Position numbers and translations under genes: made by a program. The notes beneath the pieces are model-generated. The model was not told the origin of the DNA, ran no database searches, and was given only the letters and a program-made list of their open reading frames with translations. 64,000 bases of DNA from a virus, in the IMG/VR virus record IMGVR_UViG_3300032294_002612, positions 102,537-166,536 of that record; one strand, 5' to 3'. This document shows, one piece after another, positions 1 through 64,000 of this stretch (position 1 is its first letter; the number at the start of each line of letters is the position of its first letter).

Positions 1-439
1 TTGTTTTTAAGTGTCCATTTTCTGCATTTATTTTACCCTGAGCTTTACCACCGAGAATACATATTTTGCTTCTGATCTTAGGATCAAAAAAAGCATTTGT
101 TTGGAGTTCTTTGCATTTTTTAGCAGACATCTTTCCAAAAAGAGTTCTTTGTTCTTTTGTTAAAGCTTTTGATATTCTTTGCATATGTCCAGACTCTTTA
201 TTCTTTTTACCCTGTACTTTACCGCCGAGTGAAGATAAAATTTGCGGCCCCCTAGGATCTTTTGATAAAAGATAATAAGCGCATAAATCTTCTTGTTTTC
301 CATATTTTTTATATAAATCTAGATGCGCTTTAGCATGTTGCTTTGGCGTTAATTCTATAATATTATCTGGAGTATCTTTTCCGCCCATATGTTTAGGAAT
401 TATATGATGTCTATGTACAAATTTTTTTAGTTTCTGCAT
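1..439 (-). CDS. HNH endonuclease, partial (3' end outside window)
   Basis: The frame is open from the ATG at 439 to the window edge, so the C-terminus is missing. The N-terminus carries an HNH-type core, HRHHIIPKHMGG followed by DNIIELTPKQHAKAH, the usual arrangement of a zinc/His nuclease with trailing N and H residues. Downstream are two copies of a GGKxQGKxNxExGH motif (about residues 68-83 and 130-146), a basic repeat that I infer contacts DNA. Such free-standing HNH genes are common in phage genomes as homing or packaging nucleases; a homing role is the more likely one because no terminase is adjacent. It starts 9 bases after the dCMP deaminase stop and is probably co-transcribed with it. 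Confidence 0.75.
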   Translation of the reverse strand, partial: MQKLKKFVHRHHIIPKHMGGKDTPDNIIELTPKQHAKAHLDLYKKYGKQEDLCAYYLLSKDPRGPQILSSLGGKVQGKKNKESGHMQRISKALTKEQRTLFGKMSAKKCKELQTNAFFDPKIRSKICILGGKAQGKINAENGHLKT

Positions 440-448
440 GAATGATAC

Positions 449-853
449 TTACACTTGAAATATAGGAATATCACATTGTTTTAAAAATTTAATACCAGAA
501 TCATCTCTATATATATATTTATAATAAACAATTTTAATACCAGATCCATGTATAGCTTTTGCACAAGCAATGCATGGCGCATGAGTTATAAACATGATAG
601 AATTTTCACCAGATTCTGTACTTTTGGCTAATTTAAAAATACAATTCATTTCAGCATGTGTTACTTCTGGTTTCGTATTATTATGTTCATCTTCACATGT
701 ATTATCCCACCCTTCTGGAGTACCATTATAACCAATAGAAATAATTCTATTATTTTTTACAACTACTGCTCCTACCTGAAGTCGTTTTGCGCTTGAAAGT
801 TTCGCAAAACGTTCGGCTACATCCATATAAGCTTGTATCCATTTATCTTTCAT
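449..853 (-). CDS. dCMP deaminase
   Basis: Deaminates dCMP to dUMP to feed dTTP synthesis during phage replication. The 134-residue protein has the zinc-binding deaminase signature: His66-Ala-Glu68 (Glu is the proton shuttle) and Pro93-Cys94-x-x-Cys97. The GAVVVKNNRIISIGYNG segment is the usual first strand and loop of ComEB/dCMP deaminases, and the length is typical of compact phage forms. It lies 1 base after the primase stop, in a cluster with dNMP kinase, which fits a nucleotide supply role. A related cytidine-type deaminase cannot be fully excluded, but the HAEMN and PCIAC pattern favours dCMP deaminase. Confidence 0.88.
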   Translation of the reverse strand: MKDKWIQAYMDVAERFAKLSSAKRLQVGAVVVKNNRIISIGYNGTPEGWDNTCEDEHNNTKPEVTHAEMNCIFKLAKSTESGENSIMFITHAPCIACAKAIHGSGIKIVYYKYIYRDDSGIKFLKQCDIPIFQV

Positions 854-854
854 A

Positions 855-1751
855 TTATAGTTGTGAATACCATTCTTTATTTTCTTCTATAGTTTGATCT
901 CCAAAATCATTCTTAAGTGGATGGTAAATATTAATTTGGGCGGGGTCAAAAAATCCGTCTATGAGTGTTGAGCGTATTTTCATAGCCGCTTTTTGCCCCG
1001 CCCTGTTTTCATCATTGTTGGTCGCAATGATGATACTATCAGGATCAAGGCGAATTATCGCTTTTAACAGGCCTCCACCAGCCTCAGTCCCGAAAGTTAT
1101 ACCAGTATTTTTAATTCCGCTCTCCCAAAGAGAGAGCATATCTCCAATACTCTCAACAAGAATTAATTGTTTAGATTCTCTGATAAATTTATGATTAAAT
1201 ATAAATGGATATGCCCATTCGTTTTTGCGGCCAATATGTTTCCATTTAATTTTTGATTTACCCGTTACGTCGCGGCCAGAAAATCCTTGAATTTTTTTGC
1301 GAGCATCAAAAATTGGAAATACATATCTTTGATACATTTTGCCCACCTCACAAAGACCACCCTCAAAAACTTTTAATGTTTCATCGCTAATTCCGCGACG
1401 ATTCCAATATGATCCATCTTGTTTCAAATCTACAATATCTTCTTGTGAATAATATTTGACACTTCTATTAAATGGGTCTTCTACATCGTTATTAAACCCT
1501 GTATAGTACTTTGCTTTATCTTCAAGAATTTGTTCTACTTGCTTAAGGTCTTTTAATTTAAGGGTTAGTTTAAGAAACTCCTCCAAAGAAAAAGAATGCC
1601 CCGTGACAAAATCTTTGACAATATTCGTCTGAAGATAAATAGCTACAGATCCAGGATCATCACCACCACGATAGCGAGCAGTACAAGTAAGATAACTACC
1701 ATAGTTCCTAGGATTACACCCAGCATCTTTTAAAAGTTCTAAAAGCCTCAT
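855..1751 (-). CDS. DNA primase (TOPRIM domain)
   Basis: DnaG-type primase, 298 residues, that makes RNA primers for replication. A TOPRIM core is visible: LILVESIGD with Glu200, then IIATNNDEN with Asp247, and a later KNDFGD motif (280-285). The central segment YVFPIFDARKKIQGFSGR (143-160) is the usual DnaG-type region before TOPRIM. The N-terminal zinc finger is degenerate: only Cys12 and Cys23 remain, so template recognition may differ from bacterial DnaG. The ATG overlaps the end of the helicase gene by 4 bases (ATGA), indicating translational coupling. Helicase and primase are separate proteins here, unlike T7 gp4. Confidence 0.85.
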   Translation of the reverse strand: MRLLELLKDAGCNPRNYGSYLTCTARYRGGDDPGSVAIYLQTNIVKDFVTGHSFSLEEFLKLTLKLKDLKQVEQILEDKAKYYTGFNNDVEDPFNRSVKYYSQEDIVDLKQDGSYWNRRGISDETLKVFEGGLCEVGKMYQRYVFPIFDARKKIQGFSGRDVTGKSKIKWKHIGRKNEWAYPFIFNHKFIRESKQLILVESIGDMLSLWESGIKNTGITFGTEAGGGLLKAIIRLDPDSIIIATNNDENRAGQKAAMKIRSTLIDGFFDPAQINIYHPLKNDFGDQTIEENKEWYSQL

Positions 1752-3220
1752 ATGATTTCTTCTTGAGCCTGATTATTTTCGCGGTCAAAGATATTCACAT
1801 TAACACCATTCTGATGATTTACGATATCTTGTAAAGTACCTTTTTCTTCTACATTAAAATTATCTACATTAAATGAAATAAAATTCTTACGATATACTGG
1901 ACGATTATTCTCAATTACTCTCACAAGATCATTGTGACCATGAGCATGCTGACCTTGATAGCGAGATGCAAGCTCAATCATTTTATGTGTTCCGAATTGA
2001 GCACCATCTTCGGCTTGTTCTTCAAGAGTTTTGCGCCTAAAAATCCCAACGTAAGCAGCAAACCATTGAAGACGGTCTGATTGGGCAATAGCACTAGAAT
2101 CGTCGGCTCCATTTTCGGCGCTACGATTCAATTGGCAAGCAGTAAGAATTGGAATATTCATACGAACAGAAAGCTCCTTAAGACGATCTACTTTATCACC
2201 GATAAGTTGATATTCCTGTTTACCTTTTTCTATTTCTCCTGTTAGTTTAATATAATCATAAACAACAATAGCGGGATTGCCACGCCCGACTTGTCCAAGA
2301 TACCAACGCTGAATAATTGATTCAATTTCCGCAATTGGTTTTCCTGCTACTTGCAAATGCTTTACTTTACCCTGTGCTTTCGCAAGCTCTGATTTCTTAC
2401 TATTCCATTTGGCCAGAAGTTCTTTATTGTTTCTGAACTGTCCTGTTTCAAGCCACCACATTGGAATACCAGTAATGCTACTAGCAATACGAAAACGAAT
2501 TACGTTTGTTTGCATTTCGGTATCCAAAATAAGAGCCTGCATATTTGGGTTAACTAGAGTTGCTTTGGAGCATATATCACTAAGAATAGTTGATTTGCCA
2601 TGTTTGGGGCGACTCACCCATGCATAAAGCTCTCCAGGCCTTAACCCGCCATACATTTTATTAAAAAGTTTATATGGGGTTAGATAACCAGTTTCGGTAA
2701 TAGGATTATTAGCCCTTTCTTCAACCATTTTTTCAATGTCTTGGAAAAGATCTTCTGGATTAGATTCTAAATCATAAGCAGTAATCTTATCGTTATACAT
2801 CTTGTCTGCGAATGAAATAATTTCATCTGGAGATTTGTCTCCAGAGTTCTCCATAGATTCTGCGATAAGAGAAGCTGTTTCTGCAATTTCGCGGCGAATT
2901 GTGATTGTTTTTAAATTTTTACAAGCATCAATCAAGGATTTTTGACTAATTTTAAGAAAAGCGATACTCTCAAGATAATCAAAAATATTAAAATCTTGTT
3001 TGAAATTAATACCCAAGTTTTTAATTTTCTCTCCGAGGATTACTGGGTCAAGAGGTTGACTCTTCATTATTTGACCTTTAATCACGCTAAAGATAGTTTT
3101 ATGGCCATTAGAGAAATCATTCTCATTAATAAAATGAGAAACCTCAAAGTATACCTGTGGATATTTAAGAAAACCAGCGAGAACGTGTTTTTCTATTTGT
3201 ACGCTACGAATAGAATTCAT
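1748..3220 (-). CDS. Replicative DNA helicase (DnaB family)
   Basis: Hexameric 5'-3' helicase of the replication fork, 490 residues. The N-terminal domain (about 1-150) matches the DnaB primase-interacting domain (EKHVLAGFLKYPQVY). The RecA-like domain has Walker A at 204-211, written RPKHGKST instead of the usual RPxxGKT/S with Gly, a DTEM motif at 233-236, Walker B around YDYIKL (321-326) and a CQLNR motif (362-366). The C-terminal tail after residue 440 is Asn-rich. The gene follows dNMP kinase by one base and overlaps primase, so the three form one unit served by the promoter at 3825-3853. Confidence 0.9.
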   Translation of the reverse strand: MNSIRSVQIEKHVLAGFLKYPQVYFEVSHFINENDFSNGHKTIFSVIKGQIMKSQPLDPVILGEKIKNLGINFKQDFNIFDYLESIAFLKISQKSLIDACKNLKTITIRREIAETASLIAESMENSGDKSPDEIISFADKMYNDKITAYDLESNPEDLFQDIEKMVEERANNPITETGYLTPYKLFNKMYGGLRPGELYAWVSRPKHGKSTILSDICSKATLVNPNMQALILDTEMQTNVIRFRIASSITGIPMWWLETGQFRNNKELLAKWNSKKSELAKAQGKVKHLQVAGKPIAEIESIIQRWYLGQVGRGNPAIVVYDYIKLTGEIEKGKQEYQLIGDKVDRLKELSVRMNIPILTACQLNRSAENGADDSSAIAQSDRLQWFAAYVGIFRRKTLEEQAEDGAQFGTHKMIELASRYQGQHAHGHNDLVRVIENNRPVYRKNFISFNVDNFNVEEKGTLQDIVNHQNGVNVNIFDRENNQAQEEII

Positions 3221-3221
3221 A

Positions 3222-3818
3222 TTAAATTTTATCTTTAATTACTGCATTAAAAGCTTTTTCTGCAAACTCTCTCATATTATTTTGTTTATGATCATCAGTA
3301 AAAGTTGGCCAAACAATTTTGTAATCTGCGCTATTTTGGATAATTGAGTCATTGATAGACTCATCCATATTTGCAGGAGGCACTATTTCACCATTAATTG
3401 CAATTCTTTGCAAGTGAATAAGAATATTATTAGGTTTTGTTTTTAACCAACTGACCTCATCTTCATCATATTGCTGGTAACGAACATCTGGAATAATACA
3501 CACATCTGGTTGATAATGATTAACTCTTTCGTCCAAAAGATTTGTCCAATATTTTCCTTCTGTTTGTTGGCGTTTTACTTTGCCATACCAAACTAGAAAC
3601 TCACGAAAGGTTGCTTTTTCCTCATTATTATCTGTAAATACGTTTAGGCCAAGATATTGTTGAATAAAGTCTTTACAGTCTTCTTTTAAAGGTTGTGCTA
3701 AAGAAGTCCTATAAATTGTCTTGCCTTTATAAGATCTGATTAAATTTTCGATCTCTAATGCGAGACTATCTTTGCCAGATCTAGCGACCCCAGCTATGCC
3801 AATATACAATACGCTCAT
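3222..3818 (-). CDS. Deoxynucleoside monophosphate kinase
   Basis: Phosphorylates dNMPs to dNDPs, recycling host DNA breakdown products for phage replication. The 198-residue protein opens with a P-loop GVARSGKDS (10-18). The segments FREFLVWYGKVKRQ, YWTNLLDERV and IIPDVRYQQ are the signature of phage dNMP kinases of the T4 gp1 type, where the DVRY region follows the second core strand. The ATG at 3818 is preceded by only 6 bases and then a -10-like hexamer, so the mRNA may be leaderless. It heads the dNMP kinase, helicase, primase, deaminase, HNH run. Confidence 0.82.
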   Translation of the reverse strand: MSVLYIGIAGVARSGKDSLALEIENLIRSYKGKTIYRTSLAQPLKEDCKDFIQQYLGLNVFTDNNEEKATFREFLVWYGKVKRQQTEGKYWTNLLDERVNHYQPDVCIIPDVRYQQYDEDEVSWLKTKPNNILIHLQRIAINGEIVPPANMDESINDSIIQNSADYKIVWPTFTDDHKQNNMREFAEKAFNAVIKDKI

Positions 3819-3824
3819 CCGTAT

Positions 3825-3853
3825 ATGATAGCGAATCTTAATTTAATATTCAA
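3825..3853 (-). promoter_or_regulatory. sigma70-like promoter, dNMP kinase operon
   Basis: Read on the minus strand: TTGAAT, 17 bases, TATCAT, 6 bases, then the ATG at 3818. Both hexamers match the sigma70 consensus in at least four of six positions and the spacing is ideal. The expected start of transcription falls on or within a base or two of the ATG, implying a leaderless message. It lies in one of the few real gaps of this block. Confidence 0.5.
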
Positions 3854-3854
3854 G

Positions 3855-4268
3855 CTAAATTTCTATATCAAATTTTTCTTTTATCCATTCTGGGGATAAA
3901 TTGATAAGTTCATTTTCAAATATTTCAATGATACGAAATCCATTCATTTCTAACCATTGGTATTTTTGTAAATCTCTTTTAACGCTATTTTTAAATCCAG
4001 TTTTTGTTTTATGAAAATGTTTCACAAATTTATCGTGTTGAAGGCCATGTGTTTCTACTGCAATTTTTTTTGTGAAATTTATCAAATCGCATTTCATACG
4101 CGTTCCAAAAACTGGAAATTCTTCTACGACAACATGTGTTCGCCAACAATCTTCAAAGAATTTTTTTACATTAAATTGGACTTTACTCTTACAGGGTTTG
4201 TCCCAATTAACTAAAAATTTGTTAATTGTTTTATTTACTTCTTTACCAAAGATATTTTTAAATTTCAT
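3855..4268 (-). CDS. PD-(D/E)XK-like nuclease, putative
   Basis: 137 residues, no certain family. The central part looks like a Vsr/DUF559-type restriction-endonuclease fold: RMKCDLINF with Asp61 on a strand, then KIAVETHGLQHD with Glu72 and His74/His78, then KRDLQKYQWLEMNGFRIIEIFENEL, the helix-strand ending typical of this fold where the strand after the helix returns to the core. The usual ExK is replaced by ExH, as is common in Vsr-like enzymes. It shares one base with the upstream gene. A role in DNA repair, recombination or host DNA degradation is inference only. Confidence 0.5.
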   Translation of the reverse strand: MKFKNIFGKEVNKTINKFLVNWDKPCKSKVQFNVKKFFEDCWRTHVVVEEFPVFGTRMKCDLINFTKKIAVETHGLQHDKFVKHFHKTKTGFKNSVKRDLQKYQWLEMNGFRIIEIFENELINLSPEWIKEKFDIEI

Positions 4269-4609
4269 TAATAACCAATTTTAATTTCAATTCCAGTAGA
4301 ATTAAAGAATTTTTTTTGTAACGCTTGCTTTTTTATAAATCTTTCGTAATTTGATTTATCAACTTCTGCGCCAAGACACGGGGCAAGTTTTACCGCGTCC
4401 ACTAAGTTAAAAGTATTCAAATTTGCTTTTTTTAAATCTTTATATTCTTGAGAAGACTCAATTTCTAAAAACTCGTACAAACCAATTTGAGAAATTATTG
4501 TTTCTTTACATAAGTTATAATTTTGTTTAATCCCATTTTTATCAGATTTTATTTCTAATATCGACAAATAGTCAAACGCATAACTTTCATCTACTAATAA
4601 ATTAATCAT
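4268..4609 (-). CDS. Hypothetical protein
   Basis: 113 residues, not recognised. It is soluble, lysine-rich and mostly helical by composition, beginning with INLLVDESYAFDYLSILEIK. It sits between the sugar cassette and the nuclease-like gene, starts 5 bases after the methyltransferase stop and overlaps the next gene by one base, so translation is coupled. No signal peptide, membrane segment or metal-binding motif is visible. Confidence 0.6.
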   Translation of the reverse strand: MINLLVDESYAFDYLSILEIKSDKNGIKQNYNLCKETIISQIGLYEFLEIESSQEYKDLKKANLNTFNLVDAVKLAPCLGAEVDKSNYERFIKKQALQKKFFNSTGIEIKIGY

Positions 4610-4614
4610 ATGAA

Positions 4615-5247
4615 TTAAATATTTACAGAAATATGTGGCGGAATATTTTTAAAAATTTCTTCATGTCTTGGCCAAAACATTTCGCTATAATTCCAGTCCT
4701 TGTTTTTTAAAACAAAAACATTTTGATAAAATGCTTTGTCATGATATCTTATGTCTATAATTTCAAAAGCTAATTGTTTTAAAAAAATATTAAAATTTTC
4801 TTTTGGATATAGCAAAGTTGGGTAAATTGTATTATGTGTTGTATTTTCATGTGGTATGCTTAAATATAATAACCCGTTTTGTTTTAAAATATTTTTTATT
4901 TCTAATAAACAATTATATGGATTACTTAAATGCTCTAAGGTTTCGAAGCACAAAGCAGTATCAAAAAAATTTTGTTTGTCAATTTTAAAATTATCTAAAT
5001 CAACTTTTTCATAATTAAAAATTGGATTATCGATATCCGCCCCATCAAATCCATAATAATTTTTTTGTATATCTGGATTTAATCTATTATAAATAAAACC
5101 TAATCCACATCCAATATCGGCAATTTTTTGGTTGGTAAGTTGGTTTAAATTTAAATCTTCAATAAGAAAATCTAGCCTTGGTTTATGCGAACGTTCATAT
5201 TCTTCATATGAATGACCGTGTGTTTTATAAAAATTATTGTATTCCAT
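4615..5247 (-). CDS. Class I SAM-dependent methyltransferase
   Basis: 210-residue methyltransferase of the type 11/23 group. Motif I is IADIGCGLGFIYNRL (about 42-56), an acidic residue follows the second strand (YGFDGADID), and DTALCFETLEHLSNP corresponds to motif IV and the post-motif helix. This subgroup usually modifies small molecules, lipids or sugars rather than DNA. It is the last gene of the sugar cassette and overlaps the GT17 gene by 14 bases, so a substrate made by the neighbouring glycosyltransferases is likely but inferred. Confidence 0.75.
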   Translation of the reverse strand: MEYNNFYKTHGHSYEEYERSHKPRLDFLIEDLNLNQLTNQKIADIGCGLGFIYNRLNPDIQKNYYGFDGADIDNPIFNYEKVDLDNFKIDKQNFFDTALCFETLEHLSNPYNCLLEIKNILKQNGLLYLSIPHENTTHNTIYPTLLYPKENFNIFLKQLAFEIIDIRYHDKAFYQNVFVLKNKDWNYSEMFWPRHEEIFKNIPPHISVNI

Positions 5248-6043
5248 ATAATAAATATTTGTATATTTCTTTATTCTTAATAATATATTCAGGCAAATAA
5301 TTCTTTATATCTATTTTTTTTAATTTAATTGAATTATTTTGGAGGTCGTCTGAGAAGATAAATGACCCCCCATCTTTAATTTTATTGTCAAATTCTTCAA
5401 AAAATTTCTCTTTTGTTGGTAATAAATTCTTATTTAATGGCTCAATACAGGATAAATATTTTTGATATACAATTTCTTTACCACCTTGGTAGCCTAAATG
5501 CCAACCAGAATCTTTAATATAAATAACATGGTCTTTGATATTTCTTAAATCTTGTGGAGAATAACCATGTAAATTTTTAAATTTACTAAAAATTGTTCCT
5601 ATCCATTTTTTATCTACAGTTATTAAATTTAAGTAAAAAACAAAATAATTCATATCTACTGATAAAAATTTGTGTTGATCAAGCAGGACATCTAAATCTT
5701 TAATAATAGTTGGGTTCCAAATTTCGTCTACATCAGAGATTGCGATAATATCATTAATTGTTAAGTTTAATTTCTCAATACCACGTTGGATACAATTTCT
5801 TTGAAAATTTTCCATTGCCCAGCCATTTTCTTCTGGATATTCTTCAATTTTTATGTGAATAATTTTATCTAAAAATTTTGAATATCTATGCTTATTTTCT
5901 TCAAAATAAAATGGTTTATCGATTTTAGATTGAGTTTTAGAGGCCTCAACAAGAATAAATTTATCTACAACGCCATCTAAAACATTTAAACGTATTTCTA
6001 AAACATCAAGCTCATTAAAAAATGGAAAACAATCAATAATCAT
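5234..6043 (-). CDS. Glycosyltransferase family 17-like
   Basis: 269 residues from the ATG at 6043, which begins MIIDCFPFFNELDVLEIR, the characteristic N-terminus of GT17 proteins (relatives of MGAT3 N-acetylglucosaminyltransferase). Other family hallmarks are GVVDKFILVEASKT, ENGWAMENFQRNCIQRGI and DIIAISDVDEIWNP, where the SDVDEI segment is the metal-nucleotide-sugar binding DxD. A further in-frame ATG at 6064 would add seven residues but increase the overlap with the upstream gene from 11 to 32 bases. It probably adds a hexose or N-acetylhexosamine to a glycan; the acceptor is unknown. Confidence 0.78.
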   Translation of the reverse strand: MIIDCFPFFNELDVLEIRLNVLDGVVDKFILVEASKTQSKIDKPFYFEENKHRYSKFLDKIIHIKIEEYPEENGWAMENFQRNCIQRGIEKLNLTINDIIAISDVDEIWNPTIIKDLDVLLDQHKFLSVDMNYFVFYLNLITVDKKWIGTIFSKFKNLHGYSPQDLRNIKDHVIYIKDSGWHLGYQGGKEIVYQKYLSCIEPLNKNLLPTKEKFFEEFDNKIKDGGSFIFSDDLQNNSIKLKKIDIKNYLPEYIIKNKEIYKYLLYGIQ

Positions 6044-6770
6044 ATTCTTTATATCTATTAACATTATTTAAATCAAAAGATGATGGATAATTTTTTGAGG
6101 TTTCTTCTACATAACTATCTATAAAAAAAGCCGTTCTATACCCAATACTGCAATATCTTACTGCGTAATCAGTTTCTGCTGTTGGTGGGGATCCATCGTG
6201 CGATAATTTTGGCAAAGAGTTTACATAGCCAATATTTTTAAAACAAGACTCGATATCAATTATACATTGCCTAAAAGTAAAAGAAGGCCATTCATTTTTA
6301 TTCTCATATGTATGAATATAATATTTTTCATTATTTACTGAATGAATATTTTTACTCTCAATTTGAAAAAGTTGTTTTCCAGAGCTGCTTAAGTCTAAGC
6401 ATACTCTTTTAATATTTTGATGTAAAGACATTATTTCAATGGAATTTTTGATAAAATTACCATTTTTTATAAATTTCCAATCATCTTCAATTGCTATTGC
6501 ATATTTAGTATGACATAAATCATAGAAAATATTTAAACTAGATGCTTGTCCTTTTATATAATTTTTCGCTACAATTAAATTGGGTAGTGAAACTTGAGAA
6601 GCAAGTTCAGTAATTTTATAACGGTCCTCTTGTGAAGAATTATCATCTATTATAATAAATGATTCTATTAAATTTTTATCATCACATTTATCCCAAAATG
6701 ATTTAAATGTTTGTTCAAATAATTCAAATCTTTTACATGACAAAAAATATGCTGTAACTTTATCATTCAT
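6033..6770 (-). CDS. Glycosyltransferase, family 2-like
   Basis: 245 residues with a GT-A fold pattern: TAYFLSCKRFELFEQTFKSF at the N-terminus, FIIIDDNSSQEDR as the nucleotide-binding strand and turn, and YAIAIEDDWKFI as the DxD-like metal site. The C-terminal half (SLPKLSHDGSPPTAETDYAVRYCSIGYRTAFF) includes an acidic residue suitable as base. Transfers a sugar from a nucleotide donor; acceptor and linkage unknown. It overlaps both neighbours (4 and 11 bases), which fits a single polycistronic sugar cassette. Confidence 0.72.
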   Translation of the reverse strand: MNDKVTAYFLSCKRFELFEQTFKSFWDKCDDKNLIESFIIIDDNSSQEDRYKITELASQVSLPNLIVAKNYIKGQASSLNIFYDLCHTKYAIAIEDDWKFIKNGNFIKNSIEIMSLHQNIKRVCLDLSSSGKQLFQIESKNIHSVNNEKYYIHTYENKNEWPSFTFRQCIIDIESCFKNIGYVNSLPKLSHDGSPPTAETDYAVRYCSIGYRTAFFIDSYVEETSKNYPSSFDLNNVNRYKEYDY

Positions 6771-7297
6771 TTCTCAAAAATAAAATCTTCATGTTGATTT
6801 GTTATTTTATAATTATTTTTAGACATCCAATCCATAATCTCATCAAAATAAGGATTCTTATATTTCACTCCAAAACTATACATTTCTACAATAATTTGTT
6901 TAGGCCGACTGATTAAATTTTTTATTATATCAAATTCTGATCCTTCGGTATCTAACAACAGTATATCTATGAACCCGTCATCAAAATCTTTAATATCTCT
7001 AATTTGAATTTTTTCTTTTTGTAATTGTTCTTCCGCCAAAATATTTGCTGTTTTTTCTGGTGACTGTGCGCCTTCTAAAAAAGAAGATCCACGAGCTATA
7101 TATAAATACGACTCTTTATTTTCTGATCCAAGTGCAATATTAAACAATTTAAAATTAGAGTGTTTACCAAGATTTTCTTCTATTTGTTTGAATGATATTG
7201 GGTTTGGTTCAAATAAATAACATTCTATATCTGTATTAATATAGTTTAATGTTCTACATTGATTAAATTCTCCGACTCCAATTTCAAATATTTTCAT
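6767..7297 (-). CDS. FkbM family methyltransferase (1)
   Basis: 176 residues from the ATG at 7297, which begins MKIFEIGVGEFNQC and so places the first strand and SAM loop at the N-terminus. A TTG at 7324 would add nine residues without homology to the fold. CYLFEPNPISFKQIEENL and DILLLDTEGSEFDIIKNL are the FkbM hallmarks (acidic ribose binder, then DTEGxE). FkbM enzymes O-methylate sugars and polyketides. It is the shortest of three FkbM-like genes in this cassette. The product is probably cytoplasmic and acts on a glycan or nucleotide sugar (inference). Confidence 0.75.
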   Translation of the reverse strand: MKIFEIGVGEFNQCRTLNYINTDIECYLFEPNPISFKQIEENLGKHSNFKLFNIALGSENKESYLYIARGSSFLEGAQSPEKTANILAEEQLQKEKIQIRDIKDFDDGFIDILLLDTEGSEFDIIKNLISRPKQIIVEMYSFGVKYKNPYFDEIMDWMSKNNYKITNQHEDFIFEK

Positions 7298-7324
7298 ATT
7301 AATATTATATAACTTTTCAGCCAA

Positions 7325-8128
7325 TTAACATATATTTTTTATAGCTTCTTCAATTAAATCTTCTTTGATATTATTGACACTTACATCTTCGAAATAAATA
7401 CTATTTGGATTTGTAGGCTGCCAATTTTTAGACGTTGTTACTCCATGTTCTATATAATAATGCGAATTATATAAACCAAGCGTGGGAAATTTATAACCAG
7501 ATGCAATCCAAGCCATAGCAGAATCTATTGTAATTAACATTTTACATCCAAGCATTATTCTAATTGCATCAAAAAATTTACCATCAAAATAATCAAAATG
7601 TTCAAAAGGATATTGAAAAAATAATGGTTTAAATCCTAATTTAATAATTAAATTTGTAATTTTTTTTATTTTTTCAATATTTAAACTTTTTTTATGTATA
7701 TCTGTTGCTCCCGTATGGCAAATAGCTATATGTTTATCATAATTACTAGGGATATTAAAATATTGGTTGAGTTCTATTTGAGAGTCTACCGGATTTAAAT
7801 TATGAACTTCGCACATTTCAATAGTTTGATGATGATATTTTTGCCAACCAGGTCTTGGCCCAATCATTGGATCGTAAATAATATCATATTTATTATTTAA
7901 TAAATAATTTTTATAATCTTCAGTTGGCCAATTATCATTATAGCCATCCCACACTTTAAACTCATCGATATACTTATTATTATAAAAGATTTCTTTAATT
8001 CCTTCGTATCGTTTAGATAAATTAAAAGTAAAATATGAATTTGGATATGTATTTTTAAATGCTTTTGCGGCAACTAAATTTATACACAAATCACCATATT
8101 GACCTAAATTAAAACCAATTGCTTTCAT
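7325..8128 (-). CDS. Glycosyltransferase, GT9-like (1)
   Basis: 267 residues resembling the heptosyltransferase superfamily (GT-B fold). The N-terminus GFNLGQYGDLCINLVAAKAF matches the GDxxxxxPxxxxL start of GT9 enzymes. The C-terminal domain has AICHTGATDIHKKSL, GFKPLFFQYPFEHF and MLITIDSAMAWIASGYKFPTLGLY, the strand-loop that binds the nucleotide sugar. It is short for the family (usually 320-360). One base separates it from the next GT9-like gene. Heptose as donor should not be assumed; no heptose pathway genes are visible. Confidence 0.68.
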   Translation of the reverse strand: MKAIGFNLGQYGDLCINLVAAKAFKNTYPNSYFTFNLSKRYEGIKEIFYNNKYIDEFKVWDGYNDNWPTEDYKNYLLNNKYDIIYDPMIGPRPGWQKYHHQTIEMCEVHNLNPVDSQIELNQYFNIPSNYDKHIAICHTGATDIHKKSLNIEKIKKITNLIIKLGFKPLFFQYPFEHFDYFDGKFFDAIRIMLGCKMLITIDSAMAWIASGYKFPTLGLYNSHYYIEHGVTTSKNWQPTNPNSIYFEDVSVNNIKEDLIEEAIKNIC

Positions 8129-8129
8129 T

Positions 8130-8885
8130 TTATATCTTAATATAACTCATTGTTGCGCCAATATCAATATCATATTGATTATAAAGTTCATTATTATAAT
8201 CTATCCAATGCGTATAATTACCATAAGCTGATGGATAAAAATATCTTAAATCATTTTGGTCATATTGCAATAGTATTATTTTTTTTCTGACTTTCGGGTA
8301 ACAATTTGCAAGGTGCATCATACTACTATTTACCCCGATAAAAATTGCAGCAGATGAAATAAATTTAGCTGTTTCCCATATATTTAATCCACGCATATCA
8401 ATAAACGGAGTTTCCCTATCATCCTTACCGCCAATTTGATATATAGAATAATTTTTATAATTATTACGTATCTGGTTAATAATTAAATTATTAATTTCTC
8501 CACCTTCTGTTTTTCCATTCGTATGAACAACAACTTTTTTAACATCTATATCTTCATCTTCATAAATATATAATCTATTATGACGAAGTTTCAAATTTAA
8601 ATCTAAAGCGGCTGCCGCTCGTAACGATAAACCTAGTAATGAATATTTTAAAGTATTACTTTTTATTTTTTGTTCTAAATTTAAATTTTGTGATAGCCAT
8701 GGGTTATATATTTTTTCTGGACAAGATTCTCTATCTACATATGGGTTATGATCATAAACCCAACATTTATCGACATCAATTATTTTATAACCATGGGTAT
8801 AAAAAAAATTTTCTGGAATACTAGAAAATTGTAATTTATCTCCAATTCCAAAAGCCTCATTTGTTTTTATACCAATTTTTTCCAT
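8130..8885 (-). CDS. Glycosyltransferase, GT9-like (2)
   Basis: 251 residues, more diverged than its neighbours. The family is recognised from the C-terminal domain: VVVHTNGKTEGGEIN, YSIYQIGGKDDRETPF, DMRGLNIWETAKFISSAAIFIGVNSSMMHLANCYPKVRKKIILLQ. The IGxNSSxMHLA segment is the GT9 equivalent of the GxDSGxxHLA donor loop. The N-terminal domain is shortened but keeps a FGIGDKLQFS start. It shares one base with the upstream FkbM gene. The acceptor is unknown; likely the same glycan as the other cassette enzymes. Confidence 0.65.
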   Translation of the reverse strand: MEKIGIKTNEAFGIGDKLQFSSIPENFFYTHGYKIIDVDKCWVYDHNPYVDRESCPEKIYNPWLSQNLNLEQKIKSNTLKYSLLGLSLRAAAALDLNLKLRHNRLYIYEDEDIDVKKVVVHTNGKTEGGEINNLIINQIRNNYKNYSIYQIGGKDDRETPFIDMRGLNIWETAKFISSAAIFIGVNSSMMHLANCYPKVRKKIILLQYDQNDLRYFYPSAYGNYTHWIDYNNELYNQYDIDIGATMSYIKI

Positions 8886-9523
8886 TAATTTGGTAACAAT
8901 ACATATGAAGTATGGCTATTTTCTGAAGGATTATAATCTATTTTAGGATTTAATTCTGAACCATTACTTAGAATAATTCGATAATTAAATTCTTTCAATT
9001 TATTAAAATCAAATCCGCCATCTTGTGGCCAACGCCAATGTGGATTATTTAAATAATTTTGATAATTAGTTCCTCTTTCTGCAGCATGTATTTCTACATA
9101 TATAACTGGCCTACGTCCCGTGAATAAAAAGTCAAAAGTTGTTAAAACAATACTTTCCATTCCTTCTATATCAAGTTTTACAAAATCTGGTAATTCTAGC
9201 TTATTTTCTTTTATAAAATTCTCTAAGATTACATATTGAATATTTTGTTCTCTATCTAATTCCCCGTCTACTCTACAGTCTTTAAATCTTGTGTTATAAG
9301 TATTCTGTTCGTTATTTAGAGCTACGTCAAATATAGTAATATTAGAATAATGCTGCGTATTATGCTTCAATTCTGGGATATTATAATGAGATGGCTCGAA
9401 CGCATATACATGTTTCGCTCCATTTTCAATAAAGAAATTTGACATTGCACCAATATGCGCTCCAATATCATAAATAATACTATTTTGAGGTATAAAGTTT
9501 TTATATATTTCGAATTCTTCCAT
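8885..9523 (-). CDS. FkbM family methyltransferase (2)
   Basis: 212 residues and the clearest FkbM copy: IIYDIGAHIGAMSNFFIENGAKHVYAFEPS is motif I with the acidic ribose-binding residue, and LPDFVKLDIEGMESIVL is the family's KxDIEGxE motif. The protein continues with VIYVEIHAAERG and a C-terminal region ending near residue 212. FkbM enzymes transfer methyl groups to hydroxyls of sugars or polyketides. It lies between GT9-like and a third FkbM gene, which supports methylated sugars as products of the cassette. Confidence 0.82.
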   Translation of the reverse strand: MEEFEIYKNFIPQNSIIYDIGAHIGAMSNFFIENGAKHVYAFEPSHYNIPELKHNTQHYSNITIFDVALNNEQNTYNTRFKDCRVDGELDREQNIQYVILENFIKENKLELPDFVKLDIEGMESIVLTTFDFLFTGRRPVIYVEIHAAERGTNYQNYLNNPHWRWPQDGGFDFNKLKEFNYRIILSNGSELNPKIDYNPSENSHTSYVLLPN

Positions 9524-9527
9524 ATAG

Positions 9528-10154
9528 TTATTGTTCTATTAAATATTTATAATTTTTATTTATAAAAAAAGAGTCTGATTCATCAGTATACCATATTTCA
9601 TAATTATTATTTTCCATCCATTCTCTGATTTCTTTTATATATGGATTAATATAATGATTATTATGTTCACTATAATGTGTTTCAATGGCAATAATCTTAG
9701 GCCTACTTTTTAAAAATTGTAACACAAAATATTCGCCTCCTTCTGTGTCAATAAATAGAACATCAATATTCTCTGGGTCAATCTCGTCAAACGTTATTGT
9801 TTTAACAGTATATTTATTATTTAATTCGTTATGGGACCAAAAAATGTCATATGGAGTTTTACCTCGAACTTCTTCAATAAAAGTTCCCGCCCCCTGATCA
9901 TAAATTGTTGTGAAACCACTTTTATTTGAAATTGCATATGGATATAAAACTACATTATTTTTATCTTTAATATGTAAATTAATATTTTCAATACATTTCG
10001 ATAAAGGCTCTACCAAAATAATCTGTTTATTATCATTAGCCTGTTCAGAAAAACGACAATAATTTTTACCATTTTCGTCCCAAAAATAAACACCAACTTC
10101 ACAAAAAATATTTAAAAGTTCTTGGTGTTTTGTATATAAATCTTTAAATATCAT
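9528..10154 (-). CDS. FkbM family methyltransferase (3)
   Basis: 208 residues with the FkbM layout: a first strand at NIFCEVGVYFW, IILVEPLSKCIENI as the acidic ribose-binding strand, LYPYAISNKSG, and NIDVLFIDTEGGEYFVLQFL as the DTEGxE motif. The glycine-rich loop of motif I is poorly conserved (EVGVYFWDENGKN), so SAM binding should be tested. It overlaps the GT9-like gene upstream by 11 bases. Probable role: O-methylation of a sugar in the same pathway as its neighbours. Confidence 0.7.
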   Translation of the reverse strand: MIFKDLYTKHQELLNIFCEVGVYFWDENGKNYCRFSEQANDNKQIILVEPLSKCIENINLHIKDKNNVVLYPYAISNKSGFTTIYDQGAGTFIEEVRGKTPYDIFWSHNELNNKYTVKTITFDEIDPENIDVLFIDTEGGEYFVLQFLKSRPKIIAIETHYSEHNNHYINPYIKEIREWMENNNYEIWYTDESDSFFINKNYKYLIEQ

Positions 10155-11097
10155 TTTTTATAATACTTTTTTCTAAGTTTATTTTATAATTTCTTTTTAT
10201 AGCTTGTGAATTAAAATCTTGTAAATATGGTGATAATATATACCCTTTTTCATCATTAAGAATTTTATTTGATAATTCGGCTATATAGTTACAATCCCAA
10301 TTTAATGGAAAACATGTTTCTGGAAACATAAGCCAACGAATCTGATGACTAGGAATAGAAGAAAATGGTTGTTGAGAATGTCTAGAAAATGTAAGTGTCG
10401 GTATAGCATATCCATACGCAATATATTTAAAACCACTATCTGTAGCAATCATCATAGACGCATTAGAAATTAATTTACAAACATCTTCTATAGATCCATT
10501 AAAAATTTCTACATTTGAATTATCTTTTATATCGTTATAAAAATGATTTGTATCTGGTGTTGAAACTATAATGCATTTATTTTCTTTCGACAATAGAGAA
10601 ATTAATTTTGTTAAATACCAATCTTCCAATCTATGCCCGACAGAAGTTGAAGACACTAAATGTAGAACAATATATTTACCTTTATTATTTTCTACAGTTA
10701 ACTCTGGTTTTGGAAAAAATTTGAAATACCGAATCCAGTCAAAATCATATTCAGTCCATTTTAAAGAATCAATATGTAAATCATAAAATTTATCATATTG
10801 TGTTTCCATTTCTTCTCTTATACTATCTGGTACATTTTCTAAGGCTCCATAGTAATTATCTAAACCAAATTGACAATCTACCCAAAATTTTCTATATTTT
10901 TTATTTGGAATAATTTTAATTTCTTTATAAGTGTTCGGGTATAGTATATCTAAAGCTTCTTTTTGAAAGGTTTTTCCTTCGCTATCAATATAAGCAGTTA
11001 TTTGTGCTTTTGGATATTTTTCTTTAATTGCAAATACAAAACGATTCGCACATAATACATCTCCCAGTCCACCCTCTAGCCGCACAGCTATATTCAT
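10144..11097 (-). CDS. Glycosyltransferase, GT9-like (3)
   Basis: 317 residues, the most complete GT9-like protein in the cassette. The N-terminus MNIAVRLEGGLGDVLCANRFVFAIKEKYP is a standard GT9 start; the C-terminal domain has YIVLHLVSSTSVGHRLEDWYLTKL, CIIVSTPDTNHFYND, NGSIEDVCKLISNASMMIATDSGFKYIAYGYAIPTLTFS, matching the donor-binding loop ATDSGxxYIA. The ATG overlaps the cupin gene by 4 bases. It would transfer a nucleotide-activated sugar in the cytoplasm; donor and acceptor unknown. Confidence 0.75.
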   Translation of the reverse strand: MNIAVRLEGGLGDVLCANRFVFAIKEKYPKAQITAYIDSEGKTFQKEALDILYPNTYKEIKIIPNKKYRKFWVDCQFGLDNYYGALENVPDSIREEMETQYDKFYDLHIDSLKWTEYDFDWIRYFKFFPKPELTVENNKGKYIVLHLVSSTSVGHRLEDWYLTKLISLLSKENKCIIVSTPDTNHFYNDIKDNSNVEIFNGSIEDVCKLISNASMMIATDSGFKYIAYGYAIPTLTFSRHSQQPFSSIPSHQIRWLMFPETCFPLNWDCNYIAELSNKILNDEKGYILSPYLQDFNSQAIKRNYKINLEKSIIKNDI

Positions 11098-11456
11098 TTT
11101 TGACTATCTCCTTTTTCAATTCTATAACTATCAGAATCTTTATGCTGAGTTGAAAACTCGATAATTGAACTGTCTTCTATAGCTTGAATTTGATGTGGAA
11201 AAAATCTATTAATATCAACTATATCTCCGATATTAAGTTCTTCAGAATATTTATCTGCATTAGTTAAATCAAAATAACTGAGAATTAATTTACCTTTTAA
11301 TACGTAAAAGGTTTCTTTTTTTTCGACATGGAAATGCATAGAAAATTTAGATCCAGCATTAAACTCTAATATTTTTCCACAATATTCTTCATTATTAACA
11401 ATCCAAATTTCTTTTCCCCAAGACTTATTTACGATATTTTCTGGTAATCGTTTCAT
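11094..11456 (-). CDS. Cupin-domain sugar isomerase-like protein
   Basis: 120-residue single cupin barrel. It starts with KSWGKEIWIVNNEEYCGKILEFNAGSKFSMHFH and continues MKGKLI-type VLKGKLILSY and IGDIVDINRFFPHQIQA, which include the metal-binding His-x-His, Glu and distal His of cupins. This family resembles the C-terminal domain of mannose-6-phosphate isomerase/GDP-mannose pyrophosphorylase type II and stand-alone sugar-phosphate isomerases found in polysaccharide clusters. Placement directly before the GT9 gene and after RecA (4-base overlaps on both sides) makes it the first gene of the sugar cassette. Confidence 0.7.
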   Translation of the reverse strand: MKRLPENIVNKSWGKEIWIVNNEEYCGKILEFNAGSKFSMHFHVEKKETFYVLKGKLILSYFDLTNADKYSEELNIGDIVDINRFFPHQIQAIEDSSIIEFSTQHKDSDSYRIEKGDSQK

Positions 11457-12547
11457 TTTGATAGAATACCTTTAAATTTATTAAAAAGATATAAACATAT
11501 TTCTTGATTTGTTTCAAGAAAAGTTCTCAATTGATCCATGCCTTGGATTTTTTCTGGTAAATCTTTATTGATGTCTTCTTTAATGTCTTTAATTAAACCA
11601 GCATCAAAAGCAATCCATGCACCACTTTTTTTAGCAAAGCCCCATTGAATTAACATGTCTGCGATTTCGTATTCCAACCATACGCTTTTACCATCACTTC
11701 TTCCATGTCTAATTGGGTAAGTAACTTCAACACCATCTTTTTCATTGGTAGTTTTACGTAAAAGAATTTTAGACCAGTGACCAATAATTTTATCACCCTC
11801 TAAAATTTGATCTGATTTATATCTAGGCTGAAATTCAAAAATCCAATCCGCATAATGTTGTAAAGCATTTCCGCCAGAACTATTCGTAAGTTTTGGATCG
11901 GTTTTAGCATATGGATTGATTTGAACATTAGAACGGACTTGAGAAATAAGTCCGCAAATATGCCCAAAAGTTGAAAGTGGTAACATAATTCTACGCAAAA
12001 AATTTGAAGTAAGAACTGCTCCAGCAGCTACTTTCGCACTATCCTCAAACCCCTTACTTAAATCATTTTTAGAAATAAGAGCGTCCATACTATCAATAAG
12101 AAAGTAATAACGAGTATTTTCTGGATTATTTTTAATAAGCTCTAGAATTAAAGTTGCTATATTTTCATATATATTTGAACGCAATACAAAGCATGTACCT
12201 TTATCCCAATTTTCTGGATCATCTACAAAATTAACCCCAGAGATTTTTTTAACATTGGAATTTAAACGACCTTCTGCTTTAACTAAAAAGCCTTTTGAAT
12301 TAGGAACAGTTTTAAGAAAATTGTTCATAATAAGTAATGCGGAACTTGTTTTTCCACCACCACTTACTCCAGTAAAACGAACAATCGCTGGAACTTCGAG
12401 TGAACCGCCAAGTTCCGAATCTAGAAGAAGAGAGCCAGTTGATACTTGAAAAACCTGTTCATCTTCAAAATTATAATGTGAATCTTTATTATCTTTAAGA
12501 TGTGAAGATAATATGCTTTTACCTGTTAATGCGTTTTCTTTTGCCAT
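11453..12547 (-). CDS. RecA/UvsX-like recombinase
   Basis: 364-residue strand-exchange ATPase for recombination-dependent replication and repair. The core has Walker A GVSGGGKTS (60-68), an AEGR loop with Glu92, Walker B YYFLIDSMDAL (147-156), and a SQVRSN motif with Gln203 followed by the NSSGGNALQHYADWIF region (222-237) that forms the DNA-binding loop 2. The N-terminal extension of about 40 residues includes a GSLLLDSELGGSLEVPAIVRF lead-in typical of RecA/RadA proteins. It overlaps the upstream gene by 22 bases and the cupin gene by 4. Confidence 0.88.
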   Translation of the reverse strand: MAKENALTGKSILSSHLKDNKDSHYNFEDEQVFQVSTGSLLLDSELGGSLEVPAIVRFTGVSGGGKTSSALLIMNNFLKTVPNSKGFLVKAEGRLNSNVKKISGVNFVDDPENWDKGTCFVLRSNIYENIATLILELIKNNPENTRYYFLIDSMDALISKNDLSKGFEDSAKVAAGAVLTSNFLRRIMLPLSTFGHICGLISQVRSNVQINPYAKTDPKLTNSSGGNALQHYADWIFEFQPRYKSDQILEGDKIIGHWSKILLRKTTNEKDGVEVTYPIRHGRSDGKSVWLEYEIADMLIQWGFAKKSGAWIAFDAGLIKDIKEDINKDLPEKIQGMDQLRTFLETNQEICLYLFNKFKGILSK

Positions 12548-12897
12548 AAATTTAGAAACTCTCTTAAGTTTAGAGCTTTATCTAAATCATATGTTTTTTT
12601 GTTTTCGAAAGCAATATTATTATTTTCTACTTCAAATTTTTTTATTTCAGGTAAATTAAGATTAAATTTTTTATACTCTTTATTAAGAAATTTTCTTCCA
12701 TCATCTGATAAAAGCCAGCACAAACTATTTAATTTAAAATTAAGTTCTAAACTTTCCCAAAAGTCTTGATTTGGAAAAATCTTTATTAAAAGATTGGCCA
12801 TTTTCATTTCTTTAGGCCAAATTATATTTGAGCCTTCTTTCAGAAGGCGCTTTATAAATTCTTTTTTATTTATGTTGGTATTCCGTGCAGCTTTCAC
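12526..12897 (-). CDS. Hypothetical protein
   Basis: 123 residues, not recognised. It is basic at the N-terminus and ends NLREFLNLWQKKTH, a helical tail. Translation appears to start at a GTG (12897) that overlaps the end of the Cys-rich gene by 32 bases; the first in-frame ATG would remove about 30 residues. The gene overlaps recA by 22 bases. Such a position immediately upstream of a UvsX-type gene suggests a replication or recombination accessory protein, but nothing in the sequence proves this. Confidence 0.55.
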   Translation of the reverse strand: MKAARNTNINKKEFIKRLLKEGSNIIWPKEMKMANLLIKIFPNQDFWESLELNFKLNSLCWLLSDDGRKFLNKEYKKFNLNLPEIKKFEVENNNIAFENKKTYDLDKALNLREFLNLWQKKTH

Positions 12898-13051
12898 AAT
12901 CTGAAGGTTTTACATCCATTAGTTGTTTTTTATTACAAAAATAACCCTGAACTTCATAATTACCGCCTTGGCATGAACATCTTTTTATAGTTTTTGAAAC
13001 GACATCCGCAGAACGGAAAATGCAAGTTTTATGTTTTTCTTCACTATTCAT
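12866..13051 (-). CDS. Cys-rich small protein, possible zinc ribbon
   Basis: 61 residues with six cysteines: Cys10, Cys25 and Cys27 (RCSCQGG), Cys39, Cys53 and Cys56 (DCESC). The spacing CxC with CxxC suggests a bound metal, likely zinc, without matching a named family. A promoter with a perfect TATAAT ends 6 bases before the ATG, so the gene may head its own transcript into the RecA and sugar block. The function is unknown; a small DNA- or protein-binding regulator is possible. Confidence 0.65.
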   Translation of the reverse strand: MNSEEKHKTCIFRSADVVSKTIKRCSCQGGNYEVQGYFCNKKQLMDVKPSDCESCTEYQHK

Positions 13052-13057
13052 AACTAT

Positions 13058-13087
13058 ATTATATTACATTTTTATAATCATTGTCCA
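13058..13087 (-). promoter_or_regulatory. sigma70-like promoter, Cys-rich/recA/sugar block
   Basis: On the minus strand TGGACA, 18 bases, TATAAT, 6 bases, ATG of the Cys-rich gene. It overlaps the last codons of the upstream gene for GDP-mannose dehydratase. The perfect -10 box and the same -10 to ATG distance as three other sites in this window support function. The transcript would begin at or next to the ATG. Confidence 0.5.
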
Positions 13088-14114
13088 CCATTAATTTTAT
13101 TAATTCTTCAAAAGAAATATTTGGTTGCCAATTTAATTTTTCTTTAGCTTCTGAAGGGTTTCCAAGTAATAAATCTACTTCTGCTGGTCTATAAAATTGT
13201 TCATTAATTTTTACTAATATTTGATTATCATAATAAATTGAATTAATTGTCCTTTTAAGGATAAATTTTTCTTCTAAATCTTGTCCAGACCATTCTCCAA
13301 AAATACCAGCAGCGTTAAAAGCTTTTTCTATAAATTCTTTGACAGTATGCGTTTCCCCAGAAGCAAGAAGATATTCTTTTGGTTCTTTTTGATTTAGCAT
13401 TTGCCAAATACCTTTAACAAAATCTTTTGCATGACTCCAATCCCTTTTTGCATAAATATTTCCTAACTCTAGGGGCTTAATTTCATGATTTTTTTCTATT
13501 GCTTTTTTAATTTTAGCAATTTCTTTTGTAATTTTTCTTGTAACAAATTCTTCTCCACGTCTTTCACTTTCATGGTTATATAATAAACCTTGAATAGCAT
13601 AAAGATTATAACTTTCTCTATATACTTTAACAATATGTCTAGCAGCCGCTTTTGCTGCACCATATGGACTTCTTGGTTTTAAAGGGTGTTTTTCGTCTTG
13701 TGGGCTATAATCTACATTACCAAGTTCCTCTGAAGACCCAGCATTATAAAAGCGGCAATTCGGAGCATGTTTTCGAATCGCCTCTAAACATCGAATAACT
13801 CCAATAGCATCAATATCAAAAGTTTGTTCTGGGATTTGCCAAGATGCCCCAACAAAACTTTGCGCAGCTAGATTGATAAAATAATCTGGTTTTACGTCTC
13901 TTACGATATTATCTATTGATTGCGAATCTGTTAAATCCCCCGTAATTAATTTAAATCTAGAATTATTTAATAAATGTTTAATATTATGATGATTATTAGT
14001 AGAAGCTCGGCGTACCATCCCAAAAATTTCATAATTAGGATCTTCTAGCAATAAATCGGCCATATAGCTACCATCTTGTCCGGTAACACCTGTTATTATA
14101 ACTTTTTTAGGCAT
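13059..14114 (-). CDS. gmd: GDP-mannose 4,6-dehydratase
   Basis: Short-chain dehydratase that converts GDP-mannose to GDP-4-keto-6-deoxymannose, the precursor of fucose, rhamnose and perosamine type sugars. From the ATG at 14114 (MPKKVIITGVTGQDG) it has 351 residues, near the family length. Visible motifs: TGxxGQDG NADP-binding loop, AGSSEELG active-site segment, SPYGAAKAAA (catalytic Tyr-x-x-x-Lys) and YNHESERRGEEFVTRKIT, a Gmd signature. Upstream ATGs to 14150 exist but would overlap the preceding gene by up to 44 bases; this start overlaps by 8. No GDP-fucose synthase or aminotransferase follows, so the product must be completed by host enzymes. Confidence 0.9.
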   Translation of the reverse strand: MPKKVIITGVTGQDGSYMADLLLEDPNYEIFGMVRRASTNNHHNIKHLLNNSRFKLITGDLTDSQSIDNIVRDVKPDYFINLAAQSFVGASWQIPEQTFDIDAIGVIRCLEAIRKHAPNCRFYNAGSSEELGNVDYSPQDEKHPLKPRSPYGAAKAAARHIVKVYRESYNLYAIQGLLYNHESERRGEEFVTRKITKEIAKIKKAIEKNHEIKPLELGNIYAKRDWSHAKDFVKGIWQMLNQKEPKEYLLASGETHTVKEFIEKAFNAAGIFGEWSGQDLEEKFILKRTINSIYYDNQILVKINEQFYRPAEVDLLLGNPSEAKEKLNWQPNISFEELIKLMVDNDYKNVI

Positions 14115-14538
14115 ATTCTTCATCGTCGTCTTCATTATCTGTTGGCTCATATTTTTGTTGACTATCTAAAGTTTTAAGGTAAAATTGTTCTATTTGATTT
14201 ATTATGTTATTATATTTTTCTTGATATATTTCAGTACTTTCTGTTATTTCGTCTTTATTTTGAAGAGCTGAGTAAAATACATTTTTAGGGGAATTTAATA
14301 TATCATTAATTATTTTTAAATCTGAACTTGCTATATTTTGATTAGCAAATTTTTTCCATGTTTTTATAAATTCTTGATGAACATGCTTGTCTTTAAAATC
14401 ATTTTCTTCATTTATATGGTTAGCAATATAATTAAAACAAAAAAATAACATTGACAATTGAAGATTTTGCATAAATTTAGTCTCCAATGTTTGATCCATT
14501 GAATCCCGTAGATTTTTATGCAAATCTTTGTTTTTCAT
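14107..14538 (-). CDS. Hypothetical protein, acidic C-terminus
   Basis: 143 residues, not recognised. Mostly helical by composition, with a phenylalanine-rich stretch (SMLFFCFNYIANHI) too short and polar to be a clear membrane anchor, and a very acidic tail (DNEDDDEEYA). It shares one base with the end of the ribonucleotide reductase gene and overlaps the dehydratase, so the three are translated as one unit. The acidic tail could mimic DNA or bind a partner; this is speculation. Confidence 0.6.
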   Translation of the reverse strand: MKNKDLHKNLRDSMDQTLETKFMQNLQLSMLFFCFNYIANHINEENDFKDKHVHQEFIKTWKKFANQNIASSDLKIINDILNSPKNVFYSALQNKDEITESTEIYQEKYNNIINQIEQFYLKTLDSQQKYEPTDNEDDDEEYA

Positions 14539-16535
14539 TATTTGATTGGACAGGCGCCGCCTTCACATTCAATACCATCCAAAGCATCACTCCCAATATT
14601 TTGGTTTAAAATAGTAATTGGTTTTACTTTAGACTTTTTGTTTTCATATGCTTCTTTTGTAATTTCTTCATAAGGAGCTTGCTTAAAACCGTGCTTTTGT
14701 CTTAACAAGAAGCTAACAGATTTAATTCCATTTTCGTAGTTTTCAGAAAGCCACTTTTTAAGATCCCCAAGTTCTGAATCGCTATAATAAGCAGTAACGC
14801 TAACCGCATTATCAGACCAAACTTCTTGAAGTTTTTTTACCATTTCGAGTTGTTTGATTACGCCCATGTCATCTGCAAATAATGCACCATCTGGCGTTTC
14901 ACATGGAAATTCAACTACAACAGTATCATGGTTTTCAGATCCATCAAAATTAACCACATATTCAACATTATAACCTAAATCTCTACAATAGCTTACTAAA
15001 GCATCATTGCTTGCCATTCTCACTCTCCGAATATAATATTTAGAATAAGCTGGGTGTACTCCTGGCGTAGATCCACCTAAAAGACTTAATGTACCGCTAG
15101 GCTTAATTGTTGTTAATTTAATACTACGATTCCATCCGCGCTCTTTACTCCATTCTTTATCAAATTTACGAAGTTCTTTGTAACAAGCATCTAGCCATTC
15201 GACTTTATCAAGAGATTGACAAATACCAGTAACGCCTAATCCAAGACGCATATTTTTATGTACAATACGATTTGTTTCTTCATGAATAAAAGATAGTGCG
15301 GCAATAGCTTTCTGAGTTTTATACAAAAGTTTAGCACAAAGATTTAATTCTTCTTTCGAAGTTATATTATTTAAATATAATTCAGAAAGGTTACAGCACT
15401 CATAAGAAGCAAGGCTAATCTCTCCGCATGGATTTGTTCCAACAACATTATCTTCATCAGTTGGGTAAAGATTACTGTCTTTCATTGGCCCGTCTTTAAG
15501 TCTTCCATATTTTTGAGAAAGTGGAAGATTAAAAAATCCGTAGGGTTCGCCTTTTGCAAAACCAGTTTGAGAGTCTAACACATAACCATTACTCCATATC
15601 TCATTTGAGATATGAGAAAAATCATCCGCATAAATTGTGTTATTGGACATGGCACGCCAATTAGGTATATTACCAAGCGACCAGTTTTTAGCACGAAGAA
15701 AAAGATAATCATCTGGATCTCCAATCGCAATTTGTGCGCTGCGACGAACATTTCCAGAAACTACAATACCGCCAATAATATTACAAATATCGAGAACATC
15801 AATAGAACGAAGTTTTTTACCTTCTCTAGTTTGGAAAATTTTATTAATTTTTTCAATACCATCCAACAAAATTTGAGGCCCACTAGCTATGCCACCAAAA
15901 CCACCAATTCGTTCACCAGCGCCACGAATAAGAATTGTCGAATAATTAAATGATTTACCATTATTAAAAAAGGCTTCAAGAACTTTTTCTAAAAGATGAA
16001 TCCAGCCTTCACGGCTATCAGGTACGATAAAATCCGCATCTTTAGTATTTTTATGCGATATGTTCACACCTTTTTTAATACGAGGTAATTCATGAATATC
16101 TTCACGACGAATAGAAAAACCCACACCACCACCAAGCATTAAATTTTCAAAAAGAAATAGAAACGACTTAATGCTATTCATTGAAACGTTCCAACAATTT
16201 AAAAGTGAGTTTGCTCCAAAACGGTCAACAGTTGGAGTTCCTAGTTGCCAAAGCATTCTTCCTGCAAAGTTACATTTAAGATTAAATATAAGATCAAAAA
16301 GCTGTTCAGCTTCTTCTTGAGTATAATTTGCGCCAATTTTTTGCGCGCCATTTATACAACGACGAATTGTTTCATGCCATTCTTCTGTTTTACCATCATC
16401 TTTTAAACGAGCATATGTTCTTTTATAAACAATATAACCTAGACCGTTAAATCCCCAATTTGGTTGTTTGGTTGCGTATTTGTTGGCAAACTTTTCTGAA
16501 ATAATTTCTGTGCTCATTGTTTCTAAATTATACAT
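14538..16535 (-). CDS. Ribonucleoside-triphosphate reductase, adenosylcobalamin-dependent (class II)
   Basis: Reduces NTPs to dNTPs using adenosylcobalamin. 665 residues from the ATG at 16535 (a second ATG lies at 16516), slightly shorter than Lactobacillus RTPR. Key residues are in place: Cys114 (LLNCWN) and Cys381 (YECCNL) as redox pair, Cys370 in NPCGEI as the thiyl radical site with Asn368 and Glu372, and a C-terminal CEGGAC pair that regenerates the active site, followed by PIK. Monomeric class II enzymes are known from several phage groups. It needs host or environmental B12. The start lies after a 47-base gap with a possible TTGATA -35 element at 16568-16573. Confidence 0.9.
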   Translation of the reverse strand: MYNLETMSTEIISEKFANKYATKQPNWGFNGLGYIVYKRTYARLKDDGKTEEWHETIRRCINGAQKIGANYTQEEAEQLFDLIFNLKCNFAGRMLWQLGTPTVDRFGANSLLNCWNVSMNSIKSFLFLFENLMLGGGVGFSIRREDIHELPRIKKGVNISHKNTKDADFIVPDSREGWIHLLEKVLEAFFNNGKSFNYSTILIRGAGERIGGFGGIASGPQILLDGIEKINKIFQTREGKKLRSIDVLDICNIIGGIVVSGNVRRSAQIAIGDPDDYLFLRAKNWSLGNIPNWRAMSNNTIYADDFSHISNEIWSNGYVLDSQTGFAKGEPYGFFNLPLSQKYGRLKDGPMKDSNLYPTDEDNVVGTNPCGEISLASYECCNLSELYLNNITSKEELNLCAKLLYKTQKAIAALSFIHEETNRIVHKNMRLGLGVTGICQSLDKVEWLDACYKELRKFDKEWSKERGWNRSIKLTTIKPSGTLSLLGGSTPGVHPAYSKYYIRRVRMASNDALVSYCRDLGYNVEYVVNFDGSENHDTVVVEFPCETPDGALFADDMGVIKQLEMVKKLQEVWSDNAVSVTAYYSDSELGDLKKWLSENYENGIKSVSFLLRQKHGFKQAPYEEITKEAYENKKSKVKPITILNQNIGSDALDGIECEGGACPIK

Positions 16536-16585
16536 CAATATGATTAATGATGCAAAAAAATAAAAATTATCAAAATATAAAAAAC

Positions 16586-16924
16586 TTATTGAATTACTTT
16601 TGGTGTATGATTTAAATTTCTTTTTTCCTTCCAGTCTTTAACATATCCTTTCTTAACTGGGTCATTTTTTGTACCACCACGTTTTTCACTCAATTCTTTA
16701 GATAAATCCATCATTTCTCCGAAAGTCCCCGCTTTATTAGTTTTATCCATAAATGCCCGTTTAGAATATGGGTCTATATTCGTATCAATACTTGCTTGTG
16801 GGACCGTAAATTCTCGATTCCATTTAATACCGTTTTCATCAATAAATATTTTTTCATCATTCATATGAAAAAATATATCTTGAATTTCTTCTGTATCTGG
16901 ATGACTAAATGTATAATAAGGCAT
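16586..16924 (-). CDS. Conserved hypothetical, FmdB-like N-terminus
   Basis: 112 residues starting MPYYTFSHPDTEEIQDIFFHMND, which resembles the beginning of FmdB-family putative regulators, but the zinc-ribbon cysteines of that family are absent. The C-terminal half is Lys/Asp-rich (SEKRGGTKNDPVKKGYVKDWKEKR) and probably disordered. Similar small proteins occur in other phages without known role, so I treat the FmdB link as weak. The upstream sequence AAGGTAT gives a plausible ribosome-binding site 4-8 bases before the ATG. Confidence 0.6.
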   Translation of the reverse strand: MPYYTFSHPDTEEIQDIFFHMNDEKIFIDENGIKWNREFTVPQASIDTNIDPYSKRAFMDKTNKAGTFGEMMDLSKELSEKRGGTKNDPVKKGYVKDWKEKRNLNHTPKVIQ

Positions 16925-16929
16925 ATACC

Positions 16930-17070
16930 TTATTTTATAGATTTTTTATTATTTTTTCTAATTTGATATGCCCTAGGAGACATTCTACGTAATTCACCGT
17001 TTGGCATACGCATATATTCTGTACCATCTTTAAATTTAATTTTTTCACCAATATTTGTAGTCGTTTCCAT
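16930..17070 (-). CDS. Small basic protein (46 aa)
   Basis: A 46-residue open frame fills the 147-base gap between the FmdB-like gene and the glycosyltransferase. It starts with ATG at 17070, one base after the stop of the upstream gene, and ends TAA at 16930. The protein begins METTTNIGEKIKFKDGTEYM and ends in a lysine/arginine-rich stretch (RRMSPRAYQIRKNNKKSIK). The perfect fit between neighbours supports it as a real gene; a nucleic-acid-binding role is a guess from charge only. Confidence 0.5.
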   Translation of the reverse strand: METTTNIGEKIKFKDGTEYMRMPNGELRRMSPRAYQIRKNNKKSIK

Positions 17071-17071
17071 A

Positions 17072-18160
17072 TTAAATATTTTTCATTATATCTAAAATAG
17101 AATCCACCATTTTAGAATATGTAAACTGTTCTTGTAATTTTAAGCCTTCTGTATTAATTGGACTATTTTTATAGCGAGATTCTACTAGGTCTAGACCTTG
17201 TAAAAATTCTTCTTCGCTCCAGTCAAAAATATTCCCTTGGTTAAACTCCATCCCCTGTTTGAAAAAGATATTATCATAACATGGAATTTTTCCATTTGGA
17301 GAAATTAAAACTGTATTTTTTTCATTCATCCAATCTTTATAAGCATGGGCATTCAAACCAATACAATGTTTTCCCAAAGCAACTGATTGAAATTCAGGTA
17401 ACCCCCACCCCTCACCACCACTCATAGCTAAAACAATATCTGTATTATTTAATAAATCATTATAAGCTTCATTAGATGGCATGTAATTTAAAAAATTAAT
17501 ATTAAAATAATTTTGGCCATTTAAAGCTTGTTGAATAATTTGTGTTTGAATATTTGGGTCAAGAAAATGATTAAATATTGCACAATTTAAAGTATAGTTT
17601 GGATTATTACCATACTTTTTCGCCCAAAGCGCAAGTGTTTTTAGATGCCTTTTTCTTTGCGGCTCTAATTTTCCAAAAAGACCAAATTGAATTCCAGTTG
17701 TATTTCTTTTCTGAGTCTTTTTAAAATGAGTATTATCAAAAGCTAAAGGCAAATAATCTACATTATTAATGCCCAAAGATTTAAAAATTGATACAGAGTA
17801 ATTACTAGAAAACAAAACTTTTTCATTATTTTTTATGAAATTAATTTCTGTAGCCGTAGGAGAATCAACTTCATAAAAAGATAATAGAACTTGTTTATTA
17901 GAAAAGCTTTCTAAGCTACCATTAATATGCCATAATTTAAATATAGGAGTATTTTTGTTATGATCTTTTCCAGCAGAATTTATCGAATTCTGAAGCCATT
18001 GAAAAAAATCTTGATCTTGATTTTGAGAACTAAGATCTGCCCCTCCAATAGGAAATAGATTAATTTGTACTTTTTTAGTATAAAGTTCTCTTAAAATTGA
18101 AAGAGAGACTTGTCCTAAAGAAGTAGAATTTAATGGTAAATTAAAAGCTAATTTAGACAC
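17072..18160 (-). CDS. Glycosyltransferase, GT4-like (GT-B fold)
   Basis: 362 residues with a GTG start at 18160, no ATG being available nearby. The donor-binding part is typical of GT4: IQFGLFGKLEPQRKRHLKTL (start of C-terminal domain, about 168-187) and MSGGEGWGLPEFQSVALGKHCIG, where the two Glu of ExxxxxxxE bind and activate the nucleotide sugar. The acceptor domain is N-terminal. It is separated from the main cassette by the RNR-RecA genes and lies 3 bases after the SSB-like gene. The acceptor is unknown. Confidence 0.75.
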   Translation of the reverse strand: MSKLAFNLPLNSTSLGQVSLSILRELYTKKVQINLFPIGGADLSSQNQDQDFFQWLQNSINSAGKDHNKNTPIFKLWHINGSLESFSNKQVLLSFYEVDSPTATEINFIKNNEKVLFSSNYSVSIFKSLGINNVDYLPLAFDNTHFKKTQKRNTTGIQFGLFGKLEPQRKRHLKTLALWAKKYGNNPNYTLNCAIFNHFLDPNIQTQIIQQALNGQNYFNINFLNYMPSNEAYNDLLNNTDIVLAMSGGEGWGLPEFQSVALGKHCIGLNAHAYKDWMNEKNTVLISPNGKIPCYDNIFFKQGMEFNQGNIFDWSEEEFLQGLDLVESRYKNSPINTEGLKLQEQFTYSKMVDSILDIMKNI

Positions 18161-18163
18161 AGA

Positions 18164-18481
18164 TTAGAATGGAATTTCTTCAGATTTTACAGTTTCTTTT
18201 TTTACTGGAGTTTTTGTAACTTTTGTTTCTACATCTGTAGAAGATGTAGCAACCCCTTTTGCAGATCCATTCGCAGGCCCATTATCAAAATAAATACGAT
18301 AATCAGGTTGATTTGATCCTTCAGTTTTATATTTATTTTTGAACACTATTACGCTAATTTCTTCTCCAGACTTAGATTTAATTTTTCCGGTAAGAAATTG
18401 ATTTCCGGTTTTAGAAGACTTGATCCAAAAGGCTCCAGCTTCTTCGAGTTTAGGTTTATCGTTGTTATCCATAATCTTCAT
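18164..18481 (-). CDS. SSB-like / DUF736-like protein
   Basis: 105 residues. The folded part (about 12-70) reads AGAFWIKSSKTGNQFLTGKI then ISVIVFKNKYK and DYRIYFDNG, a short all-beta pattern of OB-fold type as in DUF736 proteins. A flexible Thr/Lys/Ser linker follows and the protein ends KSEEIPF, which mimics the DDIPF tip by which bacterial SSB recruits partner proteins. I infer a single-stranded-DNA-binding or replisome docking protein. It overlaps the sigma gene by 4 bases; an internal ATG (18472) could also be used. Confidence 0.55.
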   Translation of the reverse strand: MKIMDNNDKPKLEEAGAFWIKSSKTGNQFLTGKIKSKSGEEISVIVFKNKYKTEGSNQPDYRIYFDNGPANGSAKGVATSSTDVETKVTKTPVKKETVKSEEIPF

Positions 18482-19062
18482 ATATTAGAAAATATTGATT
18501 TATTTGTCAATTTTTTTTTCGCAAAGTTAATAAATTTATTATGCCAATTCAATACCGTTTGAGGGGTAACTTTAAGAATTTCAGCAATTTCTGAATAATT
18601 TAGAATACGCTCTTTATTATGAAAATAACGATAATAAATAGCATTTTTTGTATTAGGATCTGAAATTTCATTAAATAAATCTATAATTGTATGAACTAAT
18701 TCTTTTTGATTATTTTCATTATCTTTTCGTGAATTGTTTACGAAAAATTCTAAATGTTGATCTTCAATAGGTACAAGCCTAGAATTTTTATTTTTAAAAT
18801 TTAAACAAAAGAATCTTATTTGATTTCCCAACCACGTTGAAAATTTACTACCCTTTTCCGAATTATATGATTTAGCGGCATTAAATATTATCCAATATCT
18901 ATTATCATTTAATTCATTAATATCTAAATTACAAGAACTACAATACTTTTTACCGATATTAAAAATCATTCCACTATGACGATCAACTAATTCTTTTAAA
19001 CTGTCATTGCACTGATTGTTAATCACTTTTTTTATTAATGTTTCATCTTTTAAACGACTCAT
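18478..19062 (-). CDS. RNA polymerase sigma factor (sigma70 family)
   Basis: 194 residues. The N-terminal half (about 5-90) matches sigma region 2: DSLKELVDRHSGMIFNIGKKYC, WIIFNAAKSYNSEKGSKFSTWLGNQIRFFCLN, the last part aligning with the -10 recognition helix. The C-terminal quarter (NYSEIAEILKVTPQTVLNWHNKFINFAKKKL) is a region 4 helix-turn-helix for the -35 box or for an activator. It is the first gene of the leftward block and could redirect host polymerase to phage promoters such as those in the virion block. The promoter upstream predicts transcription from the ATG itself. Confidence 0.8.
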   Translation of the reverse strand: MSRLKDETLIKKVINNQCNDSLKELVDRHSGMIFNIGKKYCSSCNLDINELNDNRYWIIFNAAKSYNSEKGSKFSTWLGNQIRFFCLNFKNKNSRLVPIEDQHLEFFVNNSRKDNENNQKELVHTIIDLFNEISDPNTKNAIYYRYFHNKERILNYSEIAEILKVTPQTVLNWHNKFINFAKKKLTNKSIFSNI

Positions 19063-19068
19063 TTTTTT

Positions 19069-19097
19069 ATGCTACTAAAAATTAATTTAGAAGTCAA
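19069..19097 (-). promoter_or_regulatory. sigma70-like promoter, sigma factor operon
   Basis: On the minus strand TTGACT, 17 bases, TAGCAT, 6 bases (all A), then the ATG of the sigma gene at 19062. The -35 box is one base from consensus. Transcription would begin at or beside the ATG. The -35 box overlaps the left part of the palindrome at 19094-19108, so the site may be repressible. Confidence 0.5.
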
Positions 19098-19108
19098 ATT
19101 AAATTTGA
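19094..19108. promoter_or_regulatory. Palindromic operator candidate in divergent promoter region
   Basis: A perfect 15-base palindrome TCAAATT-A-AATTTGA. It overlaps the -35 boxes of both divergent promoters (minus 19092-19097, plus 19105-19110). This is the arrangement expected for a dimeric regulator that controls both directions at once. No candidate repressor gene is adjacent except the sigma factor. Confidence 0.4.
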
Positions 19109-19132
19109 TTTTTTTAAAAAGATTAATATAAT
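19105..19132 (+). promoter_or_regulatory. sigma70-like promoter, plus-strand block
   Basis: TTGATT, 16 bases, TATAAT at 19127-19132. Transcription would start near 19139 and give an 80-base leader before the ATG at 19220, unlike the other promoters found here. The leader contains the hairpin at 19155-19181. Confidence 0.45.
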
Positions 19133-19154
19133 TTTTGTGAGCAAAGCGAACAAA

Positions 19155-19181
19155 TCGAAGCCGAACGAAGTGAGGTTTCGA
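19155..19181 (+). promoter_or_regulatory. Leader hairpin of plus-strand block
   Basis: TCGAAGCC and GGTTTCGA form an 8-pair stem (one G-U pair) around an 11-base loop. It lies in the predicted 5' leader of the membrane protein gene. No U-run follows, so it is not a classic terminator. It may affect message stability or bind a regulator. The 157-base gap 19063-19219 otherwise holds only the two promoters and the palindrome. Confidence 0.35.
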
Positions 19182-19219
19182 AATAGAAATGTTCCTTTAT
19201 CTTAATTTTTTTTATAGTT

Positions 19220-19618
19220 ATGTCAAGTTTATTATTTATTTTACTCTGTTGTTTGGGTGCGTTAATTATACATTTATGGTTTTATTCTGACTTTTTTGCT
19301 TTTTATGTAAAAACATTTAAAAAATTGTTGCCATCTAAAATATACCAATGGCTTCTGATCGAAGAATATTTAAATAACGAAAATCCTAATTTAAATTTTG
19401 ATAGCTATATAGAATATTTGTTTGCAAGACGATGCTTTTCCGAATCATTTACTACTAAGTTTTTTCTAAAATTATTTTCGTGCATTATTTGTTTTACTAC
19501 TTGGGTTAGCATGCTAATTTCGTTATTATTAGGGAATGTATTATACATAGGTTTAGTGTTTATAGTTTTAAGAATTTTAGACTTTATTCTTAGATACGTT
19601 TTGAAAAAAGCAATATAA
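19220..19618 (+). CDS. Integral membrane protein, unknown
   Basis: 132 residues. An N-terminal hydrophobic segment (LLFILLCCLGALIIHLWFY, 4-22), a charged middle section, then two further hydrophobic stretches (LKLFSCIICFTTWVSMLISLLL, and NVLYIGLVFIVLRILDFILRYVL) give three predicted membrane helices. The CIICFTTW segment resembles the Cys-x-x-Cys...Trp element of DUF1360-type phage membrane proteins, but this is a loose match. First gene of the plus-strand block; possible early inner-membrane protein affecting host physiology or superinfection. Confidence 0.6.
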   Translation: MSSLLFILLCCLGALIIHLWFYSDFFAFYVKTFKKLLPSKIYQWLLIEEYLNNENPNLNFDSYIEYLFARRCFSESFTTKFFLKLFSCIICFTTWVSMLISLLLGNVLYIGLVFIVLRILDFILRYVLKKAI

Positions 19619-19624
19619 TCATTT

Positions 19625-20059
19625 ATGAAAAAATTAGATTTTTGCAAACCTACGAAATCTGTAACTGGAGCTTGGGTGACATTTGGATTAACCCAAGACC
19701 AAGAAGATCAAAAAAAGAATGGTTTTTACGTAAATATGATACGTCAAGCTGGCTGGAATGATGAAACTAAAAATGGTACTTTCAAAGATAATGTAAATAA
19801 TCCCGAAAAACATAAAAGAATTAAACTTAGCGAAAATGATATCGCTGAAATGTTTTTAGTATTAGATTCTAATGGTTTAAAAAAATGGTCCACAGTTCAC
19901 GCTGGAAAAACTCCAATTTTTGTAGAACCATTCGTTCGTGAAGAAAAACATGTTGGATATTTAATTAAACTCGGTGGGATTAGTATCGCATTAAATTTTG
20001 CAGAAACTCTTCGTCTTCAAGAATATTTAAAATTGACTTTACAACAAATGTATTTATAA
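19625..20059 (+). CDS. Conserved hypothetical, possibly nucleic-acid binding
   Basis: 144 residues, not assigned. The protein looks beta-rich and ends in an amphipathic helix (NFAETLRLQEYLKLTLQQMYL). The pattern TGAWVTFGLTQ..., FYVNMIRQAGWND, GTFKDN, IFVEPFV, GYLIKLGGISIALNFAE suggests a small sheet-plus-helix domain as in single-strand-DNA-binding proteins of the Whirly/PC4 kind; I rate this only as possible. A TATAAT lies 5 bases before the ATG (19614-19619), without a good -35 box. It is followed closely by the glycosyltransferase gene. Confidence 0.55.
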   Translation: MKKLDFCKPTKSVTGAWVTFGLTQDQEDQKKNGFYVNMIRQAGWNDETKNGTFKDNVNNPEKHKRIKLSENDIAEMFLVLDSNGLKKWSTVHAGKTPIFVEPFVREEKHVGYLIKLGGISIALNFAETLRLQEYLKLTLQQMYL

Positions 20060-20060
20060 T
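20033..20060 (+). promoter_or_regulatory. sigma70-like promoter, GT4-GT9 gene
   Basis: TTGACT, 16 bases, perfect TATAAT at 20055-20060, then 8 bases to the ATG at 20069. It lies inside the end of the upstream coding region. Transcription would begin one to three bases before the ATG, again a leaderless or nearly leaderless message. Confidence 0.5.
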
Positions 20061-20068
20061 GCATTAAT

Positions 20069-21988
20069 ATGCGTAAAAAAAGAATTTTATTTTTGACAGA
20101 TTATGCTGGAGCCTTTACTGGGTTTGGTAAACAGTGCAAACTTCTTTTAACATATTTATATAAAACTGGTAAATATGAGATATTAAACGCTGCGCAAGGA
20201 GTTCCAAAACATGGGGCTCATAATATTAAATTTCCATGGAACACTATTGGTGTTTTACCAGACGATCCAAATAAAATTAATCAAATTAATCAAGACCCAA
20301 ATCTTGCAAGAATGGCCGCTTATGGATCATTAGAAATAAATAGTATTGTTAAAGATTTTAAACCTGATGTTGTTTTTTCTGTTAATGATACATGGGGATC
20401 ACAGTTTGTAATTGATACACCATTTTTTGAAAAAATTCCTACGGTTTGTTGGAACACATTTGACTCACTTCCTTTGCTTCCAGACACTATAGAAAAAGCT
20501 TCAAAAATTAAACATTATTGGACATGGAGCGATTTTGCTAGAAAAGAGTTGCACAAATATGGATTTGATCATGTAAAAAATCAGTATCCTTTAGTTAATA
20601 CTAATAATTTTTATAAATTACCAGATTCTAAAATTACTGAAATAAAAGCTCGTTTTGGTCTTCCACAGGATGCCTTTATTATAGGTTTTGTTTTTCGAAA
20701 CCAACTTAGAAAATTAATTAATACACAAATTGAAGCATACGCTTTATTTAAAAAGCACAATCCAGAAATTAAAAATACGTTTTTATATACTCATACCCAT
20801 TACGGAGAAGGTTGGGATATTCATCGTTTGTGTCAACAGTATGGAGTAGACCCTAGAGAAGTATTATGTACTTATGTTTGCAAAGAAACTCGTCAATATT
20901 TTATTGCACCATTTCATGGTCAAGATATTGAAAACCCTATAACTAAAAGAAAAACGCTAGTAACATCAAATGTTGGGTTAGGAGTTTCAGACGAACAGTT
21001 AAATGAAATCTATAATATATTTTCATTATATTCTCATCCAGCTACTTCTGGAGCCTGTGAACTTCCATGTGTAGAAGCGGCTCTAACTGAAAAAATAATT
21101 ACTACCGCTCCATACTCTTTTGGAGAAGATATTATTGAAAATAATAAAGGGAGTATTCCAATGAAATTTACTTTTTATACAGAACATGGAACTCAATTTT
21201 TAAAATCTCAGCCATCTGCGTATGAACTTTCTAAAATTTTTAAGAAAGTCTATGAAATGAAGCCAAGCACAAAAAGACAAATGGAAATAGATTCAAGAAA
21301 ATGGGCTTTAGAAAATTATGGCATAGAAGTTAATGGTAAAAAAATAGAAGAATTTATTGATAGCCAAATGCTCTTAGAAGAAAATATATTTAATTTTTCT
21401 GAAAATTCAAAAAACACGCCAAATCCAAGTGCAATAGTAGAAGACAATCCAGACGCAAAATTATGGGTTAAATCGCTTTATAAAAAAATATTAGATGTAG
21501 ATGTATCTGATCAAGATGATGGGTTATTACATTGGCTTCAAAAATTAGAACAAAAAGTTCCAAAAGAACAAATAGAAAATTATTTTAGAGACGTTGCTAA
21601 AAAAGATCTTGGTAAAAACACTACTATAAATTTTGAAGATTTATTAGATAAAAATGACGATGGTAAAAGAGCTTTGATCGTAATTCCAGAAAGTATTGGG
21701 GATGTCTTTATGATAACTAGTTTATTTGAGTCATTTAAAGAAACTTATCCTGACTATAATTTATACGTATCAACAAAACAAGAGTATTTTGATATTTTGA
21801 ATGGAAATCCATTTATTCATAAAATAATTCCATATATGCAACAAATGGAAAATCTATTATGGCTTGAGGGCGCTGGAGATCATAAAGGATTTTTTGAAAT
21901 AGCATTTTTACCACATATCGGGACGCAAAGAATTTTAAATTATTTACATAATGGTAAAGACATTATTCAATTTGATATAAAAAAATAA
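20069..21988 (+). CDS. Multidomain glycosyltransferase: GT4, DUF4214-like, GT9 N-terminal half
   Basis: 639 residues. Residues 1-430 form a GT4-like GT-B enzyme (RILFLTDYAGAFTGFGKQ at the start; FLYTHTHYGEGWDIHRLC and SGACELPCVEAALTEKIITT in the donor domain). Residues about 463-512 match the DUF4214 pattern (WVKSLYKKIL, DDGLLHWLQKLEQ, IENYFRDVA), a module also seen beside glycosyltransferases and surface proteins. Residues 533-639 are the acceptor half of a GT9 enzyme (ALIVIPESIGDVFMITSLFESFKETYP). The stop falls in the linker where the GT9 donor half should follow, and that half is encoded by the next gene. A run of seven A at 21979-21985 precedes the stop. Confidence 0.72.
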   Translation: MRKKRILFLTDYAGAFTGFGKQCKLLLTYLYKTGKYEILNAAQGVPKHGAHNIKFPWNTIGVLPDDPNKINQINQDPNLARMAAYGSLEINSIVKDFKPDVVFSVNDTWGSQFVIDTPFFEKIPTVCWNTFDSLPLLPDTIEKASKIKHYWTWSDFARKELHKYGFDHVKNQYPLVNTNNFYKLPDSKITEIKARFGLPQDAFIIGFVFRNQLRKLINTQIEAYALFKKHNPEIKNTFLYTHTHYGEGWDIHRLCQQYGVDPREVLCTYVCKETRQYFIAPFHGQDIENPITKRKTLVTSNVGLGVSDEQLNEIYNIFSLYSHPATSGACELPCVEAALTEKIITTAPYSFGEDIIENNKGSIPMKFTFYTEHGTQFLKSQPSAYELSKIFKKVYEMKPSTKRQMEIDSRKWALENYGIEVNGKKIEEFIDSQMLLEENIFNFSENSKNTPNPSAIVEDNPDAKLWVKSLYKKILDVDVSDQDDGLLHWLQKLEQKVPKEQIENYFRDVAKKDLGKNTTINFEDLLDKNDDGKRALIVIPESIGDVFMITSLFESFKETYPDYNLYVSTKQEYFDILNGNPFIHKIIPYMQQMENLLWLEGAGDHKGFFEIAFLPHIGTQRILNYLHNGKDIIQFDIKK

Positions 21989-21989
21989 T

Positions 21990-23195
21990 ATGCACATACT
22001 AGAACAATATGCTTTAAATTGTGGTTTAAAAATTAATAAGCCATATATCTATGAAAAATATTTTCCGTTACCTTTCGAAAAATATATAACTTTCAATCCT
22101 TTTGGTAAGTTTAATTCTAGAAAATACTCTTACTGGCAAGAAGTAATTGATTTGATAAAGCCAATTCTTAATAAAGAAAATATTCATATTGTACAAATTG
22201 GTGGTCAAAATGAAATTGGTTATAATAATTGTACCCATTTAATGGGTCAAACAAATTTTAACCAAACAGCTTATATTATAAATAACTCGCTTTTACATTT
22301 TGGGGTAGATAGTTTTCCTGTTCATGTAGCGTCATATTTTGATAAAAAAATTGTGGCTTTATACTCTAATATGTATTTGTCACAATCAAAACCATATTGG
22401 TCTAATCATGAAAATATTGAATTAATTCAAGCTGATTTAAAAAATAAAAAACCTTCTTATTCAGCCGAAGAAAATCCCAAAATAATAAATAATATAAAAC
22501 CAGAAGAAATAGTTAAAAAAATATTAAAATTATTAAATATTAATCATGATTTTGAGCATGAGACTATTTTTACTGGCTCTAGATACGAACATTACATACT
22601 CGAATCTATTCCATCTATTATTCTTCCACCAGAAGTATTGCCAGGAACGTTATTAAATATTCGTTTTGATTATATTGAACAAATTGAAGAAAAGGATTAC
22701 GTTTGTACTTTAAATAATTTAAACAATAGAAATTGTGCAATTATTACAGATAAACCAATTCAAATTGAACATTTATTACAATTAAAAGATAAAATTACTG
22801 GTATAATGTACGATATTACTTTTAAAAACATAGATTTTGATTTTGTCAATAAAGTTAAATTTCATGGGGTTAAAATTGATTTTATTTTTAATAAGTCAAA
22901 AAATAAAGATGAAACGATATTAAATAATAAAAAATTAGAACTTATTGATTATCCAGAACTAATTAATATTATTGAGAATCAAGAAAAGCCAAAAGAAGAA
23001 ATTAAACAAAGTAATTTTTATAAAAGTAAAAAACTATTATTTGCAAATAACAAAACATATTTAAGTTTTGTAGCTTATCTAGAGGACAAGCCAGTTCATT
23101 TAGATAAACTAGATGTTAATCAAAAAATATCAGATATAAATAATATTAATCTATTGATAGAAGAAGATGGGGATTATTGTTTATTTTATAAATAA
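21990..23195 (+). CDS. GT9 C-terminal half plus unknown domain
   Basis: 401 residues. Residues 1-180 are the donor half of a GT9 glycosyltransferase: YITFNPFGKFNSRKYSYW, IHIVQIGGQNEIGY, LMGQTNFNQTAYIINNSLLHFGVDSFPVHVASYFDKKIVALY, with the FGVDSxPVHVA donor loop. It lacks an acceptor half of its own, which lies at the end of the preceding gene, one base upstream. Residues 185-401 are an unrecognised Asn/Lys-rich domain. ATG follows the upstream stop as TAATATG, allowing reinitiation, or the two were one protein before a single-base change. Confidence 0.65.
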   Translation: MHILEQYALNCGLKINKPYIYEKYFPLPFEKYITFNPFGKFNSRKYSYWQEVIDLIKPILNKENIHIVQIGGQNEIGYNNCTHLMGQTNFNQTAYIINNSLLHFGVDSFPVHVASYFDKKIVALYSNMYLSQSKPYWSNHENIELIQADLKNKKPSYSAEENPKIINNIKPEEIVKKILKLLNINHDFEHETIFTGSRYEHYILESIPSIILPPEVLPGTLLNIRFDYIEQIEEKDYVCTLNNLNNRNCAIITDKPIQIEHLLQLKDKITGIMYDITFKNIDFDFVNKVKFHGVKIDFIFNKSKNKDETILNNKKLELIDYPELINIIENQEKPKEEIKQSNFYKSKKLLFANNKTYLSFVAYLEDKPVHLDKLDVNQKISDINNINLLIEEDGDYCLFYK

Positions 23196-23198
23196 AAT

Positions 23199-23227
23199 TT
23201 GACACTCTAATCAAATAATGTGATACT
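23199..23227 (+). promoter_or_regulatory. sigma70-like promoter before the 250-aa gene
   Basis: Perfect TTGACA, 17 bases, GATACT, 6 bases, then the ATG at 23234. Spacing to the start codon is the same as at 3818, 13051 and 19062. The site occupies nearly all of the 38-base gap after the GT9 half gene. Confidence 0.55.
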
Positions 23228-23233
23228 AAAAAT

Positions 23234-23986
23234 ATGTCAGACAAAATAGTATATCGTTATAAAGATACTGTAAATAAATTTAAAAGAGATGTTAATGGTC
23301 TTTTAGAATGTATTGATTATACTTTTAACGAAGACAATACAATTAATTGGAGGTCAATGATTAATAAAGAATACCTTGTTCCGAATCGTGACTCTTTTAA
23401 ATATCAAAAAAATATAAATCTTAAAGAAATTGATGTAACTTCTTTACCAGATAATCAATTACTTATTCTTTTGGCTGGTATCAAAGAACTGGCACAAATT
23501 CGCGGATATACCAATGTAAATTACGAAATAATCCAAGCCCAACCAGACTATGTAGCTGTAAAATGTACAATTAATTGGATTGCTAATTATGAAACTAGTG
23601 GTAAAGAAGTATCCTTCTCAGCCCTCGCTGAGGCACATCTAGATAATACAAAAGATTTTGCAAAAAACTTTTTGATGGCTATCGCTGAAAATCGTGCATT
23701 TATTCGTACGGTTCGTAGTTTTCTTAAAATTAATATTGTTGGTAATGATGAAATGGGAAAAACTACGCATGTCGATTCTGAAATTGAACCAAATACTTTA
23801 ACAACTCAACCAATCGCATTGTTACAAAAAACAATGGAAGAATATAATATTTCTTTTGAGCAAATTAAAGAACGTGCCGTCCAAAAGAAAATGAGTGGAT
23901 CCGAAACTTGGAATCGTTTAAATGATATTCCGCCCCTATCAATGTTCACTATTATTAGTGGAATTAAAAACAAAAATAAAAAATAA
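23234..23986 (+). CDS. Hypothetical protein, possibly annealing/recombination (Rad52/Sak-like)
   Basis: 250 residues, tentative. The middle reads LAGIKELAQIRGYTNVNYEIIQ, YVAVKCTINWIANYETSGKEVSFSALAEAHLDN and FLMAIAENRAFIRTVRSFLKINIVG, followed by a likely disordered linker and a C-terminal helical part. The AIAENRAFIRTVRSFLKI helix is similar to the MAETRAxxRALRxALxI helix of Rad52/Sak-type single-strand annealing proteins, and the beta-hairpin before it also fits. This is pattern matching and unverified. It ends one base before the convergent virion block. Confidence 0.4.
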   Translation: MSDKIVYRYKDTVNKFKRDVNGLLECIDYTFNEDNTINWRSMINKEYLVPNRDSFKYQKNINLKEIDVTSLPDNQLLILLAGIKELAQIRGYTNVNYEIIQAQPDYVAVKCTINWIANYETSGKEVSFSALAEAHLDNTKDFAKNFLMAIAENRAFIRTVRSFLKINIVGNDEMGKTTHVDSEIEPNTLTTQPIALLQKTMEEYNISFEQIKERAVQKKMSGSETWNRLNDIPPLSMFTIISGIKNKNKK

Positions 23987-23987
23987 T

Positions 23988-24890
23988 TTACTTTGTTTTT
24001 TCTTTATTGTATACACCGTTTAACCCGTCTCCACATTCTTCTTTACATTTCTCAAACCTCTCATTATCAAAGCCATCATAAAAAAATCTATCACAACATC
24101 TATTTCCAGGTTTGATAGATCCATTAACAAAAGCTATTGGAGGAATAATTCTATCTGGAGAAAAATCTATACTTCCATAGATCGGGATATTATAAGACAT
24201 AAGCCCTATAGAACCTAAAACGGTTAATCCGCCTGAAAATGCTCTTAATGGGTTAGAAGTAAATGACGCCTCTCCCCGAGCTGCTAAAAATATAATTTTA
24301 GGCCAATATTTTTTTTGATAATATATTATATCAGAAAAATCAATAGATAGAAATGCGCCAGATTTTGTTATTTTATGTAATGGCCCTGGTACGCATAGAG
24401 AAGCCTCATTTGGTTTTATATCAACGCTAATTAATGGATTATTTTTTGCACTGGGGTCTCTTTGTAGTTCTTCTAAATTTGGACTAATATCATCTAATTT
24501 ATTATTTCTAACTCCCTCAAATGGAATTGAGGTTGTGGGAATTTTTCTAGTATATTTTTCATACCTACGCAAAATTTTTGTATTACCTGTTAAAGTAATT
24601 GAAGAGTCTCCTTGTGCAAAATTTTGATTAACAGCCGCTAAACCAGCTGTAGCCCCAATAATACCGCCACTTGTTCCGCCAGTTCTTATAAAAGTTGTTA
24701 ATGGGTCTTTTTGAGCTATAACTTGTATAGAAATATTAACTTGGAAGCTACGTACCGTCCAATACATCTTTATTAAGTCGGTATAAAGAATTCCTACCGG
24801 ACGATCTCTAAAACGCCCTTTTTCTAATAATAAATCTGGATTAAAAGGTATATGGCCAAGAAAATTTATATTATGAAATTTTTTAGACAT
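23988..24890 (-). CDS. Virion-associated protein, unknown
   Basis: 300 residues, not recognised. It is the last gene of the leftward virion block. N-terminal part: PDLLLEKGRFRDRPVGILYTDLIKMYW. A Gly-rich segment (RTGGTSGGIIGATAGLAAV) and two later beta-rich parts follow, and the C-terminus has a cysteine cluster (NRCCDRF..., EKCKEECGDG). The position after the large tail proteins suggests a tail tip or fibre-associated protein. It starts 2 bases after the stop of the gene upstream. Confidence 0.6.
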   Translation of the reverse strand: MSKKFHNINFLGHIPFNPDLLLEKGRFRDRPVGILYTDLIKMYWTVRSFQVNISIQVIAQKDPLTTFIRTGGTSGGIIGATAGLAAVNQNFAQGDSSITLTGNTKILRRYEKYTRKIPTTSIPFEGVRNNKLDDISPNLEELQRDPSAKNNPLISVDIKPNEASLCVPGPLHKITKSGAFLSIDFSDIIYYQKKYWPKIIFLAARGEASFTSNPLRAFSGGLTVLGSIGLMSYNIPIYGSIDFSPDRIIPPIAFVNGSIKPGNRCCDRFFYDGFDNERFEKCKEECGDGLNGVYNKEKTK

Positions 24891-24892
24891 TA

Positions 24893-25531
24893 CTATATAA
24901 TTGGTTCGCTTTTTATAGCTTTAACATGCTTATCAGCATTAAAATATGGTACTGGAAAAACAGCTGGAATCCCACTTAACATTGAAGCCAGTAAAATAAT
25001 ATTATCATTCAATATTTGAACTGGTTGACGATTACCTACGTAAGAACCACTGACAGGTAAAGAATTTGAGCCGTTTTTTGTTGTATCGTCTTGTCTATAA
25101 CCAATTAAAACATAACATTTAATTTGTCTTTTTCCCTCGGCTAATAATATAACTTTTCCATTTGCATCAAATTGATCCTCGGGCTGAACATAAAACATGT
25201 TTGGATATGAAACCCATTCACTTGGATTACTTTTATCCCCAATTGTTGCTTCTGGGCCAGTTTTAGAGCATTTAATTTCCGCTTTTTCTACTTGAAGATT
25301 CGGCGTAATTGTAAAATCAATATAAAATTTTTCATTTTCTTTAAAAGGAAATGGCGTATTCAGTTTTTCTATTGGGATATAAGATCCGGTACCATATGAA
25401 AAAGTTGAAAAACAATAACCATCACTAACCACATACCCACTAACGGCGCCGCCCACCGATTCTTTAATTTGAAACGGCGGTGTAGTAGTACGGTCAACTG
25501 GACTTAGCATTCTAGAAAAAATTGTTTCCAT
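24893..25531 (-). CDS. Tail-associated protein, unknown
   Basis: 212 residues with a beta-rich profile. The first third (SYGTGSYIPIEKLNTPFPFKENEKFYIDFTITPNLQVEKAEI) looks like a small carbohydrate- or protein-binding sandwich; the rest includes YNVYVQ-like PNMFYVQPEDQF and YVLIGYRQDDTTKNG. No named family. It sits between the 1240-residue tail protein (6-base gap) and the last gene of the block, and is likely part of the same structure. Confidence 0.55.
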   Translation of the reverse strand: METIFSRMLSPVDRTTTPPFQIKESVGGAVSGYVVSDGYCFSTFSYGTGSYIPIEKLNTPFPFKENEKFYIDFTITPNLQVEKAEIKCSKTGPEATIGDKSNPSEWVSYPNMFYVQPEDQFDANGKVILLAEGKRQIKCYVLIGYRQDDTTKNGSNSLPVSGSYVGNRQPVQILNDNIILLASMLSGIPAVFPVPYFNADKHVKAIKSEPII

Positions 25532-25537
25532 AATTAA

Positions 25538-28500
25538 TTATAAATTTTTAATACCAGTTATTCTAAAATTATAAGTACCTGTATTAGTAGGACTTCCAGT
25601 TGGAAATAATAAATTATAATTTAAATCTTTAATTTTTATATTGGCAACATCAAGAATATCATTTTCATCTGTATTTAATTGATTACTATATTGAACTAAT
25701 ATTTGTAATAAATTTGTTTGATCTGGAAAATTGCCAGTATTGAAATATCTACCATTTCCACTTAATAAATTATTTCCCAAGAAAGAAATAAAATCCAAGT
25801 CTTGTCCAGTTTGCAATCCCCATACACCAGTAAATGTTCTGACACCCGTAAATGTAGGCACGTTGCCAGTAATAGAACCAGAAGCTTTTTCATAATAAAA
25901 TCCTGTAGCAATACCAAAACCATTAGCCGTACCAGAAAAAATTGTTGTTGGGTATAAACGTGGATAAAAAGTTTTACCACCTGTTAAAGAATTTGAACTA
26001 AAAATAATACCGCTACCGTTACCCGTAATAATTATGTTATTGCCTTCGCTACCAAGACTAAAATCGTTTGCAATTAATAATATTCCAGTATTATTTAGTT
26101 TAATTCCAGTGCAATTAAATAGATTTGGTGAATTATTAATAATAGTAATTAACGAATCAGTATTATAAAAATAATCTGGAGCAAAATAAACACCAGTATT
26201 CGTATGATAATTAATACTTGTACTGTTTATTGCCAATAAATCAAAATTTTGAATTCTATTATAGTTTATAAAAATAGTTCCACTTGCTTGTTTATAACCC
26301 GTTGGAAATGGATAAAATGGGTAATTGTCTTCGTTAACATATACACCACTACCAGTAACCCCAGTACTAAAAATAAAATAGCCACTATTAGAAATTCCAC
26401 TTATATACCCACTTAATATAAATAATCCGGTAACATTATTTTCTATATAGTTAATTCCAGTTAAAAGCCCCGTAAACAATCCACCAGAAATGAACTCTGA
26501 ATATTGTGGTGGTATATTTAGTCTTCCACCAAGGAGTAATTCTTGATTTATAATAAAATCTTTAATTGCAATTACGCTACCAGAAAGAATTCCGCTACCC
26601 GTAAATAAACCCGAAAAATCTTTCCTAAAAGAAACTTCTTGTGTTGATGGATTATAAAAATAACGATTTCCAAACGTATGATTAATAAAACCAGTTCCTG
26701 TAAAAAAACCATTTACTAAACCAGTTAAGTCTCCAACTATTCTGCCAGAAGAATTTACAAAAGAAATATTTCTTTCTAGACTTGTTGGAGTATAAGTCTG
26801 TATTTGATTAAAAGCTTTATATACTCCTTTTTGATCTTCACTACTTAAAACATAATTAAAATTTGTATCAAAATTTTTAGCAACTATATCTTGAACATCA
26901 ACAGTATAATTTGCACCAATTAGACATTTCGCATCTCCAGTTAAAACTGGAATGTTAGCAGATTTTAAAGAAAATAAATTAATTGTAGATATATAAATAT
27001 CATTAGTTGGTTTAATAAAAAGAACTTCGGGCCCAACCTTTAAACCAGAAAAATCTCTTAATACTACTCTATATCCTGAAAAGTTAACACTTTCATGCTT
27101 ATAATCTGGAGCAGTTAGGCATGTAAGATATTGTCCACTTGGATTTAATACCCAACCAGTTCTAGCAATATATAATTTTGCTTCTATGGGTTTAATACCA
27201 CTTTCAACTTTTTCTTCTTCTTCTTCTTCTTTTTCTTTTTCGCCAGATATTTTTGGTTCTTTACAGGGATTGAACCCCTCTGGCCAACCTGTTGGCTGAA
27301 CAACAAAAATATTTTGAATTCCTGTAATTTGAGCGCAAAATGGTGGTCCTTGTGATTTATTTGTTTTCTTAAATTGATTTAAAGTTTTAAATCCACCACT
27401 TAAAAAAACCTCTTCAAAATCTTCGGTTGTTTCTTCTTGAACACCAGTTTCTGCATAAATAACATCTTGATTTAATAAAATTTTATCAGATACAATAACG
27501 TCTAGTGTTTTTTTATCTATAATACCAGTTAAATCATGATAAATTCCACTATGTCTATCCAAAATCATCCATTGGGAGCCAGTTAAACCCTGAAGCTCAA
27601 TAACATTTGGAATTAGATATGAAAGACCTTTTCGAACATGATCTTTCTCTAAATTTCTCACATATTCATCCCTATTTACTAAACTTAGTTTATAACTAAA
27701 ACCACTGGCATTATTTCTTAATGATTTAAATTTAATAACATTGTTATAATTTTGATCTCCAGTTGGTATAGAAAGATCTTTTTCAAAAAATACTAAAGAA
27801 CCAGTTTTATAAATCCCTTGAGATTGTCCAGATAAACATAAATATGGATACCATAATTGTATAGATTTATTTTCGTAAAGACGATTATTTAAAACATTGA
27901 CTAAATCATCTATACCAGTAAAATCATTTGGAAATGTTAATTTAAAACCAGTTGACGGATAAATAGGATTATTTCCTAAATGATATTCTTTATATAAGCC
28001 TGTGTAATTATATGGATATAATTGAAATTCTAAAGAATCTCCAGTAAAAAAACTATTATAAAACAAATTTCCGGTTTGATAATAGAATAAATTTTCAATT
28101 GTAACGCCACTAGAAATAGTTAAATTTGAAGCAGCGTCAAATATAACTCCTTCCGGATCTTTTTTACCACTATATTTTTCAATAACTCCAGATAAAAATA
28201 ATTTATACTCTATTCCGGTAGTATTATTACCAGTCCAACATTCAGTGGCATCTTCTGGCAATTGTCCTGGATCTGGACAGTCTTCCCTATTAAAACAAAA
28301 TCCAATATAATCACGAAATGAAGATTCTAACCCGGTACTCAAAATTGGAAAAGCTAATTTTTTTAAATATTCAAATGGGCTTACTTCTGTGCCGCCAATA
28401 AGAAGCATACCCTTTTTTGTTTCTAATTTACCAACAACGTCAATTGCATATGAAAATACATTTCTAGTATTATTTACCATCCCAGTAAAAGTATTGTAAG

Positions 28501-29260
28501 ATGCCCATGCTTTTTTTTGCAATGGATTCTTTACATCTACATCTGGCGGAGAATCTGATAAAGATTGTATCAAAATTTTTTGTTTGACTAGGGACCCACT
28601 TAAAAAAGATTCTTTCGTTCCATAATTAATATTATATAAATTTAAATTTTCTATTTCTGATTTTTCTAATGGTGTTCCACCGAAATCTTTTAAAACGATT
28701 CCCGCATCTGCTCCTGAAAATCCTGTAAAATTATATTTTGAAAAGTCTCCAAAATATTCTGTCCAGCTATTACCACTTTTATAAAATCTTTTATTTTTAT
28801 CTATATTTAAAAATGTATCTGATGGATATATATATATGCCACTTCCAGTTCCCAATGTTGCTCCCAAACTTACTGCTGCAATTTCTTTTAAAGTTTGATT
28901 CTGTCCTCCGAAAGTACCCAAATAAATTTTATTTTGAAAGTCGCTTCCAGACACAAGTGGAGAAGATCCACTTCCAGAAAAAGTTGAAAATAAAGATATT
29001 TTTGATATTCCAGCGTTATTTGAATAATTTACTCCCCCATTGTGTAATAATTGAAAATCAATTCGTAATGATTTTGGACTTTCGGGCGGCGTTGGTTGTG
29101 ATGGTATTCCGGAAGGTATAATTAAAATAGCGGTATTAAAAGTAGGTCCAGCCTGTATACCACTAAATAACAATCCTGTAATTTCATTGGGTATCGAGTC
29201 AGAGCCGGAAACACCAATTCCGCCCCATCCATATAAATACCCTGTACCTTGATTTACCAT
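25538..29260 (-). CDS. Large Thr/Gly-rich tail protein
   Basis: 1240 residues. The first 50 residues (GYLYGWGGIGVSGSD ... IQAGPTFNTAIL) resemble a single RCC1 blade, linking it to the RCC1/BNR gene upstream. Most of the protein is built from short beta segments punctuated by TG, SG, FTG and TGS dipeptides, as in GFFTGTGFINHTFGN, and is probably an elongated beta structure. A Glu-rich stretch (EKEKEEEEEEK, about 678-688) divides it. It lies among the distal tail genes, so a tail fibre or tip protein is likely. A GTGTAA element and an AT-rich leader precede the ATG. Confidence 0.65.
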   Translation of the reverse strand: MVNQGTGYLYGWGGIGVSGSDSIPNEITGLLFSGIQAGPTFNTAILIIPSGIPSQPTPPESPKSLRIDFQLLHNGGVNYSNNAGISKISLFSTFSGSGSSPLVSGSDFQNKIYLGTFGGQNQTLKEIAAVSLGATLGTGSGIYIYPSDTFLNIDKNKRFYKSGNSWTEYFGDFSKYNFTGFSGADAGIVLKDFGGTPLEKSEIENLNLYNINYGTKESFLSGSLVKQKILIQSLSDSPPDVDVKNPLQKKAWASYNTFTGMVNNTRNVFSYAIDVVGKLETKKGMLLIGGTEVSPFEYLKKLAFPILSTGLESSFRDYIGFCFNREDCPDPGQLPEDATECWTGNNTTGIEYKLFLSGVIEKYSGKKDPEGVIFDAASNLTISSGVTIENLFYYQTGNLFYNSFFTGDSLEFQLYPYNYTGLYKEYHLGNNPIYPSTGFKLTFPNDFTGIDDLVNVLNNRLYENKSIQLWYPYLCLSGQSQGIYKTGSLVFFEKDLSIPTGDQNYNNVIKFKSLRNNASGFSYKLSLVNRDEYVRNLEKDHVRKGLSYLIPNVIELQGLTGSQWMILDRHSGIYHDLTGIIDKKTLDVIVSDKILLNQDVIYAETGVQEETTEDFEEVFLSGGFKTLNQFKKTNKSQGPPFCAQITGIQNIFVVQPTGWPEGFNPCKEPKISGEKEKEEEEEEKVESGIKPIEAKLYIARTGWVLNPSGQYLTCLTAPDYKHESVNFSGYRVVLRDFSGLKVGPEVLFIKPTNDIYISTINLFSLKSANIPVLTGDAKCLIGANYTVDVQDIVAKNFDTNFNYVLSSEDQKGVYKAFNQIQTYTPTSLERNISFVNSSGRIVGDLTGLVNGFFTGTGFINHTFGNRYFYNPSTQEVSFRKDFSGLFTGSGILSGSVIAIKDFIINQELLLGGRLNIPPQYSEFISGGLFTGLLTGINYIENNVTGLFILSGYISGISNSGYFIFSTGVTGSGVYVNEDNYPFYPFPTGYKQASGTIFINYNRIQNFDLLAINSTSINYHTNTGVYFAPDYFYNTDSLITIINNSPNLFNCTGIKLNNTGILLIANDFSLGSEGNNIIITGNGSGIIFSSNSLTGGKTFYPRLYPTTIFSGTANGFGIATGFYYEKASGSITGNVPTFTGVRTFTGVWGLQTGQDLDFISFLGNNLLSGNGRYFNTGNFPDQTNLLQILVQYSNQLNTDENDILDVANIKIKDLNYNLLFPTGSPTNTGTYNFRITGIKNL

Positions 29261-29302
29261 ATAATAATAAATAATTACACTTATTACTCTTAATTTTAAT
29301 AA

Positions 29303-31609
29303 TTAATCATTATCAAAATAAAAATTAATACATGGAGCTGGTCCCGATGGCGGTTCTTGTATATCTGGAAACGTTATGTTTGCAGTACCAGTTGATCTAG
29401 GATTTTGTGTTAGTAATAAATTATGAAAAAAACCTGCTGACACATCATTAATTTTATCACCTGAAATATCATATTGAATATCATATAAATTACTTGCTAA
29501 ATTTATAGTCTTATCACCCCATGAATAGAACTTATAATCATCAGAAACTATAAAATTTTTAGTAAACGGATTATAAATCATCATAGACCCAGTTTTGCTT
29601 GCGATAATACCAGTTCCTTCTTTTCCATAATTACAATTGACATATATAGAACCATTAAATATATCATTTGTAACACTTGTTTGGTATTGGCCATTTTTAG
29701 ACATAGCAATCGAAGACCAATTTTTTGGCGTAAAAACTTTTTTCCATGAAAATCCAAAATCTTCACTTCTATACAAATATTCATTTTGTACAGCTACGGT
29801 CATATAACGACCATCATTCGACATCGCACAGCCATTAATAATATCATTTGTCAGAATATTTAAGCCAGTTACAATAGACCAAGTGATGCCAGTATTTCTA
29901 CTAATAAGCGAATACCCTTGAATTGGAACTAGTAATTGTATATTACCACTACTGGACATACAAGCATCTGCCCATTTTATATTATAACCAGTTATACCAC
30001 TCCAAGTTTGACCGAAATTAGAACTCACAAAAAAACTTCTATTAAATTCCGGAGCACCTATGACATTATACCGGCCCGTAGCAAATGCTGCTAATTGATA
30101 CCGACCATTTTCAGACATTGCTACGGCACTAAGATCACCAGAAGCGCCCGAAAATTCTCTCCACCATAATCCAGTTTGTCCTGGAATTACATTTCTTCCC
30201 GTATATATATTTCTATATAATTCGTAAGCAGTATTATCAATAGTTCTACTAACTGCTGTAATGTATTGACCACTATTTGACATCGCAATTTGTTTCCATC
30301 TCCTATACGGAGTAGAATTATCAGACCAAGTTAACCCAGTATTATAACTAATATATATAGAATCAAAATCAGTTGTAACTGCTTGTATATTTCCTGATTG
30401 AGACATCGCAACAGATTTAAATCTTTTTAAACCAACTCCGCTACCTGGATCAAAGTATAATCCAGAACCAGTATTAATACTCCATGTTTTTCCATAATTA
30501 TTACTACTATATAAATAACCAGGCTCTATACCAGGAGAGCCAGTACTAGATATCGCTAACTGATATCTTCCATCATAAGATAAAGCAATATCTATAAAAG
30601 ATCTTGGCGTAGAATATTGTGTAATTTGATTCCATCCAAGATATTCACATCCAGAACTATTTCTATTTTCAATTATTCTAACATAATAATTTTGATTATT
30701 TATTGGAAAATTATTGCCAGTAAGAATATTTTGATTATTAAAGCCAGAAAAAAGATTATCTTGCCAAGTTACTCTATCTAAAGATGTTTGGATATTCAAA
30801 CCAGTTATCCCACTACCAGTTCCAATATATGACATAATCCATTGTGATAAATCGTTACCAGTTTGAATACCAGTTATAATTGGATATGCTAACCCCATAA
30901 TTAAATTATTATCATTATTAACAGAAATTTTGGCTCCAGAATAAATAATGCTAGAATCATAATCTAATTGCCCATTTGAGTTATCTCCCCATCCAGTAAT
31001 AAAACCATTATTTAATAAAGCTAAACTATGATTATTACCAGCCGCAACTTGATTCACAAAAGGCAAATTATTTGGTATTTTTAATTTATTAAAACCCGTA
31101 TCACCCCATCCAGTTATTTTTCCAGAACTATTCAAAACCAAGATAAAATTATTTCCAGCTGATATTTCTGTATATCCAGTAGGATAACTAACCAAAGGTT
31201 TTCTATGAAAACCATTATCTTTAAAATATAACCAATCAATTACATGACCAGTCATTCCAGAATATTGTTCTATATTCAAAAGATCGCAACCATATCCATG
31301 TATCTTACCTTTATCATCAATTAAATACGTTGAGGCGTTTCCAGCGTCAAAATCGATATATCTAAAATTTTGACTAATTTGCGTTTCTCCACAAAAATTA
31401 TCACCCCATCCAGTTGTTACTACATAATTTATACCACTAATAGCAAATTTAGATTCTGAAATAATATGACTAGTTCCAGCAGAAACTTTTGTTGTATAGG
31501 GAATACCACTAATTAAATTTCTATTTATTCCAGTTATTTTTCCAAACGCAAATGGAGGGTTTAAAACCCTCGACTCGTTTGACCCCCAAATTACAACGAT
31601 ATTATTCAT
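29303..31609 (-). CDS. Tail protein with RCC1 propeller and inserted BNR/Asp-box repeats
   Basis: 768 residues. Residues 1-235 contain RCC1-type blades (TTGWGDNFCGET, KIHGYG, KITGWGDTGFNKLKI, FITGWGDNSNGQL with AGNNHSLAL). Residues about 330-690 are BNR/Asp-box-like repeats of about 50 residues (SSNFGQTWSGIT, ISRNTGITWSIV, YRSEDFGFSWKKV) each followed by WxxIAMSxxGxYQ. A final RCC1-like blade follows (FYSWGDKTI ... VSAGFFHNLLLT), so the Asp-box propeller seems inserted in the RCC1 propeller. No sialidase catalytic residues (RIP motif) are visible. Likely a receptor- or glycan-binding distal tail protein. Confidence 0.7.
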   Translation of the reverse strand: MNNIVVIWGSNESRVLNPPFAFGKITGINRNLISGIPYTTKVSAGTSHIISESKFAISGINYVVTTGWGDNFCGETQISQNFRYIDFDAGNASTYLIDDKGKIHGYGCDLLNIEQYSGMTGHVIDWLYFKDNGFHRKPLVSYPTGYTEISAGNNFILVLNSSGKITGWGDTGFNKLKIPNNLPFVNQVAAGNNHSLALLNNGFITGWGDNSNGQLDYDSSIIYSGAKISVNNDNNLIMGLAYPIITGIQTGNDLSQWIMSYIGTGSGITGLNIQTSLDRVTWQDNLFSGFNNQNILTGNNFPINNQNYYVRIIENRNSSGCEYLGWNQITQYSTPRSFIDIALSYDGRYQLAISSTGSPGIEPGYLYSSNNYGKTWSINTGSGLYFDPGSGVGLKRFKSVAMSQSGNIQAVTTDFDSIYISYNTGLTWSDNSTPYRRWKQIAMSNSGQYITAVSRTIDNTAYELYRNIYTGRNVIPGQTGLWWREFSGASGDLSAVAMSENGRYQLAAFATGRYNVIGAPEFNRSFFVSSNFGQTWSGITGYNIKWADACMSSSGNIQLLVPIQGYSLISRNTGITWSIVTGLNILTNDIINGCAMSNDGRYMTVAVQNEYLYRSEDFGFSWKKVFTPKNWSSIAMSKNGQYQTSVTNDIFNGSIYVNCNYGKEGTGIIASKTGSMMIYNPFTKNFIVSDDYKFYSWGDKTINLASNLYDIQYDISGDKINDVSAGFFHNLLLTQNPRSTGTANITFPDIQEPPSGPAPCINFYFDND

Positions 31610-31614
31610 ATTAA

Positions 31615-34600
31615 TTAATTATTACAATCTTCTAGTAGGCACGCTTCTAATGTTATTGTGATTTTAAGATCTGGAGCCCCAGTTCCTACAGAAGCTAAAC
31701 AATCTTCAAATTCATAATTGACAGTATTTCCAGCAGTACCTATATAACTACACGCAGAAAGCCCCCCTCCAGAAGCTTTTCCTTCGCAAAAATCTTTTGG
31801 TGGACAACTAACGGTAAGACTTACATTTGCTTTTTGATCGGCTATGCTTTTCATATCACCATATCCGCAAGAACCATCCCAAGCAAGACTAGCATTTGTG
31901 GTGCAATTAGGGGAACCTAAGACACTAGAAGATATATTTACTATTTTCCAACAACGCTCTTCGCCTGGATCATCAATACATTTAAAACATGCTTGTGAAT
32001 AACAATCAAAATAACTACCATCATTATAAGACCATTGTCTTTCATATCTAGTATCACAATCATCAGGTGGAACTGGCGACCACCCATTTCCTAAAGTACT
32101 ACAAGGACATGCTCCCACTGGCGGAGGCGGTTCATCGATAAGTTCACATTCGTAACATTGTGTTTGAACACAAGAACATGATTTTTGTTCTTTTGCTACC
32201 AGTTTATAATTTTTTCCAAAAACCGAACAGTCAAAATCGGCTTCTCTTAAACCAAAATAGCGACAGCATTTACATGTTTCTATAGGTTCAATTGTAATAT
32301 CTTTTGTAATATCATATCGTTTTGAACGTACTCTATACCCACCAACACAGTTATCACAAGGTTCTTTAAAAATTCCTCGGCCATTAGCATTAACTCTTAT
32401 AGAGCTTGTACATTCAGGTATTAAGTTATTTAAAGAAACACTCCTTTCTCCTGCGCCATTTGTAATTATTGTGCCGCCAGCATTAACTCTTATACTCACC
32501 GAAGTACTATCACAGTTTGTAGCAACACCAATTCCACCAGTTAACTTTTTATTACGTGGATTATTTGGCAAACATTGCGCAGAAATTCCAAATGTATTTA
32601 TTTGAATTGATCCTTCTTCTTCGAGACAAACGCCATCACCCTCACCCGTTCCAATATCGCCCACTGGAAAATCGCCAGCACCAATTCCATCACCAGCGCC
32701 ATCACCAGCGCCATCACCAGCGCCATCACCAGCGCCATCACCTGGGCCATCACCTGGGCCATCACCTGGACCAACTAAATCAGGAAAAATTGGTGGTGGT
32801 GGAGGTGGCGGGTCAAGTAAAAAATCTGCATTCCTGAGATCTTCACCCAAAAACCCACTTGGATATGATGGTAATAAAATACTCTCATTATTAATTGTAG
32901 CAATACAGTTAACTCCAGTACAACAATCTACGGAGTCATCATCTAAAATAATAAAATTTGCAGTAGACCCGCTTATTTCTAAAGATTCAATAATAACCTC
33001 TGGATGTGAATATTCAATACTATTTTGATTTAAATTTAAATTTATATTACCATTCCAACTTGTTTGAAAACGAGTATTTGGATAAATTTTAAAACCAAAT
33101 GTTTTTTGAATTTCACCGGGATTAAAAGAAAAGTTCCATTTTAAACCATCTTTTAGCACAGCATCTGTTACCATTGGATAATTAGGTCCTGTAAATTTTA
33201 ATAATACATCTCCAGAAATACTAAAATCAGTAAAACGAGAAGTGTCTTTTTCAACAGTAAAAGCAAAAAACCTATCTTTTTCACATCCGGTATAAATATT
33301 ATGCGTAAAACCAATTCTAGGGGTAGTAAAAATTAAATTAGTATAATCCTGATATTTGCTTATAACTGTATAGTTACCAGTTGTTGCTTCACTTAAATTA
33401 ATAAATAATGTTGGACTACCTAAAATTTTAGTAGGATTAATTGGATTATAATTAAATAATCCACCAGATTGAATTGTAATTAACTTTCTAATACGAGTTC
33501 CAGTTTCTAAAACAACTACATTTCCAGTACTCCAAAATCCCGTAGTATTATTGGAAAAGTAGCCAGAAACAACCCCAAGAGGAGAATCTACATTTCCACT
33601 TATTGTATTCCGGTTTCCAAAAACTTCTCCTATATTTATGCCACTAAATCGTTTTCCACTTTCAAAATCATTTTGATAAACTTCATTAATTAAAATTGTG
33701 CCAGTTCTATTTGTATCGAATCTTAATCTAAAAGTATTTAAATCAGAATATTTTCCAGTAACAGCAAAATCAATTTCAGAAAAATCTTGAATGTTAAATA
33801 AGTTATATTGACCAGAAGAATAAATAATTTTATTTGATGGTAAATCTACTATTTTAGTTACAGATGTAGATGGGATAGTTTCTTTCCAACCGAAAAATGA
33901 TCTGGCATAACCAGTTTTTTTATTATCTAGTCCTGTAATAAACTGATTTCCAGTAAAAGTACTTTCTTGGAATAAATTATCGAATATGCCCGTTCCATTA
34001 ATAGTATTTCCTAATCTAGAAATTCTTGTTCTACCACCAGTTGGCTGATTAGTAAATATAGAAATATTGCCAGAATTAATTACAAAATTACTATTTTCAT
34101 ATATGTATTCAGCTTTATTTACTGGCAAAGTTGGAAAAATAGATACTGGATACGGAACTCCATTAGGAAGTTTCCCTGGAAATTGTGGAATTCCAGTGCC
34201 AGTTAAACCAAAATTTAAATCAATCTTACAACCCATCGCAATAACTTGTTGATTGATTATTGTAGAAACAAAACCAGTAATTTCTGTTGGGCTGTAAGTA
34301 ACTTCTATTGGTTCAAAACCAGTTGCTTCTTGAATAAAACCCGAAACCTTTCCACTGAAAGGAATTGAAAAATTATAAATACCTGGATCATAATCTTCAC
34401 TACCAAAATCTGCTTGTAATTTTCCAGATTTTCTAATTCCAGTCGCAAAACCAAAACCAAGTAAGGTCAGTCCAGTATAAAAATTTCCAACTACATATCT
34501 TACTGGACTACTTAGATTTACAAGTTCATATTCGTCAGGGTTAAAGTTAGCAATAATATTACCAGTCCATTGTTTAAAAATAGTATGAATACCATTAATT

Positions 34601-35784
34601 AATCCTGTTTTTTGTTGATTAAAAATAAATCCAGTACCAGGAAGACTTGCAAATCCAGTTAAAAATCCACCTTGATAATTTAAAAAACCAGAATATAAAA
34701 CATTATCTTTATAACCGGATGCTAATATATTAGTAGTAAAATTTACATCTCCTTTTCCAGTAGCGAGGGTTTGATAAAAACCACTTACTAATTGGTTTTC
34801 AGCGATTTTAAATGCTGAAAAGGATCCAGACCCAGTTCCAAATTCGAAACCATTTCTTAAAGAATTAAAGCCACTAATCCTACCAGTTAAATTATTTTGT
34901 ATAAACCCCTGTCCAGAAACAATACCAGACACAATACCTGTTAAATATCCAGTTCTTTGTACATTACGATAATAATCTCCCGTAATACCAGAACTATACT
35001 CTAAAGATATTTCGATATTAGAACCAGATGCATTTGCAAAAGAAAGATTATATATAAAATTTTCACCATTAAAAATTGTATTTGTTGGTGGGCTAATATT
35101 AATATAGAATAAATTATCTTGAATTAACGTACCAGATAGGCTGATATACAAACTTTCTGTTCCGATATTCGAGAAAAGATTAATATTAACAATTTCAACG
35201 CCATTTGAAAATGTCCCATTATTGATAATAAAAAAATTTGACGATCCAGTTGCTGGAACAATTAAATTGTTTACCCCGCTTATGCTATAATTATTACTAA
35301 CAATCTCTCCAGAATAAATTACAATTGGGTATTGGCCGCTATTCCGTAAATTAATTGGAATTTGATCTCCAGAATTATATGTTATATTCGAATTAAAATA
35401 ATAATCTGGTTGATCTCCTAATATTGCTAAAGAGTCAATATTTAAAGTTGAATTTTGAGATTCTATAAAAAATCCCAAAAGATTGCCCGTCTGATTTCTG
35501 CTGACCCCAAGATATAAAGGATCGCCATTTTGATACAAATCTAGAGTTGTATTTGTAACGTTTCCAGAAAAATTTATATTTTCATTTAAATTAAACCCGC
35601 CAACAAAATCATTATTTTTTGAATAGATTTTATTATTCTTTAATTTGAAAACCAGTTCATTTGCATTTTGTCCAGAAAAGTAAAAATTATAATACCCATC
35701 AATATTAAATGGTGTACAAATTTTTTGCCAATTAATATTAACTTGTGGATATATTGATCTAATTTTATTTCCAGTTATAATCAT
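31615..35784 (-). CDS. Large tail protein with Gly-Asp repeats and Cys-rich C-terminus
   Basis: 1389 residues in four zones. Residues 1-270 are beta-rich, with a choice-of-anchor-D/HYDIN-like part (INLRNSGQYPIVIYSGEIVSNNYSIS). Residues 270-920 are TG/SG-punctuated. A segment ending FIILDDDSVDC looks like a Calx-beta domain end. Then a Pro7 run and seven GDGP/GDGA units (encoded at 32687-32770) lead to a C-terminal 310 residues with about 28 cysteines. The Asp-Gly repeats may bind calcium. The Cys-rich end is unusual for a protein folded in the reducing cytoplasm. Probably a fibre or tip protein. Confidence 0.65.
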   Translation of the reverse strand: MIITGNKIRSIYPQVNINWQKICTPFNIDGYYNFYFSGQNANELVFKLKNNKIYSKNNDFVGGFNLNENINFSGNVTNTTLDLYQNGDPLYLGVSRNQTGNLLGFFIESQNSTLNIDSLAILGDQPDYYFNSNITYNSGDQIPINLRNSGQYPIVIYSGEIVSNNYSISGVNNLIVPATGSSNFFIINNGTFSNGVEIVNINLFSNIGTESLYISLSGTLIQDNLFYINISPPTNTIFNGENFIYNLSFANASGSNIEISLEYSSGITGDYYRNVQRTGYLTGIVSGIVSGQGFIQNNLTGRISGFNSLRNGFEFGTGSGSFSAFKIAENQLVSGFYQTLATGKGDVNFTTNILASGYKDNVLYSGFLNYQGGFLTGFASLPGTGFIFNQQKTGLINGIHTIFKQWTGNIIANFNPDEYELVNLSSPVRYVVGNFYTGLTLLGFGFATGIRKSGKLQADFGSEDYDPGIYNFSIPFSGKVSGFIQEATGFEPIEVTYSPTEITGFVSTIINQQVIAMGCKIDLNFGLTGTGIPQFPGKLPNGVPYPVSIFPTLPVNKAEYIYENSNFVINSGNISIFTNQPTGGRTRISRLGNTINGTGIFDNLFQESTFTGNQFITGLDNKKTGYARSFFGWKETIPSTSVTKIVDLPSNKIIYSSGQYNLFNIQDFSEIDFAVTGKYSDLNTFRLRFDTNRTGTILINEVYQNDFESGKRFSGINIGEVFGNRNTISGNVDSPLGVVSGYFSNNTTGFWSTGNVVVLETGTRIRKLITIQSGGLFNYNPINPTKILGSPTLFINLSEATTGNYTVISKYQDYTNLIFTTPRIGFTHNIYTGCEKDRFFAFTVEKDTSRFTDFSISGDVLLKFTGPNYPMVTDAVLKDGLKWNFSFNPGEIQKTFGFKIYPNTRFQTSWNGNINLNLNQNSIEYSHPEVIIESLEISGSTANFIILDDDSVDCCTGVNCIATINNESILLPSYPSGFLGEDLRNADFLLDPPPPPPPIFPDLVGPGDGPGDGPGDGAGDGAGDGAGDGAGDGIGAGDFPVGDIGTGEGDGVCLEEEGSIQINTFGISAQCLPNNPRNKKLTGGIGVATNCDSTSVSIRVNAGGTIITNGAGERSVSLNNLIPECTSSIRVNANGRGIFKEPCDNCVGGYRVRSKRYDITKDITIEPIETCKCCRYFGLREADFDCSVFGKNYKLVAKEQKSCSCVQTQCYECELIDEPPPPVGACPCSTLGNGWSPVPPDDCDTRYERQWSYNDGSYFDCYSQACFKCIDDPGEERCWKIVNISSSVLGSPNCTTNASLAWDGSCGYGDMKSIADQKANVSLTVSCPPKDFCEGKASGGGLSACSYIGTAGNTVNYEFEDCLASVGTGAPDLKITITLEACLLEDCNN
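32687..32770 (-). repeat. 12-bp tandem repeat, seven units
   Basis: Seven tandem copies of a 12-base unit, CCATCACCAGCG on the plus strand (three units have CCTGGG or CCTGGA in the second half), encode GDGA/GDGP on the minus strand. The first four units are identical. The repeat lies directly after the poly-proline segment of the 1389-residue tail protein and is likely a spacer or calcium-binding stretch that can vary in copy number. Confidence 0.85.
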
Positions 35785-35799
35785 GATTAGTTAATTACA

Positions 35800-38499
35800 T
35801 TAGTTTTGAATATACCCAACAGCTGTTCTAATATTATTTACATTATTTCTTGTTACCGAGTTTAGATATCCAATATTTTGTTTTGGCAATAAACTATCTT
35901 TTAAATATTGATTAAAATAATCATCAGATGGAGGTTGAACAATTAAATCTTCAAATGAGTATGATGTATAAACTCCATCATCTGCAATTGTAATTTGTAC
36001 AGAAGATAAACCTTGTGAGCAATTATATCTTAAAGGAAAAATACCCGCTGTTTTGAAAGACATTGTATTTTGAGCTTCTTGCATACTATATTGAGAAAAT
36101 TCTGAAATACGTTGAGCATAAAGATCAAAAGCTTGCTTTGAGATTAAACATCTATTATTGTTTAAAAGTGAAAGATTGTCTTCTGTAATTTGTTTTAAAT
36201 TATAGTCTATTTTAGCCACATTAAAACTTGAAATATTTTTAGTATATACATACTGTATTTTAGGCAAAACTTTAGTAAACTCAGCAGAAGATTTAACGTA
36301 AACAGAATAACCAGAGCTACCATCGTCTGTGCCTAAATTAATATCTTGATTATCAAATCTATCGACTTTCTCTTCTTCTGTTTTATCTCTTGTATCATTT
36401 TTTACTATTTTATTATTACCAAATGACTGTGCTGGACAAAAAAATGTTATACCACGATCCCCACCAAATTTAATTTTTACGGCTTTTGGATCTCTAAGAC
36501 CCCACGCACCTTTTTTGACCACAATTGTATTACCTAAAACGTCTTGTTCTTCTTCAGTTCTTTGTTTCCTTGTCTTGGGTTCTAAAGGGTGTGGTTCTAC
36601 AGAAAATTCTACATCAAAACCATTTTTTAATTCTCTACACATGAATAACTTAATATTTTTATTTTTAGCCGCTTCAGGATGTAATTGAAATAAAAATTCT
36701 GGACGACCATCTGCAGTAGAAAAAATTTGTGGAGTTACATCTTGAAACCATTTAAATAAGGAGTCATAATATTGTAAAAAATCTTCATTTGGAAACCATT
36801 TACCGTCTCTTTCCAATAAAATAAAAGACTTTAAATTTTTTAAAGTCGTATTATCTTGTGTAAATGATTTGGCAGCCGCGCGATACAATTGTTCTAATCT
36901 ATCATTTTCTTTCGCGTCTTTTTCGATTTCTTTTGCTAATTTTCCAATTAATGATTTTTCTTGATGTCCGAAATTAAATATAGGTAATCCTTTTAAATCC
37001 TCATCTGTTCTTTTCCATGAAACACTACCATCTGGAGACTCAACACTAACTTCACCGTTTGAGTTTGATGCTCCAGGAACTTTTGTAGAAAAATTTTTAA
37101 ACCAATATTTTCCTAGAAAATTTCTAGCTAACTCAACATCGGAATCGTTTTGTTTTTTTGCAAGCTCCTCGTTAACCTCTGCAACAAAAAAGTAATAAGA
37201 ATAATCTCCCTGCGCGTACCCATTTTTTTTGTCTTCCGCTGTTAATCTATCACGATCAGCTTTTTGCATTCTATTTTGACATGCATTAAATTTTTGTACT
37301 TGATCTGGAGTTCCTTTCGCATGGTATACGTCACGAATTTTCATATCTCCAAGATATTTTAAAATTTTAGTTTTTAATTTTAAATCGTTTTCTTTATTTG
37401 ATTCTTCTTCTTCTGTCGATTTATATTTATTTATTAAATCTTGAGGCGTATTAATTTGATAATACCAAAACCATAAAAAGACATTTCTTGCTGACACTCC
37501 AAGGTAAGAAACTGCAGTAGTTAATTCTCTTATATCTGACTCATTGGGAACGGTTTCATTTGATAAACCTGTTGATTTATCTGGTTCGTATAAATCAGAT
37601 ACCGTTAAACACCTTACTGTTTCAATAGTTTCATTTGTGCAGGTATAATTTTTAATCCCGCCAGCTTTTTCAAAATTGCCAATAAAACCACGAGAAAAAG
37701 TATTTAAAATATTTTTTCCTTCATTTAAATCAATGATTTGCCAATTTGTTGGTGCTTGTGGAATTTTTATTGGTTTTGATCTATCAATAAAAACTAATTT
37801 TGCAATAAATGGATCCCAATAATAGGAAAGACCTAAATCAGCGCACCAACTACTTAATACACTTTTTAAAGTGCCTACATGCTGAGCTTTATAATTTTTA
37901 TATCTTTCTCGACCTTGTATCTGAATACTAAATTCTGTAGGTATTTTGCTTATCAACTCATTGAAAGTATAGTAAACATCATATATTTCAAAATTACTGA
38001 GAACTGGGTCGCAAGAAAAATCATATTTATCTTCTGGCATGAAAGGACATGGGTCGCAATAATCTATTTGTCTTTCTGAACTTTCTGTATAATTTATGGA
38101 TGAATCTAAATTTTTATCACATGGATGATAAGGCTTTCCAACTAGAATTAAACGTGGCGTTGTATTTCTATTTTTATCTCCATGCTTAGTATGTAAACCA
38201 ACATACCATTTATCTAAATTTACAGCTTTATCAACATATTCTAATTCTAATATTTTTTGCGACGGAGTGTTATTAAAAGAATAACCAACCAAGAACCCTT
38301 CAAACGCAAAATTTCCTATTTGGATACGCTCGGTTTTCGTAAATGTGGGAGTTGGAGTTTGATACACCCCATTTTCACTAACAACATTTATTGATAATTT
38401 TGAAGGTTCTTCCCCATTATTAAAACTCCAGTTAATACTATATGGTAAGCCACCAAAAAAATTTCCACGAACTTGGTTAATATCAATTAAACGTTGCAT
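35800..38499 (-). CDS. Tail hub/baseplate-like protein, putative
   Basis: 899 residues. The N-terminal 100 residues are beta-rich (LPYSINWSFNNGEEPSKLSINVV, FEGFLVGYSFNNTPSQKILELEYVDKAVNLDKWYVGL), similar in style to the first domain of phage hub proteins. A Cys-rich insertion follows (HPCDKNL, YCDPCPFMP, SCDPVLS), then GTLKSVLSSWCADLGLSYYWDPFIAKLVFID, which strongly resembles the shared core of gpD/gp27-type hub proteins, where a helix is followed by the hub strand pair. The rest is helical and Lys/Glu-rich. It sits between the LamG-like protein and the large fibre-like proteins, matching a tail tip hub. Confidence 0.55.
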   Translation of the reverse strand: MQRLIDINQVRGNFFGGLPYSINWSFNNGEEPSKLSINVVSENGVYQTPTPTFTKTERIQIGNFAFEGFLVGYSFNNTPSQKILELEYVDKAVNLDKWYVGLHTKHGDKNRNTTPRLILVGKPYHPCDKNLDSSINYTESSERQIDYCDPCPFMPEDKYDFSCDPVLSNFEIYDVYYTFNELISKIPTEFSIQIQGRERYKNYKAQHVGTLKSVLSSWCADLGLSYYWDPFIAKLVFIDRSKPIKIPQAPTNWQIIDLNEGKNILNTFSRGFIGNFEKAGGIKNYTCTNETIETVRCLTVSDLYEPDKSTGLSNETVPNESDIRELTTAVSYLGVSARNVFLWFWYYQINTPQDLINKYKSTEEEESNKENDLKLKTKILKYLGDMKIRDVYHAKGTPDQVQKFNACQNRMQKADRDRLTAEDKKNGYAQGDYSYYFFVAEVNEELAKKQNDSDVELARNFLGKYWFKNFSTKVPGASNSNGEVSVESPDGSVSWKRTDEDLKGLPIFNFGHQEKSLIGKLAKEIEKDAKENDRLEQLYRAAAKSFTQDNTTLKNLKSFILLERDGKWFPNEDFLQYYDSLFKWFQDVTPQIFSTADGRPEFLFQLHPEAAKNKNIKLFMCRELKNGFDVEFSVEPHPLEPKTRKQRTEEEQDVLGNTIVVKKGAWGLRDPKAVKIKFGGDRGITFFCPAQSFGNNKIVKNDTRDKTEEEKVDRFDNQDINLGTDDGSSGYSVYVKSSAEFTKVLPKIQYVYTKNISSFNVAKIDYNLKQITEDNLSLLNNNRCLISKQAFDLYAQRISEFSQYSMQEAQNTMSFKTAGIFPLRYNCSQGLSSVQITIADDGVYTSYSFEDLIVQPPSDDYFNQYLKDSLLPKQNIGYLNSVTRNNVNNIRTAVGYIQN

Positions 38500-38504
38500 A
38501 TATC

Positions 38505-40304
38505 TTAAAGGTTAAATAAACTATCATTATTATAAATAATATCTATATTATAATCAAAAAATCCTACCCCAGTATTAGAGTCAAATTTAGCTAATTCTAA
38601 ATAATCTGAATTTAGAGTTTGTCTAACTCCATTTCTATATATTTCAGATAAATTATACAAATAAGGAATATTGGTATTGAATATATTCTTAGACCCTGTA
38701 ATTGTATAATTTGTTGATTTGAGAATACCTAATAGTTTGCCACTAGCCCCGCTAAATAAATTATTAAATATAATAATATCTGAATTCGCACCACTAAAAT
38801 AATTAACATTTTGTGTTAATTTTTGGCCATTAAAATAAAAATTATAAAGATTATAGTTCCACCCATTTAATGAGGTAGTTCCTGGCGAACTAAAATTTTC
38901 TATATATAATCCAGAATTATAACCTGTTACAAAATCGATAAAAACACTATCATTTTCATTATATTGATTTGCAAAAATAAAATTATTTATTTCATCTAAA
39001 TAATAATCATTAACAATATATTGTGCTAAATTATAAATATTACCAGTATTATAAAAAACGCCAGAATGTTTTAATTGACCATTAACATAAACAATTGGAA
39101 AAGAATTTTCCGAAATATCTTCTAACAAACTGAAATTATTGGCGTATTTTTGATAATCTAAATTAATGTTTTTATTTAAAGGATTTATTGCAATATTAGT
39201 ATTTAAATTAATATCAATTAGATCTTCAGCGTCTATTTTAGATAACAAATTAATATTGTTCTTGCCAAACAAATTAATATAACTATCATTTTTTACAATG
39301 CTTTCACCACTAATACCCGTAATCTGTTCAAAAGCAATGATTCCAGTTTGCCCAGTAATTCCGAAAAGAACAATTGTGCCAGTAATACCGCTCTCAAAAT
39401 AACCAGTATATTCTACGCCCCACTCATTTGTTAATATTCCAGTTGGTATTAAATTTGTGCCCGTAACACCAGTTGTAAAACCCGTTATACCAGACACATA
39501 TCCAGTAATTCCAGTTACTAACGTGGTTTCAATATTAACTTGTCCAGAATTATAAATATAAGCAATACCACTATTTAAATTTACTAAATCATAAGCATAT
39601 AAAGAAGGGGAAAAAATTAATAAGTTTTCAAAAAAACCGGTATAATTTTTATTAAAATTATAACTATTATTTGTATTTGGATTATATCCAATAAACATTT
39701 TTGAATAGTCAAATAAATAATCCGTTAAAATATAATTATTATTTGAAATCAAGCTGTTTCTGAAAAAATCATAATAACCAAAAGATATATTATTTTCAGT
39801 AACACTCAAATATATGGAATTTTTATCCGCCAATGTAAAATCACTAATAAAAATGTTAGGACCATTATCTCGATAATATTCAAAAAATAATCGATTATTT
39901 GCAGTTATACCAAATTCAAAACCTTTATATATAAGATTTGTTTGGGGTGACCCGAATTCATTGTAAGATATAAAAGTACCTGTTTCAATAGTTGATAATA
40001 ATGTTCCGCCACCAACATTTTTATTTTCATATACCAAGCTTATTGTTAAATCCTTATTATTTATAGAATAATTATTTATTCCAGTAAATTCAACGTATCG
40101 ACCACCAGAAAAATATCCAGATCCCGTATTTTGCCAAAAATTTCCTACAGAAGGTTTTATAACACCGCTGAACGAAAGGTCGCCGCTTTTATTAAACAAA
40201 GCAGATAGGTTTGAATTATTTGGTACAAAATCAAAATAAGCGCGGCAAGATTCACTTGCAGTGCTAGCGATTTGATTTAAAAAATAATTTATTGCGTTAG
40301 GCAT
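38505..40304 (-). CDS. LamG/concanavalin-like tail protein
   Basis: 599 residues. Residues about 18-250 look like a laminin-G/lectin-like jelly roll: CRAYFDFVPNNSNLSAL, YFSGGRYVEFTGI, DLTISLVYENKN, FEFGITANNRLFFEYYR, IYLSVTENNISFGYYD, KMFIGYNPNTNNSYN and FFENLLIFSPSL, in the expected strand order. The second half is TG-rich (GITGYVSGITGFTTGVTGT) and then Asn/Tyr-rich beta segments. It lies between the hub-like gene and the two paralogous 530-residue proteins. A glycan-binding tail component is the likely role. Confidence 0.6.
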   Translation of the reverse strand: MPNAINYFLNQIASTASESCRAYFDFVPNNSNLSALFNKSGDLSFSGVIKPSVGNFWQNTGSGYFSGGRYVEFTGINNYSINNKDLTISLVYENKNVGGGTLLSTIETGTFISYNEFGSPQTNLIYKGFEFGITANNRLFFEYYRDNGPNIFISDFTLADKNSIYLSVTENNISFGYYDFFRNSLISNNNYILTDYLFDYSKMFIGYNPNTNNSYNFNKNYTGFFENLLIFSPSLYAYDLVNLNSGIAYIYNSGQVNIETTLVTGITGYVSGITGFTTGVTGTNLIPTGILTNEWGVEYTGYFESGITGTIVLFGITGQTGIIAFEQITGISGESIVKNDSYINLFGKNNINLLSKIDAEDLIDINLNTNIAINPLNKNINLDYQKYANNFSLLEDISENSFPIVYVNGQLKHSGVFYNTGNIYNLAQYIVNDYYLDEINNFIFANQYNENDSVFIDFVTGYNSGLYIENFSSPGTTSLNGWNYNLYNFYFNGQKLTQNVNYFSGANSDIIIFNNLFSGASGKLLGILKSTNYTITGSKNIFNTNIPYLYNLSEIYRNGVRQTLNSDYLELAKFDSNTGVGFFDYNIDIIYNNDSLFNL

Positions 40305-40309
40305 AATAG

Positions 40310-41908
40310 TTAAATAGTAAAAATATTACTTTCACAAGTTTCGGTTAATGTAAATGTGTAGTTATATCCATTCTCTGTAGAAAAAATATCTCGTTCAATA
40401 TTATCTTGTATTCTCAGCCGTCTACGCGCCCCCATTTTGATAGCATAAGTATTTAAGATTTTTTCAGCTTCAGATTTTACCAAAGAAATATTATTTACCG
40501 ATGTAGAAAATGAAGCTTGGCCCTGCACTGAAATTTGCCCACGTTTATAAAAGTTCATTTTAAAAGCTCCGTTATCTCCATTTAATAACTGTACTGGATT
40601 ATGAATATAAAAAGATGGATTAATAGATATATTGTAATTAAAAGTTTTAAATCCTGGCGGAGGTATCGGCGTGTTATCGAACTGGGCAGAAATAGTAATT
40701 TGAGGATTCGTAATATCTTTTTTGATTTCGTAATTTTTATAATTAGGATTTAAAGGGGGTGACCCGCCAGGAACTTTTGATTGGAAAAAATTTTGAGCAA
40801 TAGACTTTATATCTATTTTAGATAACTCGTTTTCCAAAAGTGACATTCTTGATTTTTGAGAACCAAGTGATGTTAACGTGCCATTAAAATTTAATGTATA
40901 CAAGTCTGTTGTATAATCATAATTTAAAGAAATATTTTTATCAAACTTAACAGAATATGGGTCACTTATATAAGAATAATTAAAGTTAATAGTATTTTCT
41001 AACGCGTTTTCGGTAATATTAAAATTTGTAGGAATTGAATTTAAATATTGATAATTTGTAATTTGTCTAAATCTCGTCAAGACAATATTAAAAATATTTG
41101 GTTGCAAACTTGCAAAATTTGATCTTAAAGTTGCCATGCTCACTCCAATTGGACCAACAATAGAACCATCAAAACCAACATTATAAATTCCATTTTCTTC
41201 ATCATAATTAATATCAATAGAATATGATAAAATAGATTGTGCCGTAGCATTTTTTCTATATACGTATTCAATACTAACACTATATGAAGATTCCATTCTG
41301 TTAACTGTTTCCGAAATTTGTCTTGGAACTAATTGTGCGGATGGCGCCGTAATAAACTTTGGCGCTACTGGGGCTTTACCAGTTAAACTTTTTACATAAT
41401 TAATTGCATTATTTAAAGCATTATTAGAATTCGAATTGGTATTAAATCCTCTTGCGGAAAAATCTCTTAAAACTACAACCGTACCATCTTGTTGTTCTGT
41501 ATATCTTGTATTATCAGATGGGTCAAGAACGCCATATACGCCAGTAAAGAATCCGGAGGGAAAAGATGTCAAACTTATAGAAAAAGGAAGTATACCATTA
41601 TAATTAGATTGTTCAAAGTCTACAGAATTAACTTTGATAAAATTACCAGAATATACTGGAGATATTTGTCCGCTTTGTAAAATAGCGAATGGTTTAAAAT
41701 CAATCCCAAATTTTTGTAACAGTAAATTTTGTTTATTAATAAAAAAATTAAAATCTTGACATTGTCCTGTAATATTTCCTACGAGTGTTATATTTTCAGT
41801 AACGCCGAACCGATCACCATAACGTATCATTTCATCGCTAATTGACACAAAAGGTGTCGGGGCGATGTTGTCAAATGGGTTTTCTCCGTTATAATATACC
41901 TTTACCAT
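40310..41908 (-). CDS. Distal tail protein, paralogue 1
   Basis: 532 residues. The N-terminal 160 residues read like a distal tail domain (TPFVSISDEMIRYGDRFGVTENITLVGNITGQC, then FFINKQNLLLQKFGIDFKPFAI). The rest is made of repeated beta modules of about 110 residues, each with a variant of SIDINYDEENGIYNVGFDGSIVG followed by a helix. The same modules occur in the next gene. A TTATAAAAATGTGTAA element and AAAGGT stand before the ATG. It is likely part of the tail tip ring between tape measure and hub. No enzyme motif was seen. Confidence 0.6.
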   Translation of the reverse strand: MVKVYYNGENPFDNIAPTPFVSISDEMIRYGDRFGVTENITLVGNITGQCQDFNFFINKQNLLLQKFGIDFKPFAILQSGQISPVYSGNFIKVNSVDFEQSNYNGILPFSISLTSFPSGFFTGVYGVLDPSDNTRYTEQQDGTVVVLRDFSARGFNTNSNSNNALNNAINYVKSLTGKAPVAPKFITAPSAQLVPRQISETVNRMESSYSVSIEYVYRKNATAQSILSYSIDINYDEENGIYNVGFDGSIVGPIGVSMATLRSNFASLQPNIFNIVLTRFRQITNYQYLNSIPTNFNITENALENTINFNYSYISDPYSVKFDKNISLNYDYTTDLYTLNFNGTLTSLGSQKSRMSLLENELSKIDIKSIAQNFFQSKVPGGSPPLNPNYKNYEIKKDITNPQITISAQFDNTPIPPPGFKTFNYNISINPSFYIHNPVQLLNGDNGAFKMNFYKRGQISVQGQASFSTSVNNISLVKSEAEKILNTYAIKMGARRRLRIQDNIERDIFSTENGYNYTFTLTETCESNIFTI

Positions 41909-41925
41909 AAAATACCTTTTATTAT

Positions 41926-41943
41926 TTACACATTTTTATAATT
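41926..41943 (-). promoter_or_regulatory. Recurrent virion-block element (candidate late promoter)
   Basis: On the minus strand AATTATAAAAATGTGTAA, about 17 bases before the ATG at 41908. The same TTATAAAAA-TGTGTAA string recurs, with variation, before several other virion genes. It could be the recognition site of the phage sigma factor. Confidence 0.35.
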
Positions 41944-43534
41944 AAGAAGGTAATGAAAAATATGAAATATTGAAATTAAATTGCCTCGCAAATGGGTCGT
42001 ATGTAAAGCTCACATCTGATAAATAATTAGTAGAAACGCCCATAATCGAAGTAGGAGAATTTGAATTAACTATATTTTTTGCTTCATTAATATATGTAGA
42101 AATATCTAAATTCGCCTGACCATTTAAAGAGATCGAGTAGTTTATATTATTTTCTAATTTATTTTTTTGAATTTGTACTATTTCTTTTAGTCCAATGATA
42201 TTAAAGCTACTATTTAAAAATCTGTTAAAGTCTCTAGAAATTCTAGTTGTTTTTCTTCTTATACCATTGCTTTGCGGATTTAAAATACCATCACCAGTAG
42301 AATATTGTATTGAGTAATCTATTTTCCCCAATATCTCTATATGAGTTTCTGATCGACCAACTTCTTTAAAAGTTCCAGATGGGGCAGTAGGTGTTGTTAA
42401 AATATTACTTTTAATATAGTTGAAAGACGAGGCTGCATTATTATATTTTACAAGATTTTGATTTATTTCAGCATAACCTACTATACTACCTTCATAAGAA
42501 AAATTGTAAGTACCATTTTGAGATTCTGTGATTGTTGTTGTGTAATCGTGAAAAGCTAAAAAAGCAGATCCAATTCTAGAGGCATTCGAATATACTATTG
42601 TATAAGAAACGGTATTGTTAAATACATCTAAATTCCAAGATTTTGATATAGCTCTAGATTCTAAATCATCATCTTGTATTGATTTGTAATTATTAAAAAT
42701 AGTTTGACATCTACTAAAAGAATTTGCGATATCAATATTGGCCTGATTGGCAGCAGTATCATATGGCGAAGACTCTGAATTGCCAATATATTCAGCGGAT
42801 TCAGTTATAGACATAACTCCAGCTTCATCAAAATTTACACTATGCGTTATACTTGAAGAATACAATCCATTTGAATTTTTATATAATTCAAAAGTTCTTG
42901 AAAAAGTACATTCAAAAGTTTCCTTATTATAATTTTCTGTATAGAATTTTTTGGTAGAAGCGTATGATGAATAACTACCAATAACATTGGATAATGTATT
43001 ATTGTTAAAAAAGTTCTCAGCTACTGTTTTCGCTTCATTAATTGAATTTAAAGTTGGCGGTCCTTTAAGAGTAATATTAATATTTTGAGTATAAGTATCC
43101 CTACTCGTGCTTCTAGAAAAATCACTTGATTCTGAAAAATTTTCTATAAAATTAAATTGCGTAAAGTTTAATCCAGAATAAGACCCGCCAGCAGCAGTAA
43201 TAGTAGATAAATCACCAGTTTCTGGAATTGTAATTTCTGCCGTATAGGTTTTTGTTCTTACGTCATTACTTTCTGAAAAACTTATATTAGTAATAATGCC
43301 TCTTGAACTGGGGGCAAAATTAACGCCATTAATTATAATGTCTTGCCAATCATTAATAAGGCTTTGTTGAAACGATTTTAAATCATTCCAAATATTTTTA
43401 ACACCATTATCATTAGCTAAGTCTAATAAAAGGCCTTCGATACTTAATGTTTTTGTTGCTTTATACCGAACCGTATCCGCACTAAAATCAGAAGTTTTAT
43501 TTAAAGTTAATAATGTTGCATTATTAAATATCAT
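41942..43534 (-). CDS. Distal tail protein, paralogue 2
   Basis: 530 residues, first gene after the tape measure, the usual place of the distal tail protein in siphoviruses. The N-terminus (NNATLLTLNKTSDFSADTVRYKATKTLSIEGLLLDLANDNGVKNIWNDLKSFQQSLINDWQDIIINGVNFAPSS) looks like a tail-tip domain that sets the position of a loop. From residue 150 on there are four or so beta modules similar to the neighbour, for example YNFSYEGSIVGYAEINQNLVKYNNA. No enzymatic motif. Together the two genes probably arose by duplication. Confidence 0.62.
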   Translation of the reverse strand: MIFNNATLLTLNKTSDFSADTVRYKATKTLSIEGLLLDLANDNGVKNIWNDLKSFQQSLINDWQDIIINGVNFAPSSRGIITNISFSESNDVRTKTYTAEITIPETGDLSTITAAGGSYSGLNFTQFNFIENFSESSDFSRSTSRDTYTQNINITLKGPPTLNSINEAKTVAENFFNNNTLSNVIGSYSSYASTKKFYTENYNKETFECTFSRTFELYKNSNGLYSSSITHSVNFDEAGVMSITESAEYIGNSESSPYDTAANQANIDIANSFSRCQTIFNNYKSIQDDDLESRAISKSWNLDVFNNTVSYTIVYSNASRIGSAFLAFHDYTTTITESQNGTYNFSYEGSIVGYAEINQNLVKYNNAASSFNYIKSNILTTPTAPSGTFKEVGRSETHIEILGKIDYSIQYSTGDGILNPQSNGIRRKTTRISRDFNRFLNSSFNIIGLKEIVQIQKNKLENNINYSISLNGQANLDISTYINEAKNIVNSNSPTSIMGVSTNYLSDVSFTYDPFARQFNFNISYFSLPS

Positions 43535-43537
43535 ATA

Positions 43538-46500
43538 TTATAGTAAAAATCCTCCATCTGCTCCACGTCCAGCGCCACCTTGAGCTGGCGGTCTTGGGCC
43601 TGGAGGCGGTCGATCATTTGGAAATCTATTATATACAGCATTTTCTAAACTTGCTACTTTTTCTGTCAAACCGCCAGCGGCCAAGATTCTATCTTTATTT
43701 TCTTCTAATACTTTTGCTGTTTCTGCGCTCATACCCTCAGCATTTACTTGTGTACCACCAGCACCACCATTCATATTTATATTTACTGTTGGGCTAACAG
43801 TTGTATTAAAAGTTGGTAATGGTACCTGACCAGGATTAGATCCAAAATTAAAAGCTGGATTTGCTGCGCTTGTATTTGGGGTAAGCAAAGCTTGACTAAT
43901 TTCATCTCGAATTTGTTCTAAAATAGAATTTGTTTTATCTGTTTTAACTAATTGATTTTGCATTAATACAGCTGGATCTTTAAAAAGTTCCTGTCCTGCT
44001 GCCCCAGCTTGCTCTAATGCTTTTCTTTGGTCTTCTGGTAAAGTAGCTTTTGCTGCATTAAAAAATATCTCTTCCGATTGTCCAGTTTGTCTTAATTCGT
44101 TACTTTGAATCGTAGCCGTTCGTAAGGCAACTTCTTTAAATAAGGCATCTAAGGCGGCTCTCATGCCCATTTCATCTCCAGCAAACTGTGTTTGAATTTG
44201 TTGGTATCTTTCTCCAAACTCGGGCCCAGCTTGTTGAGCAAGTTTTCTTTCAGCTTCATTGATAGCTTGTAAAACTTCAGGTGCTCCGCCAGCTTCAGTT
44301 CTAATTTGTTGAAATTGACTGGTAATTTGAGATGCGCGACCCTGGATTTCTTGTTGTCTTAATGGAGTATTTTCATCTAACCCCAAAGGCCTACCAACAA
44401 TACTTTCAATTGCACTATAAACATTTCCACTTAATCTGCCTAATTCTTGTCTTTCTGTTTCTGTTATAGGGGCATTTCCTCTATTTAAAGCGTCAACAAA
44501 ATTTTGTCTTTGAATAGCCACATCTGATATTTCTGTGGCCATTGATTTGTCTCCGATATCTTTTCCTAAAAATTCTTTTTGAAAACCCCCGAACGCAGCA
44601 ACGGTTGCCTTGGCGAACTCTTGAGCAATTTGATTAATATTTTGTTGAGCTAATATTGCTAATTGAGCTTTTCTTGCTTGTTCGGCTTTGATAGCTAATT
44701 CAACAGTTCTTTTTGCACTCTCTTTGACTTCATCTAATTTTTTTGCTACATTTTCATCTTTTGTTTCAATGCCAGCGCTAATTGCCTGTTCGAAAGCAGA
44801 TAAATCAAACGAGCCAGTACTTAAACCTTCATTAATTGTTCCCTCTAGTATGCCAATAGCATTTTCAATATTTTTTCCAAAAAATTCAAATTCTGGGCCA
44901 ATAGTTTGGATTTGAGCCGCTCTTGTTTCCGCTTTACCCAAAGCTGTTTTTGCTTCGATATCAGTTCCTTTTTGAATTTCTGATATTCTAGATTCAATGA
45001 GTTGAGATTTTAAATCTGCGAATGTTGAATTTACTTCTCCTAAACTATCATTTACTGTTTTATTAAAAGTTTCATCTATTTCTAAAGTTCTTTGTTGATT
45101 TGTGATACCTCTTTGACCAGCACTAGAAACACCTAATGTTTCAGCTACGCTAGACCGTCCCTCTAAAACTGTTTTACCGAATTCAACAGACAACTCTCTT
45201 CTTTGATTTGCTAAATCAAATTCAAATTTTGCACTATTCGCCGCATTTTTTGCTAATTGCTGATAATGACTATAAGCTTTATTTAAAGCTTGATTTATTG
45301 CGCGTAACCTCGCATTAGTTTCTTCGCTATCATCTGCAGAATTTCTTTCTATTTCTGCTCTCCTATTAATTTCATCTCTTAAAGCGCTAAAAGCCAATCT
45401 AATTTCTTCATTACCTTGAATACCTGTTTTTTCAAAATCAACCCCAATTTTAGAAAAAATTTGAGATAAAACTTCGGGATTTGCTTGCGCATTGCCCACA
45501 ATCTTATTAATTTCTTTATCTAAGTCTTGTAATTTTTGACCCTGCACTTGCCCCGTCCCGACATCAGAAACATCCAAAATATTTTTTTGAAACGACTCTC
45601 TAAATTTATCTGTTTCTTGCTTGCTGAATCCGTAATTACCACGACCTCCAGTAAATCTTGAACTTCTTAGACCCCCAACATCTTCCCTAAAAGTTCCAGT
45701 GGCAAGATTTTTTTGGTCTTCTAAAGTTTTTTTAATTACAGCTTCTGTATTTTTTCCAAGAGCTTCTGACAACATTTTAAAATCATTACTTTTTACAGCC
45801 GATATTGCTTGCGTTGCTAAAGCGGGATTATCTTTAAATGTTTTTTGTATATCATTTATTAATGAAGATTCTAAAGTCGCAGCTTCTTTAGTTTTTCCAG
45901 ATTCTCGTAATTGTTGTAAATTGGTAAAAGCTGTTGAAATTGTTCCAGACGCCTCATTCAACCTTGTTAATGCTTGAGAAGATTGATTTGCAGCAGCAGT
46001 TAATTCTGGAATATCAGTACTCGCTTCTTTAATAATGCTTGTCAAAGTTGTAACACCACCAATCGCGCCACCAATTGCGGCCCCCCATGGTCCAGCAATA
46101 AGCGCGCCAGTTGCTGCAAAACTTGCTATATTTCCAAGTCCGCTTGCGGCAGCAGATCCGGTTCTAGCTTCTTTACTTCCTTGGCCAATTGCATTCGCTA
46201 CGGTTTCTGCAATTATTGGAGCAATAAATGTAATACCTAACGTATTAGCCGATATTGCTGCGCCAACTTTTTGCCCTCTTGTTGCAGTTGTAATATCTCC
46301 ACGATTTCTAGTTGCGCTAATTTGTGTGGATAACTTATCATACTCTCCCTGTAATTTTTTTATTTTTTGTACATTTCCTTGGCTTGCAGTAATTTCCTCT
46401 TTTATTGCCTGTTGTCTTACTTTAGCATCAGCAACTGTCATTCCAGAAGCTAATTTTTGGCTTCCAATCATTTCTGTTAAAGAAGAATTTATACTATCTT

Positions 46501-49420
46501 TGTTTAATGATAATATCAGGGCTAGTCCGCCTAATTGAGTACCAATCGCAGCAATTGAGGCGGCTAAATTTGCGGGTTCTGTATCATTAGCCCCAACTGC
46601 AAAATTAGGAATATAACCACTAGCAAAACCCTTGCGGCGCACGGCATTTTTTCTAGAGCGTTTAGTTGGCTCGTCTTGTTTATTAAATACCCCAATACCC
46701 ATTGGGTTTGCACTTGTTAGAGCTTTTTCTTGCGCGAGATAAATTTGACTTGATGGAATACCGGCTGCACGTTCACGAGATATAGCATCTTGTATTGCTG
46801 CAAAATTTGGAATATAGCCAGAAGCTCTATTTTGTCTACCCGTGGCGCTAGTTAATGGAACAGGGTTAATATTTAAACCAGCTGTACGTGAAATTTTGCT
46901 TGCGAAACTTAATTCACTCGATTTACGAGAAAAAGCTCTTGGCGCAGAAAATTTAAAATCTCCAGCTTTATAATTTTTACCAATATTGAAAATTTCTTTG
47001 AATTCTTTAGAATTTTGAGCAAATGCTCCTGGTGGAATGTCTAATGTTCCGGTTCCTGTTTCCGCAGAAACGTCTTTTCCTATGGCCCTATTTACGGAAG
47101 CTTCAAAAATTCTACCTAGAAATTGATTTGTAGCAGATTTATCGATATAAGGTAATAATCCAGATGGGCCATCAAAAGGTTTACTAGATGGATAAATTTG
47201 GCCAGCTATTTTTGTAATAGCATCGCCCATAATATTATTAACTTCATCTTTAAAATTTAATGGTTGGCGTAAGCCAGCAGTTGTAAAACCAAAATTAATT
47301 AAATTACCAGTATTAGCATCTTTAAGCTGACTTCTGAAAGTTCGTTCCGCGCCTGCTCCAGCATATAAATAAATATAATCTAAAAAATCTAAATTTTGTA
47401 CTTTTTTAGAGCGTTTTTGTTGAGTAGAGATTGTTTGTCTTTCAGCGGAACTAACATAGCCAGCTTGACGAGCTTCTTCGGCTGATATTCTGCCAGTCCT
47501 AATTGCATAAGGAATTTGGGCGGTTGTAAATGTTGAGCCTTTGATATTAAATCTATCTGCAAAATTTGGAATAAATCCTCCTGCGGCTATTTTTGGTCCA
47601 TCTCCATATTTAGGAATAACCATTGAATCCCCATTCTTACCAATCCCAGGAAATTCGACCTCCTGATTATTCATTACAAACTTACGGCCACCAATTGTTC
47701 CTTGTGACATATGTGGTCGAACGCTTGAAGTTGCACCTAAAGAAATCGCAGTATATTTTTCTATTAATTTATCAGATGCAAAATTAGGAATATAACCAGC
47801 TGCCCTTCCAGGTCTTCCAGTGGGCGCAACTGGAACTCCGCCACTAATACGTACGCCAGCTCCATAAAACTGTTTTGCAATTGCAGCTGATAATTTTTGT
47901 TGTGTTTGTAATTCTAAAGTTTGGGATTTTAAATTTTGAAGTAAAATTTGAGAAGCCTGATTTAGTCCAGAAGCCCCTTTTTGCATTAATGCATATAATT
48001 CGGGATTTTTACTAATAATTTGACTGATGCTGCGTTGTAATTCTGCTTGTTGTTTTGAAGCCGTATTTAATCCTAAAAGGTCTTTTAAACTTCCACTAGC
48101 ATATACTGAGAAATCTTTAAATAATTTAATTAAGACCCCGCCAATAAGCGCCAAACCAGGTCCAGCAATAACTTGCCCAAGGCCATCTAAAATACCCTTA
48201 CCAAGAGTCGCCCCCAAACCATTTGCGTCACTTTCATTAATACCTCCGAGCAATTCATTTAGATTCCCAACAGTTCTATCAAATAAAGGTGTTAAAAGTC
48301 TTTCTCCTATAGAGCCACCAAATTGAGTTATATTTTGCTGTAAAGCATTTAATTGAGCCGCAAAAGTTTTATTTAATTCTTCATTTCTTTTTACCGCTTG
48401 ATCTGTGGCCGTAGCAGAAATTTTTAAAGCATTATTATATATTGAATATTCTTTTCCTAAATCAGCTAAAGCAGCTTTTAAAATGTTAATTTGGAAAACA
48501 CCACCAACCTGTTCAGCTACATAAGCTTGCTGTTGGGTACCAAGATTATCATATACAACAGCGAGATCTTCTAACAGGTCAATTGTAGATTTTAATTCCC
48601 CACCAGCGCCAGTTGTTTCTACGCCCAAACTTTCGAGAAGGTTAACGACTTTTTCTCTCTGTAATCTTGTAAAAATAGTTTTTAAAGAGTTACCAATTAC
48701 CGCGCCACCACGAGCAGTTGTTTGCTGTGCGGAGGTAACAATAGCAATTAACTCATCTAAACTAACACCAGATTGTGCGGCACTACTACCTACACGAGCA
48801 AGAGCATCAGCTAAATCTGCAGAACTAACAGCAAATGCAGCGTCAACAGTAGCAAATTTATTTACAATTTGTGTCGCTGTTACCGCCTGACTTGCAAAAG
48901 AGTTGACAGCGGCAGTTAACGCTTCGACGCTTTTTACAGTATCTAATCCACTTAAACGCGATAGGATTAATGCCTCATTTGTTCTTTTTAAAGTTTCTTC
49001 TAACCCCAAACCTTGACGAGAAAATTCTGTAGCTGCATCTGCAACCTGTTGAAAACTTTGTCCAGTATTTTTAGCAATATCAAATAAATTTGCACCAAAT
49101 TTACTAAGTTGTGATGTTGATACATTAAGAATAACATTTATATCTTGTAAAGATTTTTGAACATCTACAACGGATTTAGCTAAAGAAACAAATGCGTTCT
49201 GAACACCAAAAATAATTCCAGCACTAGCTCCGAAAGCAATAACACGAGCATTTGATGCAGCCAAAGATTTTTCAAATTCATTAACTTGACCAGTGATTCT
49301 TCCTAAAGGCTGTTCTCCTTTAGTTTTTAAATTAATTAAATAAGATTTATTGACAGTTCTTTGGATATCTCTTTCCAACTGCCGTGTATTACCGCCAATA
49401 TCTAAATTAATTGCTGCCAT
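43538..49420 (-). CDS. Tape measure protein
   Basis: 1960 residues, the longest gene here. Residues 1-350 hold the PhageMin tail core: FEKSLAASNARVIAFGASAGIIFG, VSTSQLSKFGANLFDIAKNTGQSFQQVADAATEFSRQG and SSAAQSGVSLDELIAIVTSAQQTTARGG. The motif GYIPNFA or GFIPNFA occurs four times (residues 542, 615, 868, 935). A possible PD-(D/E)XK-like segment lies at about 765-825. A hydrophobic zone (IGTQLGGLALILSL; later GNIASFAATGALIAGPWGAAIGGAIGG) may cross the host membrane. Coiled-coil regions follow. At roughly 1.5 angstrom per residue the tail could near 290 nm. The ribosome site AAGGAAAC precedes the ATG. Confidence 0.88.
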   Translation of the reverse strand: MAAINLDIGGNTRQLERDIQRTVNKSYLINLKTKGEQPLGRITGQVNEFEKSLAASNARVIAFGASAGIIFGVQNAFVSLAKSVVDVQKSLQDINVILNVSTSQLSKFGANLFDIAKNTGQSFQQVADAATEFSRQGLGLEETLKRTNEALILSRLSGLDTVKSVEALTAAVNSFASQAVTATQIVNKFATVDAAFAVSSADLADALARVGSSAAQSGVSLDELIAIVTSAQQTTARGGAVIGNSLKTIFTRLQREKVVNLLESLGVETTGAGGELKSTIDLLEDLAVVYDNLGTQQQAYVAEQVGGVFQINILKAALADLGKEYSIYNNALKISATATDQAVKRNEELNKTFAAQLNALQQNITQFGGSIGERLLTPLFDRTVGNLNELLGGINESDANGLGATLGKGILDGLGQVIAGPGLALIGGVLIKLFKDFSVYASGSLKDLLGLNTASKQQAELQRSISQIISKNPELYALMQKGASGLNQASQILLQNLKSQTLELQTQQKLSAAIAKQFYGAGVRISGGVPVAPTGRPGRAAGYIPNFASDKLIEKYTAISLGATSSVRPHMSQGTIGGRKFVMNNQEVEFPGIGKNGDSMVIPKYGDGPKIAAGGFIPNFADRFNIKGSTFTTAQIPYAIRTGRISAEEARQAGYVSSAERQTISTQQKRSKKVQNLDFLDYIYLYAGAGAERTFRSQLKDANTGNLINFGFTTAGLRQPLNFKDEVNNIMGDAITKIAGQIYPSSKPFDGPSGLLPYIDKSATNQFLGRIFEASVNRAIGKDVSAETGTGTLDIPPGAFAQNSKEFKEIFNIGKNYKAGDFKFSAPRAFSRKSSELSFASKISRTAGLNINPVPLTSATGRQNRASGYIPNFAAIQDAISRERAAGIPSSQIYLAQEKALTSANPMGIGVFNKQDEPTKRSRKNAVRRKGFASGYIPNFAVGANDTEPANLAASIAAIGTQLGGLALILSLNKDSINSSLTEMIGSQKLASGMTVADAKVRQQAIKEEITASQGNVQKIKKLQGEYDKLSTQISATRNRGDITTATRGQKVGAAISANTLGITFIAPIIAETVANAIGQGSKEARTGSAAASGLGNIASFAATGALIAGPWGAAIGGAIGGVTTLTSIIKEASTDIPELTAAANQSSQALTRLNEASGTISTAFTNLQQLRESGKTKEAATLESSLINDIQKTFKDNPALATQAISAVKSNDFKMLSEALGKNTEAVIKKTLEDQKNLATGTFREDVGGLRSSRFTGGRGNYGFSKQETDKFRESFQKNILDVSDVGTGQVQGQKLQDLDKEINKIVGNAQANPEVLSQIFSKIGVDFEKTGIQGNEEIRLAFSALRDEINRRAEIERNSADDSEETNARLRAINQALNKAYSHYQQLAKNAANSAKFEFDLANQRRELSVEFGKTVLEGRSSVAETLGVSSAGQRGITNQQRTLEIDETFNKTVNDSLGEVNSTFADLKSQLIESRISEIQKGTDIEAKTALGKAETRAAQIQTIGPEFEFFGKNIENAIGILEGTINEGLSTGSFDLSAFEQAISAGIETKDENVAKKLDEVKESAKRTVELAIKAEQARKAQLAILAQQNINQIAQEFAKATVAAFGGFQKEFLGKDIGDKSMATEISDVAIQRQNFVDALNRGNAPITETERQELGRLSGNVYSAIESIVGRPLGLDENTPLRQQEIQGRASQITSQFQQIRTEAGGAPEVLQAINEAERKLAQQAGPEFGERYQQIQTQFAGDEMGMRAALDALFKEVALRTATIQSNELRQTGQSEEIFFNAAKATLPEDQRKALEQAGAAGQELFKDPAVLMQNQLVKTDKTNSILEQIRDEISQALLTPNTSAANPAFNFGSNPGQVPLPTFNTTVSPTVNINMNGGAGGTQVNAEGMSAETAKVLEENKDRILAAGGLTEKVASLENAVYNRFPNDRPPPGPRPPAQGGAGRGADGGFLL

Positions 49421-49451
49421 GGTGTTTCCTTAATCCTTTGTCTAGAATTAA

Positions 49452-49467
49452 TTACACATTTTAATTA
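49452..49467 (-). promoter_or_regulatory. Recurrent virion-block element before tape measure gene
   Basis: On the minus strand TAATTAAAATGTGTAA, ending about 31 bases before the tape measure ATG. It shares ATGTGTAA with the element at 41926-41943. It spans the end of the upstream gene. Confidence 0.3.
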
Positions 49468-50480
49468 TTTTCGCGCGCTTTGAAATAGTCAGATTTTTCC
49501 AACACGCCTCCTTTTTCTTCAGCTAATTCTAACAAGCTTTTTCCTTTTAATTTCTCGACTTTAACACCTAATTTATCGAGATCTTCTTTAGTGGCACCAA
49601 CATAACTAGATACATTATTTTTTTTATCTGAATTTTTCGCTCTACTTCTAGTTGTAGATTTTGAACCATTTAAAGACTCAAACCATTGTATAAATTTTTC
49701 TGGATCATTAATAATTTCTTCAGATATCGGCTTGTCATTTTTTATGTATAAATCAATTGTTGATTTAAACATTTTACCATAAACTAATAAATCTATTTGA
49801 TATTTAGAACACTCTGCAACAGGCTTTCCCCAAAAAGTATGTGGTATTGTATCTAAATAAATTAAATTTTGAAAAAATCCATTTGCGGCGATTAATTTAA
49901 TAACTTCCGAAGAAAAACATGTAGAATATTTTGTATATAAGTTTCTTAATACTAAATTATCATCATCAGATATATTATAAAACTCATCTTCATTATTAAA
50001 ATATTTAGCAGTTAATTCAATATCTTTATAACAAGAAGAAATTATTAATTCATCAAAAAATTTTTCTTGAGCATATTGTTCTGCGGTGTATCCTATAATA
50101 TCTTTTCTTTCTTTTAAGTACGTAAAAAAAATAGATTCAGTTTTTTTAATTTCTTTTTCTATTTCTTGTTTTTGAGATGGGAATAATAATTTATTTTTTG
50201 TTTTAACTAAATTATCAATTGTTTTTCTTAATAATCGAAATTTCTCTTCTTTTTCTTTAGACCACCAATCATTTATGATAGCTTCTTCCAGTTTTTCCGA
50301 TTCCGTTTGAACGCCTTTTTTTTGAACCGTCTTTATTATTAAATCATAATTAGAATAAACAAAGAAATGTTCGGCCAGAGTTGGGTGTTTAAAATAAATC
50401 TCTTCTTTATTGAGAATATCTTTTGAATAGCCACGAGCTATTTCATAATAAATTCTGCCATATTCCGTATTTTTATCCAC
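49461..50480 (-). CDS. Tail assembly chaperone-like protein, putative
   Basis: 339 residues with a GTG start at 50480. Helical and charged, with no recognised domain. The position between major tail protein and tape measure is where tail assembly chaperones are found. The C-terminal part has a basic Ser-rich linker (KSTTRSRAKNSDKKNN) and ends with a helical domain (VGATKEDLDKLGVKVEKLKGKSLLELAEE) that may bind the tape measure. Unlike the usual pair, no programmed frameshift joins it to the gene before it, which ends 5 bases upstream. Confidence 0.5.
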   Translation of the reverse strand: MDKNTEYGRIYYEIARGYSKDILNKEEIYFKHPTLAEHFFVYSNYDLIIKTVQKKGVQTESEKLEEAIINDWWSKEKEEKFRLLRKTIDNLVKTKNKLLFPSQKQEIEKEIKKTESIFFTYLKERKDIIGYTAEQYAQEKFFDELIISSCYKDIELTAKYFNNEDEFYNISDDDNLVLRNLYTKYSTCFSSEVIKLIAANGFFQNLIYLDTIPHTFWGKPVAECSKYQIDLLVYGKMFKSTIDLYIKNDKPISEEIINDPEKFIQWFESLNGSKSTTRSRAKNSDKKNNVSSYVGATKEDLDKLGVKVEKLKGKSLLELAEEKGGVLEKSDYFKARENN

Positions 50481-50485
50481 ATATT

Positions 50486-51229
50486 TTATGGTTCTATTTC
50501 AGAACCACCTTGTTGGGCATCTTTTACAAAAGATTTATCAAATAAACTAAAATCTTCTATAGAGGTAGCTCTACCTAAATACCATATTGTAATTAAATAT
50601 GTAAATCTTTTAATTATGGAAAGAATAAATTCATTTTCTATTTCATTTTCATATAGAGAATCATAAGTATCCAAACGTTCTTGAAAAGATTCTCCGGTTA
50701 AAATTGGCTCAATAGAACCGTCCTTTATTTCATATGCTAAATTTAAAACCCACCATAAAATGGTTCGATTTCTAGCTTTTGCTTCGGCAGTATTTTCAAA
50801 AATTTCTATTTGCGAAGATTCGAATGACTGAATTTCTTTTCTAATATTATCTAGCTCTTTAATTAATTCGTTAGATTTTAATTTTTCGGCTTCTGTTTTT
50901 TCGCTTTCAGTTTTTAAAAGAATTGATTGCAATTCAAATGATAAATCTCTAAATTTAATTAAGAGATCTCCATATAATTCGCGTTCTTTATCACTAATAC
51001 TCCCGCCACCATTAGAAAGAATTGTATTCCAAGCGGCTCTTGGCAAAACGCCTGCTTTTGCAAATCTAGAAGTTTCCGAAGCGAAAAATAGTTCCCCATC
51101 TTCTTTCATTTTTCTATTTGGTTTTAAAATAGTAAACTTATGAGATTTAATTTCTTGAGATCCGTCTTCTTTTTTTATTATTTCATCGGAAGAAAATTCA
51201 TATATCCACTGCTTATTATTTTTATTCAT
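50486..51229 (-). CDS. Tail assembly chaperone-like protein, putative
   Basis: 247 residues, all-helical by composition. It opens with a compact beta portion (QWIYEFSSDEIIKKEDGSQEIKSHKFTILKPNRK) and then long helices including a predicted coiled coil (LIKELDNIRKEIQSFESSQIEIFE). The C-terminal region has a short acidic loop (IEDFSLFDKSFVKD). No homology recognised. Its place just after the major tail protein and its size suit the first tail assembly chaperone. No slippery heptamer is visible at its end. The stop codon is followed by the GTG of the next gene. Confidence 0.5.
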   Translation of the reverse strand: MNKNNKQWIYEFSSDEIIKKEDGSQEIKSHKFTILKPNRKMKEDGELFFASETSRFAKAGVLPRAAWNTILSNGGGSISDKERELYGDLLIKFRDLSFELQSILLKTESEKTEAEKLKSNELIKELDNIRKEIQSFESSQIEIFENTAEAKARNRTILWWVLNLAYEIKDGSIEPILTGESFQERLDTYDSLYENEIENEFILSIIKRFTYLITIWYLGRATSIEDFSLFDKSFVKDAQQGGSEIEP

Positions 51230-51241
51230 ATTTTAATTATA

Positions 51242-51466
51242 TTATTTCTCTTTTAATTTAAAATCAAAATTATCTAATTCTTCTTCGATATTTCTATAAC
51301 AATTATTTCCATAATCAAGAACACGTTTTCTCATTCTTTGGAACTCATCATCATTAATTTTATCTTGACTTTTGAGATCTTCAAGGGCATATAAAAAACT
51401 TAAATATAGTTTTTTAACATCTCTGTAGACAAAACCTTTCACAAGATCGTTTAAATCAATATTCAT
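51242..51466 (-). CDS. Small helical protein, unknown
   Basis: 74 residues, predicted to be two or three helices (KKLYLSFLYALEDLKSQDKIND, EFQRMRKRVLDYGNNCYRNIEEELDNF). It is the first gene after the terminator that follows the major tail gene, and a GTGTAA element (about 51490) precedes it, so it may head the tail assembly transcript. AAAGG before the ATG gives a plausible ribosome site. A role as a chaperone or joining factor is a guess from position. Confidence 0.5.
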   Translation of the reverse strand: MNIDLNDLVKGFVYRDVKKLYLSFLYALEDLKSQDKINDDEFQRMRKRVLDYGNNCYRNIEEELDNFDFKLKEK

Positions 51467-51504
51467 CCTTTACAAACCTTTTACCTAACATAGATTACAC
51501 ATGA

Positions 51505-51536
51505 TAAAAAAAACGGGCACTCGAAAGTGCCCGTTT
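51505..51536 (-). terminator. Intrinsic terminator after major tail protein gene
   Basis: Plus-strand positions 511-521 and 526-536 (offset 51000) form an 11-pair stem (AAACGGGCACT with AGTGCCCGTTT). Read on the minus strand the loop is TTCG and the stem is followed by a T-run through 51505. This is a strong rho-independent terminator for leftward transcription. Confidence 0.88.
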
Positions 51537-51559
51537 CTTAATTAAATAATTAATTAAAA

Positions 51560-52660
51560 TTATTTATGAGAACCAGAGATAAAGATACCTTTATCTGTAT
51601 CTTGAGGTCCGCTCAATTGAACTTCGTAAGAAGCTGTCATTGTAGCATTATCACCGATTGAGCTTGAGAAACTTTGAGATACAAGTTTGGCACCTTTGAA
51701 TACATATGCAAGAGCCGTATCTTTATCTGTTCCACAACCAGGTTCTTTCATCAAGATTGTAAAATCTTTTGCGGCCTCGCTGCAAAGAATATCAGCCAAG
51801 TTACCATCTTGTAAGTCGCCAACTTCAGCATTGACTTCAAGAGTCGCCGTAACTGGGAAATCAATTTCACGAGAGAACGCGAAACGATTACCTAATTTTT
51901 GAAGTGGAGTACGAGAAAGATCAAATGATAAAGTAAAATCTTGAACTTTTAAATCTACAGCGTCAAAACCAATCGTATCATTGCTAGCAAGACTGAAAAG
52001 AATATCCCCTGGCTGTAAAGCTGCTGGAATATTTACACCAGTAATTGAAGCAGCTCGTGGTAAACGATAGAATCGATTTGATAAATTAGTTCCATCAACT
52101 GGATTAATAGCTGGAATAATCGCATTACCAGTGACGTTTCCATATACGCGGACATTTAAGCCTTCAATTTCGATATCAGCTGTTGGAATTTCGCCAACTG
52201 CAGCGTTAACACTATAAGATGTTAAGAAACCATTACCAACACCAATTACGCCACTCTTTGCTCCTGCATAACCAGCAGCGTCATTACCTTCTTCTGCAAT
52301 TAATAGGTAATAGTTTTTTTCATCCGTTGCTTTTGTTAAAAGCCCAGAAATACAAGAACGCAGGTCTGTAGAAGCTGTTCCAGTCCCATAAACATTCAAT
52401 CCAAGATTTTCTTCGTTTTGACCATTTGTTAAGAAATAAGAAAAGCTTGCTGTAACATCTGGATTTTCAACTTCGATACGATCAATAGCGGCCAAGTTTC
52501 CGAACTGGTTCACATCTGTAAAATTACGAGTAAAATCTTCGTCAAAACTTTGTACGCGAGAAAGTTGTTTAATATCATTTGCACCTGTTTGCATGCCAGT
52601 TGCGCCAACTTGACTTGCATAAAGAGCTAATACTTGGTAAATTGTTCTATTTCTTGCCAT
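51560..52660 (-). CDS. Major tail protein (tail tube)
   Basis: 366 residues. Beta-rich, with FSYFLTNGQNEENLGLNVYG, AVDLKVQDFTLSFDLSRTPLQKLGNRFAFSREIDFPVTATLEVNAEVG and TMTASYEVQLSGPQDTDKG, which fit the tube fold of phage major tail proteins. Codon use is richer in G and C than in its neighbours, as expected for a highly expressed gene, and the gene is closed by a strong terminator. No sheath gene was recognised. The name rests on position, composition and expression signals more than on motif identity. Confidence 0.75.
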   Translation of the reverse strand: MARNRTIYQVLALYASQVGATGMQTGANDIKQLSRVQSFDEDFTRNFTDVNQFGNLAAIDRIEVENPDVTASFSYFLTNGQNEENLGLNVYGTGTASTDLRSCISGLLTKATDEKNYYLLIAEEGNDAAGYAGAKSGVIGVGNGFLTSYSVNAAVGEIPTADIEIEGLNVRVYGNVTGNAIIPAINPVDGTNLSNRFYRLPRAASITGVNIPAALQPGDILFSLASNDTIGFDAVDLKVQDFTLSFDLSRTPLQKLGNRFAFSREIDFPVTATLEVNAEVGDLQDGNLADILCSEAAKDFTILMKEPGCGTDKDTALAYVFKGAKLVSQSFSSSIGDNATMTASYEVQLSGPQDTDKGIFISGSHK

Positions 52661-52712
52661 ACTTATAATTACATTACATTTTTATTAGAGACACTCTTAA
52701 AAAATTTAATTA

Positions 52713-53888
52713 TTAAATAATTTGATCAACGCTAGGTACTGGTAAATAAACACTATTAATTGTGTACCAAGTATTTACTAACCATGGATATAATACGTTC
52801 TCAGGACTCCAATAAATTGCGTCTAAAGCGTTTTCTGAAAAATCGAAAATATTCCATTGATTTTCAAACCATGCTATAAATAAATTTCCATCACCATTTT
52901 TATTATAATATGGCTTACCTTGAAATTCGGTAGTATAAACAAACGTTCCATTCAAGTTTGACCGTCCACCATTTTGCACATTTACACTAGAAAGTAATCC
53001 AGGAATTATTTCGGGAGGTTGTGGTTCTTGTTGATCATATATTCTAGGAGATCTTAAATCTGATAATTCGAAATCTACAATAGCAGCAACACATTTTTTA
53101 TTAATTTTTGCGTTGTCAATCTCATCTAATTTTGAAACAGTAACTCTATCAATATATACAAGACTATTTGATGGTTGATTTTTACATAGGGCGACATAAT
53201 TAAAATTGTTATTCCCTGGCTTAAAATCTCCAAAATAATTAAATGGAAAATCTTCAGAAGCAAATACTGGAAAAACCTTTCTAGCAGTATCGCTTAAAAT
53301 AGAAATAACACCATCTAAAGAAAAACTATTAGAGGCTAAAATTATACAACGCACCATTGTTTCAGTAGAATCTTCACCACCAAAAGCAAATGGAATGTTT
53401 TCTCCTCTACGATGTTTAATAAAAATACATGGATATGGCGTATCTAAGTATCCTAATCCACCAGTAACTTGAGTTACTTTAGGGGTAACATTATAAGCTT
53501 TTTCGAAAAGTAATTTTTCTTCACGTTCGTCTGTATAATATATATTATACTCTTTTAAACTATAATTTGCGGTAATATTATTAGAATTAATACCACTATT
53601 TAAAATTGCACGGCCTTTATTAAAATCAATACTCAAACCACTGACGCCACGATTAACACGATTGCCATTTATAAAAATTCCAGAAGGAATGTTTGCATTT
53701 GGCACGCTAACATCATAAACCCATTGACGAAAAGGTGAGCTATAAACAGAATTTGTTGGAAAATTTGGATCTGGTGAACTATATAGTTTTCCACTATAAT
53801 TTGTAAATGCTTCGCCACGAGTTAAAATTTCATGGTCTAACCACAAATAAAAACTTGACATTAAATTTGTAATATAAGTAGCTTTCAT
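52713..53888 (-). CDS. Neck or tail-terminator protein, putative
   Basis: 391 residues, not recognised. Beta-rich: NSVYSSPFRQWVYDVSVP, GIFINGNRVNRGVSGLSIDFNKGRAIL, then HRRGENIPFAFGGEDSTETMVRCIILASNSFSLDGVISILSDTARKVFPVFA, which may be a tail completion part. The C-terminus includes a short Pro-rich linker (DQQEPQPPEIIPG) and an extra beta domain. The place just upstream of the major tail gene is that of tail terminator or head-tail joining proteins. It shares one base with the next gene. Confidence 0.55.
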   Translation of the reverse strand: MKATYITNLMSSFYLWLDHEILTRGEAFTNYSGKLYSSPDPNFPTNSVYSSPFRQWVYDVSVPNANIPSGIFINGNRVNRGVSGLSIDFNKGRAILNSGINSNNITANYSLKEYNIYYTDEREEKLLFEKAYNVTPKVTQVTGGLGYLDTPYPCIFIKHRRGENIPFAFGGEDSTETMVRCIILASNSFSLDGVISILSDTARKVFPVFASEDFPFNYFGDFKPGNNNFNYVALCKNQPSNSLVYIDRVTVSKLDEIDNAKINKKCVAAIVDFELSDLRSPRIYDQQEPQPPEIIPGLLSSVNVQNGGRSNLNGTFVYTTEFQGKPYYNKNGDGNLFIAWFENQWNIFDFSENALDAIYWSPENVLYPWLVNTWYTINSVYLPVPSVDQII

Positions 53889-54466
53889 TATTTGACTCCT
53901 AATCTTCTAAGAAATTTAGAATACATCTCACTAAAGTATTTTACATTTTGAAACCTACGATTCGTATAATTATATTTACTTTGGATACCCGTCCCAGAGC
54001 GAGAGCTTTTAAATCGTCCATACAAATAAGCCCCTAAACCCGAAATTCCACGTTCGATATCTAATAACCAACTACGCCCACCCTCCCACGGCATTCGACT
54101 AACTGCGGCGAAATCTTCTTTTGATGGTATATTAACTTTAAATTTAAAAATATTACCGCTGCTTTGAACATTACGATCTAATGCAATTTTTTGAATTAAA
54201 GTTTTGACTGGAGCTGTTGGATTCGCCCCACTATTAAAACCTAAAAAAGAAAATAAATTACCATAACCGCCAAGAGTTCCAGAATTATTAGAAGCCGTTT
54301 CTCCGCCATCTAATTCCTGAGTGACAGGATGAGATTCAAAATCTGCACGAAATAATGCTTTTTCTTTTTCTACTTCTTTTTCAACAATATCACGAACCAT
54401 TTTTTTTACCGTACGATTAGTGAAAATCACTTTCTCGATAGCTTTTTTATTAATTCTTCCACCCAT
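53888..54466 (-). CDS. Neck protein, possibly HK97 gp10-like
   Basis: 192 residues. The N-terminal helix KKAIEKVIFTNRTVKKMVRDIVEKEVEKEKALFRADFESHPVTQELDGG is typical of proteins that join head and tail, and a flexible Gly-rich loop (LGGYGNLFSFLGFNSGANPTAP) follows. The C-terminal part (MPWEGGRSWLLDIERGISGLGAYLYG) is basic and aromatic-rich. Order in the block (after capsid and adaptor genes, before tail genes) supports a tail completion or HK97 gp10-type role. The neighbouring genes overlap by 1 base on each side. Confidence 0.55.
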   Translation of the reverse strand: MGGRINKKAIEKVIFTNRTVKKMVRDIVEKEVEKEKALFRADFESHPVTQELDGGETASNNSGTLGGYGNLFSFLGFNSGANPTAPVKTLIQKIALDRNVQSSGNIFKFKVNIPSKEDFAAVSRMPWEGGRSWLLDIERGISGLGAYLYGRFKSSRSGTGIQSKYNYTNRRFQNVKYFSEMYSKFLRRLGVK

Positions 54467-54897
54467 TACTCGCTCTCCTTAAAAAATAATGTATAGAAAT
54501 CTATATTAAAAAGTCCATGTGGTCGATTTGTTCCAAGTGCTTGTACTGGGCGACCATCAATTTCAATTTTTTCTGCATCACTAATAAAATCAACAAAATC
54601 TTTTTTCGCTTTAATTCTACAAATGTTACCACGAATTTCTTCACGAATTTCGGGAAACCCCATCATCTTAGATGGATCTTGCCATTGAATACGGCAATCA
54701 AAAGTACCACTAATTGGAATATATGTTACTTCTATAGATTCTTGATCATTATATAAAAAATTATAATTTGGATCACTCGAAACAACTACACGTTCTGGAG
54801 TTTTCCAGGCAATAACGGGTCTAGCGAACGTATCATGAATATTATTAAATTCATTTGCATATACTAACTTATCACTGTCTGAAACTAAACTCGGCAT
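54466..54897 (-). CDS. Head-tail stopper-like protein, putative
   Basis: 143 residues. Small beta protein: VRPVIAWKTP-type ARPVIAWKTPERVVVSSDPNYNF, ESIEVTYIPISGTFDCRIQW, ICRIKAKKDFVDFISDAEKIEIDGRPVQALGTNRPHGLFNIDFYTLFF. Its size and fold pattern resemble the head completion/stopper proteins of siphoviruses, and the order adaptor, stopper, gp10-like, terminator matches. No specific motif is diagnostic. It starts 1 base after the adaptor stop. Confidence 0.5.
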   Translation of the reverse strand: MPSLVSDSDKLVYANEFNNIHDTFARPVIAWKTPERVVVSSDPNYNFLYNDQESIEVTYIPISGTFDCRIQWQDPSKMMGFPEIREEIRGNICRIKAKKDFVDFISDAEKIEIDGRPVQALGTNRPHGLFNIDFYTLFFKESE

Positions 54898-54898
54898 A

Positions 54899-55432
54899 TT
54901 AATTTAATGTTCTTTGGTATTCTTGAATTATATAATGTGATACGCCTTCTGTGTCATCTCCGACAACTTGGTCTGGAATAGCATTATATTTAAGATACAT
55001 TTTAACAGCTTTATCTAATTCTGCTTTACAATCTTGAGCAAGTCCTCTAAAGTTTTTAGAAATTTCGTTTTTATTAATTTTGGTAATAGCGCTATCACCC
55101 TCTCTTAAACTTGTCCAATCATTTCCAATTGTCATTGCGCTAGATGCGGCATTTCTAGCTTCATTTTTAAAATATTCACAATCGAATATCATTTTATAAA
55201 TTGAGTATTGGTCAGAAGATGGTTCTGGTAATAAACCATAACCAGTAATAACCCCAGATGAATCTTGAAAACAAACCCCAGAAATCTGTACGCCAATTAA
55301 ATTGTTTAATTTTCCAGCATTGGCATTATCTAAAAACCATCCAGACAAACGACTTATAGGGTAAGAAGACGGACTTCCTAAATCATTATAAACGTTATTT
55401 ACAAACTGAGAAAAAGAGTATGTGCAATTCAC
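54899..55432 (-). CDS. Head-tail adaptor-like protein, putative
   Basis: 177 residues with a GTG start at 55432. Mostly helical: FVNNVYNDLGSPSSYPISRLSGWFLDNANAGKLNNLIG, then YKMIFDCEYFKNEARNAASSAM and FRGLAQDCKAELDKAVKMYLKYN. The helical bundle with a beta hairpin between suggests a connector adaptor of the gp15/HK97 gp6 type. It follows the small SAP-like gene by 19 bases. The family assignment is from order and helical layout only. Confidence 0.5.
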   Translation of the reverse strand: MNCTYSFSQFVNNVYNDLGSPSSYPISRLSGWFLDNANAGKLNNLIGVQISGVCFQDSSGVITGYGLLPEPSSDQYSIYKMIFDCEYFKNEARNAASSAMTIGNDWTSLREGDSAITKINKNEISKNFRGLAQDCKAELDKAVKMYLKYNAIPDQVVGDDTEGVSHYIIQEYQRTLN

Positions 55433-55451
55433 ATCTTATTTTACACAAAAA

Positions 55452-55829
55452 TTAGGCACCTTCTCTTAAGATCTTTTTAGCTTTAGCATCTAAATCATCA
55501 ACGGATTTAACTTGGCCAGTAGCGACATTACTACCATATCTTGAATTCCATTTAACGAATTCTTGGGCTAAACGATCTGTAAGAACTTTTCTATCTGGCG
55601 TGGGGACTAGCCCAATCTTATATGCATGCGCTTGCAAATCGGTCATATTCATTTCAGCTAATTGTCCACGATATTCTTCTGAGCTATTAGCTGTGTATAT
55701 CGAAAGAGTTTCTCCCAAAATTTCATCTAAAGAAGAGGGTGGTTTTTGATTTTTCTCTTCTTTTCCGTGCACTTGTAACATTTCTTTTTTTGAAGGGCGA
55801 CCTCTTTTCTTTTTAGGTTGAGTATTCAT
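55452..55829 (-). CDS. SAP/Rho-N-like protein with AT-hook motif
   Basis: 125 residues. The N-terminus has KKKRGRPSKKE, an exact AT-hook core (RGRP) that binds the minor groove of AT-rich DNA. Residues 60-95 (MNMTDLQAHAYKIGLVPTPDRKVLTDRLAQEFVKW) look like a SAP or Rho-N helix-extended-helix domain, which also binds nucleic acid. The gene lies directly after the capsid gene terminator within the head module. I infer a DNA-contacting head or neck protein, or a DNA ejection partner; the specific role is unknown. Confidence 0.6.
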   Translation of the reverse strand: MNTQPKKKRGRPSKKEMLQVHGKEEKNQKPPSSLDEILGETLSIYTANSSEEYRGQLAEMNMTDLQAHAYKIGLVPTPDRKVLTDRLAQEFVKWNSRYGSNVATGQVKSVDDLDAKAKKILREGA

Positions 55830-55873
55830 CTTAAATATTATATTATTTTATATAATAATAATCTAATTTTTAT

Positions 55874-55900
55874 AAAAAAAGAGCCACCCTTTCGGGTGGC
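55874..55900 (-). terminator. Intrinsic terminator after major capsid gene
   Basis: GCCACCC (55883-55889) pairs with GGGTGGC (55894-55900). On the minus strand the loop is GAAA (a GNRA tetraloop) and a run of seven T follows at 55874-55880. It lies 26 bases after the capsid stop codon. Confidence 0.88.
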
Positions 55901-55926
55901 CCTTAATTTTTAAACTATTTGTTTAA

Positions 55927-57051
55927 TTATACAATTAAACCAACAGCTGCACGAGCGTCAACAGCTACGCGGCCTTCTTCTACATAACTGTAGAAACCAA
56001 CTTTTTGGCTACGAGCCAAGAATTGATCGTCAGGAAGAACCTTGACTTGACCACGGCCTTCGCTTTGAATTGCGACTGGGCGCAAGAAAGCGTTACGGCT
56101 TGCATCAATACCGAGAATTAACTCATCGGTTGCGCTTGTGAATGTTGTTCCACCAGCGGCTCCATAAGTATTGAATTGTGTGGTACCTGCAAAGGTATCA
56201 AACAAGTCATTATATTTACGGCCTTCACCGAGTTCAAGCAATTCATGAATTGTTACGCCGAAGATTTCGTTCGTACCAGCAGCACGATAGATTTCTTCAC
56301 GAACGCTGTCAGGAAGAGCTACCGAGGTAGCACCACTTGTAGTAACAGCGCCTGAGCGTGTGTTCATTGGCTGATAAGCAAATGCACGAATTTGTTCTTT
56401 GACTTCTGGGCTTACGAAGATGTCGGTCAAACCACGGCTCTGAAGAGCTTGTGGTGTACCGCCTGTGTAAGCAGCATTGAGTCTACGGACTAAAGTCCAA
56501 AGCTTGTTCATATCATCGAGTTGGAAAGTTCCAGCAGTACCGACACGGAAAACGTGTTTGGTGCTGTTTGTGGAAGCTTCCGCCAAGAGTTTGAGAATAA
56601 CAGCCCAAGCATTACGTTCTTGTTTAACAAGAATTTCATTGGCCATACGTTCTAAACCAGCGGCTACAACGTCGAGACGGGCTCTACGAACATAACGCTT
56701 ATCCATACTGATTGCGCTGTCAAGACGATAGGTATTAACCTTCATTTCTTGCATGCCTTGGACAAAGTTTGTAGGAAGTCCGCCACCAACAGTTTGTGAC
56801 CAAACGCTGATGTGACCTTCGTTAAGACCATAGTATAAGTCGAGAGGAATCGAAGGAGAATCGTCTTCGTCAAATTCTACGTCACGATAAATCATTGAAG
56901 CTGTACCAGCTTGTAAAAGAACTTGCTGAACGACATCGCTGATGAATGCTGCAAAAGCTTCTTGGGCTTCTACGGCAACTGTTTTGTTATCTGACGCAAG
57001 AGCTTTGATAAGCTCGATTTGCTCAGGATTTTTATCGAATTGAATTTTCAT
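55927..57051 (-). CDS. Major capsid protein (HK97 fold)
   Basis: 374 residues. N-terminal helix IKALASDNKTVAVEAQEAFAAFISDVVQQVL, then the mixed beta/alpha order of HK97-type shells: ISVWSQTVGGGLPTNFVQGMQEMKVNTYRLDSAISMDKRYVRRARLDVVAAGLERMANEIL (the E-loop and spine helix), TDIFVSPEVKEQIRAF and GVTIHELLELGEGRKYNDLFD (P-domain strand and loops). High G+C codon use compared with the rest signals strong expression. It follows the decoration gene and precedes a terminator. A delta-domain seems absent; scaffold is fused to the protease upstream. Confidence 0.85.
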   Translation of the reverse strand: MKIQFDKNPEQIELIKALASDNKTVAVEAQEAFAAFISDVVQQVLLQAGTASMIYRDVEFDEDDSPSIPLDLYYGLNEGHISVWSQTVGGGLPTNFVQGMQEMKVNTYRLDSAISMDKRYVRRARLDVVAAGLERMANEILVKQERNAWAVILKLLAEASTNSTKHVFRVGTAGTFQLDDMNKLWTLVRRLNAAYTGGTPQALQSRGLTDIFVSPEVKEQIRAFAYQPMNTRSGAVTTSGATSVALPDSVREEIYRAAGTNEIFGVTIHELLELGEGRKYNDLFDTFAGTTQFNTYGAAGGTTFTSATDELILGIDASRNAFLRPVAIQSEGRGQVKVLPDDQFLARSQKVGFYSYVEEGRVAVDARAAVGLIV

Positions 57052-57075
57052 ATTTTTATAATTTTTTCTAATTGA

Positions 57076-57612
57076 TTAGAGTTCTACCTTGAGTAAAGCA
57101 TATCCTTCGTCGTTTTTAGGTCCGAGGAATTTACCAACTGTTGCGCTGCCATAGGCAACTACTTTAAGGTCTCCACCACCAGCATCGGAAACAGCGGCGC
57201 CGCTACCGAACCCTGGGTTGCCAACAATACCGTTAACAAGAACAAGACCCTTCGTAAGAATGGGGCATGCTTGACCACTGATGATGACATCCATCTCAGC
57301 TGCCTTGCGGGGGTTGAATTTTAATTGTTCACCGTTCTCATCGGATTGACGAACATCTTTCAAGAGAAGTCCAACGATTTGGCCTTTAGCAGCGCCAGAA
57401 GCGGCTGGGCTAACAGTCCAAGGAACATTGAATTCTGCGGAAAGAGTATTGCCAAATGGCGAGAGGTTGTCCAAAGCGAGAGCATCTTTCAAATTAACTC
57501 CAACGCTATCAGCTGTTACAACAGTACCTTTATTGGCAGTTGCGGCATTGACGGCGAAGAGGTTAATTACATCGTGCTCATCGTAATCTCTAAATGGTTT
57601 TAAATTTGCCAT
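57076..57612 (-). CDS. Capsid decoration/stabilising protein, putative
   Basis: 178 residues, beta-rich and rich in Ala, Gly and Val. Parts such as AGSGAAKGQIVGLLLKDVRQ-like SGAAKGQIVGLLLK and CPILTKGLVLVNGIVGNPGFG resemble head decoration proteins of the lambda gpD/DUF2190 style. It is immediately upstream of the capsid gene, and codon use is similarly G+C-rich, which suggests high copy number. A minor capsid or vertex role remains possible. No signal peptide. Confidence 0.6.
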   Translation of the reverse strand: MANLKPFRDYDEHDVINLFAVNAATANKGTVVTADSVGVNLKDALALDNLSPFGNTLSAEFNVPWTVSPAASGAAKGQIVGLLLKDVRQSDENGEQLKFNPRKAAEMDVIISGQACPILTKGLVLVNGIVGNPGFGSGAAVSDAGGGDLKVVAYGSATVGKFLGPKNDEGYALLKVEL

Positions 57613-57633
57613 AATATTTTATCTTTCTTTTTT

Positions 57634-59484
57634 TTATTTAATTTTTACGCTGTTTTTATTGAAAGCCGCACCGATTTTTTCAACCAGTGAAACTTCTTGA
57701 GGAGAGGAAGCGTTTGGAAGGACTTCTTCCGTTACCTCTGCACTCGAAATTACTTCTTCTACAGTTTTTTCTTCGCTAGCTAAGACTTCAGAAGCTTTTT
57801 CTTCTTTCATTTCTTCTTTTTTCATTTCGGCTTCTTTTTTGTATTCAGCTTTCATAGCTTTTTTCTTAGCGGCAGCGAATGTAGAAAACTTCTTATACCA
57901 TTTTTCGAATTGTTCATCGTTTTCAATGGTGTTTAAATCTTCTGCGATGATACTACGATCTTCATCAGTAAGATCGAACTCTTCATCAAGCAAGGCCATT
58001 CTGCGTTGAAAATTAGCTTCAATTTCTTTGGCTTTGAGATCTTCTTGAATTTTTGTGAACTCTTCTTTTACTTTTTCACTGTCAGCCTTGATTGATTCGA
58101 GATCAATCTTTAATGCAGCAATTTGATCTTCTGCGGCTTGGAGTGCTGTTTCTTTTTCTTCAACTTTCGATTGCCATTCTTTTGCAAGGTCTGCAATACG
58201 ATTCGAAATAAATTCACGAACTTGGCTTGCAGCAATTTCCTTAATGGAATCTTCCGTAATATCATCAATATTATTTAATTGCATATTATTTTTTACATTA
58301 TTATTTTCTTCTTGGACACTTTTTTTATTCATTTTAATTTCAGATGATTCTAATTCATTTTCTTCTTTATCTTCCATTTCATCTTCTTTTTCCATTTTTA
58401 TATAATTTTCTGCTTCTTCTTTTGTAGAAAAGCATTTATCTAATTCTCCATCTTCAAGGATAGCAAATCCATTACATCCTTCTACACCTTCTTTAACTTC
58501 ATACATAGAAGCTTTGGATTCTTTTTCTACTTGTGGTTTATCATAAGAAATAACAACGCCACTAACTTCGGCGGCTGGAGTATTAGTAAAACCGATACCC
58601 AAAGGAAGAACATTTCCTTGAAGATTTAAAAGAACTATCTCGCCATCTTCTGTATAACCATTACCACCAAAAACCTTGAGACGATCTTTTAATTCTACGA
58701 TCTCCTCTTCTTTTTCTACAATAGTTGCATCAGCTAAATTTTTATTTCCTTTAGCTACATTAAATTCATTAAATCCAAGCTCCCAACTTGCGCTAACCGA
58801 AAGATATTTATTAGAAGATGGGTCACTACTTTCTACAAGCTCGGAGGCAAAATCTGGATTTACAATTTTCCATACATATCCAGAAAGGACAACGTTAAAA
58901 GGATCTTTCATCGCTTTAACCTCTTCTAAAGTCAAAGGCTTACTACTCCCGAATTCACTAAATCCATAACCAGTACAAACCCCGACAACGACTTTACGGT
59001 TATGTTCAATATTAAAAGGCTTATTAATAAAATTTTCAACCATTGCTAGTGCAACGTCCGTGCTAATAATGTGTCCATTTTTATTTCCGCGATTAACAAC
59101 GAAGGCATCAAAAGCAACGCCCATCAAATCACGGTTAACATCAAGATCAACATTCTTAGGAAGATATTCTTTTAATTGGTCAACAGATGCTACTGCTAAA
59201 TATTTATCTTCATCAGATGAAACCATCGCTTGTACAATAATACCATCAAAACGAATCGAGTATTTAAAATCTTTCATTTTATCCATTTGTAAATTTACAC
59301 TTTGTTCTTCTAATAGGGCAACATTTTTGAGTTTATTGCTAATAACAATTTTATTATTTTCAAATTTATCTAGCTCCATCGCGCACAAAGAGATAGGGCG
59401 CGAGAAAGAAAAAAGTAAATCGGACAAGTCAAACCCAGTTAAGGGGTCAACATTTTTTACTGGCTCATCTTCGTAAGTCGGCAT
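57634..59484 (-). CDS. Prohead protease fused to scaffold
   Basis: 616 residues. Residues 1-320 form a protease-like domain: His161 in KPFNIEHNRKVVVGVCTG and Ser229/Ser231 in KYLSVSASWELGF fit the His and Ser positions of S78-type prohead proteases. Residues about 355-390 are highly acidic; 390-600 are a long coiled coil (IADLAKEWQSKVEEKETALQAAEDQIAALKIDLE...) with Lys/Glu repeats, typical of a scaffold. Internal ATG codons near residue 385-405 (MNKKSVQ, MQLNN) could give a separate scaffold. Its place just before decoration and capsid genes fits. Confidence 0.75.
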   Translation of the reverse strand: MPTYEDEPVKNVDPLTGFDLSDLLFSFSRPISLCAMELDKFENNKIVISNKLKNVALLEEQSVNLQMDKMKDFKYSIRFDGIIVQAMVSSDEDKYLAVASVDQLKEYLPKNVDLDVNRDLMGVAFDAFVVNRGNKNGHIISTDVALAMVENFINKPFNIEHNRKVVVGVCTGYGFSEFGSSKPLTLEEVKAMKDPFNVVLSGYVWKIVNPDFASELVESSDPSSNKYLSVSASWELGFNEFNVAKGNKNLADATIVEKEEEIVELKDRLKVFGGNGYTEDGEIVLLNLQGNVLPLGIGFTNTPAAEVSGVVISYDKPQVEKESKASMYEVKEGVEGCNGFAILEDGELDKCFSTKEEAENYIKMEKEDEMEDKEENELESSEIKMNKKSVQEENNNVKNNMQLNNIDDITEDSIKEIAASQVREFISNRIADLAKEWQSKVEEKETALQAAEDQIAALKIDLESIKADSEKVKEEFTKIQEDLKAKEIEANFQRRMALLDEEFDLTDEDRSIIAEDLNTIENDEQFEKWYKKFSTFAAAKKKAMKAEYKKEAEMKKEEMKEEKASEVLASEEKTVEEVISSAEVTEEVLPNASSPQEVSLVEKIGAAFNKNSVKIK

Positions 59485-59502
59485 TTTGTTATTATAAATA
59501 TA

Positions 59503-59520
59503 TTACACTAATTTTTATAA
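59503..59520 (-). promoter_or_regulatory. Recurrent virion-block element before protease-scaffold gene
   Basis: On the minus strand TTATAAAAATTAGTGTAA, ending about 18 bases before the ATG at 59484, with a further TATAAT at 59491-59496 that ends 6 bases before the ATG. No -35 consensus is present, so a different sigma or an activator may be needed. Confidence 0.35.
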
Positions 59521-59525
59521 TTTTA

Positions 59526-60221
59526 TTATAAATAAGCTGCTTGAAAATGCATCCAATCAAAATTACGTTCTTTTCCTAGGCTCGTCCAACCTTCTGATTC
59601 TACAATTTTCCAAAAATCATTATATTCAGAACGACTTAATGTTGCTTTAGGCTTCGACCATTTTAATTGATTATTATCTGGATCAAGATCTATTGCAGCG
59701 CCCCAACTATGTATTGACCATGATGATCCTCCGCGCATACGACGAACATTTAAACAGCCGCCAAATAAGTCTAATTTTAAACGAGAAATTTCTTTTTCCC
59801 CATATATTTTTAAAGTATTCTCAAAAATTATATAAAGTGATTTTGCAACTTTTTCATGGCAAGTAATTTTAGTTAAAGTTGTAGATGGCGCCCAAGCTAA
59901 TTTTAATCTATAAGGAACTTCTAGTTTTGTTTGATTCTCCCCAACTGGCCCATAAAAGTTAACCATACTATTATAATCTTGTTTTGGCCAGCGTTGCGAA
60001 AGAGGGGTATTATTTGAAATTGTTGTTACGAATTTCCAAGTTTTTGGACCTACAACCCCATCTGGTTTTAAACCATTTTTAACTTGAAATTTTATAGTCT
60101 CCCGTTCAGTTGCTGGACCAAAAGCCCCGTCAACATAAGGAATTTTATAACCAGCGCTCTGCAAAAACAATTGCCATTGTTTTACTTCTTCACTCACATC
60201 TCCTTTTTGTAAAACTTTCAT
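59526..60221 (-). CDS. Endolysin: peptidoglycan-binding plus M15 peptidase
   Basis: 231 residues. Residues 1-66 are a peptidoglycan-binding type 1 domain (LQKGDVSEEVKQWQLFLQSAGYKIPYVDGAFGPATERETIKFQ, GLKPDGVVGPKTW). Residues 100-231 are a VanY/M15-like zinc peptidase: SIHSWGAAIDLDPDNN gives His171 and Asp178, and DWMHFQ gives His225. It should cleave the peptide stem of peptidoglycan for lysis. No signal peptide, so a holin is needed; the preceding gene provides a candidate. The gene ends the lysis set and is followed by the protease-scaffold gene. Confidence 0.87.
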   Translation of the reverse strand: MKVLQKGDVSEEVKQWQLFLQSAGYKIPYVDGAFGPATERETIKFQVKNGLKPDGVVGPKTWKFVTTISNNTPLSQRWPKQDYNSMVNFYGPVGENQTKLEVPYRLKLAWAPSTTLTKITCHEKVAKSLYIIFENTLKIYGEKEISRLKLDLFGGCLNVRRMRGGSSWSIHSWGAAIDLDPDNNQLKWSKPKATLSRSEYNDFWKIVESEGWTSLGKERNFDWMHFQAAYL

Positions 60222-60222
60222 A

Positions 60223-60699
60223 TTATTCCTGTTCTTGATTAAACACCCAATCTATTGGGGCATATGATGGATCATTTTTATATTTTTCCGCATAAACAAT
60301 TGTTTGTTCTTGAATTATTTTTTCTTCACGTTGTTCAGATGTTAACACGGAATCTAAATTTGTATTAGAAGTACTTCCATATTTAAAATCAATTGTGGCT
60401 TGAGTTCCAATATATACGGCGACAATAATTGCAATGATTTCTATCGTTTTTGTAAAAATAGTTACATATCCAGCAATTAATTCGTTCTTCGTTGGTAATA
60501 AAAATAAAATACTAACAGATAATAAATAAAACGCCAAAAGACCAATAAAAGAAGAGAATGCTAAAAAGAATTTTTTAGATTTAAAATGATTTTCATTTCT
60601 TAAGGCTGGTTGTAATTCGAATGGCGTTCCAGGCGGAACTTTATTTGAACTTAGAAAAGCCGCCGCATTACTAGCAATATTTTTTACATTCTCCCACAT
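60223..60699 (-). CDS. Holin-like membrane protein
   Basis: 158 residues from the ATG at 60699, which comes just after the stop of the upstream gene; a TTG at 60747 would overlap that gene by 47 bases and is unlikely. Two membrane helices are clear: FFLAFSSFIGLLAFYLLSVSILFLL and YVTIFTKTIEIIAIIVAVYIGTQATI. The N-terminal 40 residues are polar and the C-terminal tail is charged (EEKIIQEQTIVYAEKYKNDPSY). One base separates it from the endolysin gene, which makes holin the most likely role. Confidence 0.6.
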   Translation of the reverse strand: MWENVKNIASNAAAFLSSNKVPPGTPFELQPALRNENHFKSKKFFLAFSSFIGLLAFYLLSVSILFLLPTKNELIAGYVTIFTKTIEIIAIIVAVYIGTQATIDFKYGSTSNTNLDSVLTSEQREEKIIQEQTIVYAEKYKNDPSYAPIDWVFNQEQE

Positions 60700-60700
60700 A

Positions 60701-61222
60701 TTATAAAAATAACCAAACAAGTGTTGCAAATAATCCGGCGCCGCCAATTGGAACTAATAAATTATATGGTGGCGGAACAAATCCCATAAATTGTAATCCT
60801 AATAAAACACCGCCAGCAGCCGCAATAAGCGCAGCAATCAATTTGAGACGATGATAACGTTTAATCGCATTTGTATATTTTTCAAGCCATTTTTGCGCTT
60901 CAGCTTGTTGTACTACACCCCATTCTTTTAAAGTAGTAATATCTTTATTTAACTTTTCAATTTGTATAAATCCATTTTTAACATTAGTATTAGCTTCATT
61001 TAAATTTTGTTTCAACTTCGCGTTTTCATTTTTTGCAATTTTTAATTCGGATTGCAATTCTTTAACTATTTGTTTTGCGTCCTGTATTGGATTTTTAGAT
61101 TTTTCCACAACAACTGGGGTTGGCTTTGGAACTGAGGTGGGCCTTGGTTTTGGCTTCCAAAATTGTCCGAAACTTGTTCCAGACAAGATTAATAATATAA
61201 TAAATGGTAATAATTTTTTCAT
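60701..61222 (-). CDS. Spanin-like protein: signal, coiled coil, membrane segments
   Basis: 173 residues. N-terminal signal or anchor (KKLLPFIILLILSGTSFG), a Pro/Lys-rich linker (KPKPRPTSVPKPTPVV), a coiled coil (about 45-115, DAKQIVKELQSELKIAKNENAKLKQNL) and two C-terminal membrane helices (LIAALIAAAGGVLLGLQFMGF; LVPIGGAGLFATLVWLFL). The N-terminal segment with a periplasmic coiled coil fits an inner membrane spanin, but the two C-terminal helices are atypical, so another cell-envelope or lysis role is possible. It overlaps the lipoprotein gene by 4 bases, as spanin pairs often do. Confidence 0.55.
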   Translation of the reverse strand: MKKLLPFIILLILSGTSFGQFWKPKPRPTSVPKPTPVVVEKSKNPIQDAKQIVKELQSELKIAKNENAKLKQNLNEANTNVKNGFIQIEKLNKDITTLKEWGVVQQAEAQKWLEKYTNAIKRYHRLKLIAALIAAAGGVLLGLQFMGFVPPPYNLLVPIGGAGLFATLVWLFL

Positions 61223-61491
61223 TTAATTGGTTCCTTTACATTCTTAGAATTTTCTTCTTGAATTTGTTCTAATAGTTTTTCTAAACGCTCAGCGAGTGTT
61301 AAAGCTTTATCTACTTTTTCTCCAACAATTGTATTTGAATCACCAGCCTCGTCTAACTCTGTCTTTGTTTTTTCTAATGAAGCTATTACCTCTCCGGTAT
61401 TAGCAATTGGTGGGGCACTTTTTTTATGGTCTGGATTCAAACATACACATCCAGTTAAAATAAGTGTTAAAACTAATAAAAAATATTTCAT
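61219..61491 (-). CDS. Lipoprotein, outer-membrane spanin-like
   Basis: 90 residues from the ATG at 61491 (MKYFLLVLTLILTGC). The lipobox LTGC with Cys15 marks a lipoprotein, and a Pro/Lys-rich region and a helical coiled-coil-like tail (AEKLDEAGDSN-type, LTLAERLEKLLEQIQEEN) follow. A GTG at 61506 would add five residues. The gene heads the lysis set and overlaps the spanin-like gene by 4 bases, so it may be the outer-membrane partner. A recurrent GTGTAC-containing AT-rich element precedes it. Alternatively it is a general surface lipoprotein. Confidence 0.6.
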   Translation of the reverse strand: MKYFLLVLTLILTGCVCLNPDHKKSAPPIANTGEVIASLEKTKTELDEAGDSNTIVGEKVDKALTLAERLEKLLEQIQEENSKNVKEPIK

Positions 61492-61527
61492 ATTATATAT
61501 GTACACTTAATTAATTTTATATAAATT

Positions 61528-63738
61528 TTAATTTATAAAAAGCTGGGATGGGAAAGATCGTGTTTTTATTGCCCCTTGGGAACTTGCGCAGCTATTAACA
61601 CAAAGTATTGCATAATACGTATGAATACCTTGCCCAATTCCACACTGAGCAAATGTTAATCCAGGAATAATTTGTCTTTCCCCCCCACCAGCTAAAATTG
61701 CTTTATAATAAGGTTTTCCAATATTAGCTAGACTACCACACCTAGTTGGATCAGCTAAATAAGAACCTAGTATTGCCGAGCCACATAAAGAAGTTGGATA
61801 AGTCATATAGCTGTTTACTGTATAATTACAATCAAAACCATTAGGTACAATATCACTACTATTAAAATTTGTATTCGGAACTCCTATACAAACCGTACCA
61901 CCACCAACGCCTACTAAAGTAGCATTACCACCACATTCGGGACATATAGCTGATGTAGATTGCACCAATGTTGATGAATTACGACTGGGACTACTAGTGA
62001 CATTAGCAGATCTAACACGTATGTAATAAGTAGTGTTAGCAGATAACCCTGTTACAGTTTCACTATTAGTACTGACAGCTTTATCATTATAGCCGGGAAC
62101 AAAATTTGTAAAACTAGAATTAGTAGCTATATCAAGACGATACTGGTTTGCGTTAGGTACGGGATTCCAATTTAATGTAAATCCAGAGGTTGTGACGCTA
62201 GAAGCCGTAGGCTGATTAGGCATTGCTGAAGCCGTAGTTCTTCCAATATATTGCGAGTTATTACTTATTCCATCTTCATTTGCTGCTCTAACTCTTACCC
62301 AGTATGTAGTAAAAGGTAATAAATTAGTAATGCTTTGGCTTGTGCCATTTACATTTAAATTATTATAACCAGGAACAAAATTTATAAAAGTATTTCCTGT
62401 AGCAACATCAAGTCTATAATTTATGGCGTTTACAACACTATTCCAATTTGCTGTAAAACTTACATCGTTAACGTTTACTGTGCTAGGTTGATTTGGTGGT
62501 ACTGGAATTGCGGTACTTCTTCTACTAATTGCTATGTCCATCCAATCTCTAAAACCATCTCTTTGGGACCAAGTATTTCCATAATCATTAGATCCATACA
62601 GTTCTGATATACCATTAGCAATTTGATATTTTCCATCGCCATTCATATCGATATTATACCATCTTTTCGGAGACTCTAGTATTGGACCTTTTGGATTCCA
62701 AGAAGATCCATAATTATCTGAAATCCATATTCTTCCATTACTTGCTCCATCAACAATACTTTGATATTTACCATCATTACTTACGGATATATCAATAAAA
62801 GCGGCATTTGGTGAAACTGTTAAAATATTAAAAGAAGTACCCGAATTATTAGAAATAACAACCCCTCCTTGGGTAAAAAAGGCAGATAAAGTTATGTATT
62901 TGCCATCCGCGCTCATACCAACACTAGTGTATGAACCAACTCCGATATTTGCTCCAGACCATGTTTCTCCATAATCTTTTGAAATATATAATCCGGAAAA
63001 TAAACCTTCAGATCCTGGACCTCCAACATATGTATTTGTAACTTGAAATTTACCATCCGAAGAAACGCAAAGATTTACTAAATTACCATTATTAGGTACA
63101 GAAAATTTTGGATTCCAAGTATTTCCATAATCATTAGATACATAAATATTATTAGGAAGAAGGTCTTCATATGTAAAATTATTTCTAGATATTATAGCTG
63201 TTTGATATCTGCCGTTACTACTCATTGCTACACGATACCATGCTCTTGGGGTGCTTATTTTTTGAATGAAATTTTGACCAGAATCATTAGATACAAATAT
63301 ACCACCACTACTAACAACGGCTGTTTGATATTGAGCATTGGAACTAAGAGCGACCCCTCGCCACTCTAATACTGCTCCAGTTGCTAACCACGATTGGCCA
63401 TAATTGTTTGATAAATAAATTTTACTTTCAGCCTGTTTACTTGCTGCTATTTGATATCTTCCGTCATTTAATGTATTTTCATCATCTAATTGTAATTCGC
63501 TCCATGTATAATTATAATTTGTATTAGAAACTATATTAGTATTTGAATTGGGCTCCCAGTTAGCGATTATATTACCATTAGTATAAGTAACCCTAAAACC
63601 ACTTAAAGTTTTACCAAAAGGATTATCAATAAATTGCCATAAATTTCCTTGAGGAGAAGGCCAGACTAAGGTTCCCCCCATATATAAACGATTAACAATT
63701 CCGCTCCCTAAATAAAAATTATCAGCCTCTTGTAACAT
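61528..63738 (-). CDS. Tail adhesin: BNR/Asp-box repeats, two fibronectin III domains, Cys-rich end
   Basis: 736 residues from the ATG at 63738; an in-frame TTG at 63750 overlaps the upstream gene and is unlikely. The N-terminus NFYLGSGIVNRLYMGGTLVWP resembles a phage structural anchor. Residues about 100-410 hold Asp-box repeats (KIYLSNNYGQSW, GIFVSNDSGQNF, IYVSNDYGNTW, LYISKDYGETW) with the AMSSNGRYQTA link. Two fibronectin type III domains cover about 415-510 and 512-600. The final 130 residues carry 10 cysteines. It is a likely host- or glycan-binding protein. Related repeats occur in the 768-residue tail gene. Confidence 0.7.
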   Translation of the reverse strand: MLQEADNFYLGSGIVNRLYMGGTLVWPSPQGNLWQFIDNPFGKTLSGFRVTYTNGNIIANWEPNSNTNIVSNTNYNYTWSELQLDDENTLNDGRYQIAASKQAESKIYLSNNYGQSWLATGAVLEWRGVALSSNAQYQTAVVSSGGIFVSNDSGQNFIQKISTPRAWYRVAMSSNGRYQTAIISRNNFTYEDLLPNNIYVSNDYGNTWNPKFSVPNNGNLVNLCVSSDGKFQVTNTYVGGPGSEGLFSGLYISKDYGETWSGANIGVGSYTSVGMSADGKYITLSAFFTQGGVVISNNSGTSFNILTVSPNAAFIDISVSNDGKYQSIVDGASNGRIWISDNYGSSWNPKGPILESPKRWYNIDMNGDGKYQIANGISELYGSNDYGNTWSQRDGFRDWMDIAISRRSTAIPVPPNQPSTVNVNDVSFTANWNSVVNAINYRLDVATGNTFINFVPGYNNLNVNGTSQSITNLLPFTTYWVRVRAANEDGISNNSQYIGRTTASAMPNQPTASSVTTSGFTLNWNPVPNANQYRLDIATNSSFTNFVPGYNDKAVSTNSETVTGLSANTTYYIRVRSANVTSSPSRNSSTLVQSTSAICPECGGNATLVGVGGGTVCIGVPNTNFNSSDIVPNGFDCNYTVNSYMTYPTSLCGSAILGSYLADPTRCGSLANIGKPYYKAILAGGGERQIIPGLTFAQCGIGQGIHTYYAILCVNSCASSQGAIKTRSFPSQLFIN

Positions 63739-63739
63739 A

Positions 63740-64000
63740 TTAACCAACAATTACATAAAAAGTTGCGGGATCTTTCGGGGAAAGTAAATTATATTCGTTT
63801 TGAGTTAATTTTATAATATTTAAAACTGTTTGATTAGTTGTAATTAACCCACTGGTATTCACTATAGGACGCGTATTAAAACTTTTCGTACCGCTAATCG
63901 TTTGATCTCCAGTGGTAAAAACAATGTTTTGCAAAGACGCGCCAGCAGCTTCTCCCTGTAATAAAACGCCAGTTCCATTTACGGACGGGCGAAGCGCAAA
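63740..64000 (-). CDS. Tail fibre protein, partial (5' end outside window)
   Basis: The frame is open to the right window edge: 86 residues and a stop are present, and a TTG at 63934 is an internal codon, not the start. The sequence contains RPSVNGTGVLLQGEAAG and GDQTISGTKSFNTRPIVNTSGL, repeat units found in the beta-helical shafts of tail fibres. It ends LSPKDPATFYVIVG, a common end of such modules. It lies upstream of the BNR/FN3 gene and is co-transcribed with it. Confidence 0.75.
   Translation of the reverse strand, partial: FALRPSVNGTGVLLQGEAAGASLQNIVFTTGDQTISGTKSFNTRPIVNTSGLITTNQTVLNIIKLTQNEYNLLSPKDPATFYVIVG

Follow-up and report, generated by a model that had tools for sequence, protein, structure and literature searches.

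An Asp-box propeller very probably nested in an RCC1 propeller of a likely phage tail-tip protein, with an outer ring that may be shared between two genes

A 768-residue protein of an uncultured phage very probably carries one beta-propeller inside another, with an Asp-box propeller set within an RCC1 propeller. By our reading of its repeats, the outer RCC1 ring seems to be one blade short, and the protein of the next gene starts with an RCC1-like unit that may supply the missing piece. The gene lies in the window, by which we mean the whole stretch of DNA analysed here (64,000 nucleotides), itself within a viral record of 166.5 kb.

Results

The ORF starts with an ATG codon, its limits are exactly 29303..31609 on the minus strand, and it is one of several large minus-strand genes that follow each other after the tape-measure gene (43538-49420), on its downstream side. 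Considering this gene order, the 768-residue protein is likely located at the tail tip. The putative tube-type protein of the window (51560-52660; a provisional name, the family search giving no match) found no match in 50,697 phage records, and by this search no close deposited phage was found for the window phage. In genome contigs, its single relative (37%) belongs to a MAG that carries the name Halobacteriovorax. As an anchor it gave 212 relatives in viral contigs, of which the best 80 were kept. In the records searched, the 768-residue protein was matched in 2/2 and 12/50, mostly via its Asp-box or RCC1 parts alone. Direct search of viral contigs returned no relatives of this protein or of its 899-residue neighbour, and genome contigs held none of the latter. 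Among named phages, the 768-residue protein was matched at residues 5-215 only, in PS6 and SCTP-2; the 899-residue protein, the tube-type protein and the Asp-box region of the window paralogue were without match there.

Table 1. Positions in the window of the two genes, their predicted parts and the Asp-box paralogue
Feature	Window coordinates	Strand	Basis
768-residue ORF, RCC1 propeller probably interrupted by Asp-box propeller	29303..31609	minus	ORF call, Pfam, motifs
Putative N-terminal half-blade, strands C-D, IVVIWGSN, residues 1-36	31502..31609	minus	Sequence reading, aligned to start of G014 275-residue protein
RCC1 blades 1-4, residues 38-220	30950..31498	minus	Pfam RCC1_2, blastp to G014, AlphaFold strands 39-208
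Putative RCC1 blade 5, A-B half before insert, residues 224-240	30890..30940	minus	Reading against G014; pLDDT ~30
Connector opening the insert, residues 241-322 (~80 residues)	30644..30889	minus	
Asp-box propeller, the insert, seven predicted blades, residues 323-661	29627..30643	minus	Pfam, motifs, AlphaFold, Foldseek, VIA-align
Putative RCC1 blade 5, C-D half after insert, KFYSWGDK, residues 690-712	29474..29542	minus	Sequence reading
Putative last half-blade, A-B, INDVSAGFFHNLLL, residues 713-737	29399..29473	minus	blastp to G014, local RCC1 profiles
C-terminal tail, PP..PC...Y like that of the G014 orthologue, residues 738-768	29306..29398	minus	
Next gene, 1240-residue tail protein with RCC1-like unit at its N-terminus	25538..29260	minus	
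Putative RCC1 unit, order C-D then A-B, residues 5-48 of next protein	29117..29248	minus	Homology to G014 unit
Asp-box paralogue, 740-residue protein, Asp-box region then two Fn3 domains	61528..63750	minus	

The protein belongs to the RCC1 repeats by its Pfam RCC1_2 match (E 7.7e-14, 51.5 bits against a cut-off of 22). Two further families lie below their cut-offs: the RCC1-like PF25390 over residues 80-217 (E 6.8e-17, 62.3 bits, cut-off 150) and PF00415 (20.8 bits, cut-off 21.7). The best solved sequence match of the RCC1 part is BLIP-II (1jtd, E 7.8e-13). Toward the ends of the chain the matches are weaker: the N-terminal half-blade reaches E 0.05, and residues 690-749 match the RCC1 region of one relative (L201) at E 0.002.

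In the middle of the chain, the Asp-box family BNR_6 is matched at E 6.3e-6 and 26.2 bits, just below the cut-off of 27. Five strict Asp-boxes (S-x-D/N-x-G-x-T/S-W) lie at residues 369, 421, 529, 570 and 615. They are accompanied by seven AMSxxGxY-type motifs at 342, 401, 442, 497, 550, 595 and 635, spaced by 40-59 residues; together they suggest seven Asp-box blades. The middle region is homologous to the 740-residue paralogue in the window (30% over 310 residues, E 4e-23), which puts the Asp-box assignment far beyond chance. Between the RCC1 blades and the Asp-boxes lies the connector, which the initial annotation had passed over. It has no Pfam match, its pLDDT is 26-35 up to residue 320, and its outside matches are weak (best E 0.006 in L169, L170, L128 and L133, and 0.009 in L214); by eye it is possibly an Ig-like sandwich.

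The AlphaFold query was the 768-residue chain extended by read-through into the following gene. Mixed alignments of RCC1 and Asp-box proteins were misplaced by MAFFT; the 24 rows of the alignment used (A19) were chosen for correct placement, from 60 random sets followed by stepwise growth, and the model (mean pLDDT 58.1, pTM 0.49) thus comes from a selected alignment. An earlier model from a three-row alignment (A16; mean pLDDT 29.9) was discarded. In the retained model, residues ~323-661 form a closed propeller with ten-residue mean pLDDT of 62-97, except for 39-55 at 461-490 and 511-520. Foldseek gave YCF48 (5ojr) as the best solved match of this domain (E 3.9e-15, TM 0.71 by target length, 15% identity), and VIA-align gave a WD40 chain (4jxm; Z 29.6, rmsd 2.8, 294 aligned) and a seven-bladed design (7big; residues 324-662, Z 29.2, rmsd 2.6, 283 aligned). 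The Asp-box domain is thus a closed propeller in the prediction; matches to YCF48, WD40 and a designed protein identify its fold, not its function. RCC1 strands are modelled at 39-208, with block mean pLDDT of 50-83 except for 26-35 at 111-140. The last 185 residues of the model (664-848), which cover the RCC1 segment at ~690-737, have pLDDT of about 24-37, so the support for this segment comes from its sequence and from the orthologue described below.

The two RCC1 parts are joined by a syntenic relative. In a related record of 154 kb (G014), both neighbours of the 768-residue gene have orthologues, and between these stands a 275-residue RCC1 protein that lacks the Asp-box region. Residues 8-221 of the window protein align with it at 31% over 216 residues (E 9e-19), the last half-blade region (residues 720-765) aligns with its residues 237-272 (blastp E 2.8e-5), and the C-terminal tails of the two proteins are alike. 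An orthologue in the same place and free of the insert means that the two RCC1 parts, N- and C-terminal, belong to a single domain; about 450 residues were gained in the window protein, or lost in G014. By chance adjacency, residues 690-737 would lie outside the first propeller, and the protein would be an RCC1 and an Asp-box propeller in tandem with an unrelated tail. The short C-terminal RCC1 match and the low pLDDT of 664-848 agree with such an arrangement; the shorter orthologue ends in the matching segment and the tail with no second domain between, and we regard chance adjacency as very improbable. The insertion point appears to be blade 5, between strands B and C; the exact hairpin is our best estimate, as the alignment is gapped there and the model is poor.

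Our confidence in the nested architecture is accordingly high. The initial annotation had proposed it, with RCC1 blades first, Asp-box repeats in the middle and one RCC1 blade at the end, and had named an AlphaFold model as the check. The order holds, with RCC1 at 38-220, Asp-box at 323-661 and RCC1 at 690-737. The order of Pfam matches and motifs, the closed Asp-box propeller at ~323-661 in a model that also has RCC1 strands at 39-208, and above all the insert-free orthologue in G014 support the proposal.

The same combination was sought elsewhere. In 42 Asp-box ORFs (the query and 41 relatives, some near-identical), BNR_6 was found in 38, the lower-baseplate domain BppL_N in 12, and RCC1_2 in the query only. 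At 16 RCC1 loci collected with a two-row query, G014 included, 15 ORFs had no strict Asp-box and one, a 3156-residue ORF (L202), had a single one. Records near the window's own may have been left out of both scans, so closer relatives may exist. No RCC1 ring with an Asp-box insert, and no split phage propeller, appeared among the matches listed in open-licence literature, at the level of titles and the beginnings of abstracts.

An RCC1-repeat propeller usually has seven blades per chain. Partly by eye, both the 768-residue and the 275-residue protein would consist of five whole blades, a C-D half at the N-terminus and a C-terminal A-B half. This reading gives each chain six RCC1 blades at most, and the outer ring thus seems one blade short. 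RCC1 profiles recover only part of the window and G014 blades; one profile set was trained partly on these same blades, and the half-blade profiles are weak. Countable single-chain relatives are mostly, not all, seven-bladed. Seven RCC1_2 stretches each were found in L199 and L208, seven RCC1 stretches in S-SRM01, and seven C-D motifs each by profile in L204, L212 and G053. A text pattern gave seven each in L200, L201, L205, L207, L209, L210 and L213, which are near relatives of L199 and L204; the same pattern undercounts L208 (3) and L212 (6). Other numbers of stretches occur in BUCT-ZZ01 (13) and Jenst (6), and by text pattern in L202 (10), L211 (13, with positions in two clusters), L214 (4) and the truncated L203 (3). 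The count of PS6 is unclean (seven by one profile set, eight C-D by another), and G017 and L155, with six and five profile hits, were read as seven by eye. That phage RCC1 arrays of other blade numbers exist lowered our odds for a split ring, that is, one completed in trans by the docking of a unit from the next gene, from 0.5 to 0.46.

This unit is found at the N-terminus of the 1240-residue protein. The corresponding neighbour in G014 (1495 residues) begins with a homologous unit, 48% identical over 58 residues. The rest of the alignment between the two proteins is at 39.6% identity; that the unit is conserved no less than this speaks against a relic in decay. With a profile built from 51 C-D/A-B segments, the unit of G014 reaches 19.5 bits, a value attained by 0/2000 shuffles, and it stays below the Pfam cut-off (RCC1_2 13.5 against 22 bits, E 0.068). 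The window unit has no Pfam match and scores 0.1 bits with the segment profile, reached by 720/2000 shuffles and exceeded among the N-termini of 48 other window ORFs used as controls (up to 2.1 bits); with the weak half-blade profiles, 55/1000 shuffles reach its score. A profile of both N-termini was then used to search 19 RCC1 proteins together with 182 decoys. The best match is the 434-residue RCC1 protein of G053, at residues 189-229 (iE 1.1e-5), which are one whole C-D/A-B unit. Among the decoys, the 1389-residue neighbour ranks first (iE 0.009; E 0.0007 for the whole protein) and stands above all RCC1 proteins but that of G053, meaning that TG-rich composition lifts scores in this search; four of the 19 RCC1 proteins had any stretch with iE <5. 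The unit thus appears RCC1-like; this is clear for G014, and for the window it follows from homology.

Both window ORFs are in the same frame, with a TAA stop and 14 further codons between them, and fused forms exist in relatives, as would be expected if the stop were an assembly or frame error and the true product a single chain. Such an artefact is hardly credible, as G014 has the same split with its two genes in different frames, and both first proteins (768 and 275 residues) end in a similar tail.

A five-row profile of the 1240-type protein found orthologues in 4/50 and 0/32 records (82 searched), and a further scan added L155. Many of these 82 records are fragments, so misses show little. 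The six proteins found come from the window, G014, G017, L155, G053 and G003. In the window and G014, the short RCC1 gene is separate and the unit is on the second gene. In G017 and L155 (L157:7582-12528 and L155:6667-11637), RCC1 forms the N-terminal part of a fusion with the 1240-type protein, and both fused proteins have an insert of ~130 residues in the B-C hairpin of blade 2, as positioned by eye. G053 has a separate 434-residue RCC1 gene and a 1240-type protein without the unit, and in G003 neither RCC1 at the locus nor a unit was seen. On this sequence reading all six would fit the rule that the unit occurs only beside a short RCC1 gene, the informative split cases being two phages. L199-L201 had also been considered as fused orthologues and were set aside, homology being clear only for L200 and in a non-RCC1 region (iE 3.8e-10).

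Discussion

We propose the following arrangement. The RCC1 blade 5 would be opened between strands B and C by the connector and a complete seven-bladed Asp-box propeller. The 1240-residue protein would begin with exactly the C-D/A-B pair that is absent from the 768-residue chain, and this N-terminal unit may dock in the gap, giving two hybrid blades and a seven-bladed ring. Docking would pin the 768-residue protein to the 1240-residue tail protein, and the Asp-box propeller would project from the ring at the tail tip, serving in binding or decoration. In its full form, this would be a seven-bladed RCC1 propeller made by two adjacent tail genes, cut at a B-C hairpin and forming a docking cradle, in which the same kind of hairpin also accepts whole domains (in blade 5, the Asp-box propeller; in blade 2 of G017 and L155, ~130 residues). 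We put this full form somewhat below even odds.

The chief alternative is a ring that closes by itself. In it, the C-D pair at the N-terminus and the A-B pair at the C-terminus of the 768-residue chain would join in a Velcro closure. The RCC1 propeller would then be closed with six blades, its blade 5 bearing the Asp-box propeller, and the unit of the next gene would be a fission leftover or make some other contact. Sequence reading puts the two ends of the chain in the phase that such a closure needs. Taken alone, the unit of the window is weak, G053 has a separate RCC1 protein although its 1240-type protein is without the unit, and phage RCC1 arrays are not always seven-bladed. However, most countable relatives show seven blades, the unit is kept at 48% between two diverged phages, and it corresponds exactly to the part that the ring would lack. 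A closed ring with the unit as a relic is therefore a serious competitor, with a probability of the order of one third. The split ring also bears on the circular closure across the insert that had been claimed at the outset. The part of this claim by which the two halves make up one domain stands; closure within one chain is probably incomplete: by our reading the chain has no more than six blades, and the next gene encodes a further unit.

As for function, the initial annotation had suggested that the two propellers present two different glycan-binding sites on the tail tip. The position of the gene downstream of the tape-measure gene would suit two independent lectin-like propellers. RCC1 proteins are present in the virion proteome of phage W70, according to an excerpt of PMC11370258, and this together with BppL_N in 12 of the 42 Asp-box ORFs makes a surface role plausible. 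Against such a pair of lectins, Pfam at E up to 1 lists no sialidase or carbohydrate-binding family for the 768-residue protein, and the top solved fold in Foldseek is YCF48, solved with D1 peptide. With the WD40 fold at the top of VIA-align as well, the two glycan-binding sites are left unsupported, and we consider this explanation unlikely.

The RCC1 part shares its blade motif and family match with the RCC1/BLIP-II propellers (RCC1_2, PF25390). It differs from them in having a whole second propeller in one blade, and in a chain that is apparently one blade short with a further unit on the next gene. By the model, the insert has the same Asp-box propeller fold as YCF48-type proteins; here, the propeller is an insert in another propeller, and no photosystem role is implied. 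Insertion into a propeller has precedents. Excerpts of PMC10665379 describe the split WD40 propeller of AMBRA1, where a very long insert lies between strands b and c in one blade of a seven-bladed ring; that insert is a disordered region of 650 residues within one gene, whereas the present one is predicted to be a folded propeller. In type 2 Asp-box sialidases, the propeller is interrupted by a whole inserted domain (PMC2716378, in part); there the Asp-box propeller hosts the insert, while in the 768-residue protein it is the insert. For the proposed completion in trans, the closest analogy is with Sec13 and Seh1, open rings closed by the seventh blade of a partner (domain invasion motif), which fixes the orientation of the partner, according to an excerpt of PMC9646525. 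The proposed ring would likewise be open and completed by a donated blade, its docking being deduced from sequence. Sec13 and Seh1 are WD40 proteins of eukaryotic coats that receive a whole blade, whereas here two half-blades would be donated to an RCC1 ring in a phage.

In the literature consulted, this blade-exchange joint has so far been described for eukaryotic coat-type complexes; if the docking is true, it would be added to the assembly modes of phage tail proteins. The suggested adapter principle would be a ring holding interchangeable modules at the tail tip, in an uncultured phage group. With fused forms, split forms without and with the insert, and forms that lack RCC1, the relatives would then make a natural series for tests of how evolution cuts propellers and joins them again, and the RCC1 B-C hairpin would be a general site where phages cut, fuse and load tail-tip modules.

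Several further observations were made on these genes and their relatives. Ser-Gly and Thr-Gly dipeptides are in strong excess in four tail proteins within 25538-40304 of the window (z scores from 500 shuffles per protein): 25538-29260 (z 15.5), 29303-31609 (z 8.8), 31615-35784 (z 9.2) and 38505-40304 (z 10.0). The excess is absent from the 899-residue protein among these genes (z -1.9), the tape measure (0.9) and the 740-residue paralogue (-1.0). In G003, the orthologue of the 1389-residue neighbour (L125:11948-16270) ends in an Asp-box region, meaning that the Asp-box module moves between tail genes. A protein of Synechococcus phage BUCT-ZZ01 (UTS52180.1, L216:4557-6659) is annotated as 'BNR repeat domain protein', and its 13 stretches found by Pfam are RCC1; it was rejected as a second case of RCC1 with Asp-box, since Pfam, with E up to 0.01 allowed, gives RCC1 repeats only and BNR nowhere. 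A 1050-residue protein of G027 (L147:951-4103) has very similar tandem RCC1 repeats, with similar matches in G028 and G040. In seven of the 16 RCC1 loci (L204, L205, L207, L209, L210, L211 and L213), the RCC1 array is inside an orthologue of the tube-type protein, with matches to that protein on both flanks of the array. Finally, at 4615-14150 the window has a run of genes that resemble, by eye and from their first residues only, methyltransferases, sugar-transfer enzymes and sugar-nucleotide enzymes.
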